The translations under genes were made by a program, and so were the position numbers. The notes under the pieces were generated by a model. That model was not told the origin of the DNA and ran no database searches. It saw only the letters and a program-made list of their open reading frames with translations. 64,000 bases of DNA from Lotus japonicus (taxonomy: Eukaryota; Streptophyta; Magnoliopsida; Fabales; Fabaceae): positions 101,208,981-101,272,980 of the forward strand of contig NC_080041.1 of assembly GCF_012489685.1 (NCBI RefSeq), given 5' to 3'. Shown piece after piece: positions 1-64,000 of this stretch. The number at the start of each line of letters is the position of its first letter. Positions within the stretch are counted from its first letter, which is position 1.

Positions 1-544
1 GTAATTGATGAAGATTGCAGCATAAGGAGTCATCACCAACAATAAAATAGGCAAAGTTAGAAGAATGGTCTAAAGACTAATCGATATCACTCTAGTGGCA
101 TTGCATAAAGACTTAGCTGCAAAACTATTGCCTTCAACAATTGTCATTTGTCCCGAAGTGAACAAAAGCCTTTTTTTCTCTTCTCGTATTTAATATAACT
201 ATATGCTTAATAATACTATTTATATTATTCAGAATGCTTAAGAAAATACAGACTCTTTCTTCTTCCCATCAAAGAGGAAGTCATCTGGATTGAAGACTCG
301 GAGGTTTTGCATTGTTAGAGTACAAACACGAATTCTCTTTATGTTTTCTAATGGGGTAAAAAGTGTTTAAGAAAGTTTAGAGAAAAGCAACAACAACTTG
401 TTAGAATCGATTTTAATCAAGTAGAATTGATTATGGATTCCAAACATGCACTAATTAACCACAATAAGAAATCTAGTGGTAAGCAAGTTAAAATTGATTA
501 TGGTTTTCAATAAGTTTGGTTCATCACTAGTATATATTACTATC

Positions 545-690
545 AATAAGATGTTAGTTTAGTGGTAAGCAACCTAGATTCCGATAAAGATGTGAGAGCA
601 CAAGTTCGAATATCAGGAAACATATTTGTTAGAAGAAACATGCAACCGTATCTTGAATGGGTGACGACATCCGTCAATGACCAAAAAAGT
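545..690 (+). repeat. Possible degenerate tRNA-derived SINE
   Basis: The segment holds a box A-like stretch (TTTAGTGGTAAGC) and, about 45 bases on, a box B-like stretch (AAGTTCGAAT). This is the spacing of a tRNA-type pol III promoter, but no tRNA fold or discriminator is evident. It could be an old SINE. I found no clear target duplication or A-rich tail, so this is a weak call. The rest of 1-1090 is AT-rich, with no gene I can support. Confidence 0.35.
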
Positions 691-1089
691 ATATGTTGTT
701 AATACAAGCCTCCTTTTTTTTTTTGGTCAATATTAATACAAGCCTCCTTCATCATCATAGTTAACCACTTGCTAAAATAATAATGGGAAATCTAACTATT
801 TGGCATGCACATATGTTAAGAATAAATCAATGCCCATATATGTGTCCAATAAATTAATAAGAGATTGGTCATAAACTTATTACGTGAGTTCGTACTTTAA
901 TGTCAATAATTGAATAAAATTATTCAGCACTTGATTGACCGTACACTTATAAGAAAACCATGTAAAAATTTGGCTATAGCATGACAATATTAATCAAACA
1001 TTTTTTTCGTTAGGCTTGGCCATAGTTGTAGTGTATGCGCACCAATTTTCTGATTTTTACATAACATAATATTGTGCATAGCAAGATAG

Positions 1090-1640
1090 GAATCCCTTGT
1101 GACTTTCGACTGCTTTCTCATACTCATCAGCCAATCTGGACTTCATTCCTTTCTTCAATAGGGCATATAAAAGCAAGAATTTGTGATCTCTTTTGCCATG
1201 AATCTAGTTAAAGCAGCAATGTGACCATTCAATTGTTGTACTTCCTTCAAATTCCTAGGGCTTCTCATCTCTAGCACCACCCTAAATTTGTTTGGTTGAT
1301 TTCATTTCCCATTAAGATAAGCATGAACTCTAAAAAAATCTTTTCTTGGACTACAAAGGCACATTTCAACGAGATCAAGTGCATATTGCACTTCTTAAGT
1401 TTGTCAAACACTTGCAAGAGATCATATGCATGGTCCCTGAAGTCATGATCATGACGACAATCATGTCATCAATGTAGACTTTTCCACTAACTTCCTAATT
1501 GAGGCCTTCGAATACCTTTGACATCCTCTCTCTGACATTCATCAAAGTTATGCTCTTTTATCACCAACTTCTCACGACTTACAAATATTTTCTCTGTATC
1601 AGCTTACGCGTTCGATTGATAAAGTTTTAACAACCAAAGT
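1090..1640 (-). pseudogene. Ty3/gypsy reverse transcriptase fragment, degenerate
   Basis: Read on the minus strand, broken frames give the catalytic core of a plant gypsy reverse transcriptase (KVYIDDMIV). These are followed by pieces resembling the region between RT and RNase H (KCAFVVQ, FKEVQQLNGHIAALTRFMAK, FALLKKGMK). Several stops and frameshifts interrupt it and no LTRs were found around it, so it is a dead fragment. The Tat/Ogre-like wording of the RT-RNase H linker suggests that branch, but this is from pattern memory and not an alignment. Confidence 0.6.
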
Positions 1641-3085
1641 TTGGGTCTATATCAGCCATGTCAACAACTGTATGTGATTTCAAGTCTATGTCCTTTCATA
1701 GAAATTTCTCAAAACATATTTAGAGGTCACTAAAGAAGTTGAGTGCAATGCTTGTGAAATTCTCAAGGAGATCTCCCAATTGAAAAGGTTAGAGCTCTCA
1801 TCGGTTTAGTTAATGTCTTAATGGAGTCTCATGAGCGAAATCGAACGTTGCATGATTATCCAACAAAAGCCATGAACACATGAAAAATACCGAATTTCAC
1901 TAACACGTATATCAAAAATCAATTAACTCTCCGAGAAAACATGAACTATCTCCCTTGTGAAAACTTGAGCTAGTTGAATTTGAAGAACCAAGAATCAGAA
2001 TTCAAATTCTAAAATTTAAGAAAGCAAAAAATGCCCCTCCAACTAGAAATATTTATAACTGGTGACAATCAAAATAGAGTTTAAACTTTGAATGGAAAAG
2101 GTCGACAATTGATTAAGAATCTAAAATAAAAGCAAAAAGCTTTTAAATAATCATAGAGAGAATCAAACAAATGAGTGAAAAGAAAAAAGAAAAGTGAGGC
2201 ATCAAACCCTAGTAGGATGTTGAGGAATTATATTGGAGGGATTAAGGTAGAATTTGATAGGGATGAGAGTGATGTGATGTAGGGGGTTGAATTGAAGGAA
2301 ATGTAATCAATGATAGGATTCAGGTGTTTTAAGACAAAGTTCATTAAAAGACCACACAAGATGCCCACTTAGGATACCAGTCATGAGACTATGTACCACA
2401 TAAGCACATAGCGTGACACCAAAGATGAACAACAAGGAGTAACCCAGAAGAAAAGTTCAGGAACTACTTTTGTGAAGGGAAAAAAAATTAGGACTAACTT
2501 GAACAAGGGAGTATAGTTCAAGCACAAATTGTGGTTTACTTGTCCCTATAAACATTGAATGATACAATTCGCCAACTGCACATTACTGACCCTACTATCA
2601 CTCTGAAAATACTCGTTAGCTTAAGCAAGAGTGCCTTTTGCAGGTCCCCAACTCAATGCCATCATAAGCCACAATCAAAACAGGAGATCGAAACAAGCTA
2701 TGGGGACCTTAGACCTCCAAATGCACTCCGGTAATTGAAGGGAACCAAGCATTTAGTCTCAAAAATATGTCTAAACTTATAATTATACAGGGTACATAAA
2801 AATAATACAAAGGGTAAAAAACATCAAGGCAATACAATTTATACCAATTTACCTATCTGCTGCAGCCTTGATATGGAAAACAGAGAGGGTAACAAGTCCA
2901 TCTCAGAATAAACAGTTCAATAAGCAGTTCCAACAGATGGAAGATAAGGGAATTTATAACTTGCTTCCCTTACATCAAGGGCCACATGCGGTGTTTTTGG
3001 CACCTTTGACAGCTATGTATATGTGAAATATCACAAGTCCAAAATGTTTTGAAGAAAGATGTCTGTGAAGGACAGATGCAATGAT
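1641..3085. other. Intergenic, 3' flank of ARABIDILLO gene
   Basis: AT-rich sequence with no supported gene. The last 200-300 bases before 3086 should contain the 3' UTR and poly(A) region of the minus-strand ARABIDILLO gene. No clear repeat was recognised. Confidence 0.5.
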
Positions 3086-6000
3086 CTACTTTGTATGTTC
3101 TATCTGGTGATACTCAAGATTGCGAAGAACAATTCTGGCGAAGATTTTCGCTTCAAGTGGCGCAGTCGCTGCAGCGGCTGCACCACGCAGAACTCTTGCT
3201 GCACCTGCATTCTGCATGAGGCTAGCATGGTGCCCAGCATGTCGTCCACCAGGGATTGTGAACTGCAATTGAAAGATCAGCCATACAAGAAATGTCAGAA
3301 TCCAAACTGAATATATGAATGAAAAGCAAGCTGGTTGCTACAGTCACCTGGAGAAGAGCAAATGCTGCACAAGATTTCAGTATAGGTGATGGATTTCGGA
3401 GCATAGTAACAAATCTTCCAATTTCAGAACCACTGAGGAACAAACAATCAAAATAAAATAAGGTAGATATCTCAAAAATGAACAAATCACTGCTTTGAGA
3501 GTAAAGAAAAGTAGAACTATAGGAGCATGAGAAATCCCCTTACACAAACTGGGAAAAAAAAATCAAAGAGAATAGAAATTTATAAGAAACTGTTCAGTCT
3601 CTCTGCAACTGCAAGTATGCAACACATACGAATGAGCAAAGCACAAGAGGAGCCTATGACACAATCCTAACCCATATTCTAGAGGCAATAATAATCCCTT
3701 ATATATGCAGATTGCAGATATTACACTGCAAGAGGCATGAGCTACAGTTATATTTGACCTCCTTGCTTTAGCGAAGTAAATATTGTAAAAATAGCGAGCT
3801 TAAATATATTAGAATATCAAATAATAACTGTGTGATAACACATTATGTACCCCTTCCAATCTTAACGGTTCATGAATGAGACATGCAGGAGATTTAAAAG
3901 GTTAACATTTTCATCAAATCAAAATACATTCTAAAAGGGAAAAAATGCATACTTCTAACAATTACTACCATTTTGTACTAAAGATTTACCCCACTGGACT
4001 TTTTTGTCCAATTTTTTATGAAGCTTGGATTCAGAATAAGATGATTTTTCAAAATTATGCACTACAAGCTTGCACTAAATATATAAGCTGAACACCGTAT
4101 TCAGCAAATGCAGCAGATAAAGGAATAGCAATGTTAAAAAATAATTGTATGAACTATTGCATTGAATAAATAAATAAATAGATAAAATTCCTATGCTAAA
4201 ATCAAGAATACAAACGACCAGCGATAATCACTTTGTACAATTGGAAAAATGACTAAACAAAAGTATGAGGTAATAAGGAGCAACTGTAATGAAAAAGGCC
4301 CTTTGCCATTATTAGAAGAAAGAAAAACCTGCATCTTAGATGTCCAGCTTCTTGAATACGAGCACCATCAGTAACTTGTGCTAGTGCTGCAGGCGCTGAT
4401 GATGCAGCAGCAGCCGCAAATGCTTGTTGGTTAGAGAACATATGGACAAATGTTTCAATATGTTTCAAAGCCATCTTTCTAGCTCCATCCAAGCTCGCAG
4501 CTATCTTAGAAATACTTTCCGACATTAGGCCTGCTAAAGCAAATTCGTCCATTCTGCAAAAGATGTGGTGAATGCTCAAATAATACGCATTAAGTTGTTT
4601 TTTATATCAAGTTTAATTGGTTAAACATTTATTTGACCACAGGAAAGTGTCCATTTTCATTTTCTTCACACATTCACTCTGTCAAGATATATCATAAATA
4701 GAGTAAATAAGGAGTAAATATATTTTGTATATTGTATTTTTACTACCTTAATTAGGATAGATAGATTCTTTCCTTATTTCAGGTGATTGCTATTCCTAAA
4801 CTTACGGGACTACTCTTGTATATGTATTGCACTATGTTTCATAGTATAATCAATCAAAATATTTCATCCAAGTAGGTACCGAAGCTATCTGATTAAAGTC
4901 TTCCTTCGGTTTCCTAACCCATCGGTTTTTCAGTTGTTTCTTCAGAAGCAACCACCACCAGCCGCCACAATCCATCATGCTAACTCTGGCAGCCACCTCT
5001 AACCGTCGCTGACAACTTATCTAGTTCTGCTTGTTTCAGTCAAGATTCCACTTTTGTGGTCCATTTCTGTGTTCGAGGTCTACCCTTTCTGCTTCAGCCC
5101 ACTGCAGTTAGTGGCTCTTCTGTTTGAAAGGTGTTTTGGGGCTGTTTGATTTGCAGTTCTTCGTCTTTGATTTCTGTGTTACTCTCTTTCCAAAAACAGG
5201 TTCCAAACTTCTGCATACATCACCTTCTTTGAAGACACACCTTATTTTGCCACACAACTGGTCCACAGTTTGATCCGGATATCTTTGCTTTAGTCTTACC
5301 TATTCCTCACATGTCTACATCACCAGCTCCAGTCATTTCTTCCCAAGCTGACACTTCCACTACATCAGCACTGGATCTTGTTCCACAATGATATGACATT
5401 ACTAATGTGCGTCACCCACAAGTGCGCTATCAGATGAGCCCCGAGACTCAGTTCCCTCATCAGTCGAGACTTGTGATTTAGTTCATGTTCTAGACTCGTC
5501 TCCTGCTTCAGATCCTAATGAGTTGCCCATTGCCCCTGGAAAGGTAATCTTCTACTTGTAATCCCCACCCTATTTATAATTTTCTCTCATGCATGTCCCC
5601 TACATATTATGCTTTTGTTTTTGTCAAATCATCCACTATTATTCCTAACACTATAGACATGAGGTTGGCGCCAAGCGATGATTGATGAGATGACAGTTTT
5701 GGAGTCTAATAATAACTGGGCGCTTGTTCCTCTTCTGCCAGAGAAATCTGTTGTTGGTTGTCGTTGGGTCTTTAATGTTAAAAGTAGGCCCTGATGGACA
5801 GATTGATCAATTGAAGGCCCATATTGTGGCTAAAGGGTACACTCAAGTTTATGGTTTGGTTTATGGCGAGGTGGAATTTGAGGGCACACCTCCGATGAAA
5901 CTATGGTGTGATAACCAAACTTTCATACAGGAGAGACTTCGAAAGAACCTTATATCCACTTCCTGATACAGCGGAAGTCGTACTACGATTGCAAGCGCAA

Positions 6001-9000
6001 ATCCTAAAAGAAATAGGTTTCTGGAATCCACCAGAAAGGGAATTAGCCAACACTAAAACCCTAAAAATCACACTGGAATCCACCAGAGTTTGAGAGAAAT
6101 ATCGTTTTTTTAATAATCAAAAACTGAAATAGGCTATGCCTTACAAGTGCCTAAATAGAGAAATAGGAAAACCCTAATGAAACTAAAAATATTCTATTCT
6201 AAAATTAAAAGATCTTATTCTGAAAATAAAAGATCCTAATATAAAAAAAAAAAAAAAAGATCCTAATCAAAAGTTAATAAAATTTACAAATTAAAAGACC
6301 CAACCACAAATAAATAAAATTACTAAAATACTAAAAATATCCTAAAAAGCTCCTACATCACTACCAATGTTAGGACAGGTAAGCATCTTGCAGATTTTTT
6401 TTACAAAGCCCTTGAGTGCATGTTAGGGATCCAATTGCAAGGGCCCACAAGAGGAGCAAGAGGAAGGATATCCGTGATACTCCCTAGTAGGTAATATTAC
6501 TGCCTTGCTGACGTGGCAATATTCAAATAGGGAGTGGGGTAGGCAAAAGGAGTGTGAATGAGAGAGAATGTATGGGGCTATAACCGTGTAGAGTGAGAGG
6601 GAGGGGTAAGCAGAAATACTGTTAGGAATTGGGAGAGAAAGGCACTCTCAAAATTGCCTTATATTTGTTTTCTTTCTTCTTATTGTAATTCCCAAAATTG
6701 GACCTGAGCTCATCCCAGAATTCCAGAACAATTTCAATACAAAAGCATTTCAGTTCATTTCTTCTCTATTTTTCTCTGGTACCTAACAGTGGGATGCGTA
6801 ATAATTTCATTTGTAGAAGTTGGGCATGATAAATATCTACGCTCCAACTTCAGGGTGATTCTTACGAGTCAGAGTTATGTGTTAGATTTACATTGTTGAG
6901 AGTGTACGGGCCTGGCCCACACGTATTTGTCTCTGATACTTTGTATACAAATCGTACTTCATTAGTAACCTAGTAATATATCTATCAAGGAGACTGTTAT
7001 ACATCAGATGCATCCCATTACAGTTTCCCCAAATCTCTCTTTCTCATCTTTCTTCCTTTCTTTAACTCGTCATTCTTATGAGAACCCTACATATCTATCC
7101 TTGTTAAAGTGGGGAAAAAAAATAGACAGACAGAAAAAAGACCAAACTTGTTTTTTTATCTATATTTGATTAGAGCAGTTAAACCAACCAAAAGTTCAAG
7201 ATAAATTAAAGTAATAATAAAAAGGCGTGAAAGCTTGTGCTGAAGTTATTTAAATGTTATCTTAAGATTATGATTGGTTTTTCCTAACAGGCATTGTGCT
7301 CATGCAAGAATTGTTCTTTCTACATGACTCTTCCTACAAACAAGTTCTATACTAAACTACTTTACCACAATAAGTGATCAGTTGAACTCTAATCTTCAAT
7401 AAAAGACGACAATCAAATGAATAAGAAACAATGTGAGAAGAAACAAAACAGGGTCATAGTGCAGGTTTTAACCAACTGAATTACCTCCCATCGAACATAT
7501 AAGACAATGCCAATGCAGCCATAAATCGTGCCATTTTCGATACTGATGTAGAACAGAGATCGACAAGGGCAGTTACTCCACCTTCCTCCACTATTCGTAG
7601 AGCATTACCAGGGTTGTAAGCAAGATTCCATAGTGCTCCAGCAGCAGTTTCATGAACGTCCTGAAAGTGGAAAGTGGCTTGGATTTTATTAACACTAACA
7701 TATATAAAAAACTATAGATTTTAAAAGGATATACAGACAAAAAACATAAAAAGTGAGATGAGAAATTTTTTGGGACCATATGAAGGGGCCAGAACCTACA
7801 CACTAGAATACCCAAACTATTACCCGTAGGAGGGCTACATTACGAAACATTGAATTATAAAGCAAAGCCAGATATTCATATGGCACCCCATAATGCATTA
7901 AAAGATGCACCACAAACACGGAGATTTAGGCTTTTGGCATAATGGTTACATGCTTATATATGTGTATTCCACCAAAGTCATCAGTTATGTTATTCTTTCT
8001 ATGAACTTCGGGTGGGGAAGAGTTTACTATTTATCTTAAGAATTTTTGAAACTGTGAGAAGTCAACTAAACTTTTCAGCATACCATATAGAAGTCACTTT
8101 CTTAAAAGCCAAAGGAAGACTGACAACAGACTATTAGCTAGCATAAATTTTAAGTTATGTATGTTTAACCACTTACTTAAGCCAGACAGCCAGGCCCATT
8201 AGTGCGGTATTTAATCAATTACTAAATCATTGTATGAACAACTATTAATACAAACCCAAAAAGAAAAAGTCTTGCGGAAGACACCAAAACAAGTGAGGAC
8301 AAGTGAGGACAGCTGCTCCAAAGCAGCTAAAATAAATGCTAACAATAATATCAGAAAGGAACTAATCAATCCACCAAATGAGATAATATATTGGCATTGT
8401 TAGGCAGTTGTCTAGCACTGATTGAATAAACATATCCATAGACATTGGACAAAACAGAAATAGATTACCTCTGCTTCAGACCGTGCCAGTGCAATCAGAG
8501 GTGCAACACCTCCTTCTTGTCCAATGGCAATGCTAAGAAAATAAAGACAAACATTTGTTAATATAAGCATAATCTAGAGTAGGAAGAAAATGAAATTAAG
8601 GAGTAACCACTAGTGTGGCAAATTTCAATCCATATATTAGGCAAATAAAAGAAACAAATCATTGTAAATCTTTCAATAAAAGCATGAATATTTCAGAACA
8701 CGCCAACAAGAGGGGAAAGAACATTAAAAGGGCACATTGAACTAGAATCGTCCATGGTATTAGAGAAACTGAGATGTAGATAAGAAAAGATGCTCTCATT
8801 CTTTTCCTCTATTTTTGGCACAGTCATTTTGTTCAAAACTACTATGATGTTCTTAAGCGGACGAAAAGTAAGCATTTGCTAAAAACCGAGTATGAATTCA
8901 CTCCATGGACAAATTTTAATCTAATAGGGAATACACAAATCTCGATCTCCCTAGTCATTAGATATGAACTACCATATAAACAATGAAACTGAACAATAAT

Positions 9001-12000
9001 TTATAGGTCATGCGGTCCAGTAGCACCAAAGTCAATAACTTAAAAATCCTTAGGAACAGCACCAGAGGAAATAAAGAATTGAAATTTAAAGCTCATGCTA
9101 GTCGTGGCCAAAGGACAAATGTCAATAGGCTTATGAAGAGTGTTAAGTTTAAGAGAGAAGAGAAAAACTTATTTATATTGATTGAATTAATCTGAGTATA
9201 ATACAAGCTTCTCGTATATAGTTGAGGCTTACTCTAAATAACAGGTTTACCTATTCTAATGCACATGCTTCAATAAAGAAAACAAGGTTGGTCTTTGTTG
9301 GCTCCTAATAAGTTTATAGACGGAAGGATCCTAAAGGACATCTAGAAGGACTAGTTTTGAAGAAGAAAAAAATTGCAAAACAGTAACAGTGACCGTGAAA
9401 GAACGACTTCACTAGGGTTTTCCAAAATGTCTATGATGCAGACTCAGTTGCTAGTAATTGGCCCAATATTACTAGTCTATGAAAGGAGGAAGAGGTGCGA
9501 TGCACCTGATACTATCTAATAGACTAGGCACTAACTGCCTTGGGGAGGTGCCAGGGAGTGAGAAGTGTGTGAGGTTACCAGGTGAGTAGGAAAGACAGAG
9601 AATCAGGGGGTAAAAACATATATGGAGCGATAGAAGAGGTTGGCAGAACTTGGGTGGGAATTCTTGAGAGATTAGGCACTCTCGAAATAACCTTGTTTCC
9701 TATTTTCTTGTTAATATAGTTGTTTTTGCTAATACATTGGGATTCTGGAGCTATACCCAGACCCAGGATACTTTAACACAGAAGCACTTTCTTTCTTCAA
9801 TAATTCTAAATTCTCTGGTACCTATCATTTAGGTATCAAAAGCTCCCGGCTCAGGGAGCTTATATAGTAAGGTAACTACGCATTCAATAGGGCACTTTCT
9901 TTAGTTGTTTTTGCTAATACATTGGGATTCTGGAGTTATACCCAGACCCAGGATACTTTAATACAGAAGCACTGATACAGCGGAAGTCGTACTAGGATTG
10001 CAAGCGCAAATCCTAAAAAGAAGGTTTCTGGAATCCACCAGAAAAGGAGTTAGCCAGTGCTAAAACCCTAGAAAATACACTGGAATCCACCAGAGAAGAA
10101 GAGAAAACTCTTGAATTTTATTATCAATCAAAAACTGAATAGGCTATTGCCTTACAAGTGCTTAAATAGAGAAATAGGAAAACCCTAATGAAACTAAAAA
10201 TAAAGAAAATCCTAACTAAAAGATCCTAAACTCAATTAGAATGTAATTAAAAATAACAAATCCAAACAAATTGATCCTAAACTTAATTAAAAACAAAATA
10301 GATTCCGAATAGATCCTAAATATATTTAAAAATACTAAAAATAATAAATTCCTAATTAATCTGCTCCTGCATCAAGCACTTTCTTTCTTCAATTGTTCTA
10401 AATTCTCTGGTACCTATCATTTAGGTATCAAAAGCTCCCGGTTCAGGGAGCTTATATGGTAACTACGCATTCAATAGGGGACAACCTGAAGCGTCTCGTT
10501 CAGGAAATGCGATGTGAGACTCATCTACAATTTGGAGAATTGCATCAGATTTTGATGGAAGGTGGAAAGCCCAAGGGTAGGACAATGCACGAGCAGAGCC
10601 ATTCATGACGATCGGAATCAAGTAGCTCAGACAGCAGATACAGGGAGTCGCTACACAATGTAAGTGTCAGGATTGTGGAATCCTAACAACCAACAAGATA
10701 AAGGAAGGGGAATAGGAAGTATTTTTGGTATTTTTTATTATATAAACTGGAAAATAAAATAAGAGAGAAAGAGAAGAGATAAAGAAGGAGGGATATGAAA
10801 GCAATCCTAATGGATTCACAAGAAGAAGTACCTTCTTTCCGAGCATGAAACCCTTCCAAGGGAAATCCCTCAACAAACTCTATTACTCAATTTATACTCT
10901 AACCTAAGGAGAGTACTCCTATTTATGATAAACTAACCCTACTAACCTTACTAAGTAAATGGCACTGGCTCAACATAGGCCCAACTCAAATAATAAAAGC
11001 TAACTCAATACCAAAGTAAATAACAAAAGCAAACAGATAAAACCAAACCCAAGCCCACTGACTCTAATTTAGAACCCTAACAGGAAGGTATGAAAATGAA
11101 GAACGGTTTCATGAATGAGAGCTTTGACAAGGCGTAAGGTTGAAATTCCTGAATTCAATGGCAGTGACACTTACGATTGGATCGTGAGGGTGGAGCCTTA
11201 TTTCCGTTTAAATGGAATCTTGGAGAAGGAGATGTTATAAATAATAGTAGAGATGTTGGAGGACAGACCTTTAAACTGGTTCCAATGGTGGGATGATCAG
11301 GCAACGGGGAAGAATTGGAGAAACTTCAAAGAAGCTGTAATCAGAAGGTTCCAACCAAGATTAGTCCAAAATCCTGTTGGATCATAGCTGAGTGTTCACA
11401 AGTGGGAAGCGTAATTAAGTAGAGAGAACAGTTTGAGTTGGTAGTTGCACCATTAAGAAACATTGATTGGGCGATGCTTAAGGGAATTATCTTGAATGAA
11501 GGGAGGAGGTAAGGACTGAATTAAAATGATATCCCACTGATCTCTGTCAATTTATGGATCGAGCTTTACTCTTGGAAGAGAAGAGCATTGATATCTATAG
11601 AGAGTGGGGCTGGGAAGAAGACAAACGAGGCAGGAAAGAAGGGGTACTCTTATTCCAAATCAGTAACACTAGCTGAACCTTTAAAAGCCGAACAAGCAAC
11701 ACAGTTCCTGAGCCAGGAACAAAATCTACAATGGACCCTAGTTTCAAACAGAAGGGAACAGGTGGAAACGGCTCTCCTGGGCTGAATTGCAAGAGAGGAG
11801 TACGAAAGGGTTGTGTTTCTAATGTGGAGAAAATTGGGGAAGGGAACATGTGTGCAAACTCAAACATCATCTGTTGTTATTAGTGGATGGGGATGAAAAA
11901 GGAATAAGAAGAGAAAAAACTCCAGCTCTCTCTGTTCAGTCAAGTAGGCTACCATCAGAAAGAAATGTAATGCTGAAAGAACTCAGGGAACAATTGGTGA

Positions 12001-15000
12001 AAGCAAAGAATCAAATGCAGCAGCAGGCAAATAAACATAGAAGGGACGTCCAATTCGAGGTTGAAGATATGGTTTATCGGAAGATACAACCCTACAAACT
12101 CAAGAACTAAGCCAAAAGAATGAACCAGAAGCTTAGCCCAAGGTTCTATGGACCATATGAGATCATAGAAAAAGATAAATGAAAGGGAACATAGCAAGGC
12201 AGAGATCAATACAATATTCCCATCTAAATACAAAAACTGATAAGTTATACTCTAAAATAATGCAATCAATCAGTCATAAAAAGAATCCTCACTCTCCAGA
12301 TCCAGTCAATCAATGGTCTACTCCAACACTCCATCGTATATGATAAGAGTTATTAAAAATATCTTACAAATCAAGATTCACAAGAGAAATATAATGAAGG
12401 ATAGAATATAAAAGGAATTATGAGGATAAAATATAAAATGGAACTCCTATAAGTACCTATTGACTTCAGAAACTGACAGTCCCCAGAGAGCTCCAGCAGC
12501 CCTCTCTTGAAGTCCAGGGGAGGCATTAGAACAAGATTGGGCTAGAGCAACCTACATAAACCAATGATAAAGCATCAAAAATTAGACTTCCCAGTTTCCT
12601 AAAAAAAATGATGTGGCACATTAGTTTATGAGACCCATAAAAAAATTGTTTTTCTTCAAAAAGGGAAAAATAATTTCATTCATCAAAATAGAAACTACTT
12701 ATTAGCTGCCAAATAAAATTGAAAATGGTTGGGAAATATGAATCCATAATCTCTACAAATATTATTAAACCAAAGCATGACTAACAGTAGCAAATTAATT
12801 ATTTATCATAAATCAATAATAAGAATGCATTTTAAAAATCTTATTCCACATTTATGATTGAAACTTGATCCCTAAAAATGGATTAACCTCAAATTTCTTT
12901 GAAGGCATAAAAAATCCATTTAAATTAACACTTATATATCCATTCAAAATTAAGGTTACAAAGGGATCATATTGATCCAAAAGTAATTCTCAAATCTGCC
13001 AAACTATAATTGGGTAAATTATGAAAGATCGAATTCTATTTCCAGTGTTTTGGCAAATTCATCATATCATTAGCGAAACCTTAAAAGGGTTACTATTTTT
13101 TACAAAATTACTACTAATACAGTTTTGAGAAGCCCAAGTTCTCAAAAATCAATAGAAACAAGTTGCTGCAAAATCATATATTCGCAGTTAAATAATAAGC
13201 AAAAAAAGTATTCCTTGGTTGGTTAAAACAATTTTAGAAATTGATGGACTAACTGATTCAAAACAAAAAAAGGGAAATTGGTTTATTTTACATATGATGA
13301 AGTGATATATCAGTCAGAATTTTCATAGAACTTTGTTTTAACAAAAAAAAATTGACTATATCCCAAATCACATTTAATTAGTCTTATGTGAGGTTTCTAA
13401 GTAAAGCTGTGTAAATACAATGATGTAGTTAAACCAAAACTATTGTTGGCCAAAAGCAAACATAAGGATCATATTGCTATATAGTGAGAAATCTTACTTA
13501 AAATCAGTTTTCAATTTCTCACACCAAGAGTACCCTCTTCTCATAATTTGTGCCCTATAGGTTGGGACAATTTTCTGGTTTCTAGCGCAGGTTCATCCTT
13601 TTCTTTTTCCTTTCTCAGCTTCGTGTTTTCTTTTAAAAGATTTCTAATAATACTATTATTTTTTCAATTAAAGATAAAGTGATGTAAACATGATACAATA
13701 CATACCAGTGCCTGAACTCCACCAGCTGCTGCAATGGACTCTCGATTTCTATCATCAAATGACAAATTCCAAAGTGCACCAGCAGCTTCTTGCCTGTTAA
13801 ATTATGACATAAAGTCAAATTAAGAGAGAAATGAATGTATGTTCTTGCAGGTACAAGAGTACAGGCCAAAGGTAACAGGTGCTCTTATGCAATATCATGA
13901 ACCAACATGGCTCTGATATGGCTCTGATACAACTTTTTAAGCAATTAAGGGGCCAAAAATTACAGGACAAACATCAATGGGCTAAGCAAAAAATCTTAAT
14001 ATAAGCTTGATAATACATCTTGACTTAAAACCTAAAAAAGTATGTGTCTGAGCTTTTTCACTTTGAGGTCCTCACTTAACCCGTTAACCCATTCCTGATC
14101 AATACAAAAACTCATCACTTATACTTAAATTTTCAACAACCACATACATTAAATAACTAGTAGATTACCTGACACCCTCATGGGGAGAACGCGTAAGTTG
14201 AACAAGTGCCTCAAGAGCACCTGCTTCTCTTCCCACAGCAGCATTGTTACTGTTGCTATCTCCATGAGCAGCTAAATTAGCCAATGCGCGAGCAGCCTAA
14301 TGTTTAAGATTAGTGATGTTAATTATTCCACACCAATTAACTTACATTCCCTTAACGGAAAGGACAAGAATTTAATACGCATACAACTGAAGAATCAAAA
14401 TTTAAGTTAAAATATAATGCATCTGTACTAATTGTAACCAAGAAAATCCTTAGCTAGATCAACATTGTCATTGTCTAAATTTTCCATATCACAACTAGGA
14501 CGTCCATGTTGTGCCCATATGGCCATGAACAGCAACCAAAATAAGCCACAATGTAGACCACATTTCCATCAAAATCAAAACAACATATTCAATACCAATC
14601 TTTTCCTCGCGACATAAATAAGAAAACTATAGACCTTGGTGAGCTGTGACCATACTTACCAATACGCAATTCTATTCGGTACGGACAGACGGTACACTAC
14701 TACATAAAATATAAGGTATACAGCATGTACTTAGTTGCTACAATATTTGTGCTCATGGTAAGTTTCAAAATATTAATTGGTAAGCTCTTAATGTAATTAC
14801 ATCATAAAATAATCAGGGATGTGAATAGCATGCTATAGCGGCAGAGCGGCTGCCGTCCGCGACGGAAGGGGCTGTAGCGAAGCGCTTCAGCATCGCGGCC
14901 TGTCACGTGTGCAATCGCAGCCTGAATTGCAGCCTTCGCAGCATAATCACAGCGTGATTCTATCCTTGTGCTTGAATCCCTGTGCTGTCCTTGAAAAGGT

Positions 15001-18000
15001 GCCGTGAGGTCTCCAATAAACGGATTTAGGATAGACTCTTATACCTTCTTAGAATTTGGATTAGGCCTAATTCTACCCCAAAAGCTAGCTTAGGGGTGAT
15101 GGTTGCTCTACCCTCTATAAACACGTATTTGGTCATATATCTCTAGTCGTTATACCGCTATAGTGTTTTTGTGGTTGGCCGCTACGCGCCACTACCCGGG
15201 TTGAAAACACTGTACATAATATATATTTTTACATGTTAATAATGAATAAATGTCATTATTCCTTTTGCTCTTTTAATGCTCTCATTTATTGAGAGCTATT
15301 TTTTCCCTTCCCAATGACCTGGTAAACGTCACAAGACTAATATCATTGAACAAATTAATTATTTTCCTTTATCACTATCGCATAAACCTCTCCTCCCACT
15401 TAATCCTCCTTTCTCAGATGTAATACAGCATCTCCCCTTCTTCCCCCTCTTGTTCCCTTTTTCATCTTCACATTTTCTTCTCCTTATTTCTACTGCTAAA
15501 AACAAAGTCTCAACCCACACTCTTTAATCATTTTGGCTGCAGAATGCAGAGTAGAATCTCCTTCTTGTTGGGGACCTCTTTGCCACTAAGCATGACGTAG
15601 GACCGGAGCAAGTGGGCAGGTTTTAGGTCATTATTATGGTTGACTCTGAAGTCTGAACTGAAAGATTGAAGAATCTTTGGACTTGGATGTGAAGACAGGA
15701 ATGGCGGTGGCAAATTTCTCTATGGTTTCTCAAAGCAGAGTGTATTCCAATCTGCGCTCCCAAGTGAACAGGTACGCGAACGCACTACGAACTGGGATGC
15801 ACATCCCAGATCGCCATTAACAGGGGGGTAAGGACAATTTGGTAACAATAGGTGTGATCAATGGTTCAAAATTAGCAGAAAGAAAAATGAAAATCCAAAC
15901 ATTATCTTGAGAACTGCATATAGAAATAATCGATCGAGATTCTTATTCCACTTATCTGTCACATCATTATCGATCTAGAACAGGAAAGACATGATAGAAA
16001 ATTAGTCCAGAAGTCCAACAACGGAATCAAGAATTGGACTGACATACTAGATGCAAGTAAACCCCCCTGTAATGTGATAGCACCACCAATGTCAAAGAGA
16101 CTTAGGCATTGATGAGCCTTCCGATAGAAGCAAAAAAGATGAAATAACCATTCACACAATCTTGCAGCACCCCACCCCTTGAGGCTGCCCGAAAAAGGAA
16201 ATAACAATTATCAATCATGAACACAATTATAAAACATATTCGAGCAACTATCAAGAGTCTCAATTTTCAATTGGCAGGTATTATCTACCTAATAAAGTAG
16301 CTTCAAAGGTTTTCGTAACTGATATAGATGACATGATAACCAAATAACAGAAAGCAGTATACCTGCTCTTGCACTCCCTCAAATTGGCACTTACGAGCAA
16401 GCATTACTAGAGCATGTACACCTCCAGCCAGTGCAACCTCTGTGCTACACTTGTCATCAGCTGCCAAATTAGCCAATGCACCAGCTGCACGTTCCTGAAA
16501 CGCAAAATATAAGTTGTCAACCAACTGCTATATGCATTGCAAAAACAGCAACTCCCATTACTTATAAATAAGAAGCAATATATAGCATACTTAACATGCT
16601 CATAGCCATAAATAAAAGAAACTTACTAAAACTCCATCTCCACTAGAAGACCACTTGAATATAAGTTCCACTAAAGCTTTTATTCCACCAGCCTCAGCAA
16701 TGGCGCCCTATGATAGAAGGCTCCATCAGTTATACGTTAAAATTTGAGCATTAAATTTCAGGGGGAAATCAGATACTAAATTTGACCTTGTGCTCCTCTC
16801 CAACAGAGAGATTCCATAACCCTCCAGCAGCCTCTTCAGCCACCAATTTGTTTGTTGACCTGGCCAAACTAGCGAGAATCTCAATCCCACCCTCTTCTGC
16901 AACAGCTTTGGCGACATTGGCATTGACGGACAAATTTGCAATGGCCTACAAATTAAGAAAGTTCAGAGAACAGGTACACAGGCATTGGTTAGGTCAGGAT
17001 TTTCTTTGGTCAGATTTGAGCAAAACATTCAAAGGCATCAGACAGTACAATAAATTGCACCACCGTTATGCTTGTAAAAAGCATCTGCTATCAAGAGGAC
17101 ATCAACAAATAAAAATCAATTTATCTTATAATATGTACTAGTAAACATGACTAGAGATGACCAATAGATCATATGCACACAAATGGGAAGAGAGAATACC
17201 TTAGCTGCCTCAGACTGAAGTCCTTCCCTCCAAGATTTTGCCAGGCCAAGAAGGAGGCGTATGCCACCCTCTCGCATAATTGCTTCAGCCCTTCCACAAT
17301 CTATGCTAGCATTTTCATCATCAATTACAACAAAAGTTGCAAGACCCGTGGCTGCCCTTTCCTGAACATCCTCTTGAGAACTCTGCATTAGACTAAGCAA
17401 GAGCAACCCACCTTGTTCAATCCAAAAATTATCAAGACCCTGTTGAGGGGTCTCAGCAGAACGCAAAAGCGTATGGGATAGCATCCATTCAAGCCAGGGT
17501 ATAATTTCATTAAGGTCCTTATCATTATTCTTCAAATTCCTCCAGTCCAAAAACACATTCTTTCCACTCTTGGTATTATCAAAAAATAAAGAAGCTAGTC
17601 CTTTAAAAATATCAGTAGAAACGGAAATTAGTAACTTGTTTTTATACTTAGTAGCACAGAAGCTAGTGTCTTCTTCAAGGATAGGACAATTCAGAGCAAT
17701 CAAAACCCTCAAACTCTGTGATGAGGATAACAATCTTAAAACAGCAGATGGACCAATATCAGTTCTTGAAACATCTAACCCAACCAGGTTAGGAAGTTTA
17801 TGCCAAAGATGGGAAACCACACCCCACTTCATACTTGACATCCCGGCAACGGAAAGGAAACGAATTGTCGACACATTTCCCAAAGCAACCTCATCAACGT
17901 TAAGGCAGTCAATGAACCCAATATCAGTCAACTTAGGACAATGATTAGCCAAGGCATTAATAGCATCCGCATTTACATCCCTAATGCCAGAGAGCCTAAG

Positions 18001-18546
18001 TTTGTTCAATCTAGGACAGCAATGAGCTATAGCTCTAATAGCATCGCTACTTATTCTCTCACAGAAATCAGGTCCAAGCTGAAGACTCTCAAGTAACTCA
18101 TGCCGAGCCGCAATCACTGAAAGAGTAGCATCAGTAATCTTCCTGCAATAGTCGCCGCTTAATTCACGCAAGTTCCCAGCTCGAAGATGAATAATAGCGT
18201 CAGCGGACTCCGCCCCGCGAAACCTAAGCTTTTGAAGATGCACACATCTTGAAGCAAGTGAAGATGCCGTGCTGGGATCAAACTTGTGGGAACGAAGATC
18301 AAGAGAAGTCCACAAACATGGGGAGCTACCAAGAGACCTCCATGTCCTACAACTTGATGAAAAGCTAGCTCGGTCTCGATAGCTCAAACATGACAACAGC
18401 TGAATCACTGTATCATCAGGTAAGCCCCTCCACTCAACAATTCCTTGGCTTTCCAAATCCAAAACCTCTCCTTGAATTTCAGGAATGGACACCACCTCAT
18501 TCCCTTTGCCTTTCTTTGCCACCTTCCTCCTCACTCTACGACTCAT
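3086..18546 (-). CDS. ARABIDILLO: ARABIDILLO-type F-box/armadillo-repeat protein, 12 exons
   Basis: Exons spliced by eye with GT-AG borders and matching phases: 18546-17200, 16945-16787, 16707-16627, 16494-16363, 14296-14169, 13793-13706, 12551-12457, 8532-8469, 7660-7485, 4553-4329, 3432-3348, 3262-3086. The product is 918 aa, close to the roughly 930 aa of the Arabidopsis proteins. Seen: a basic N-terminus (RRVRRKVAKKGKG, likely nuclear signal), an F-box at about 37-82 (WRGLPDDTVIQLLSCL), leucine-rich repeats at about 95-330, then armadillo repeats to about 850 (ERAAGALANLA, AAGALWNLS). ARABIDILLO proteins are known to promote lateral root branching in Arabidopsis; F-box proteins act in SCF ubiquitin ligases. 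The upstream in-frame Met at 18648 was rejected because its extension is hydrophobic and unlike the family. Introns 4, 7 and 9 are swollen by transposons, but every exon is intact. Confidence 0.93.
5640..6420 (+). pseudogene. Ty1/copia polyprotein remnant, deleted and interrupted
   Basis: From 5663 the plus strand reads as the start of a copia reverse transcriptase: AMIDEMTVLESNNNWALVPL, then VVGCRWVF, GPDGQIDQLKA and VAKGYTQVYGL. This jumps directly to LWCDNQ (RNase H end), so most of RT and RNase H is missing. After the solo LTR at 5964-6360 the reading resumes as RTGKHLADFF-KALE, the usual copia C-terminus, ending at about 6418. Frameshifts are present. It is a dead element within an ARABIDILLO intron. 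Confidence 0.8.
5964..6360 (-). repeat. Putative solo LTR, copy A (397 bp), inserted in the copia remnant
   Basis: The segment begins TGATACAGCGG and ends CTCCTACATCA, giving the TG...CA ends of an LTR. It is homologous over its whole length to 9973-10374. On the minus strand it has TATTTAGGC-like and CTTGTAAGGCATAG sequences and then TTTTTGATTATT, consistent with an LTR promoter and R region in that orientation. The flanks are CTTCC and CTACC, an imperfect 5-bp target duplication. It splits the copia C-terminal coding remnant, so it is younger than that element. Confidence 0.7.
6421..6788 (+). repeat. 3' LTR of the copia remnant
   Basis: Begins TGTTAGGGATCC and ends GTACCTAACA, so it has complementary TGTTAGG/CCTAACA ends, and it directly follows the copia C-terminal remnant. 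Length is 368 bp. No intact partner LTR was located upstream. Confidence 0.65.
9973..10374 (-). repeat. Solo LTR, copy B (402 bp), with 5-bp target duplication
   Basis: Begins TGATACAGCGG, ends CTGCATCA, and is flanked by AGCAC at 9968-9972 and 10375-10379. The related sequence at 9764-9800 reads AGAAGCACTTTCTTTCTTC with no insert, so it works as an empty site. Same family as 5964-6360. On the minus strand (the sense of ARABIDILLO) it carries CTATTTAAGCACTTGTAAGG, a likely TATA/R region. Confidence 0.85.
10666..11082 (-). repeat. Putative solo LTR of a second family (417 bp)
   Basis: The minus strand begins TGTTAGGGTTC and ends ATCCTGACA, again TG...CA. The flanks are GTAAG (10661-10665) and GGAAG (11083-11087), an imperfect 5-bp duplication. 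It sits between the leader and gag parts of the gypsy remnant. Not homologous to the two 400-bp LTRs. Confidence 0.6.
14814..15212. mobile_element. GC-rich MITE, hAT-like, in ARABIDILLO intron 4
   Basis: A 399-bp segment much richer in GC than the intron around it (TAGCGGCAGAGCGGCTGCCG, GCGCCACTACCCGGG). The ends are roughly inverted: CAGGGATGTGAA on the left, and CAGTGTTTTCAA when the right end is read in reverse. The flanking 8-mers AAAATAAT and TACATAAT agree at 6 of 8 bases, consistent with an old hAT-type insertion. No coding capacity. Confidence 0.5.
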
Positions 18547-20035
18547 TGCTACCAAAACCACAGCAAAACATACACCTGCACATTCAAACACAAAAACCCA
18601 AATCTCAAAACCACTGAAACAATTCACCAAGACAACAACCTTAAACACTCAAATCCAATAAACATTGTAAAAACAATACAACCCACCAAAATATAAACAC
18701 CTTTTGAACCCAAAAAAAAAACCCTAGTCCTTCATCAAAGTTATCAAATTGCAACAAGACAACACAGTGCTGAAAACTCACAACACAAAACAACCCAACC
18801 CCAGATACAAAAAAACAGACAATACCCAGAATTGATATCAAGGTAAGAACACAGAAACAGAACCAAAAAAACATTCTTTTCACAAACCTGTGAAGTCAGG
18901 CTAAGTTTCTTGGATGTTCAGAACACAAATCAGATGCTGCATCTAACAGAAATTTGAAGAAAACCTGAGAAAGAAAAGGGAGTGAAGATGAAGAAGCTGG
19001 TTGAATGGGGTGGTGTGGAGAGAAAGAGAAAGGGAAATTCATTGGGAAACAACCCAGACTCTGAAATGCGTTGTGGTCATGTGTGTGAGGCAACAAGTTG
19101 AAGGAGAAGAGGAAGGTAATTGGTAATGCAATCTCGCGACACAAAGGGAATTACGGCATTGAGAGAAACGCAGGAAGGAAGGGGAAGAACAATGGGGTGG
19201 AGAAGGAGAACAAACAACAACAGCTCATAAAATAAGCATAATTTATATTGCGTTTTTACATATTTTATACAAAATATATATATCGAGAGAAGAGATCATG
19301 GACCAACCCCCACACACAAGTCCAAGATTTACAGCATTTTATCAAACTTGTAAATATAACAACAACCAAAACTTTTTCTTGCAAGAGGTCGGCTATAAGA
19401 ATCACACGATGTCGGTGATTATTAAATTTAATGAAAAAGTCATTAATTTTTGGATCTCTCGTAATAAACTAACGTATAGTTTTCTTGATCTATTTTTACC
19501 TTTAGCTATTGGATTTTTATCATGATAATCCTCATTATAGACGCTTCTATTATCTTCTCATTATATATCCGGATTCCTAAAGTGAGACTCTATTATCTTT
19601 TCCCGCTCATATCCTTTGCAGCCATGCATACTCTGCAACACTAAAAAGATTATGTGCATCCTTTTCTTAGTTCCTGGTTTTGTTTAGCTCTTTCGTGAGA
19701 CCAGTTATTTAGACTTGTATCTCTCTACTAGTATTTGTGACTTCTTTCTTTAACATGTATCTACAATAGTGTGCCCCATTTTGAATTGTTGTGTCTAGCC
19801 CATGAGAGAGAGAAAGAGAGAATAAGTATATGGGGTCATCATTTCCTTTTGTAACCGAAGTATGTCATTATTTTGTCGTCTTCTGTAAGTTCTTTAATAG
19901 CTCTCAGGCTGTATCATCCAAAAATAAATAAATTATCACACTACCAATGCTTTTCATCAAAACATGCATTATTTTCCGACCCTCCTTCCACCTGCTTCAC
20001 ATTCACCCACGCCTTACTAAATGATAATCATTGTT

Positions 20036-20037
<2 letters not shown>
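18547..20037. other. Intergenic: ARABIDILLO 5' region and flank
   Basis: Position 18547 to about 19240 should hold the 5' UTR and promoter of the minus-strand ARABIDILLO gene. It is A-rich on the plus strand and has pyrimidine-rich tracts on the sense strand, common in plant leaders. From 19240 to 20037 I see no gene. Confidence 0.5.

Positions 20038-20070
<33 letters not shown>
20038..20070. repeat. (CT)n microsatellite
   Basis: 33 bases of uninterrupted CT dinucleotide. Confidence 0.97.
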
Positions 20071-20075
<5 letters not shown>

Positions 20076-20873
20076 CACAAAACCTTCTTAAACCCCCGAC
20101 AAAGGTACTTTAAATTACACTTTTATTTCATTATGTTTTTTCGACACTCATTAATGGATCTGATTTCTATGACTAATCATAGTTAGGAAAATCGGTCCCA
20201 ATCGAATAGTCGAACCGATTGGATTAAGAATAAGTGTTGTGTCTGCTCCTGAATGGAACAAAAATTGGAGATGGAGGAAACCGATCATGAATGGGAAATA
20301 TTGGCAAAAGCGATGGGTCATCGGTCCAAATAGGTTTAGCATCTTGCTGCTAGAACTAAGGCATGCATCCTTAGATTGCAAGAATCCATGGAGGTTAAGA
20401 GAGAAAGCACCATATGTACCCAATGGTACATAAAAGGAGAGTCTAAAACAGCGTTAAGAAGAAAGTGGTTGCTTAACACCACCAAATTAGAAAGGAAGAC
20501 TGATATACAACACTATTCTAGAAAGAAATGCATTGCAGTCGAATATGTGAGTGCAGGGTGATTTTTTCTTAGAAATGGTTGATGCAACATTTTTAGATCA
20601 TGAACTTAATTGATTACGATTTCTCTCTTTTAATTATATAGTTATCCATTATGCCTCGACCAAAAATTTTGTCCTTATTTAACATTACTAAAAAAAAATC
20701 TATGTGGCTCGTTTGGTATGTTGTATAGTAAAAATATTGATAATATAAGTATGATATTACTATGTCTGATAGGACAATGCCTGATAAAATTCTAATAATA
20801 TCAAGTGTTTGGTCATATATTATATAACTTATCAATTATCATATCATTTAAATCAATAAAATCATATATTTGA

Positions 20874-21176
20874 TGGATGGTGGTGGTGGGTGGTGGAGGT
20901 AGTGGTAGATGTGGTGGTGAAGGGTGGTAGTCGTAGTGGCAGTGGTGGTGGTAGTGGCAATGACGATGGTGAGTTGGTTGTGGTGGTGGCGGTAAATGGT
21001 GGTGATAGTGGTGGTAGTGTACTAGTGTCGTAGGGCAATGGTGGTGGTGGTGGCGAAAGTTGGTGGTGGTGGTGGTGGCGGTGGATAATGGTGATGATTG
21101 CAGTAGTTTTGGTTGTGGAGGTGATGGCGGCAATGACAATGGTGGTTATGGTGGAGGGTGGTGGTGGTTGGCAGTG
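20874..21176. repeat. GGT/GGTGGC-rich degenerate trinucleotide repeat
   Basis: About 300 bases made almost entirely of GGT, AGT and GGC triplets on the plus strand, with strong strand asymmetry. A long minus-strand open frame here (His/Pro-rich) is a by-product of the repeat and not a gene. Confidence 0.9.
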
Positions 21177-21273
21177 GATTAAATATTTTCAAGTAGCTTA
21201 TATGTCACATTCTTATCTCGCCTTATCTCACCGTTATATGATAGATTAAATCATTTATCATTTTAATGAATAA

Positions 21274-21550
21274 GGTCCCGTTTGGGAGAGCTTACTTGAA
21301 CTTATTTGATAATATAAGCGTTTGTGCAAGTGTTTGAGATAACATAAACGCTTGTGCAAGTGTTTTGAGCTTAGTTTCATAAGCTACTCAGGGTAGCTTA
21401 AGAAAAGGAGTTATGCTTATATATAGCTTATTTTCAATTTATTTTGATAATTTTATTAAAATACCTTATGAATAAGCGCTTATGTCATAAGTACTTATGG
21501 GCCGCTTATGATCATAAGAGCTTAATTAAGTTGTTTCCTCAAACGAGGCC
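21274..21550. mobile_element. Inner MITE with TAA target duplication (Harbinger-like)
   Basis: 277 bp. Left end GGTCCCGTTTGGGAGAG; right end in reverse GGCCTCGTTTGAGGAAA. Flanked by TAA at 21271-21273 and 21551-21553, the 3-bp target typical of PIF/Harbinger MITEs. The interior has many copies of CTTATG/CATAAG-type sequence. It lies inside the element at 20706-21654. Confidence 0.7.
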
Positions 21551-21948
21551 TAAAATGTATTGATGAATAAGCTCATACAATACAATGGTGGCACCAAATA
21601 ATGGTATGTATAAGCTTGTATTATCATGCCTAATACAACGTACCAAACGAGTCCTTGACGTGTTTTTAAACATTCATCGTGGGATTGTGTTGTAAACCCT
21701 TTTGTTTGAAAAAAGTACCTCCAATTTTTTATCCCAAATATGAGTCCATATATTATTCAGTTTTTATCTGATATGATAATAAAAATCTTAACCGTAATCA
21801 AAGTTGCATATATCTTACTTATCGTTTTAATAGTCTTTCGGGCATGTCGGCTTTTGTATTATTGGGTCTAGCATACAATGTTTTTCCCATTTAGTGTAAG
21901 TCTATTGTGACAAAAATTGGAATCACACATCTTCAAAGTATGTTGCGA

Positions 21949-22116
21949 ACCCGAGAGGGGTAGCTCAGTTGACAACGTAGGCTGAGTGTGTGGAAAGAGC
22001 TATTGGTTCGATCCCCACACAATACACTATGGGGAAGGACGATGAGCCTTAACTGTGACTAACTCCGATTCTGACGACATCTAAAGGGTGACCGATTACC
22101 GAATGTAAATAAAAAG
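21949..22116 (+). mobile_element. tRNA-derived SINE with 14-bp target duplication
   Basis: The body starts ACCCGAGAGGGGTAGCTCAG (box A) and has TTGGTTCGATCCCC (box B) about 45 bases later, then a non-tRNA body and an A-rich tail (AAATAAAAAG). It is flanked by AAAGTATGTTGCGA (21935-21948) and AAAGTACGTTGCGA (22117-22130), a 14-bp duplication with one difference. It is not a functional tRNA: the anticodon arm and acceptor pairing are missing. Confidence 0.88.
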
Positions 22117-22130
22117 AAAGTACGTTGCGA

Positions 22131-23749
22131 GACTACTGTGACAAATAAAATTGTATCTTTTTTAATTACTGAAAATATTAATGAATACTTTTTTAAGAAT
22201 TCAAATATATAACATATTTAATAAAAATATATGTTTCCAATGCGTGCAATACAAGAATTAATGTTACGGTAATACTTTGTTAAAATAATGTTAAGGTAAT
22301 ACTAATTCACTTTTATTTATGCACGAGTATTGATGAAATAAAAGTACTTTATCGGTATACTCACACTTTTTCATATTTCCTCTCTCGTTTTTTATAAATA
22401 TGGATATCACATATTTAATTTTTTTTCTCATCTAGTTACTTTTTAATTCTTTTTTTTCTAATTTATTATGCTTTGATCAATATACAAAAATAATTTTAAC
22501 ATTTCAGATGTATATACGAAAACATAAAATGCAAATTTTTTTAGTTTAATTTCCAAATCAATCCTTTAAAACTATTTGATATTTTTAGATGACACATTTG
22601 ATATCATTTTAAACATAAGACATTACATTTTCCTTAAAAAATACATTCAAAGGGTTTTATATTTTTTTTTTCGACAGCAAAAGATATATATTATTGGATA
22701 TGTAAATTTCATGAGAACAACTCTCTCACAAATAGGACAAATCAACAAACTCAACCAAACAAAATCACCCCAAAGACCACACCTGTTAAACGTGCCTCGT
22801 TAAAACCTTCATAGGAAAACTCATTGGGATAGAAACCTAATGAAGGAAAAAGAGTACAACATCTCCTAAAAGTGCTTTTGAAACCTTCTAAGCAAAAATC
22901 AATACAATAAAACATAAAAACTCAAATCTAACCAAATATGTGTACGCCATAACCAATAACCCGAAACCTTTGTTTTTTCTTCCCCTCTTAGTAACTTTCT
23001 TAGGCCGGCCTCTTTTTCTCCAAACAAAAAAAAAACTTGGACCCTTAAAGGGCTCGTTCTCCAAAGAAGGAAAACGGAAAGAGGCGCAAACCTTGAGAAA
23101 ACGAGGGGAATTACCGAAAGCCTGACAAAAAGCAAACCAAATGATACGCAAAAATCAGGATTTTCAGCCAAACTACAAGAGAACCGTAATTACTCATATA
23201 TGATCCTTAGCACCACGAACCTCATCTTCAAAGTGTTTTATATTTTGTTATATAAAAAATAAGAATAATCATTAAAAAACTTTGTCAGCATACATCTTAA
23301 TGATAGAAAAGTCACAATTGACTTTTATTAAGTATTCTAATGTCATTAAATGTCAAATTAATACATTCGTTATTTTCGAAAAAAGTCACAATTGACGTTT
23401 TTTAATTATTCGAATGTCTTTAATAAATATTAAATGCAATATCAATGCATTAATTATTTTCAAGAATATGAATTTATTTAATATTTATATTACTAAATAA
23501 TCATAAAATATAAATATGACATCATCTACCTACTAATTATAGTATGAGAGAGAAAACTTATGAAGAAAGACATTGAATGAGAGAGTGACACTTATCGGAG
23601 TTGACACATTTTGGTTTCAGAAATAGTATATAGTATAGGATGTGTTATATTTTAAGAGGTTTTTTATAGGTATTTAACTATTTACTTACCACTTTAAAAC
23701 ACTAAAATAATTAGAATTTTTATTTTATTAATTACAATATTAATATCTA
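22131..23749. other. Intergenic with retroelement-like 3' sequence
   Basis: At about 22785-22870 the minus strand reads GTTTTAACGAGGCACG and CTCTTTTTCCTTCATTAGG, a sequence type often seen in the 3' non-coding part of plant retroelements; the element was not defined. At 23311-23384 and 23385-23460 there is an imperfect tandem duplication starting GTCACAATTGAC. Nothing else recognised. Confidence 0.4.
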
Positions 23750-24122
23750 TTTTTTTTACTTTTTTTACATGGCGGGGCAAGGCCCCAAAGAAACGAACTA
23801 CAACGAGGGAGCACGAAGGGAGGCTAAGGCCTCCGAGCCGTCCCGAACAAGCAAATTACGACACGCCATCAAAGGCATTTGCAGCACGTGAGTACCAAGT
23901 CCAAACACATGAGCGTTCTTTGCAAGCACATTTGCCACCGAATTAGCTTCCCTCATGACCACTTGGATCTTGACTTCAGGTTGGGAAGAGACCAACCTCT
24001 GGATATCACATACCAACTCCTTATAAGGGCTTACCAAGCTATTCTGAGACAATATTGACTCCACTGCTGACGTGAAGTCACTCTCCACAATGACCCGAGG
24101 GAAAGTGCAACTATCCAAGTCC
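23750..24122 (-). pseudogene. LINE remnant, RNase H-like 3' end
   Basis: The minus strand has about 100 open codons with the signature of the plant LINE C-terminal RNase H-like domain (RVIVESDFTSAVESI, KIQVVMREANSVANVLAKNA). The frame stops at 23798, and the element runs on to an A-rich tail (ATGTAAAAAAAGTAAAAAAA) near 23750-23770. The 5' end is missing, as expected from 5'-truncated LINE insertion. The sequence ATTAAT occurs on both sides and may be part of a target duplication. Confidence 0.7.
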
Positions 24123-24629
24123 AAGACATTAATTTATTTTTTTATTTCAAAGTTATGAAATTAATTTTTTTTATCAATACTTAATATTATATACATATTT
24201 ATAAAATATTATTTAATTACTACAAATCCGACTACAATTCAACCAAGTTTGGACATTAAACCTTGAACTAGTGTCTCAATCGGTTCATTCATTGGTCTAG
24301 TTAACTGATTTTGAAACTCGAGTACATTTTCAAGACATCAGTTTTACATTTAATAAGTCTTTTTGCTTATTTATTTTTACAATTGTCTTGTTTTATATAA
24401 TTGTTCTTTTTCATTTCCACACGCTCCAACCTATATACGTATTATGCTAAAAATAAAGATTTCGATGTATGTTTGATGAAATATTTTATGGGTGGAACAA
24501 CGAGTTTAGGCCAACCCATATCCCATATTCTTTGGTGAGCTGGGTTGGGTATTTCCAACCTAATAACTCACTTTCTCAACCCAACAAATTGATGAGCCAA
24601 TGATAGGCTGGGCTAGGTTAGCCCATCAA

Positions 24630-25058
24630 GACAAGCATTTAAAAATTATTAATGTCTGTGAAATTATGCCCAAAGTCACTGGATCATTGGGTTTCATTCG
24701 CACCATGACGGAGGTAACCCGCTGGTTGCTGAAGCTTTGGCATTGAAGCAAGGCTTGGAGCTGGTATGGGAGAAAGGCTCCAGGGACGTAGTTTGTGAAA
24801 TTGATTGTTAGGAGCTTGCTAATTACTTGGAGCAGGAAGATGCATGCCGTTTCTTCCTCATCCTTAATGATATTAAAAATATGCCGCAACGGAGGTGGAT
24901 GATTAGCCTTACAGTAAATAATAGAAAAAGCATTTTTCCAGTAGACCGGCTTGCAAAGTGGGGTGCACAATCGAATTCTTCCATACCAGCTCTCTGTTAG
25001 TTGCGTAGTTATGTGGTTAGTTGTTGTTAATTTTTCGATGAAGCAAAAAAAAAAATCC
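24630..25058 (+). pseudogene. Second LINE remnant, RNase H-like 3' end with poly(A)
   Basis: Plus-strand translation gives NPLVAEALALKQGLELVWEK, SRDVVCEID, NYLEQEDA and FPVDRLAKWGAQSNSS, matching the LINE RNase H-like domain, with a stop in the middle. It ends in a run of A at 25047-25057. A different lineage and the opposite orientation from the LINE piece 500 bp to the left. Confidence 0.65.
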
Positions 25059-28000
25059 TCTCATAATTGTTGTATTTCGAGAGGAGAGTGTTTTTGAATA
25101 ATTATTGTAACAAAACACCCTCCTCGCATAATTGCTTAGGTCCACAAAATGTAGCTACAGAGAATCAATGAGATGTATTTTCTCATGATAGTATGATGTG
25201 ACATATAAAATGAGAGAGAAAATGATTATCTGTTAGATTAGTCGCCCCTATGGGAGAAGTCATCTCTTTGGAGGAGATGACTATCAACAAGATGAAGCAT
25301 CCTCATGATTTTGGTTCTTCACATGTGGCCTAGTTATATTAATTTTCATATTTTTGTCTTTCATAAATTGACATGATCCGGTCGTATTTCTTTGAAATGA
25401 TTATTTCTAAATTTTTTATTATGACAATTTGTCATCAATTTCTTTCCGATACATTAGAAAGATAAATTACTCCCTTCAGAGATTGATCTCTAGACCTTTC
25501 CTGACCTTTCCCTCCCAAATTCACTTGTCATCAAAATTATTTAAGTTAACTTTATTGATAATCTAATTTGTTTATATTGAAATTTGAGAGTTAGAGTTTG
25601 TTCCTAATGTGTTTTCCCTTCTGGTTCATAGCGGTCGCTATGCTTTCACTAAATCCTCGTGACATGTTTTTCTTAATTTTTCATCAACATAATATTAGAA
25701 AGTAGAGTAAAAGGGAATTTTCATATTCAGATCATTCAACTTTTTTTAGGCCCCTTTATTTTGGTTGGTGTCCCTATATTGTATCTTTTTGTTAGATTAT
25801 GATTATGATTTATTTTGAGTTGTTATTTCATATTTTCTTGTAAGAGTTTGGATTAGAGTGTTGGATTTAAATTTATATATTTCTTGAAGTTTTGTTATAG
25901 TAAATCTTATTTGACAGGGTTTTCTTTTAGGATATGTTAAGAACACATAGGAAATCTGTAAGAAAAATTTTAAATTTTGGGAACGTGCTAGGATTTCAGA
26001 AATCAATTTGGAAAATTATTTTGTGAGAAAAGACTTTGTTAGGCTATGGTGATAGTCTGTGCACCGGTTACGATTTAAGATGTGTTATGGACAACTTTAT
26101 TTTTTTATTACTCCATACTTATTTCGCTTCATTTTTTTTCTCTATGATTCATATTGGCTTTGCTTCCCTTCCCATTTTGTCACAGGTATTGATACGAGTA
26201 AGTGTGTAAAATATATGGATTGGGAAGTAGTAAGTGATAATTTGGGAAGTAAAATGATTATTTGGATATTTGACTTGTGTGACTTTATTGGGAGAATTTA
26301 TCATCAAATTTCATTGAACTCAAATCTTTGCTCTCTTAACCTAAGACCTTCATTGGCTTGGAAGATTACTGAAGATCTTATGATATGGTCTTGAGTGGAT
26401 ATGGTTTTGCCAAAAAATCTCAGACAATTTGTGATAGTCCGAAAGCACCTAAACATTTAGTCAATGCTTTCATTTTATACATGTCATATTAATGAACAAG
26501 CACATATATAGTAATCTTAGATTTCTTAACAGTTAAAACGAATAGTTCCTTCGTGAGTAACCGCTCTTATCGTACTTTGATCTTCCAAGAGCACAAGCAA
26601 AGAAAAAATTGTAAATGGAACAGGTAAACACAACAAGTGGGTTAAATTCATTTATCTTAAATTTTCACTTTTATTTTTTTTCTTTCAAAAATCTTGTTTG
26701 AAGTGAGATGAGAGAGAGAAGATCACATAACTAGATTTTTACTATATATCACTTAATCACTACTTTTGGCTAGATATCGTTCCTAATTAAGTTAGGATTT
26801 CTTACTATTTATTAAACTTACAAGAGTGGTACTATAACATGACCCGGGAATGCACAACTCAGCATAATAATATTAAAAAAATTGACAACAAATCATGTTT
26901 TTTTTTGAAAACCAAATCATGTTTAAAATTAAAGATAAAACAATAAATCATTAAGTGCAAAATCAAATACAACTAGCCGTGTTAGTAGTGTTGTGACACA
27001 CTATCGTGTCATTAAGTATTACTGAACTTACAAATAAGTAGGAGTACATAGAATCCGCCTCTTTAGACTAATAGAGAAATTAATTAGGTGATGAGGTGAG
27101 TTCTCTAAAGAAACAAGCCAATGATGTATAATAAATGCTTTGAGAATCACTCAGAATATTTTCAACCGTACAAGTGGTACAAGTGGAAGAAGATATAAAA
27201 ATTGAAGCACCAAGTAAATCAAGTTAAAGAAAATGAAGATGATAATGAATGCTCAAGGTTTTTAGTTATTTTCTTTAGGAAAAGAAGTCTTCATTTTATT
27301 TATGTTGATGCTTTCAAATCGTATCCTAGAGTTACTTACCCATTTTCTTTATCTAGGTATCTTACAGCTAACGGTCATGAGACTTTCCCTTTTTTATACC
27401 CGTGAAAAATCATAAGTCACCCTTCTCATTTTATGACCAACTTGAGAGAGTATTGAAGTGGAACCCCAGATACACATGTTTCATGATAAACTTAAGTAAT
27501 TAAGAACTTATCCACTTGGTTTTCAAATATTTTGTATCAGTCTATCATATAATTTGACTTTGAACTATTTAAGCTTTGAACCATTAAACAGTCTATTATT
27601 TTGTGTGATAAGTGATAACAGCCTACACTCTAGCATATTGCTTCATTTCTGACATGGGCCTACCACCAATCCGTGAAAGAAGAATGAGGAAGCAGCACTA
27701 CATCTTAATAATGAGGCATTCCAAACTAACCATGTGTTGTGGCAACTGGCAAGTGGCATGTAGATCAAGCACGTATTGATGAAAAAGGCTATGAGTTATG
27801 GCATTATATTATGGGAGATAGTGAGTGTTAATTTTAAGAGCTTGAAAATCATTCTACCAATAATTTTAAAAGCTTTCGGGAGAAGCTTATTAGCGCTAAA
27901 ATTAATTCTGAGGAAAAATAAGTTGATATAAATATGCTATTAGTAAATGATGGAAAAATGAGACAAGAAATGGGAGCGGAAGTAGTCATCACAACATGAA

Positions 28001-29377
28001 GAACAATCAAGCATCTGTTCTCCCTTTAAACAATGAGAACAAGAAACATCCTATCTTAATACATGAAGAGATTGAAGAAAAGTGAATGGATATAGTATCA
28101 GATACGTAATTTGTAGCACCAGTTTGTCTTTATTTGTTAATTTGCAGTTCTAAGTCACAATTTTGCTGAGCAACAATTTTAGTTCTGTTCACTTGTTACT
28201 CACTCTCAAGTCTCAATCAATTGACTACTGGATGCTTGGTTTCCCCCCTTGCAAATTCAGTTCACAAACACATATGAAGTCTAGTTTTTTGGCTTTGACC
28301 TACATGAAAATTCACTTTTAGCCGTGTTAATGTTTCTTGGGACATAATCTTTTACAATGTAATGCTCATGCTCTATTGATCTCAGTCTCAAATTAACTAT
28401 TTTCTAGTTTCTTTGCTAATAAGATGATATTCAATTGTGTCACATGGTGCTTTAACTCTACAAAAAATGTTACATGCAATACAAGATTCATTCAAATAAT
28501 CTCACATCAGGTTGAACATAAATTTTTGGTTTGACATGCATCAAAGTTCAGAAAGTCAAGACATTACAGTTACCCTTGTTATTAATCACATAGCCTTGGC
28601 TAATACCATCCCAAATCACACTTTTTCTTACACAGCTCACTTAATTCAAACTACTCCAGATTCCAGAAAAATATGTTGCCTTCAGAAAGCTGAAACAAAC
28701 AGTAGAGCGGTATGGCAACTTACTATCCTATAATCTTACCAAACAACAGAATAAGTGAGGAGATAGCAGTCAAGCCCAGAACACCAAAGAGTCACATTCA
28801 CAAATCACAATGGCATACAAACAACTGCATTACAGTGAGAAAAACAAAAAGAACACTCCAAAATCCAATAAAGATTGCCCACAAAAGCAGTTCTAACTTT
28901 GTAACTTCTAAACACAGATTTCTCAATGTTGAACTCCAAAAAGCAGTTCTAACTTCACCAGCTCAGGTTGCATAATCCTCTGACACCACAAAATTCTAAA
29001 ACCACAACCTCCCCTTTTAGTTGTCTAATTCAACTACACACAACTCATTATAGAAGGGCTTTATATAGATAATTTTACACAAAGTGTTAATGGCCACTGG
29101 AAAAATATAAGTGCACAGGGGAATAACACTCTTTAAGACAGGCAAGTAGACCGGTAGATGGTACAAAACATCCTTTTATTCATTTCCTTGGAAACATGCT
29201 AAGATAGTACATTACATTTTATTTTACATCTTTGAATGTAATTGATGTACATTGCTTCTAGTTACAACTTACAACAAAATACAACATGCTATGAGAACAG
29301 AAAAGACTCTGCAAATCTAAAACAGGATAAAGACAAGAGTGATCTCAAATTAAAAGGAATCAAGTCTACAAATTCAT
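25059..29377. other. Long AT-rich intergenic stretch
   Basis: Open frames of up to 111 codons occur (for example near 26059-26394) but have no recognisable domain, no supporting splice pattern and biased low-complexity composition. A short imperfect hairpin lies at about 25069-25130 (GAGAGGAGAGTG opposite CACCCTCCTC). About 28980-29377 would contain the 3' UTR of the next minus-strand gene. Confidence 0.5.
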
Positions 29378-30597
29378 CTAGACCAACTTGTAGTAGCAGT
29401 TATTTTCCGAGAGCAGAACCTCATAGCCTTTTCCACACGGGCAACGAAAGGCAAGACGCAGGCATTTTTCAGCCCATTCCACGCTTACAGCTTCTTCAGA
29501 ATCTCTATGCAATTCATCCTGCAAAGATGGATCAAGCATGAAACAGAAATCAGTCTAACTCATTTATCCAAACAAAGAAGATATTGGTCTAGAAGCATAA
29601 TTTATGGGTACAATTAAAAGACCACAAGCTAAATACATTGAAGATGACACATGGCTAATCAAATCATAGTCCAAGATGAAAACTTAACCATTCCAATTCC
29701 ATACCTGAGATGGGACTTTGTCAATTTCAGCAACTGCACACTCTTCATCTCCTTCTTCCTCAGTTTTCATAACTTCATCACACCTTTGCATCATCTCCCT
29801 CATAAGATCCCCCATCTTTCTCAGCTTCTGCAAGCACATCCCAAAAAATTAATCAGAGAAAACCCATGATTCCAATCCAACCCAAAAAAGAATTTTAATT
29901 TTTTTCCAAGAAATGCATGTTCAATGATTTCATGCACACACCCCAGAACAAGAAAGCGAAGAAAACCCAATTTCGAAAACCAAAAAAGATTAGAACTTCA
30001 CTAAGAAACTCGGAAAACCCTCTATCATACCGTTGAATCAGGGGTGGTTTCTTCAGAGCTCAAAGAACGAGGGGAAGCTTTAACCGGCGAAGGACTGAGA
30101 TCAGAGACAGTTCTCCTGAGACTCGGAGGCAGAGGGGGCAAACCAGACCTCCTCGCCGGCGGCGTGGAGTACCCAGGCAAGTCCGCCGCAAGTTCCGGCG
30201 AGGCAGAGACCGTGCGGCGAAGAACAGGGAAAGGAAGTGAAACGGCGGAGAAACCATGGCGGGTGAGATCCTCCTGGTCAGAAAACAGCTTCTTGGCGCT
30301 CGGTTCCCCGGAGGAAGAGGACGACGGCGAGCGGCGCTTGTTGACGGCGGATGCGTGGAAACGGCGACGGCGGCGTCGTTTGCAGGCGCTGCAGCTGTTG
30401 AGGTGCATCATGGAGAATTGGCTGGTGGTGGGGTCCACCGCTGAGTAATCATCGCCGCCGGTGGCGGCGGTGGTGGTGGTGTCAAGAATTGGTTGTTGTT
30501 GTTGTTGTTGGGTCTGATCACCGCACATTTGACAAATGTGATTGGGAACCCTAATTGCAATGGTGGGTTCTTCTTGTTGTTGGTGAACTTCACCCAT
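29378..30597 (-). CDS. Uncharacterised plant protein with CxxC and RRTVS motifs, 3 exons
   Basis: Exons 30597-30031, 29827-29705, 29518-29378 join in phase with GT-AG borders to give 276 aa. Seen: Gln-rich N-terminus (CAA repeat); CQMCGD near residue 23; CSACKRRRRRRFH near 70, a CxxC next to a likely nuclear signal; two RRTVS sites (near 127 and 160), matching the basophilic kinase pattern R-R-x-S; Ser/Pro-rich middle; short charged helix with MREMMQRCDEV; and a conserved-looking C-terminus (CPCGKGYEVLLSENNCYYKL). I recall this C-terminal pattern from unnamed plant proteins but cannot name a family or function. A plausible phosphorylated nuclear protein, by inference. Exon 1 is more GC-rich than its surroundings. 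The plus-strand frame across it is antisense noise. Confidence 0.82.
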
Positions 30598-31314
30598 TCT
30601 TGAACGGTTTCTTGAGATTTTCTCTTCTTTTTTCGTTTTCTTGTGGTTTTTTTTTTTCCTCTCTCTGGAATGTTTTGGTTTTGAAGTGAGAGTGGGAAAA
30701 GAGGAAGGAAGAAGGGGATTTATGGAGGTATTTAAAACTAACGGCTATTGGCGGGTGACGGTTGGAGCATGCATAGTGATATAGTTTGGTTGGGTTTACA
30801 TGGTTTTGTAGTCAAAGGCCTAAGAAGCTAGGCCCAAGAGTGGATGGCACCTAACCCTATTCTACTAGAGATTGTGGCATATCATTGGAATGGAATGATA
30901 AGCATATGGTCCTAGAGATTTTTAGTGAGATAGTTAATCAACTAAACTCTCATTATTTTAATTCCAAAATAAAAAAATGAACTCATGCTAAAAACCTATG
31001 CAATCTACTGCTTAAATTAACATGTGTACAGACATATTTTATATACAAACAATAGACATACACATATTGATGACGGTTTTTAACTGCTACAAAATTTAAC
31101 GGGTAGTTTAAAACTGTCACTAATGTATATGTTTAATTAAATCCGTGGCAAAATCAATTCATTCTCATGTCTGGAGTCATTTTTTATTTCCTAGTTCTTA
31201 TGTAAGTAAATAGAAGAAATGTATATTAAAAAAATGCAATTGATGAAATGAGAATTGGAAAGCAAAAAAGAAGATCCAATTTGGGGTTTAGGATCTTCAC
31301 TAATTTTTAATAAG
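30598..31314. other. Promoter side and intergenic
   Basis: The first 150 bases upstream of 30597 include a pyrimidine-rich leader on the sense strand. No further gene or repeat was recognised up to the MITE at 31315. Confidence 0.5.
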
Positions 31315-31496
31315 AATAATGTTACTTACACACCTCTCATTTGAGGTGGAAGAGGTGGAATGAGGAGAGAGATAGGAAGAAAAGAAAAAGTAAGAGAGAG
31401 AAAATATGAGATGTGATAGATGATAAGATGAAAGAGGTAGAAAAAAAAGGTGGAAATGAAGTGTTTAAAAAATGAGGTGTGTATATATCATTGTTG
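31315..31496. mobile_element. Small MITE
   Basis: Left end AATAATGTTACTTACACACC, right end in reverse ACAATGATATATACACACCT, so there are inverted ends of about 25 bp meeting at ACACACCTC. The body is purine-rich on the plus strand (AGAGAGAAAATATGAG). About 180 bp, non-coding. Confidence 0.6.
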
Positions 31497-31984
31497 TTTT
31501 TAATAATTACAAATTGTGACAATTAAACCCTCACAAACCTATATCATATGGATGGATAAATGGATCCTAAATGTCGGAATTTTTTGAGTAAAAAATCAGC
31601 AAAGCACGAGGCATCATCTCTAATTCACGAATGATAACTCATAAGAGTTAAGAAATATGAGATGGCAGATGCAAGTTCAAAAATTAATCCCGGAAATGAA
31701 AAAAATTCCCTCCCTATAAAAACTCAAAAAAAAAAAGGCATCAATTCTCTCAACTATCAAAGTGCCTTTATTTTGTTTTTAGTTTTTACTTTGAAAAATT
31801 ACTCTTTAATTAAAAAATCAATCTTAATTCTTGGTTGTCCACAAAGGCAATAACTTATTAATAATAATAATTAAGAAGGGTGGTTGGGTAGCTGCCTGAA
31901 CTAAGGATAGTTATAGGTGAAGGGTCATGATTTAAACTCTGAGAATGACCAATTTTGAGGAGAACTAATTTGGGCTAATTTTTG

Positions 31985-32150
31985 GTTTGAGACAGGTATT
32001 CTCATTCGAAGATAATCTCGTTCGAGTCGGAAACATCCACATCATGGTGAAGTTAACTCTCCCAACACGAGTTTTTTCCATCCACAAGACTCGAACCTGA
32101 GACCTTACTTAAAGAGAATCAAACATGTACCATTTGAACCAACAACTCAT
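31985..32150 (-). mobile_element. tRNA-derived SINE, minus strand
   Basis: The minus strand reads GAGTTGTTGGTTCAAATGGT (box A-like), then CTCAGGTTCGAGTCTTGTGG (box B), then GGAAAAAACTCGTGTTGGGA and GACTCGAACGAGATTATC. It has the layout of a plant SINE head plus an unrelated body. The left limit is uncertain and could extend to about 31880. No clear target duplication found. Confidence 0.55.
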
Positions 32151-32537
32151 TGATAATTACTAATAATTTAGACTAATTTACTAAAAATTACTAACATTTA
32201 CCTATAATTTTTTTTTTAAGAAATAGGAAAAAAAAAGAAATATTTGACCACGTGCACAATCCAAAAACAAGATTATTTATGAATATAGTGCAACACATTG
32301 GTTAGATACATCCACAATAAGGGAAACAAATAATTAATAAATTATTTACCAATAAAAAATACATCTCAAAATTATTTCCCTTTCAATTCTATTTGATTGG
32401 GTGATCCTCCTCCAATCTTCTTCATCCATGGAGGTAGGAGGAGGAGAGACTGCACCCAGACAAACAAACCCAACAAATTCCTAGTCATTTCACTTTCTTC
32501 CATTTTTCACCTCAATTTCTTCTTCTTCTTCTTCATC

Positions 32538-35500
32538 ATGGGATTGAGTGGTGTTGCTTCACCTTCTTCCTCATCATCATCTTATTGCTCCCGTTTCTGG
32601 TCATCAGCGCTCCGATCCAAACCCCTCGTATCGCCGGCGGAGAAGGCCGCTCGCGACAGCTCCGGCAGGGGTCTCTCCCGCCGCCTCGGTGTCTTCGACC
32701 TCCTTCTCCTCGGGATCGGCGCCTCCATTGGCGCTGGCATATTTGTCGTCACCGGCACTGTAGCTCGCGACGCCGGTCCCGGTACGCCTCGCATTCAATT
32801 GAAATGGGTTGTTCAAATTTTCTGTTAAGAGGAGTGCTTTTAGATTGTCCTGCATCAGACATGACTGTTTTAGTTTGTATTAGTCATTGCATACCCACAA
32901 CATACTAGTACCATTTATTTTGATGGCAAATGAGCAACAAGCTTGTTGATAAACATGTGAAATGCAACTCTTAATTTGCAACTTTGAGAGGTTTATTTAT
33001 TTTGATAGGGATAATGGGGTGGTTGTTAATGATAAATGCTGATTTGTTTCCTTTGTTGTGCTTTAGTTTATGGAATGAAAAGGAGCTGGTCGAAATTTCG
33101 ATTCAGAGTTCTGTAATTTTATAGGGCGATATTGGAGGGCATGAACAGTTCATTTTCTTCGTTCTCTAATCTTTGCTAAACACGATTGCAGTAAAAGTGA
33201 ATACTGAATTTGTCTTAATTCCTCTTCACTTGCTCTCCTTATCTTATTTATTTTCATATCCACAATGGGTTAGTGTCTGTTTCTGCGGATATGTATGTCT
33301 ATGATAACATGGATTTTCTATGTTAGACTTAGACTTCTTCTCCATGAAAACTTTTATCCATCTCAAATGACTGCATCTTCTTCAGAAGGGAGTACGACAG
33401 GGTATAAAATACTCTTTAATCACATCTTGAGCAGTTTCAAAATTTGGTGGTTTCTTCAGTTTGCTTACATTTTAACTTCCCTCCTCTATACTGAGCTCAA
33501 TTGTAATGCTAATTGATGTGCTGAGACAGGATTATTCGTACTTCTTATGTTGAAACAAAAACCTTCAATATGTGTCTATTTATCAATATAGCTGCTTTAA
33601 AATATTGGTCAGGACAAGACATGTAATGGTTATTTTTCTGTTACAACTCCAAACTTAGTGCTTATACATGGTTACTTTTTGCAATGCAGGAGTAACAGTT
33701 AGTTTTATACTTGCGGGAGCATCCTGTGTTATAAATGCACTCTGTTATGCTGAGCTAGCTTCTCGGTTTCCTGCCGTTGTTGGAGGGGCATATCTATATG
33801 CATATACTGCTTTCAATGAACTTACAGCTTTTCTTGTTTTTGCACAATTAATGCTTGACTATCATATTGGAGCAGCTAGCATAGCAAGAAGCTTAGCAAA
33901 TTATTTGGTAACAATTCTAGAGCTCTTCCCCATTTTCAAAGATAACATTCCGAAATGGATTGGACATGGTCAAGACATTGGAGGTGTGCTATCCATCAAT
34001 GTCTTAGCTCCAATTCTCCTACTTCTTCTCACTTTTGTTCTCTGTCGGGGTGTTCAAGAATCATCAGTTGTGAATTCGTTTATGACAGTGACCAAGGTTA
34101 CTTTCTATCTTACCAATATATTATTAAGCATTGGATGAAAGCTGGGGTTTACGTGAGACCAGAATCACAAGTTATTTTACTGTTTGTTGTAGGTGGTCAT
34201 CGTTATTATTGTCATTTTTGCTGGAGCTTTTGAGGTTGATGTTTCCAACTGGTCTCCCTTTGCTCCAAATGGTATGAAAAGCATATTTACTGGAGCTACT
34301 GTAGTCTTCTTTGCATATGTTGGATTTGATGCAGTTGCAAATTCTGCTGAAGAATCTAAGAGGCCACAGGTATGTTATGTATTGTGAGATTGCTCTGATA
34401 GTTGATGGATTTTCCTGATGGCTTATATGTTATTTAATGTTTCTGTTGGGAACAATAATGATGCTAGAAGTAAATGGTGACTATTTAGAGTTTTATGTCT
34501 GCTGCTAGATGCCGTAGTCTATTGGTCACACTTTGCCTTCAATAATCTTACAAGTAAATAGTAACTATTCGGATTTAGTTTTCCCCTTACCGGGATACTG
34601 TAGTTATTAATTAACTTCAGGTCATTTTGTAAATGTACTTGTACATCAGAATAGCAGTTTAGCAGAAGCTATCTGGCAATGATATTTTTATTTGCTGTGT
34701 CTAGTAAACTCATGGTTTCCATTCTAACGTTTTCTCCTCTTTTTGTTGTTATGAGTTAGTTGATGATATTTTTCTTTTAATGTTTCTAATTTCTAACATT
34801 TCAGCGTGATTTGCCGATAGGCATAATCGGAAGCCTCTTGGTGTGTATTGCTTTGTACATTGGAGTGTGCTTAGTGATTACTGGAATGGTTCCATACAAT
34901 CTCCTAGGAGAAGATGCTCCGTTGGCTGAAGCTTTTAAATCTAAGGGGTTAAAATTTGTTTCTATTCTGATTAGCATTGGTGCTGTTGCTGGACTTACGA
35001 CAACACTCCTTGTTGGTCTCTATGTTCAGGTGAATCACTTGTGAATTAAGATGTAATTGATTGATGTGCCTTGTGTGTGCTAATAATGTACACAATGACA
35101 TGTTTCTGATGAGCAGTCTCGGCTATATCTTGGGCTTGGTAGGGATGGTTTACTACCCGCAATATTTGCTAAAGTTCACCCCAAACGCCACACCCCCATT
35201 CATTCTCAGGTTTGGGTTGGCTGTGTGGCCAGTGTTTTGGCTGGACTGTTGAATGTGCACATGCTCTCACACATTCTGTCTGTTGGTACACTGGTAAGAT
35301 TCGATATCTAATTTCTTGATGCTGAGTTTGTCAACAAAACATATGTATCTATATAATCTTGAATTATATGTGTGTACGCGACATAGAAAACGTGATGCCT
35401 GTCTAGCTCAGTGGGCATGCCTCTTTATATTGGCTACATTAATATAATATTACTATGCTGTTGGATCAAGATCCTCTCAGGCAAAACTTCACATGGCACA

Positions 35501-37282
35501 GTCATGCTGTAATTTTATGCCTATCTTTCTTTTCATATGTATTAAATAGTTGGGACCCTTTGAATAATTTATGAAGAAAGAGATAGGCACAAAGTTTCAC
35601 ATGACACGGTTATGTGACATGAGAGGATGCCAATCCCTGTGTTTTTTAACATATGTTCAGACAATGCATCATATTTTCCATTTAGGGAATAATACAACAT
35701 GCTGTGCCTTGACATTTCACAAAGTATACTTCACAGGTGTTATTGATTAGTGTTTGTAAATATTTTTAGTTAATGCCCCTCACTTAATATTTGCACTTAT
35801 TTTAGACTGGCTATTCAGTTGTCTCGGCATGTGTTGTTGTACTTCGCTGGAAGGATAAAACAACTGGTCAAGTATCACCTTCAGCCAAGAGGGAAGGTGT
35901 AATTTGCCTCATTGCTGTTGCAGTTTCTGGATTTATTGGGGGGGTCTCTTTCCGCTATGATGCCTCACCTATTTTACTGATTCTGGCTATACTTGTTGGA
36001 GCTGGTGCTTCTGCTGCTCTTCATTTCCGCCAGGTGAGTGTTCTTTTGTATTTTATTAACTGTTTGTTGCATGGACTTCTTCAAAATGGTTTGGTTAAAA
36101 AATAATTAATTTGATGTAACATGGTGGCATAGAAAACAAATAAAAAACACTAAGGGATATTCAGTTATAAGTTAATTTTGCTTAAGTACAGGAGGGAAAG
36201 TAAAAACCTTCTTTGATTGAATAACTAATCAAAGGTAAAATTAATATTGATTTGATTCGATTTAATATGCAACTTCAGCATGCATATCACAACATGGCAA
36301 AGACACGTGGCTTGTTGAGAGGGGGAATACGACATGATTTCATGAGAAGAAGATCAAGTACTGAGGTTGTCTCATACACTCCACAATGGTGACTCAAATT
36401 TATTATAAATAGGGGTGGATAACAAGCACAATATGGGTTGAAAACCAATCTCAATGCCAACATGGGGTGTAACCAGGTTTGGGCCAACTCGCGAACCTGA
36501 TCAACCGACTTGATCCATGTAAAAATATTGCTCGTTTCGGTAGGGCAGGAAGGAAAAGAATCTTGATCCAACTGTAGTCAGGTTTTGGGTCAAGAAAATT
36601 GAGTTGAGACCTCGATCAATCCGACCCGACTCAATATTGCATTATTTTATATATCTTTTTAAAAAAATTCATTTTATATATTCGAAAATCAAAATTGATC
36701 TTTAATTGTTTTGCATATATTTCTCTCAAATCTGACCTGACCTGATTACACCTCTATGGCCAACCAACAGTTTTGCTAAGCTTTCCGGACCTCATAACTT
36801 GAAATTTTGTAAAATTCATGTATGTTGCATAGATCTTATTTCCTCTCATTAATTCCTTTCTGTTATATCATTTGGATTTCTAGGATTATGCAGCAGATTC
36901 ACCAGGGTTTTCTTGCCCTGGGGTTCCCATTGTGCCAAATGTTTGCATCTTTTTCAACATGTTCTTATTTGCCCAGGTATGCCCATGCTACTTTTGACAA
37001 ATTAGCCAGAATAGTACTATATCTTTTTTTTTTGGTTACAGGAGGAAGAGTGAATAGTACTATATCTGAAAAGACTAAAGTTAATAATTTTAATATTTAT
37101 TCATCAAAACTGACATGATGATGAACTTCTGTTGACAGTTACATCATGAAGCATGGGTGAGATTTGTGATTCTTAGTGTTGTCATGGTTGGTCTTTATGC
37201 AATATATGGGCAGTATCATGCTGACCCCAGTGCAGAGGAGAATACTGTTTATCATGAGGCACCAGAGGAAGATGGTCGATGA
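32538..37282 (+). CDS. CAT9: CAT9-type amino acid transporter, copy 1, 8 exons
   Basis: Exons 32538-32781, 33690-34096, 34193-34369, 34805-35029, 35117-35293, 35806-36033, 36884-36976, 37139-37282; 564 aa, against about 569 for Arabidopsis CAT9. APC-superfamily cationic amino acid transporter, with about 14 predicted membrane spans. Seen: TM1 motif GIGASIGAGIFVVTGTVARD, SRFPAVVGGAYLYAYTAFNE, FVGFDAVANSAEESKRPQRD-type loop, SRLYLGLGRDGLLP, and C-terminal YGQYHADPSAEEN. Closer to CAT9 than to CAT1-8 by the N-terminus (SALRSKPLVSPAEKA). Tomato CAT9 is known as a tonoplast Glu/Asp/GABA exchanger, so a vacuolar role is likely but inferred. The leader is homologous to copy 3. Distinct in this copy: GGVSFRYD where copies 2 and 3 have GGLFFRYD. 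Confidence 0.95.
35469..35630. mobile_element. Inverted-repeat MITE in CAT9 intron 5, copy 1
   Basis: GATCCTCTCAGGCAAAACTT on the left faces CATGAGAGGATGC on the right, with further inverted pairing (CACATGGCACAGTCATG, TGCCTATCTTTCTT). Orthologous inserts exist in copies 2 and 3, so it predates the triplication. Confidence 0.6.
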
Positions 37283-38012
37283 GTTATCAGTTCAATATTA
37301 AACATTACGGTTTACATTATGGCCAATGGGGAGAAGGGTGTGTTGGTTAAAATGTATGTAGCAAATATAAGGTGAATGTGAATGGGGTGAAGATGGTCGA
37401 TTTGTTAGGAATGTGAATGTCCATCAGGTGTAGTTAGATTGTATACGGCACACTCAGCAAGTATAATACGTTCCATTTGGGGTTTAAATTCCTGTTGCGG
37501 TTGTATCGTGGATAAATGTGGCTACAATTGCAGTAGAGATACCATTGCAGGGACTCAAAAACCCTAGTACATTGTGGTCGCAATTGTGGGGGTTGTAAAC
37601 TTAAATTTGAAGCCTTGCTTCCCCTCAAAGGGCTCCTCCTCCTTTGATCCCCAACATATGTATGATGTATCTCTTGTAGTTTACAACTTAATTCGAAAAG
37701 AAAATAATCATGTACCATTTTCTTATGTGAATATTCAGTTGATATTTTTTGACTTGTTCAAGCCCAACATTTGTCTGCATTTTTCTTTAATAAAAAAGAA
37801 GCTCTATTAAAACTTTATCTATAATACTTTACTTTAATATCAAGGATTAAATCATGCTTATAAGAAATATTTTTTTTGAAATTCATAGAAATATAGTTTA
37901 AATGCATTTTTTTTTAAATTAAGAGTCTCCCTACTAGTGTCATGGAAGCCTGATCTTATTTGAATAATAAAAATTCAAACAATATTTTCGCTAGTATGTC
38001 ATTCAAATGTGG
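37283..38012. other. 3' flank of CAT9 copy 1
   Basis: Non-coding. About 37490-37770 (GTTGTATCGTGG ... GTATGATGTATCTCTTGTAG) is homologous to the flank of copy 3 (58450-58740) but is missing behind copy 2. Probably the 3' UTR and downstream region. Confidence 0.6.
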
Positions 38013-38290
38013 TCCTAAGTTGTACATATAATGATAGAAAAGAAAAATTAAACAAATGCCATCATGTACATCACAATATTACATTGCTAAGTTGTATATG
38101 ATAACAAAGAAAAATGAAACTAAGGCCACCATGTGGTGCACAACACAATTTCATATTGCTAAGTTGTATATGATAAAAAGAAAAATGAAACTAAGGCCAC
38201 CATGTGGTGCACAACACAATTTTATATTGCTAAATTGTATATGGTAGAAAAGAAAAATGAAACTAAGGTCATGATGTGGTGCACAACAAA
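38013..38290 (+). repeat. 71-bp minisatellite, array 1 (about 4 units)
   Basis: Unit of about 71 bp with core ATTGCTAAGTTGTATATGAT, AAATGAAACTAAGGCCACCA and TGTGGTGCACAACACAATTT. The first unit is degenerate. Units of the same family follow copies 2 and 3 of the transporter. Short open frames across the array are artefacts. Confidence 0.9.
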
Positions 38291-39081
38291 ATTTGACCTA
38301 AAAAACTAGTATTTATTTTATTAGATATTCATATAATTTCATGTAAAGTTATCATCATATTCTAATGTAGATATTTGCAAATGCAATTTATATATTAATA
38401 CAAGTTTACATAGTCCAAAATGGTCTCCATATAATAGCTCAAGTTGGTGGATTACTCTCCTGAGAGAGATCCCCCGACGCTTCTACCAAAGAGTAGGCCT
38501 CTGCTTGCCTCTCCAACATACCACCAACGCCCTATTTAGTAGTCTAGAAGTATTTTCTCTTCGTTCAACCATTATTGATAACAAAAGAAAAAAAGTGCAG
38601 AACACTAAGACATTGTATATATATTTGTAATTATATTGAAACCTTAGGAATAAAGTGGGTGGAAACAATTGTTTTGTTTTATAGTGATGGTTTTTAATCA
38701 TACAATTATAATAAGTTAAAATATTTTTGGCCTATCTATATATTGTGTTTTGTTCTTTTGCTTTTAGTAATTATTTTTTCTAAAATGTCACATTTTAATT
38801 TTTAATCCTTGCTCGGGTAAGAGAAAATATGACAATGAAAAGAGTTTTGATTCATTCAATTTTTATTTTTCTTCCATTTTATTTTCTTTCTCTTTCTCTT
38901 CTTATTCCTCTATGTTTTTCCCTATCACATCACATATAAAATCTTACAAATTTCTCTCAAATTTTTGGTTTTTCCAAAATCTAACTCACTCATGTTAGTG
39001 TTTGTTAGGTGTATTTGTGATGTTATGAACTTGTCCCACTTTTCCATCCACATTTTGTTAAGGAAAAAACAAAATTCACTT
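38291..39081. other. Spacer between CAT9 copy 1 and MULE
   Basis: Non-coding and homologous in part to 51840-52220 upstream of copy 3 (TATATTGAAACCTTAG, AAAATATTTTTGGCC, AATTCACTTT). It is therefore the original promoter-side flank of copy 2, now separated from it by the MULE. Confidence 0.65.
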
Positions 39082-39090
39082 TAGAAATAA
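39082..39090. repeat. Left 9-bp target duplication of MULE
   Basis: TAGAAATAA, identical to 45357-45365. Confidence 0.97.
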
Positions 39091-39328
39091 GGGAAAACTA
39101 TGGAAATGGTCCCTGATGTTTGAGCGAGCGCTGGTTTTGGTCCCTTCCCGGAGTAACTTCCGAAAATGGTCCCTCCGGTGGCCAAAACCACCGCGCCTGA
39201 GTTTTGCACCGGCCACCATGCACACATGGCCACGCCACGTCAATTAATGAGATGACGTGACATTTTTTTTTGTTTTAAAATAAAAAAACTAAAAAACCTT
39301 AAATTAACTAAATTTAAACCTAATCTAA
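39091..39328 (+). repeat. MULE left terminal inverted repeat (238 bp)
   Basis: Begins GGGAAAACTATGG, is GC-rich up to about 39240 and AT-rich after. Alignment with the right repeat ends after TTAAACCTAATCTAA. It probably contains the transposase promoter, by analogy with MuDR. Confidence 0.95.
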
Positions 39329-39727
39329 ACAAAATCCTAATCCTAATAATCCATCCCTTATCTATTCTGACCCACCCATTATCCATCCCTTGTCCCTTAC
39401 CTTCTTTGAACGAACTGCGACTGAGCTTTGGTTGTGACGGTGGCTGCAACTGAGTTTTGGTTGTGACGGTGGCTGCGACTGGTGCATGTGAGAGAACGAC
39501 GAGACTGTTGCGCCTAAAAGGTTGGTCCCTTTCTTCCTTTGTTTTCGAAACCACCGCGCCTAATGAGTGGATTCCATTTCGAAAATACTCCCTTTCTATT
39601 TTGGGTTTTCATCTCAAAATGTTGATTCACTGCTTAGGGTTCTTCACTTTAGGGTTTTTCAATGATTCAACATCAGTGGTAGTAAAGACATAATTTATTG
39701 GAATTTTTGCTTATGTTGTTGTAGGAT

Positions 39728-42700
39728 ATGGCATTCACAGTTGTTGTGCACCATTCTGGGTTGTTTTCTTCGGACCCACACCCTCATTACAGAGAGGGAC
39801 GAGTGACAACCGTTACTGATGTTGATCTGGACAAGTGGGGTTACCTTGAATGTATTGATATTGTTGAGAATATGGGGTATAGAGAAGGCAAGTTCAAGCT
39901 ATGGTGGAGGACACAAGATGATGCCATTGCTCGCAAATTTCGCCCTTTGTTGACCGATAATGATGCTATGGTGCTGGGCACATATGCAGTTGACAATAGA
40001 GGGTTAGCCCACATGTTTGTGGAGCATGATGATGATGAGCTGACTATTACTCCATATGCCACCCAACCAACCAAGAACCCTGAAAAACCCTGTAAGCCTC
40101 CATCTCAGAAGCCTCCATCTCAGAAGCGTCCATCTCAAAAGGTAGGTCCATTTTCTCTTCCACCAAAGAAGGATGGTCCACGTATGCTGTTACCAAAGCA
40201 GGATGGTCCACGTATGATGTTACCAAAGAAGGATGGTCCACGTATGATGTTACCAAAGAATTTTGTTCCACCAAAGAAGGCTACTCCAGCCAAGAGACCT
40301 GCTACACAGCCTCTTAGAAGGTCAAATAGAGTGCAATGGCTTGGGAGAGAAAAAAAGAAAAATAGCCAGCCTGCATTTGTGGTGTTGTCTAGTGATGAAG
40401 AAGACATTGGTGCTGAAAGTGAAGTGGTTCCTAATGGTCAAGGTGGACTAGGAAGCCAAATGGGTGGTCAGAGTCAAGTTATTAATGAGGCTATAAGGGT
40501 GCAGCAGCTTGGTGAAGAATTGGGGCAACCTAATGTTGCAGGTTTGACTCTCTTTTCTTTTCAATTGTCAATTTCCTACTTCCCTTAATTATATGTCATA
40601 CAATTCCCTTCCCTAAATTATGTGTCATTATTTGAAGTGCAAGTTGATGATCAAGTCCCTGAGAACATGCTTAGTGGTGACATGCTATGTGGTGATAAAT
40701 TTGAAGTTGTTAATGAAGCTGTGGGGGTGCAGCAGCAAGAAAGTAATGTTGCAGGTGTGATATTTACTTCCTTTGAATTGTGAATTTAAATTGGGGCTGG
40801 ATTGTGAATTGTGAATTTCAATATCTAACTGAGAGTTTTTATTTTAAGTGCAAGGTGATGATCAAGTACCTGATAACATCCCACATGTTGAGCAAGGTGG
40901 ACAAGAAGAAGAGGACATTGATTTTGGTTATGAGTCTGAGACTGATGGGGAGGATTCTGTGCAGGATATTCACTTTAGTGATTATGAGGAAGAGAGGGCA
41001 GTAGACAAGGATGATGGCTTTCAGAATAACAATATTGGCATTGCTGAGTCTTTGTTGAATGAACAGCTGAGGAAGATGCAGGGAGGGACATATGAAATTG
41101 CTGGGAGTGGGCCTAGTGTGATCCTTGGTGATGCTGATGGTGGAACTGGTTTACACAGTGACCATGAAATGGAGAATGCCTATGATTATGAGGACCTTGG
41201 TAGTGTGTCTGGCAGTGATGATGATGATATGCTACATGAGAACAGAAATTTCACACAGTTTCACGAGGAAGACATGAGGGAGGATTTCAAGTTCCAGCTT
41301 GGGATGGAATTCAGATCATTGAAACAATTTAAAGATGCTGTCAGGGACCATACTGTGCTGAATGGTAGGCAGATAAGGACTGTGAAGAATGATGACATTA
41401 GGTACAGGATCAAGTGTAGGAGAGAAGATTGTGCTTGCGTCATGCTTTGTAGTAAAGTTGGTGGAAAGGCAACTTTTAGTATCAAAACAATGATAGGACC
41501 ACATACCTGTCCTAGAGTGTTCAATTACAAGTCTGCATCAAGTAAGTGGGTTGCTAAGAAGTTGACTGAGAAGGTAAGGAATTCAAGGAAGCTCAGGCTG
41601 ACTGATGTGCAAGATGAGGTCAAGGTGGCATTTTGTGCTGGAATCACAAGATGGAGAGCCTGGAAGGGAAGACAGATGGCCATGGAGATTGTAGAGGGAG
41701 ATGCTAGTAGACAGTATCATCTTCTATATCGCTTTAGTGCAGAGCTTATTAGTAAGTCCAGAGGAAACACATGTAAGATTGGCATTGAAAGGTTTCCTGG
41801 AGCCTTACATCCTAGGTTTCAGAGATTTTACATGTGTTTGGAGGGTTGCAAGAAGGGGTTTGTTGAAGGGTGCAGGCCATTTATAGGGTTGGATGGTTGC
41901 CATTTGAAGACACAGTTTGGGGGAATCTTACTGTGTGCTGTGGCCAGGGACCCCAATGATCAGTATTTCCCCTTGGCTTTTGCAGTTGTTGAATCAGAAT
42001 GCAAGGAGAGCTGGAGATGGTTCCTTGAAATTTTATTAGATGACATTGGGGCAGATATGAGGTGGATATTCATTTCTGATCAACAGAAGGTAAAATGTCA
42101 ATTTCACTAACTGTCCATTTCACTAATTTCCTTGTTGAACCAATTTATGAAGTGTCCTAAATTTTGCAGGGTTTGCTAACTGTTTTTGATGACCTCATGG
42201 GAGGAGTAGAACACAGATTCTGTCTTAGGCATCTGTATGCCAACTTTAAAAAGAAGATTGGAGGAGGGGTAGTCATAAGGAACCTCATGATGGCTGCTGC
42301 AAAGGCAACCTATCACCAGCTATGGACTGAAAAGATGATGGAGTTGCAGGCATTGCATCCAGAAGCATACACTTGGCTGATGCAGATTCCTACAAGGGCT
42401 TGGTGCAAGCATGCATTCACATTTTATCCAAAATGTGATGTGTTGATGAATAATCTGTCGGAGTCATTTAATGCTACCATATTGTTGGCCAGGGATAAGC
42501 CAGTTCTGACAATGGTGGATTGGATCAGAAGTTACATTATGGGGAGGTTTGCTACAATGAATGAAAAGTTGGAGAAGTATAAGGGGGAAGTCATGCCAAA
42601 GCCATTGAAAAGATTGGAGCATGAGATTGAAATGGTGAGATACTGGGTTGCTACACGTTGTGGTGAAGACAAGTATGAGGTCAAGCACATGGTCAGCCAA

Positions 42701-43784
42701 GACCAGTTTGTTGTTAATCTGGCTGAGCACACTTGCAGTTGTAACTTCTGGGAATTGGTGGGGATCCCCTGTAGGCACGCAGTTGCTGCCATTTCACACA
42801 GTTCACAAAGGCCAGAAGACTTTGTCCATCCATACTACAGGAGGGAAGCCTATATGGCAACTTATGGCCATGTCATCACACCCATTAATGGTCAAAAACT
42901 TTGGCCAACAACCAATGATCCTTACATCCTGCCTCCTTTGTACAAGAGAGCCCCAGGGAGACCTAAGAAGCTAAGGAGGAGAGATCCACATGAAGACACA
43001 ACTGACAATCAGACAAGGTTACGCAGAGGTGTGGCCAGGAATAAATGCAGTAGGTGTGGGCAGTTTGGGCATAATTCAAGAAGCTGCAGGAATCCAGTGG
43101 TCTCCCCAGATTCCCATGTCCCTGAAAGTAGCAATCAGGCTGCTGCTAGACCTAGAAGACAATCTGCCGACAGGGTAAAATTACTAACTCTCCTTCTATC
43201 TTTTTTACATACAATCATGAAAGGATAAACTAATTCAATCAGCTTTGTGTTTTACCTGCATACAGGTCAATGCTAACAGTGAAAACACTGTTGTTGAGGG
43301 AGATGCAAGTGGTAGTCAAGTGCTTGATCCTACTCAGATAAATTCCAATGTAAGTAACCTGCACAGATCTATCCATTATCATTGAAGTTCCATTTTTTAT
43401 TGTACAATTAATTGAGTTGTAGCCTTGTGTGCAGGTGAGAAAGAATAAAAGGGGAGCTTCTAAGAAAAATACCCCTGCCCCTGCTGAAGAACAATCTCAG
43501 ATTGTATAAATCTTGCCCATATCTAAATAATTCTACTCAGATCTATAATGTTTGTTGGGATACATACCTCTCTTCTGAGCTTCTGCATCCTTAAATTTTC
43601 ATTTTCTTTTATGCAGCTTAGTGTCACAGAACAAGCTTCTGAGCCAGCCTGGGTGGAGGGCCTTGCTGCAAACAATCTTGGAAGTCAAGTCCATGTTGAA
43701 CGTGTCACACAAGCTGCTGCTGAAGGTTCTGGTCAGAGAGGAAAAAAACACCTCAAGAAAGGAAAAAGAGTTGCTGATAGTTAG
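39728..43784 (+). CDS. MULE transposase, 7 exons, intact
   Basis: Exons 39728-40541, 40638-40754, 40849-42089, 42170-43174, 43266-43349, 43435-43503, 43617-43784 join in phase with no internal stop; 1165 aa. Seen: N-terminal region like the PB1-like domain of plant MULE proteins (1-105); a Lys/Pro-rich stretch with repeats of KDGPRM; acidic region; Mutator DNA-binding domain at about 455-550 (FRSLKQFKDAVRDH, Cys/His residues); MULE catalytic domain with likely DDE residues in FIGLDGCHLK (near 655), ISDQQKGL (near 720) and LSESFN (near 820); SWIM zinc finger CSCNFWELVGIPCRHA (near 915); CCHC knuckle CSRCGQFGHNSRSC (near 1020); basic C-terminus. It should cut and paste its own element. A 5' intron probably precedes the start (acceptor just before 39726). 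The last two or three exon borders are the least certain. Confidence 0.93.
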
Positions 43785-44304
43785 AGAGAAGGAGTAGATC
43801 TAGAGTCTTTAAATGGTTGTAATAGTTTAATCCTGCACATGGGGTGCATTTTTTGATATACTTTATGTATTGTGGACCACTTAGGCCATGACCATTTCCC
43901 TTTCTTTAATGCTTGTTGTTGTTGTTTGATAGTGGCTGGACCACAAACAAGGATCATTGAGATTGTCATTTCCATGGATTATTCATGTGCTTTTGTTGAC
44001 AATATTAACCAAGTGGACCATTTCCCTTCACTTCTGAATTTTGCCAGTACATGAATAGTTGAGATTCTCAATTTTGTTATATGTCTATTCTATTTTGTCA
44101 GTGCAAGAATCTTTCACTTTTGTGCTGTCTTTTACTAGAACCAAAAGCAAAGCAAGAAAAAAAGGAGATATGTGAGATAATTGTAAACAAAAGTCTCATA
44201 CATTAATGAAAACAGAGATACATTTAGGTTGTATCCAACAACCAACTTCAATTCCTTTCAATTTTTCATCATCCTTCAATATTACATCCCTGACTTTCAA
44301 CTAC

Positions 44305-44861
44305 CTACACAACAACATTAAGTTTTCCTGACATAAACACAAACCAAAACCATGACAGAATAACACAAACAATAGCCATATTCTTCTTCATCATTTCATA
44401 CTCAAGCTTCCTCTGAACCTTATCATTCTTCCTCCTCAAATCCTCTAAGTTCATCTTACACTCCTCCAAGGTCTTCTTGCTCTCTTCCAGTTTATTCTTC
44501 ATCACATCCAATTCACGCAATGTTCTGGTCAGTTCAACTACAGCTCTGGTATTTGCTCCTTCAAACGCATATTCATCATCCCACAAAAAAAACCCACACT
44601 CAGGTGGTGACTGCAAATGAAATCGAGAAAAGTGTCAACAAGGAACAGTACTATGCAAATGTTAAACGATGATTGATTACATACCTTCCAATTACTGCAC
44701 CTCCAAAACTTCCTTCCTGGGTTCGCGTCACTGTGGGAGGTCAAGTAAAGAACCCTTTCTCCACTGTCACAGAATCCACGACGCATAACGGCAGCAACGG
44801 AAGAACGACCACCGGAAGCGGAGGCGGAACCAGAACCAGAAGATGTAGCCTTACCCATCAT
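44305..44861 (-). CDS. MULE second gene: GRF zinc-finger, coiled-coil, membrane-anchored protein
   Basis: Exons 44861-44685 and 44610-44305 join at phase 0 to give 160 aa. Seen: Ser/Gly-rich start; one GRF-type zinc finger at about 29-77 assembled across the intron (FCDSGERVLYLTSHSDANPG, RKFWRCSNWK, then ECGFFLWDDEYA); a charged coiled coil at about 85-135 (LRELDVMKNKLEESKKTLEE); and a hydrophobic C-terminus (MAIVCVILSWFWFVFMSGKL), probably a tail anchor. GRF fingers bind single-stranded nucleic acid in other proteins; the role here is unknown. It runs toward the transposase gene with about 520 bp between their stop codons, the same convergent layout as mudrA/mudrB, though not related in sequence to mudrB as far as I can tell. 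It could be a transposition helper, an anti-silencing factor or captured host cargo. The upstream in-frame Met at 44927 is less likely. Confidence 0.85.
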
Positions 44862-45120
44862 GTCAGATTCGTGGAGGATGAAGATAAAGGGTCGAATGTG
44901 ATGATGATGCACGATTAGCACACACAATGATAAATGTGATGATGAAGATGCTGGGATGATGAAGAGAGAAGCTCGAATTTGGGGAGAGAAGCTCGAATTT
45001 GGGGAAGAAGCTCGGATTTGGGGAAAACTCAGAACCCTAAGACATGAATTGAGGATTTGGGAATTCAGATGTTAAGTAGCATGAATTTAGGGTTACATTT
45101 GGTGTACTTGGATTAGGATA

Positions 45121-45356
45121 TTAGATTAGGTTTAAATTTAGTTAATTTAAGGTTTTTTAGTTTTTTTATTTTAAAACAAAAAAATGTCACGTCATCTCAT
45201 TAATTGACGTGGCGTGGCCATGTGTGCATGGTGGCCGGTGCAAAACTCAGGCGCGGTGGTTTTGGCCACCTGAGGGACCATTTCCGGAAGTTACTCCGGG
45301 AAGGGACCAAAACCAGCGCTCGCTCAAACATCAGGGACCATTTCCATAGTTTTCCC
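45121..45356 (-). repeat. MULE right terminal inverted repeat (236 bp)
   Basis: Reverse complement of 39091-39328 with 2 substitutions and a 2-base length change in a T run. Its outer end lies 116 bp before the CAT9 copy 2 start codon. Confidence 0.95.
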
Positions 45357-45365
45357 TAGAAATAA
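45357..45365. repeat. Right 9-bp target duplication of MULE
   Basis: TAGAAATAA, identical to 39082-39090. Confidence 0.97.
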
Positions 45366-45472
45366 AGGTGTGTCAAGTGATGTAGATTTTTGGTGGCAGT
45401 CAGAAGTGTCACCTTCTTCATGACTTCATATCAACCACCATCACCATGTAACCAGAACCATTTCCTTCCATC
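45366..45472 (+). promoter_or_regulatory. Shortened leader of CAT9 copy 2
   Basis: The block TTTTTGGTGGCAGTCAGAAG (45388-45407) and the CACCATCACCATG stretch match the copy 3 upstream region (52252-52530). Relative to copies 1 and 3, about 90 bases directly before the start codon are missing (the part holding ATTTGAT ... CTAGTCATT). Everything further upstream is now MULE. Confidence 0.75.
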
Positions 45473-48400
45473 ATGGGACTGGGTGGTGCTACTCATTCTT
45501 CCTCTTCTTCATCTTATTGCTCCCGTTTTTGGTCGTCGGCGCTCCGCTCCAAGCTCCTCGTCTCGCCGGCGGAGAAGGCTGCTCGTGACAGCTCCGGCAG
45601 GGGACTCTCCCGCCGGCTTGGTGTCCTCGACCTCCTGCTCCTTGGAATCGGCGCTTCCATTGGTGCCGGCATCTTCGTCCTCACCGGAACCGTTGCCCGC
45701 GACACCGGACCCGGTACGCCTCAAATTTAATTGAAACGCATTGTTCAAAATTTTGTCAAGTTTTGTTGTTGTTGCTATCATCATTGGTTTGCTTTAGCAA
45801 GATGAGTACTTTTAGATTGTCCTGCATCAGACATGGCTGTTTCAAAATGTGTGTATTAGTTACTTATTCCTCCCTTCCTTATTAACGGTCTACTTAGTCG
45901 AAAAACAAAATTGTTCTTATATATCTGTTCACTTATAATTTCAAGAGAGCATTCAATGATATGTTTCCAAGTAATGCCCTTGTGAGTTGTGAGAATAATA
46001 AATGAGAAAAAATAAAATACATTCAAAAGGGTAAAATAGGAAATCAAATAATACATTTATGAAAATCAACAAAATTAATGTGTTTCTTCTCTCACTATTA
46101 TGGTATCCTACATTCCTACCCATGTTGGTGAAATTCTATAAATTAAAGTAGAAAAGTTGGACTGAGCTAAGAGTATCTGATGGTGCCTGAGCCTGAGAAC
46201 TGTCCTGTGTTTGAAAGCAGTACTGCAACTATTATAAATTATTATGTTTCATGCTTGACAATCAACATGTGAGATGTAACTCTTAATTTGCAACTTTGAG
46301 AGGTTTATTTATTCTTGATAATGATCAAAATGGGAAGGTTGTACATGATAAATGAAAATCATTGAATGCTTGCTTGTTAAGGCTCATTCATGATTCATGC
46401 CTTGTAGCTGGGATAGCCGGATTGTTGACTTTATTGTGTTTGCTAGGCAGTAGTTTATGTAACGAATAAGGGATAGCTAAAATTTCGATTCAGTCTTTTG
46501 TAATTTTATAATGCAATCTGGAGGGCACAAATAGAACAAGTTTTCTCATTCCATTTTCCACATTCTCTAATCTTTGCTAGGCATCATGAGGGGAAATTGT
46601 ATACTGTCTGTATAGATCTTTCTTCCTCTTCGGTTTTCACTTTCTCCCTTCATCTTATTGATTTTCATACCCACTATGGGTTAGTACCCGTGTTTCTACG
46701 GATATGTATGTGTATGACAACAACATAGATTTTCTATGCTAGACTTCTTCTCCATGAAACTTGTATCCATCTTAATGCTAATTGATGTGCTGAGACAGAA
46801 TTATTCTGATTTCTTATGTTGAATAATCGACCTTCATTATGTATTTATTTATATAAATAGCTGCTTTAAAATATTGGTCAGGACATGTAATGGTTACTTT
46901 GCTTTACCTTTCCAAACTTACTGGCTTAGTCGTGGTTTCTTTCTGTAATGCAGGAGTAACAATAAGTTTTGTACTTGCGGGAACATCCTGTGTTATAAAT
47001 GCACTCTGTTTTGCTGAGCTAGCTTCTCGATTTCCTGCTGTTGCTGGAGGGGCATATCTATATGCATATACTGCTTTTAATGAACTTACAGCTTTTCTTG
47101 TTTTTGCACAATTAATACTCGACTATCATATTGGAGCAGCTACTGCAGCAAGAAGCTGTGCAAATTATTTGGTAACAATTCTAGAGCTCTTCCCCGTTCT
47201 CAAAGATAACATTCCAAAATGGATTGGACATGGTCAAAACATTGGAAACGTGCTATCCATCAATGTCTTAGCTCCAATTCTTGTACTGCTTCTCACTTTT
47301 ATTCTCTGTCGGGGTGTTCAAGAATCATCAGTTGTGAATTCGTTTATGACAGTGACCAAGGTTCCTTTCCATCTTACCAGTTACCACTTCCAGAATATAA
47401 CATTAAACATTGGATGAAAGCTGGGGCTTATGTGAGAACAGAATCACAAGTTATTTTACTGTTTGTTGCAGGTGGTCATCGTTATTATTGTCATTTTTGC
47501 TGGAGCTTTTGAGGTTGATGTTTCGAACTGGTCTCCCTTTGCTCCAAATGGTATGAAAAGCATATTTACAGGAGCTACTGTAGTCTTCTTTGCATATGTT
47601 GGATATGATGCAGTTGCCAATGCTGCTGAAGAATCTAAGAGACCACAGGTATATTATGTTTCGTGAGATTGCTCTGCTAGTTTATGAATTTCCCTGATGC
47701 CTTATATGCTATTTAATGTTTCTGTAGAGAACAATAATGATGTTAGAAAAAAAATTGTGACTACTTGGAGATGGTACATGGGTGTTTAGCTATGTTGGAT
47801 CATTAATTCTTAGTTCCTTCATGAATATCTTGGGTGAAGGGTGATTGTTTCTTTTGGGAATGAGAATAATTTGAAGATGGCAAATCATTGTTTTACTATG
47901 CCGTTCACAATATGAAAAGCATATTTTCAGATCTACTTGTACATCAGCATAACAGTTTAACAGAAACTATCTGGCAATGGTATATTTATTTTGTGTCTAG
48001 TTTAAACTCACGCTTTCCATTCTAACTTTTTCTCCTCTTTTGTTGTCATGAATTAGTTGATGATGTTTTTTTAGGGTGTTTTTCTGAGTTTTTAAGGGAG
48101 GGGATGGGAGCGTAAGGGAGGGCGAAGGAGGGCAAGCCCTTCCCTTGTTTGGGAGTTCAAATACCCCAATTTGGAGGAAATAGAAAATATAACTGTTGGG
48201 GAGAGTCACGGCGAGGGCCCATGGGGCAAGGTCGAGGGGAAACACCAAGGAGATCTTGGACACCACATCTATGAAGACTTTCGACACAAGGAGTCGTCAT
48301 GGTCCCACGAACCATCGGCTCTGATACCAGTTGTTGGGGAGAGTCACGGCGAGGGCCCATGGGGCAAGGTCGAGGGGAAACACCAAGGAGATCTTGGACA

Positions 48401-51040
48401 CCACATCTTAACCCAAAACCTTAAGGCATTAGGTTTATGGGTCACATCTCTTATAAACTCTCCCTCTCACCTTGACTTCTCCGATGTGGGACTTGACTCC
48501 AACACTTGATTCCAACAATAACTAAGAGGGTCTTGGAGGGTATTCAAAAATTCCCCAACCCTTCCCTTTCTTCTTATAAACTAACAAATAAGGGGAGGGC
48601 TTCTTAGAAGCCTCACCCTTCCCTTCTTCCCCCCCCCCCCTCTCTAAAACTCAACTCGCAAACCCACCCTTAATCTTTCTAATTTCTAACATTTCAGCGC
48701 GATTTGCCGATAGGCATAATCGGAAGCCTCTTGGTATGTCTTGCGTTGTACATTGGTGTATGCTTAGTGATTACAGGAATGGTTCCATACAATCTCCTAG
48801 GAGAAGATGCTCCATTGGCTGAAGCTTTTGAATCTACAGGGTTAAAATTTGTTTCGGTTCTGATTAGCATTTGTGCTATTGCTGGACTTACGACAACACT
48901 CCTTGTTGGTCTCTATGTTCAGGTGAATCACTTGTGAATTATAAATTAATTGTTGTGCCTTGTGGCATGTGCTAATGTACATGATGTTTCTGTTGAGCAG
49001 TCTCGGCTATATCTTGGGCTTGGCAGGGATGGTTTACTACCCGCAATATTTGCTAAAGTTCACTCCAAACGCCACACTCCCATTCATTCTCAGATTTGGG
49101 TTGGCTGTGTTGTCAGTGTTTTGGCTGGACTGTTGAATATGCACATGCTCTCACACATTCTTTCTGTTGGTACACTTGTAAGATTCAATTTCTAATTTTA
49201 TGGCACTGAGGTTGTCAACAAAATATATATATCCATATTATCTTGTATGATGTAGTGTGTTTGTGACATAGAAAAGACGGTGAATGTCTTGCTCAGTGAA
49301 CTTGCCCTCTTTTGTTGGATGATGATCCTCTCATATGAAACTTCACATGACACTCATCTTGTAATTCTATATCTATCTTTCTCTTTATATGTATTAAATA
49401 TGTCAGACCCTCTGAATAATTATGAAGAAAGAGATAGACACAATTTTACATGACATTGTTATTTTACATGAGAGGATCCCAATCCCAGTGTTGTTTAACA
49501 TATGTTCAGAAAACGTGCAGCATATTTTCCATTTAGGGAATAATACAACTTGCTGTACCTCGACATTGACAAGAGTGTACTTCATAGGTGTAATTGAATA
49601 GTGTTTGTAAATATTTAGTTAATGCCCCACTCATGGTATTTGCACTTATTTTAGACTGGCTATTCAGTTGTTTCGGCATGTGTTGTTGTACTTCGCTGGA
49701 AGGATAAGACAACTGGTCAAGTATCATCTTCAGCAAAGAGGGAAGGTGTAATTTGCCTTATTGCTGTTGCTGTTTCTGGATTTATTGGGGGGCTCTTTTT
49801 CCGCTATGATGCTTCACCTATTTTGTTGATTCTGGCTATACTTATTGGAGCTGGTGCTTCTGCTGCTCTTCATTTCCGCCAGGTGAGTGTGCTTTTGTAT
49901 TTTATTAACTGTTTGTTGCCTGGACTTCTTCAAAATGGTTTGGTTAAAAACTAATTAATTTGATATAACATGGCATACAAAACAAATCGAAAGCACTAAA
50001 GGATATTCAGTTATAATTTAATTTTGCTTTAGTACAGGAGGGAAATTAAAAACCATCTTTGATTGAATAACTAATCAAAGGTAAAATTAATATTGATTTA
50101 ATTCAGTTTCAAAAAAAAATATTGATTTGGTTCGATGTAATTTGCAACTTTTGCATGCTTAAAGGACTCTTGGCTTGTTGGGGAGGGGAATACGAAATGA
50201 TTTCATGAGAAGAAGATCAAGTACTGAGGTTGTCTCATACATTCTGCAATGGTGACTCAAATTTATTATATATAGGGGTGGATAACAAGCTAAATATGGG
50301 TTGAAACTTGAAAACCAATATCAAGGCCAACATGGTGTGTAAGCAGGTTTGGGCCAACTCGCGGATCCGATCAAGCCGACTTGATCCAAGTAAAATTATA
50401 GCTCGGCTTTGGTAGGATAGGAAGGAAAAGAATCTTGATCCAAGTGAGGTCAGGTTTTGGGTCAGGAAAATTGAGTTGAGGCCTCGATCAATCTGGGCCG
50501 ACTCGATATATCATTATTTTATATATCTCTTTCAAAAAAATCATTGTATATAATCTAAAACAAAAATTGATCTTTAATTGGTTTGGATCTACTTTCTCTC
50601 AAATCTGACCTGACCTGATTAAACCTCTATGTTATTTTCTCTCATTAATTCCTTTCTGTTCTATCATTTTGCTTTCCAGGTTTATGCAGCAGATTCACCA
50701 GGGTTTTCTTGCCCTGGGGTTCCCCTTGTGCCAAATGTTTGCATCTTTTTCAACATGTTCTTATTTGCCCAGGTATGCCCATGATCTCTACTATTTGAAA
50801 GTTTAGCCAGAATTAATACTGTCTTAGAAAACGTTAAAGTTAATAGTTTTAATATTTCTACATAAAAACTGACAAATGATGATGAACTTCTGTTGACAGT
50901 TACATCATGAAGCATGGCTGAGATTTGTGATTATTAGTGTTGTTATGGTTGGTTTTTATGCAATATATGGGCAGTATCATGCTGACCCCAGTGCAGAGGA
51001 GAATGCTGTTTATCATGAGGCACCAGAGGAAGAAACTTGA
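45473..51040 (+). CDS. CAT9: CAT9-type amino acid transporter, copy 2, 8 exons
   Basis: Exons 45473-45713, 46954-47360, 47472-47648, 48698-48922, 49001-49177, 49655-49882, 50680-50772, 50900-51040; 562 aa, all borders GT-AG and in phase. Same fold and motifs as copy 1 (GIGASIGAGIFVLTGTVARD, SRLYLGLGRDGLLPAIF, YGQYHADPSAEEN). Differences include HIGAATAARSCANYL in span 4, ESTGLKFVSVLISICAIAG in exon 4, and C-terminal EEET. Intron 3 is enlarged by a MITE with a miniature LTR element inside it. Its promoter is displaced by the MULE 116 bp upstream, so expression may be reduced, lost or driven from the element. The coding frame is still intact, which suggests that the change is recent or that the gene is still used. 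Confidence 0.94.
48074..48669. mobile_element. MITE in CAT9 copy 2 intron 3, split by a nested LTR element
   Basis: Left end GGGTGTTTTTCTGAG, right end in reverse GGGTGGGTTTGCGAG, flanked by TTA at 48071-48073 and 48670-48672. Removing the nested insert gives 267 bp, matching the 266-bp element in copy 3. Copy 1 has the empty site (TTTTAATGTTTCT near 34775). A TTA target suggests PIF/Harbinger ancestry. Confidence 0.8.
48194..48517 (-). mobile_element. Miniature LTR retroelement (TRIM-like), deleted, nested in the MITE
   Basis: 324 bp with TG...CA ends (TGTTGGGGAGAG ... TCCAACA) and a 5-bp target duplication ATAAC (48189-48193, 48518-48522). On the minus strand: a 186-bp LTR (48517-48332, TGTTGGAATCAAG ... 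CCCCAACA), two bases, then TGGTATCAGAGCC (48329-48317), the primer site complementary to initiator tRNA-Met. A 46-bp spacer follows, then only the last 77 bp of the second LTR (48270-48194), identical to 48408-48332. No coding capacity. Absent from the equivalent MITE in copy 3. Confidence 0.88.
49324..49478. mobile_element. Inverted-repeat MITE in CAT9 intron 5, copy 2
   Basis: GATCCTCTCATATGAAACTT faces CATGAGAGGATC. Same insertion as 35469-35630. Confidence 0.6.
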
Positions 51041-51225
51041 TGAGTTATCAGGTCAATATTAAACAATGTGGTTTTCATTGGCCAATGGGGAGAAGGGGGT
51101 GTTGGTTAAAATGTATGTAGCAAATAAGCTATTTGTTCTTTCTGTTAGGAGTGTGAATGTCCATCAGGTATAGTCAGATTGTATATGGCACTGCCAGCAA
51201 GCATAATACATTAATACCCATTAGG

Positions 51226-51543
51226 GATTTATATTGCTAAATTGCATATGATAAAGAAAAAAGAAAAAAGAAACTAAGGCAACCATGTGGTGCACAACAC
51301 AATTTTATATTGCTAAATTGTATATGGTAGAAAAGAAAAAAGAAACTAAGGTCACCATTTGGTGCACAACACAATTTTATGTTGGTAAATTGTATATGAT
51401 AAAAAAGAAAAATGGAACTAAGGCCATCATGTGGTGCACAACACAATTTTATATTGCTAAGTTGTATATATGTTAGAAAAGAAAAATGAAACTAAGGCCT
51501 GTATGTGATGCACAACACAATTTTATATTGCTAAATTTGTATA
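51226..51543 (+). repeat. 71-bp minisatellite, array 2 (about 4.5 units)
   Basis: Same family as 38013-38290: ATTGCTAAATTGTATATGGT, GAAACTAAGGTCACCA, GGTGCACAACACAATTTTAT. It begins closer to the gene than array 1 because the roughly 300 bp of 3' flank seen behind copies 1 and 3 is missing here. Confidence 0.9.
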
Positions 51544-52636
51544 CAATCCCTGACCAGAAGTCCATCCATGCTCGAGTTATTTCTAATATAGAGAAGAACT
51601 TGTAAGGTGTAGATGACAGCTGAAGACTCCTCTTCTAAAAATTTAAGTGGTATGAAAAGTTAGCAATCATCATATATAACTTAGCAAAAAATTTAACATA
51701 AATTTTAACATAGGTTTGGAAAGACTATTACTAAACTTCTTATAAAATATGAATTTCTCTTTATATTTTTGTTGAAATCAGATTTTTACTGTGAGCATCA
51801 GCAATGCAGAACACAAAAACATAGATTGTGCAAACTTTTTATTTGTAATTATATTGAAACCTTAGAAATTAAATGGGCAGAAATCAGTTGTTTAGTTTTA
51901 TAGTCCTGGATTTTAATCAAAGAATCATAATAAGTTAAAATATTTTTGGCCCATCTAAATATTGTGTGTGTGTGTGTGTGTTTTTTTTTGGTGAAAGTCA
52001 CTTTCTCTTCTTATTTCTCTATTTTCTCCCTATCACATTACATATAAAATCTTTCATTACTCTCAAATTTCTTTGGTGGAGGCAGATTTGTATTGTGAAC
52101 ATAAGTTTTTCCAAAATCTAACTCACTGATGCTTTGTGTATTTGTGATGTCATACTTTTCCATGTACATTTTATTAATGGGCCAAATTTGTTGTTTCAGA
52201 AAAAAAGAAAAATTCACTTTTATTAGTCTGTGTTACCCACCACAAAAAGAGGTTTTTGGTGGCAGTCAGAAGTGCCACCTTCTTCTAGTAGTTAACCTCT
52301 TACTAATGTGAGTACCAGCATGGTCAGAGACAGTGAGACACCTTCATCTCAAAGCATTTCAGAGAAATCCATTACTATATATTTTCCAAACCATGTGTAT
52401 CCAACAACCTTACCACAAAAAAGTCAATAACTACCATGAAGGTATCAATATTCTCAATCATTGACCCCACATTATAATTTACACTTACCTCCTTCATGAC
52501 TTTATATATCAACCACCATCACCATGTTATTTGATAGAGTGATTCTTTTTCTCCAATCTTCATCTATGGAGGTAACAATGACTTCACCCATATCAAAACC
52601 ACTAAATTCCTAGTCATTCAACTTTCCTACATTATT
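51544..52636. promoter_or_regulatory. Spacer and promoter region of CAT9 copy 3
   Basis: Non-coding. Contains a (GT)n run at 51962-51981. 52252-52636 is the likely promoter and leader, homologous to the leader of copy 1 (CTAAATTCCTAGTCATT before the start) and, in part, to the shortened leader of copy 2. Confidence 0.6.
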
Positions 52637-55600
52637 ATGGGATTGGCTGGTGCTGCTTCTCCTTCTTCTCCATCCTCATTATCATCATCTTATTGCTCCC
52701 GTTTTTGGTCCTCGGCACTCCGGTCCAAGCTCCTCGTGTCGCCGGCGGAGAAGGCCGCTCGTGACAGCTCCAGCAGCGGACTCTCCCGCCGCCTCGGTGT
52801 CCTCGACCTCCTGCTGCTTGGTATTGGTGCTTCCATTGGTGCCGGCATCTTCGTCATCACCGGAACCGTTGCTCGCGACGCCGGACCCGGTATGCCTCCA
52901 ATTTAATTGAAATGGGCTGTTCAAATTTTCTGTCTAGTTTTGTTTTTGTTACTATTTTCATCATGATCATCATTCTTCATGATCATTATAAATTTTGTGA
53001 TTTTGCTAAGAAAAAAAGGCACAAATTATTGAAATATAGTAGAGATTAAACATTGGAAGTAAAAGAAAGAAGTATCTATGGCATTTCTGGCAATGGGAAT
53101 CATTGAATGCTTGCTTGGTAAGGCTCATTCATGCCATGTAGCTTGATTGTTGACTTTGTTGTGTTTGCTATGTAGTAGTTTATCCATGAAATGTCTGGCA
53201 AGGGTACAGCTACTATTTCAAAGTTTCCAAGTGTGTATTAGTTTTTGAACACATGTTAAATACTATAAGTTATCTAATTATTATGTATTCTCCTACCCAT
53301 GTTGGTGAAAATTCTATAAATTAAAGTAGAAAGTTGGAGGGTGTAGGCTAAGAGTATATGTTGGTGGTGCCTGAAGACTGTCCTGTGTTTGATAGCAGCA
53401 CTGCAACTATTTGAATTTTTCATGCTTGATAATTAACATGTGAGATGTAACTCTTAGTTTGCAACTTTGAGAGGTTTAGTCATTCTTGATAATGATAAAA
53501 ATGGGAAGGTTGTCAATGAGAAATGAAAGCCACTGAATGCTGCTTGCTTGTCAAGGCTCATTCATGATTCATGCCTTGTAGCTGGGGTAGCTGGATTGTT
53601 GACTTTATTGTGTTTGTTAGGCAGTAGTTTATGTAACGAATGTGGGATAGCTAAAATTTCGATTCAGTCTTTTGTAATTTTATAATGCAATCTGGAGGGT
53701 ACAAATAGAACAAGTTTTCTCATTCCATTTTCCAAATTCTCTAATCTTTGCTAGGCATCATTAGGTAAAAGTGTATACATCTTTCTTCCTCTTCGGTTTT
53801 CGCTTTCTCCCTTCATGTTATTTATTTTCATACCCACAATGGGTTAGTATCCGTGTTTCTACGGATATGTATGTGTCTTTGACAACAACATAGATTTTCT
53901 ATGTTAGACTTCTTCTTCATGAAACTTGTATCCATCACAAATGGCTACTTTGCACCTCTTCAGAAGGGAGTACGACAGGGTATAAATTACTGTTTAGTTA
54001 CATCTTGAGTAGTTACAAAATTTGATGGTTTCTTCAGCTTGCTTACATTTGCACTTCAGTCTTCTCTATTGTAATGCTACTCGATGTGCTGAGACAGAAC
54101 TATTCTTATTTCTTATTTTGAAAAATTGACCTTCATTCTGTATCTATTTATCTTTATAACTGCTTTAAAATATCGGTCAGGACTTGTAATGGTTACTTTG
54201 CTTTTACCATTCCAAACTTAGTGGCTTATTCATGGTTTCTTTCTGTAATGCAGGAGTAACAATAAGTTTTATACTTGCGGGGGCATCCTGTGTTATAAAT
54301 GCACTCTGTTTTGCTGAGCTAGCTTCTCGATTTCCTGCTGTTGTTGGAGGGGCATATCTATATGCATATACTGCTTTTAATGAACTTACAGCTTTTCTTG
54401 TTTTTGCACAATTAATGTTTGACCATCATATTGGAGCAGCTATAATAGCAAGAAGTTGTGCAAATTATTTGGTAGAATTTCTAGAGCTCTTCTCTTTTTT
54501 CAAAGATAACATTCCGAAATGGATTGGACATGGTGAAAGCATTGGAAACGTGCTATCCATCAATGTCTTAGCTCCAATTCTCCTACTGCTTCTCACTTTT
54601 ATTCTCTGTCGAGGTGTTCAAGAATCATCAGTTGTGAATTCGTTTATGACAGTGACCAAGGTTCCTTTCCATCTTATCCGTTATGACTTACCAGAATATA
54701 ACATTAAGCATTGGATGAGAGCTGGGGTTTATGTGAGAACAGAATCACAAGTTATTTTACTGTTTGTTGCAGGTAGTCATTGTTATTATTGTCATTTTTG
54801 CTGGAGCTTTTGAGGTTGATGTTTCCAACTGGTCTCCCTTTGCTCCAAATGGTGTAAAAAGCATATTTACAGGAGCTACTGTAGTCTTCTTTGCATGTAT
54901 TGGATATGATGCAGTTGCCAATTGTGCTGAAGAATCTAAGAGGCCACAGGTATATTATGTTTTGAGAGATTTCTCTGCTAGTTAATGAACTTTCCTGATG
55001 CCTTATGTGTTATTTAATGTTTATGTTGAGAACAATAATGATGTTAGAAACAAACTAGTGACTACTAGGAGTTTTATGACTGCTGCTAGGTGCCATAGTT
55101 TATTGTATACACCTTGCCTTCAATTATCTTAGAAGTAAATAGTAACTATTCAGATTTAGTTGTAGTTACTAGTTACCACTTACCATCATAGTTATAAATT
55201 AACTTCAGCTCATTTTGTAAATGTACTTGTACACGCGCATAGCAGTTTAACAGAAACTATCTGGCAATGGTATATTTATTTTGTGTCTAATTTAAAGTCA
55301 CGCTTTCCATTCTAACTTTTTCTCTTCTTTTTGTTGTCATGAATTAGTTGATGATGTTTTTCTTTTTGGGTGTGTTTCTGAATTTTTAAGGGAGGGGAGC
55401 GTAAGGGAGGGGGAAGGAGGGCAAGCCCTTCCTTGTTTGGAAGTTCAAATCCCCCAATTTGGGGGGAAATAGAAAATATAACTAAAAGAGGGTCTTGGTG
55501 GGATCTTGGAGGGTATTCGAAAATTCCCCAAACCCTTCCCCCTATTCGAAAAACTCACGGACAAGGGGAGGGCTTCTTGGAAGCCTTGCCCTTCCCTCCC

Positions 55601-58263
55601 CTCCCCTCCAAAACTCAACTCGCAAACCCACCCTTAATCTTTCTAATTTCTAACATTTCAGCGTGATTTGCCGATAGGCATAATTGGAAGCCTCTTGGTT
55701 TGTGTTGCGTTGTACATTGGAGTATGCTTAGTGATTACTGGAATGGTTCCATACAATCTCCTAGGAGAAGATGCTCCTTTGGCTGAAGCTTTTAAATCTA
55801 AGGGGTTAAAATTTGTTTCTGTTCTGATTAGCATTGGTGCTGTTGCTGGACTTATAACAACACTCCTTGTTAGTCTCTATGTTCAGGTGAATCACTTGTG
55901 AATTATGAATTTAATTGATGTGCCTTGTGGCATGTGCTAATGTACATGATGTTTCTGTTGAGCAGTCTCGGCTATATCTTGGGCTTGGCAGGGATGGTTT
56001 ACTACCCCCATTATTTGCTAAAGTTCACTCCAAACGCCACATCCCCATTCATTCTCAGATTTGGGTTGGTTGTGTTGCTAGTGTTTTGGCTGGACTGTTG
56101 AATGTGCACATGCTCTCACACATTCTTTCTGTTGGTACACTGGTAAGTTTTGATTTCTTATTTCATGGTATTCAGGTTGTCAACAAAATATATGTATCCA
56201 CATTATTTTGTATGATGTGGTGTCACATGACACTATCATGTTGCAATTCTATATCTATCTTTCTCTTCAAATATTAAATAGTTTGAACCCTTTGAATATT
56301 TATGAAGGAAGAGATAGACGGAAAGTTTCACATGACAATGTCATGTGGCATGATAAGATCCCGATCCCAGTGGTTGTTTAACATATATTCAGATAACGTG
56401 CATCATCTTATCTATGTAGGGAATAATACAACATGGTGTACCTTGACATTGAGAAGAGTGTAATTGAACAATGTTTGCAAATATTTTTAGTTAATGCCCC
56501 TCACATGGTATTTGCACTTATTTCAGACTGGCTATTCCGTTGTTTCGGCATGTGTTGTTGTACTTCTCTGGAAGGATAAGACAAATAGTCAAGTATCACC
56601 TTCAGCAAAGAGGGAAGGTGTAATTTGCCTCATTGCTGTTGCTGTTTCTGGATTTATTGGGGGGCTTTTTTTCCGCTATGATGCTTCACCTATTTTGCTG
56701 ATTCTGGCTATACTTGTTGGAGCTGGTGCTTCTACTGCTCTTCATTTCCGCCAGGTGAGTGTTCTTTTGCATTTTATTAACTGTTTGTTGCCTGGACTCC
56801 TTCAATACGCTTTTGTTAAAAAATAATTAATTTGATATAACATGGCATAGAATACTAGTTGAAAGCATTAAGGGATATCTAGTTATAAAGTAATTCTGCT
56901 TTAGTACAGGAGGGAAAGTAGTTTGCTGCCTTCTTCTTTCCTGGATCATGTAACACAAGCAATATCCCATACATTACACCAGTATTTTTGTGATATATAA
57001 AACATTAAGTTAAAAAATATTTCAAAGGTTCATGTGACTGATAAAAAGATTACTTTCATGGTTATATAAACCTAAACTGAAGTTATGGACATTTAAACTT
57101 TGTAATTTATAGTATCTTAAAATTTATTTTAATGACTATTTGCAATATTTATATTTAACATTGGTTGAAGATTTTTTAAAGCACTACTTAAAGAAATTAG
57201 AAAAAGTAGAAACCTTCTTTGATTGAATAACTAATCAAAGGTAAAATTAGTATTGATTTGATTCCATGTAATATGCAACTTCAGCATGCATATCACAACA
57301 TGGCAAAGACACGTGGCTTGTCGAGAAGGGGAATATGAAATGATTTCATGAGAATAAGATCAAGTACTGAGGTTGTCTCATATGCTCAGCAATGGTGACT
57401 CAAATTTATTATATATAAGGGCGGATAACAAGCACAATATGGGTTGAAAACCAATCTTAAGGCAAACATGGGGTGTAAGCAGGTTTGGGCCAACTCGCGA
57501 ATCTGATCAACCCGACTTGATCCAAGTAAAATTGTAGCTCGGTTTTGGCAGGATAGAAAGGAAAAGATTCTTGATCAAAGTGATGTTAGGTTTTGGGTCA
57601 AGAAAATTGAGCTAAGGCCTCGAACAAATCATTTTAAAAAAAATTATTTTATATATTCTAAAATCAAAATTGATCTTTAATTGGTTTGGATCTATTTTCC
57701 CTCAAATCTGACCTTACCTGATTACACCTCTATGGCCAACCAACAGTTTTGCTAAGCTTCCCGGACCTCTTAACTTAAAATTTTGTGAAATTCATGTGTG
57801 TTGCATTGCATTGATGTTATTTCCTCTTCATTAATTCCTTTCTGTTCTATCATTTTTGCTTTTCAGGTTTATGCCGAAGATTTACCAGGGTTTTCTTGCC
57901 CTGGGGTTCCCCTTGTGCCAAATGTTTGCATCTTTTTCAACATGTTCTTATTTGCCCAGGTATGCCCATGCTACTTTTGACAAATTAGCCAGAATAGTAC
58001 TATATCTTTTTTTTTGGTTACAGGAGGAAGAGTGAATAGTACTATATCTGAAAAGACTAAAGTTAATAATTTTAATATTTATTCATCAAACTGACATGAT
58101 GATGAACTTCTGTTGACAGTTACATCATGAAGCATGGGTGAGATTTGTGATTCTTAGTGTTGTCATGGTTGGTCTTTATGCAATATATGGGCAGTATCAT
58201 GCTGACCCCAGTGCAGAGGAGAATACTGTTTATCATGAGGCACCAGAGGAAGATGGTCGATGA
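52637..58263 (+). CDS. CAT9: CAT9-type amino acid transporter, copy 3, 8 exons
   Basis: Exons 52637-52889, 54254-54660, 54773-54949, 55662-55886, 55966-56142, 56527-56754, 57867-57959, 58120-58263; 567 aa, all borders GT-AG and in phase. Motifs as in copies 1 and 2. Distinct residues: DHHIGAAIIARSCANYL, LELFSFFKDN, LLPPLFAKVHSKRHIPI, VYAEDLPG at the start of exon 7. Most of the gene, including intron 1, resembles copy 2, but intron 7, exon 8 and the first 3' bases are almost identical to copy 1. Retains a full leader, so it and copy 1 are the more likely normally expressed members. Confidence 0.95.
55368..55633. mobile_element. MITE in CAT9 copy 3 intron 3
   Basis: 266 bp, GGGTGTGTTTCTGAA to its inverted partner ending AAACCCACCC. 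Orthologous to 48074-48669 but without the nested LTR element. Strongly G-rich on one arm and C-rich on the other, so the transcript could fold into a long hairpin. Confidence 0.8.
56222..56362. mobile_element. Inverted-repeat MITE in CAT9 intron 5, copy 3, left end lost
   Basis: Retains TCACATGACACTATCATG and the right arm CATGTGGCATGATAAGATC. The outer left arm present in copies 1 and 2 is missing. Confidence 0.5.
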
Positions 58264-59046
58264 GTTATCAGTTCAATATTATAAACAATGCGGTTTTCAT
58301 TATGGCCAATGGGGAGAAGGGGGTGTTGGTTAAACTGTATGTAGCAAATAAGCTATTTGTTCTTTCTGTTAGGAATGTGAATGTCCATCAGGTCTAGTTA
58401 GATTGTATATGGAACTGTCAGCAAGCATAATATCCATTAGGGGTTTAAATTGAGGTTGTAGTCGTGGTTATGTTGCAAAGAAGTGCAGGTTGGTGCGGCT
58501 ACAATAGCGGTCGTGTTGCCGTTGTTGGGACTCAAAAACCCTTTTACATTGCGGCAGCAATTGTGTCAGGACCGCAATTTGAAATCCTGCTTTCCCTCAA
58601 ATGGCTCCTCCTTTCAACCCCAAGTCGAACATATGTATGATGTATCTCTTGTAGTTTACAACTTAGTTGAAAAGAAAATTATCATGTACCATTTTCATAT
58701 GTGAATGTTCAGTTGATACTTTTTGATGTGTTCGTGCCTTACATTTTTTCTGTTTTTTTTTTTTCAATGTATATAATATTTTAGTTTAATATCAAGCATC
58801 AAATCATGTTTATACAACAATTTCTTTTTATTTGTTCTTCCTCTTGTAACAAAAAAAAAATCATGTTTATACATTCAAATTTTTTAATAAGTTCTGATAA
58901 GTACTCCAAACAATAAAATTAGTTCAAATTTTCTTCAGAATTATAATTTTATGTATTCTGTCTTGCATAAAATAAATTATAGTTGATTTCGAATGTGATA
59001 GTTATAATTAAAATTGGAATCCTGACCAAATTTAAATAAATTTTTA
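58264..59046. other. 3' flank of CAT9 copy 3
   Basis: Non-coding; 58450-58740 is homologous to the copy 1 flank at 37490-37770. No gene seen. Confidence 0.6.
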
Positions 59047-59120
59047 ATAGAATTGTTAGAAAAGAAAAATGAAACTAAGGCCTCCATGTAGGGCACAATA
59101 TAATTTCATATTCTAAATTT
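59047..59120 (+). repeat. Single 71-bp minisatellite unit
   Basis: One degenerate unit (TTGTTAGAAAAGAAAAATGA, ACTAAGGCCTCCATG) of the family that forms arrays behind copies 1 and 2. It marks the right end of the duplicated region. Confidence 0.75.
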
Positions 59121-59945
59121 GTACACAAACTAGTCGTTATGTGACGTAAGTATTTTTACATTAAATATCAATATAATTACATGTCTAATTTGTCCCATCT
59201 TGATCCACTTTACAAATCCTGGGGATTAATACTGGAGTTCCTAATCCCTTTTTAATTTACAAAGCCAAATCAAAAACTCTTTATTCCCGAGATACATTTT
59301 TGTGCACAGACAGTGAGACGATAGATTAGTCTCATAGTTATCGGTTGTGGAATACTTTGGCTAACACCGAGAAAAGAAAAAGGAAATGGCGTATCAAATG
59401 AGAGAAGCCATACTGACAGGTTCATGAGTGTCCTCTACAATTATACCGGATGGTTCTTCTAGTCATAGAAAATTTGAGGATGACTATTGATTTGTATTCA
59501 GAACTCAATCTTAATCACTTGCTGCTTGTTCAGAAGCACGTCTGGAAAGCCATAATAGTGAATCCAGTTGAAGTTCCAAGTTGTAGCTTTTAGCTAAACG
59601 TGCATTGTGGTGTGTACACAACTCATTTCCAAACACACTAATAGGCAAGTTGAAATGTGAATTATGTTGCAGAAACACAAAATACAAATAAAAATTTTAT
59701 CTTGAGAAAGAAACAACAGCATTGAAAGCAATATCATATCGAGAGACATTTTGTTGTATGTGAAGATAAATAAGTGGAATACCTGCTGCCACAAAATAAT
59801 AATTTGAACTTCACCGGTTATACAAAGCATAAAAAGAAATCAAATCTCCTAAAATGAAGAAAGCTCAATGAAATAGAATAATTATAAGATCTCTGATGAA
59901 CTTCATATTCATCTGGTTAGAAATAGTACAATAGTTTACAAATAA
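59121..59945. other. Intergenic, 3' flank of DUF761 gene
   Basis: No gene or repeat recognised. The part next to 59946 should hold the 3' UTR of the minus-strand gene. Confidence 0.5.
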
Positions 59946-62900
59946 TCACCTAACATTGTTTCCAATGGTCTTTTGATCCTTTGAGCTTTCAATTGATCCC
60001 ACTTTCTGAAACCTGATCTGAGCTTTGAACTTGGCTATAAACTCACTAGCTTTCCTATCCACCTCAGAATCTAGTCCTGAATCATTGACATACTCAGACA
60101 CCTCCCCATCATCTTCATCCGAGTCTTCCTTAGGTACATTCTTGAATGGCTCTAGTTTATCTCTCTTCATATGTTTGGAAAGTGTAACCTCAGGCTTAGA
60201 AGAATAGGAATCCAGAGAATTCTTACTGACTCCTTTGGATAGAAGTTCTGGTTCTTCACTTTTCATTCTATCTTTCTTCAACACTGTATCAACATTGTAA
60301 GGCTTCTTTTCAACCTTTTCATCAGTTTGCTTGGTAGATACTTCTCCTATTCTCATTGTCCCTGAAGTCGACCCACTCTCTCTTCTTGTTCTTACTGATT
60401 TCCCCCGTGATGGAGTTTTAGGTAGCCTTGCCGGCTTTTCCGGATCTGACTGGAAAGCATGCTTCCCTGACTCCTTCTTGTGTGCGGGACGATCCTCACC
60501 TCCTGTCCCGCTCGAGCCGCTCAATTCATCATTCAGTCCACAGTTCAGATCATCATGGAGCATGCTACTGATTTTATATGTACCATCTTGAAGTGATTGC
60601 AATGAAGCTTCCCCATTCCTTCTAGCCAAAAGTGATGGTGAACTTGAAGAAGAAGAAGAAGACCCATGCAAGCTCTTCTTTTCCCCTAAATCTTCGTTCG
60701 GCGAGTTCATATTTTCTGATGATACAGAGTCTAAGGAAGAGCGTGAACTCGTCTGAGATGAGAAAGATCCCACAGATTGGAAAGACCGTGAGCCAAGTGA
60801 TTCAAATTGAGCTTCATCACCAGATATCGGCCTGAAATGTGAAGGATGAGAAACAGCAGCATATTTTCCTTTAGTTTCCATCATTAGATTCATTGAAGAC
60901 ACCTGAGAAATCTTCTTTCCCAAATCCACCTCCCGGAAATTCACATTTTCAGAAGCAGCCACATAGGAAGTCTTCTTGTGTCCCATATCTTCCTCTTGGA
61001 AATTCCCATTTTCTGAAGAATGCACAAAGGAACTCTTCTTTTGTCCCATATCTTCCCCTTGGAAATTCATATTTTCTGAAGAATGCACATAGGAACTCTT
61101 CTTGTATCCCATATCTTCCTCTTGGAAATTTACATTTTCTGAAGAATGCGCATAGGAACTCTTCTTGTGTCCCATGTCTTCCTCTTGGAAATTCACATTT
61201 TCTGAAGCATGCACATAGGAAGTGTTGTTGTCTCCCACTTCTTCTGCCTGGAAACTCATATCTTCTGAAGCATGCATAGGGGAAGTCTTCTTTTGTCTCA
61301 TATCTTCCTCTCGGAAGTCCATATTATCCGGCGAAATTGAATCCAAGGAAGAATTCATTCTCATTTGGGAAGAAAAAGATCCCATAGACTGGAAACACTG
61401 TGAGCTGAGTGCTTCAAGTTGAGTTTCATCAACTGAAATTGGCCTGAAATGTGATGGATTAGAAACATCAGCATATTTTCCTTTAGCAGATATCCTCCTA
61501 TTTCGCCCTCGGGAAATCTTCCTTCCCATATCTATCTTTTGGAAATTAGTATTTTCAGAAGCTGGCACAAAAGAAGTCTCCCTATGTTCCATATCTTCCT
61601 CTCGGAAATTGATATTTTCTGGACGAGGCACATAGGAAGCCTTCTTTCTTCCTTTATCTTTCTCTAGGAAATTCATTTTTTCGAAAGTGGGCACATAGGA
61701 AGTCTTCATTCGTTCCATATCTTCCTCTTGGCAATTGATAATTTCTGGAGGTGGCACGTAGGAAGCCTTCTTTCTTCCCATGTCTTTCTCTAGGAAATTC
61801 ATTTTCTCAGAAGCATGCAAATAGGAAGCCTTCCATCGTTCCATATCTTCGTCTTGGAAATTGATACTTTCTGGGGGAGGCACATAGGATGTCTTCTTTC
61901 TTCCCACATCTTTCTCTTGGAAATTCATATTTTCTGAAGCAGGCACATAGTAACCTTCCATTTGCCTCATTTCTTCCCCTTGAACGTTCATTTTATCTGA
62001 TGAAATCGAATCCAAGGAAGAATACATACTACTGTGGGGAGAGAAAGATGTTGTAGACTGTAAAGAACCAACTGCTTCATCAAACGAAAGAGGCCTAAAA
62101 TGTGAAGGATGAGTTACATTGCCATAGCTTTTCTCCCTTTCCATCTTTCCACCCCTCGAACGCCAGGGAATCGGGGATGCTGATCCACCAACAGCAGCAG
62201 CATCATTAAATTGTTTCTCCAGATTAGAAGGACCAAGATCCCCAAACTCCCTATTACCTCTGCTCTTATCAGAGCTCTTAGATGAAGCCCTTGAACCTGA
62301 ACTGGAATCACTCTCATTGATGAAGTTAGGACCATCCCCTTCTCTTGCAACCGATCTCAAACTGCGAACCGGTAAACCTAGTGGTTTATGACCAACAACC
62401 TCACCAGATTCACCAGCAGAGACATATGGTTGAGCAACAACCACCACTGGCTCACTATGATAATACTCAGAATTCCAAGCTTGAACAACATTGGTCCCAT
62501 TCCCATCATATCTAAACGGAAAACCAAAATTATCTTCAGGAATTGGCAATTGGGGTTTGTACTGTTCATCAAAAACACCAACAGTACCCCCAACATTAGA
62601 ACACACCCCACCTGGCTGCTCCCCATCATAGTTCTGAGGAGGATCCCAACAATGCATCACCCTCTTCTCATCAAACCCAGATGAATTTTCACCCCCATCA
62701 CCGAAAAGCGCGGAACCCGGAAACATTTTAGACACATAACTAGGTGAACTACCATCACTAGAGTGGGTTTCTACATGTGAATCTAACTCTGCATTTCTTC
62801 TACTAAACAGACCATAGGTCACAGCAATGCCAATGAAGAGAAGGTGAAGAAGCTCCCAGAACTTAGTGAGCGCGGTTTGGCTCACAAATTCAGGAGCTTG

Positions 62901-63044
62901 TGAAGGAAACAGTGGAAGAACAAGGACTAACAGTGCTAAGAATAGAACTTTGAAGAGGAAACCTGAGCAAGACTTACCTTGGTTGATGGGTTTTGGTTGG
63001 ATCCGTGAGGTGGATTTGGGGTGGAGGGTGGTGGAATCCGCCAT
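59946..63044 (-). CDS. DUF4408/DUF761-type protein with 21-residue repeats, single exon
   Basis: 1032 aa, uninterrupted. Seen: short basic N-terminus; two hydrophobic segments at about 29-48 (FLFKVLFLALLVLVLPLFPS) and 62-80, typical of a DUF4408 head; a long Ser-rich hydrophilic region; two blocks of 21-residue repeats at about 350-510 and 570-715 (core NFQEEDMGHKKSSYVHSSEN); three copies of a longer unit beginning PSHFRPIS; and a C-terminal DUF761 motif (VDRKASEFIAKFKAQIRFQK). Plant proteins with these two domains are mostly uncharacterised; some DUF761 genes are named after cotton fibre expression. Likely membrane-anchored with a large cytosolic tail, by inference. The start at 63044 fits the family because the hydrophobic head follows within 30 residues. 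The coding repeats make the length likely to vary between alleles. Confidence 0.9.
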   Translation of the reverse strand: MADSTTLHPKSTSRIQPKPINQGKSCSGFLFKVLFLALLVLVLPLFPSQAPEFVSQTALTKFWELLHLLFIGIAVTYGLFSRRNAELDSHVETHSSDGSSPSYVSKMFPGSALFGDGGENSSGFDEKRVMHCWDPPQNYDGEQPGGVCSNVGGTVGVFDEQYKPQLPIPEDNFGFPFRYDGNGTNVVQAWNSEYYHSEPVVVVAQPYVSAGESGEVVGHKPLGLPVRSLRSVAREGDGPNFINESDSSSGSRASSKSSDKSRGNREFGDLGPSNLEKQFNDAAAVGGSASPIPWRSRGGKMEREKSYGNVTHPSHFRPLSFDEAVGSLQSTTSFSPHSSMYSSLDSISSDKMNVQGEEMRQMEGYYVPASENMNFQEKDVGRKKTSYVPPPESINFQDEDMERWKASYLHASEKMNFLEKDMGRKKASYVPPPEIINCQEEDMERMKTSYVPTFEKMNFLEKDKGRKKASYVPRPENINFREEDMEHRETSFVPASENTNFQKIDMGRKISRGRNRRISAKGKYADVSNPSHFRPISVDETQLEALSSQCFQSMGSFSSQMRMNSSLDSISPDNMDFREEDMRQKKTSPMHASEDMSFQAEEVGDNNTSYVHASENVNFQEEDMGHKKSSYAHSSENVNFQEEDMGYKKSSYVHSSENMNFQGEDMGQKKSSFVHSSENGNFQEEDMGHKKTSYVAASENVNFREVDLGKKISQVSSMNLMMETKGKYAAVSHPSHFRPISGDEAQFESLGSRSFQSVGSFSSQTSSRSSLDSVSSENMNSPNEDLGEKKSLHGSSSSSSSSPSLLARRNGEASLQSLQDGTYKISSMLHDDLNCGLNDELSGSSGTGGEDRPAHKKESGKHAFQSDPEKPARLPKTPSRGKSVRTRRESGSTSGTMRIGEVSTKQTDEKVEKKPYNVDTVLKKDRMKSEEPELLSKGVSKNSLDSYSSKPEVTLSKHMKRDKLEPFKNVPKEDSDEDDGEVSEYVNDSGLDSEVDRKASEFIAKFKAQIRFQKVGSIESSKDQKTIGNNVR
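60900..61995 (-). repeat. 63-bp coding minisatellite, two blocks
   Basis: Direct repeats of 63 bp that keep frame: about 7 units at 60900-61325 and about 8 at 61515-61995, separated by a copy of the longer PSHFRPIS unit. Within the first block adjacent units (60957-61210) are most alike, suggesting recent local expansion. Confidence 0.9.
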
Positions 63045-63417
63045 TGATGAACCTCCTCCTCCTCCTCTTCTGTGGTGGGGTTGGGATTTGTGGGAGTGAG
63101 ATGAGGAATGAAGAAAGGAAGACTTTGATTTGAAGCCAAGGAAAAGTGCATCCTTGGTAACAGGGACAAACTGGGAAGATAAAAAATTAAGTTACTTGTC
63201 TTTTTCTTTTTGAACAAAGATTAAGGTAATTGTCTTCTTTTCTTTGAACAAATATAAGGTAATTGTCTTTTTTATTTTGAACAAAGATTAAGGTAATTGT
63301 CTGTCCAACACAGTGAGGGAGAATTCAAAAAGTGTCACTATCAATCATGAATCTTGACCGTTGATTTGGATGACACAATTGTCAATGGAAATAAAATAGA
63401 TTCTACTTCTTTATAAT
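63045..63417. promoter_or_regulatory. Leader and promoter side of DUF761 gene
   Basis: Directly upstream on the sense strand is a (GAG)n-like purine tract (plus strand CCTCCTCCTCCTCC near 63051). At 63210-63300 a unit close to AAGGTAATTGTCTT with TTTGAACAAA is repeated three times in tandem. No gene. Confidence 0.5.
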
Positions 63418-64000
63418 AGGGGTAAATAATCACTTTGATCCTCAAAAGTGTCAACCGACTTCACATTCGTCCCTGAAAGTGGCTAACGCTAGTCAATTTA
63501 GTCATTGGCGTTAAAAAAACTTACGAACATTAACGGAGGAGCTGACATGACACGTTTTTTTGCCACTTAGACAATTATTTTAACTGTCAATTTAGTCCTT
63601 CTGTTGAAAAGTCAATATTATCTATCTAATTTTCTTTCACTTTAATCCATTTCTTCTTTCTTTCATCACCTTCATTAGATAAACCCAAAAATTTCAAGAT
63701 CTTCATCTCAAAAACCCAGAAAAGTCATATCTTCATCTTCATCCATTATCTTCTTTAACATTGAACCTATAGCCTCACAGCACCACCAATTATAACACCA
63801 CCTATAACTTAAAATCCCAGAAATAATTTTAAAAGTGAATTAAAATCTTAAAAGATCCCAAATTCAAAAAAAAAAAACCCTAACCCACAATTCCAAAATC
63901 TAGATCTGACATGCATTCTCTAGCCCATCATCTTCTTCATTGTCATTTTTGCCATTAGCTCCATTACCCACATGGCCAATCCAACAGGCGATTCGAACCC
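63418..64000. other. Possible end of a second DNA transposon
   Basis: From about 63420 the sequence reads GGGGTAAATAATCACTTTGA, then CGTCCCTGAAAGTGGCTAAC and ATTAACGGAGGAGCTGACAT. Such 'value of a log' style ends with TCCCTGAAAGTG are common at the tips of plant MULE or CACTA elements. The partner end would lie outside the window, so this cannot be confirmed. No coding region recognised. Confidence 0.35.

Follow-up and report, generated by a model that had tools for sequence, protein, structure and literature searches.

Second genes have been known in MULE transposons since MuDR. The extra MULE genes named by Dupeyron et al. 2019 are mudrB, mutB, vanB and vanC (PMC6446971), and MURB has been described as crucial for insertion (PMC9168764, PMC6446971). 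In the Abermu elements of Gao et al. 2022, ORFR is a reverse open reading frame of unknown function with Ka/Ks values of 0.39-0.56, whose nature and origin these authors pose as questions (PMC9168764). Elements without ORFR occur in 17 plants, and a rice Abermu element devoid of it still looks active, which counts against a partner role for such a gene (PMC9168764). The term GRF is absent from the text of both papers (PMC6446971, PMC9168764). A literature search, mostly of papers free of subscription, found none on a GRF gene in MULEs; what it returned concerned NLR proteins, a transposon-derived gene family and other subjects.

Here we analyse a MULE in which the transposase gene is faced by a convergent gene with a GRF zinc finger. 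It lies in a 64,000-nucleotide stretch of Lotus japonicus DNA (contig NC_080041.1), called the window below. The features of the element and its borders, in window positions, are these:

39082..39090, no strand: left copy of the target site duplication (TSD), 9 bp, TAGAAATAA
39091-45356: transposon (two-gene MULE) of Lotus japonicus, 6266 bp
39091..39328, plus strand: left terminal inverted repeat (TIR), with 41 genome matches
39728..43784, plus strand: transposase gene, 7 exons, 1165 aa, from gene model and Pfam
39728-40541, 40638-40754, 40849-42089, 42170-43174, plus strand: transposase exons 1-4
43266-43349, 43435-43503, 43617-43784, plus strand: transposase exons 5-7
43504..43616, plus strand: intron with the place (near 43527) of about 190 bp present in sister copies
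44305..44610, minus strand: GRF exon 2, covering the rest of the finger, the helical stalk and the hydrophobic C-terminus
44685..44861, minus strand: GRF exon 1, with a start rich in Ser and the beginning of the finger, Ser33 replacing Cys
45121..45356, minus strand: right TIR, from end comparison
45357..45365, no strand: right TSD copy, 9 bp

The element has the long TIRs and the TSD within 8-11 bp that characterize MULEs. Comparison of the ends and of the TSDs upheld the preliminary description, which had noted nearly identical inverted ends and a perfect 9-bp duplication: the TIRs, about 237 bp long, are only two substitutions and one 2-bp indel apart, and TAGAAATAA is exact at both flanks (39082-39090 and 45357-45365). 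The insertion point falls between blocks 1 and 2 of three tandem amino-acid-permease-like blocks, and a related permease-like block that lacks the element would fit an empty site.

Splice sites of both genes were placed from sequence, by script, at GT/AG sites. The stop-free transposase model of 7 exons and 1165 aa proposed at the outset proved sound, matching MULE (PF10551, E 1.3e-13), DBD_Tnp_Mut (PF03108) and SWIM (PF04434) above the Pfam cut-offs. The DDE residues of the MULE superfamily transposase domain, D659, D721 and E822, are kept in 55/57, 54/58 and 54/56 aligned relatives, respectively. In Pack-MULEs, host gene fragments replace the transposase, whereas here the transposase frame is open and the GRF gene is conserved across elements. 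Among the six longest copies, of which exons 1, 3 and 4 were read, the window copy alone is stop-free, each of the others (L009, L010, L011, L014 and L017) carrying at least one stop in these exons. The element had been called apparently complete, and the open transposase frame agrees with this, but completeness is doubtful for this copy, in which two parts are missing. One is a zinc-binding Cys of the GRF protein (see below). The other is a likely transposase exon: about 190 bp near 43527, present in all eight sister copies, are missing from the window copy. They include 126 nt flanked by AG and GT, open in frame in seven of the eight, which we read from their sequence as the likely exon.

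A left-end search of the 553.7-Mb Lotus japonicus genome yielded the 41 matches listed above, 17 of which, at 95% identity or more, fall into nine copies; the element therefore belongs to a repeat family and is not a chance arrangement. An intact GRF frame is found in eight of the nine (the window copy, L009-L013, L016 and L017), and that of L014 is broken. The GRF gene is retained even in L012 and L016, which have lost much of their transposase, and in L013, which has lost part of it. In the shorter elements L018-L027 the TIRs resemble the query at 76-87%, and several of these elements are flanked by exact TSDs; a script test detected an exact 9-bp TSD in 11 of 16 further elements. GRF-less short relatives flanked by exact TSDs do occur. 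These are not decisive, because they have no room for a transposase and might be mobilised in trans.

The second gene, which had been described as an intact zinc-finger gene on the opposite strand, was recovered as such: two minus-strand exons (44861-44685 and 44610-44305) encode 160 aa that match the Pfam family Zn_ribbon_GRF (PF06839) at E 2.5e-9, with 37.5 bits against a cut-off of 25.9. The same family is matched at E 0.001 by 24 of 25 relatives. Ser33 of the window copy occupies the position of the second zinc-binding Cys, invariant in 25/25 relatives and present in all seven sister copies with an intact GRF gene, so that this copy lacks the full set of four zinc-binding Cys/His residues. 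Ten aligned GRF lineages have one layout in common: the start is rich in Ser, the GRF finger and a charged stretch follow, and the end is hydrophobic. A phase-0 intron sits at one shared place in the finger in the GRF lineages whose exons were joined in the analysis. AlphaFold models the protein as a finger followed by one helix (residues 77-159, pLDDT about 96-98 over most of it), with an overall mean pLDDT of 82 and a pTM of 0.45. Profile matches in PDB are NEIL3, ZCCHC4 and an AP-lyase GRF, the two best being NEIL3, a DNA glycosylase; the NEIL3 match of the model in Foldseek is weak (E 0.34). The GRF domain of APE2 binds single-stranded DNA (PMC6122073).

The window protein has a single hydrophobic stretch, placed at the extreme C-terminus as in tail-anchored proteins. 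A hydrophobic C-terminus, defined by a best 17-residue mean hydropathy of at least 1.99, was present in 22/22 intact Lotus GRF frames, with 0-14 residues beyond the 17-residue segment. Among database relatives, 23 of 28 have it. Stops, or loss of the tail, are seen in some GRF copies. Tails of the ten lineages are 12-75% identical to that of L017 and still keep their hydropathy. When tail drift to 70, 50, 35 and 20% identity was simulated, hydropathy survived in 44, 28, 16 and 7% of cases, values that are not combined into a joint probability because the lineages are related. As read from sequence and model, the plan is that of a tail-anchored protein whose finger would face the cytosol or the nucleoplasm, and insertion into a membrane is predicted. 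Of the architecture first suggested (a GRF finger joined to a coiled coil and a tail anchor), the finger, a helical stalk and the hydrophobic end were found, and tethering to a membrane fits as a prediction.

Next, we examined how regularly the two genes occur together. Transposase exon 4, used as the query, yielded 779 candidates, the best 120 of which were scored (48-100% identity); a gene at C3:68.09 Mb accounting for two of 121 entries was counted once, giving 120 genes. The best 150 of 391 candidates were scored for the first GRF query, with 172 matches, and the first crossing used 98 GRF places, about one per gene, among the matches listed. The full crossing combined GRF places from three GRF queries with fetched DNA, within a limit of 8 kb.

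Among the best 120 of 779 transposase candidates, 109 are accompanied by a GRF gene no more than 8 kb away. In each of these it lies downstream and is convergent, the orientation that the second gene has in MuDR-type elements, and no other orientation was seen among them. That other copies should carry the gene had been put forward as a check on the preliminary description, and nearly all do. Within the same best 120, the GRF gene stands beside 36 of 40 transposases of at least 60% identity (35 at the first crossing, one more from DNA) and 73 of 80 below 60%; chance expectation at the first crossing was 0.34 pairs. It accompanies 84/86 open transposase exons and 25/34 exons with stops (best 120 of 779). 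Nine of the 11 transposases lacking it in this set have exon stops, L070 is truncated at the GRF gene, and for the remaining one the nearest listed GRF place is 13.6 kb away. All eight systematically sampled distant loci, the first 8 of 16 taken at even steps, contained a GRF gene; L060 and L070-L074 were picked by hand.

Three apparent exceptions were rejected. The GRF gene seemed confined to close relatives at the first crossing, which placed it beside only 1/80 transposases under 60% identity; with fetched DNA and two more GRF lineages this became the 73/80 given above, and the low figure therefore reflects a limit of the query. L070, taken for an open transposase without GRF, ceases to resemble its sister copies immediately ahead of the GRF gene. 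L074, taken for a GRF-less locus, has a GRF gene with stops 5.1 kb off. Counted in reverse, the association is weaker: among the matches listed, 36/98 GRF places adjoin a listed transposase within 8 kb and 62/98 do not, and at the later crossing the numbers were 44/78 and 34/78. L059, the one locus opened among those 62, contains a convergent MULE transposase. Because of this weaker reverse count, GRF genes outside MULEs are possible.

Purifying selection on the GRF frame, the other check proposed beforehand, is evident between element groups. GRF copies with stops (L041, L044, L063, L064, L067 and L073) were left out of the dN/dS comparisons. All 17 pairs with finite dS gave values of 0.23-0.57, two more being saturated. 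Pooled by region over four pairs, dN/dS was 0.41 for the N-terminus, 0.08 for the GRF domain, 0.50 for the stalk and 0.46 for the tail (Fisher p for values below 1: 2e-4, 9e-26, 9e-5 and 0.004, respectively). The three closest GRF pairs gave 0.35-0.80, without significance, and pooled pN/pS within the family of the window element was 0.75. For transposase exon 4, the dN/dS range between groups was 0.08-0.23 and that of four close pairs 0.22-0.42, two pairs being saturated; the GRF gene evolves faster than this exon. In L037 the GRF gene lacks an ATG where its start would be expected. The values within the family and for the closest pairs and the faster evolution of the GRF gene weigh against a partner role, as do the GRF places away from a listed transposase, the copies with stops or without the tail and the weak Foldseek match.

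The two genes have also diverged together. GRF and transposase identities across 11 lineages are correlated (Mantel r 0.80, p 0.0002), and two of three well supported transposase pairs recur in the GRF protein tree with good support, with no well supported fork in conflict between the two trees. In both analyses the GRF protein of L040 was paired with the transposase of L044, a copy of the same group.

The GRF gene has been inherited with the transposase through a large MULE clade. Based on association, co-divergence and selection, we regard it as a resident gene, and consider it likely that it is an accessory gene of a two-gene MULE, encoding a tail-anchored nucleic-acid-binding helper, rather than cargo. 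The dedicated partner first thought plausible is strongly supported in the Lotus genome by association and purifying selection; its tethering to a membrane remains a prediction from sequence and structure model.

MULEs capture host genes, and this capacity lends some credit to a captured passenger without function for the element. Intronless-looking GRF arrays away from listed transposases (C2:7.80-7.87 Mb and C6:47.78-47.80 Mb, among the matches listed) and the pN/pS of 0.75 inside the window's family point the same way. Against these stand the near-universal convergent association, the shared intron place, co-divergence and selection, which make a functionless passenger very improbable. The same observations rule out recent capture of a host gene, and the earlier suggestion of captured cargo is, as a recent event, contradicted by the association together with the selection between element groups; an ancient capture later recruited is possible. 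Conservation with fast evolution and action in trans would likewise be expected of an anti-silencing factor that shields its own family from methylation or small-RNA silencing by the host, and VANC of VANDAL elements is a known precedent for such a MULE accessory protein (PMC6446971). The GRF finger, however, is of the NEIL3/APE2 type, the C-terminus is hydrophobic and no chromatin-linking feature was seen in the protein, and we hold an anti-silencing role to be unlikely.

By topology rules, a C-terminal anchor leaves the preceding domain cytosolic. The anchor of the GRF protein would place its finger there, and an ER-membrane protein could bind element RNA or small RNA and aid translation or stability. 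The match of the profile to ZCCHC4, a GRF-domain rRNA methyltransferase, also speaks for RNA, but the two best matches are to a DNA glycosylase, and we find this role quite improbable.

For the preferred reading, a nucleic-acid-binding partner, we offer the mechanism that seems most likely to us, although by itself it is less likely than not. The helical stalk would oligomerise, and the hydrophobic tail would anchor the protein in the membrane of the ER or of the nuclear envelope. The finger might then grip single-stranded DNA, either at the cut ends of the element or where the insertion site is gapped, and this grip would make reinsertion or repair succeed more often, a step like that of MURB. 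The GRF protein may act on elements in trans. That of the window copy itself may be weak, because this copy is without one zinc-binding Cys and without a likely transposase exon. It would be unusual for a DNA transposon to have a membrane-bound accessory factor, and the function of this second gene can be tested because its domain is recognisable, its place fixed and the selection on it clear.

Outside Lotus, the profile search detected similar proteins in Orobanche gracilis, Sesbania bispinosa, Salvia miltiorrhiza and Asimina triloba, the hydrophobic end being present in the first three and absent in Asimina triloba. Plant proteins called 'At4g04775-like' have the same GRF domain, and their database records name uncharacterised genes, not transposon genes; one such record (P0001) is identical to the GRF protein of L013. 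It would be a more doubtful extension to regard the tail-anchored, nucleic-acid-binding GRF protein as the usual partner throughout a large clade of angiosperm MULEs, tethering transposition intermediates to the nuclear envelope and explaining reverse ORFs such as Abermu ORFR. If this is true, many plant 'At4g04775-like' GRF genes are transposon genes. The annotation of plant GRF genes should be read with the warning that they may belong to transposons.

Among described systems, VANDAL/Hiun of Arabidopsis is likewise a MULE with accessory genes (vanB and vanC), one of them anti-silencing, but its TIRs are described as absent or short and degenerate, whereas those of the Lotus element are long (PMC6446971). 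MuDR of maize has, as here, two genes in opposite orientation, mudrA and mudrB (PMC9168764, PMC6446971); the function of mudrB is described as unknown, no GRF domain is mentioned for it in the accessible text, and we liken it to the GRF gene by layout alone. The barley-type Abermu differs from the Lotus element in having a third ORF (PMC9168764). Abermu type II shares with it a transposase followed by a reverse gene before the 3' TIR, ORFR in Abermu; the 9-bp TSDs in A/T-rich sites, the GGG...CCC ends and the faster evolution of the reverse gene are also common to Abermu and the Lotus element (PMC9168764). In this comparison the placement of the GRF gene is like that of mudrB of MuDR and ORFR of Abermu, and, by analogy, it may be the same kind of partner as ORFR.

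The MULE is inserted between the first two members of a tandem series of three amino-acid-permease-like blocks:

32534-38748, amino-acid-permease-like block 1
45470-51967, amino-acid-permease-like block 2, with a match to Pfam AA_permease_2
52634-58829, amino-acid-permease-like block 3

A likely start codon of block 2 is located about 117 bp beyond the element. Behind block 1 there is a 72-bp tandem repeat array (38031-38294), and an array with the same unit was found behind block 2 (51228-51543). Other open frames in the window include:

17116-18648, minus strand, open frame that matches F-box and, weakly, Armadillo
59946-63191, minus strand, 1081-aa open frame that contains coding repeats of 63 bp and terminates in a region matching DUF761

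Exon 1 of the transposase contains coding repeats of 15 bp and 30 bp (40094-40260), and the same exon of the sister copies L009, L010, L011 and L017 is set apart from the window copy by indels.

Loci L018-L027, only 0.9-1.7 kb long and bearing TIRs related to those of the window MULE, are likely non-autonomous elements; their TSDs are exact or near-exact in most cases. L023 may comprise two elements.

Among the GRF matches listed for the Lotus japonicus genome, arrays occur at C2:7800903-7874202 and C6:47780375-47804073, many matches being spaced by about 1.3 kb, with no transposase nearby among those listed (best 120 of 779 exon 4 candidates). These matches cross the place of the GRF intron uninterrupted and therefore appear intronless. 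Possibly, the arrays represent host genes or satellite-like copies.
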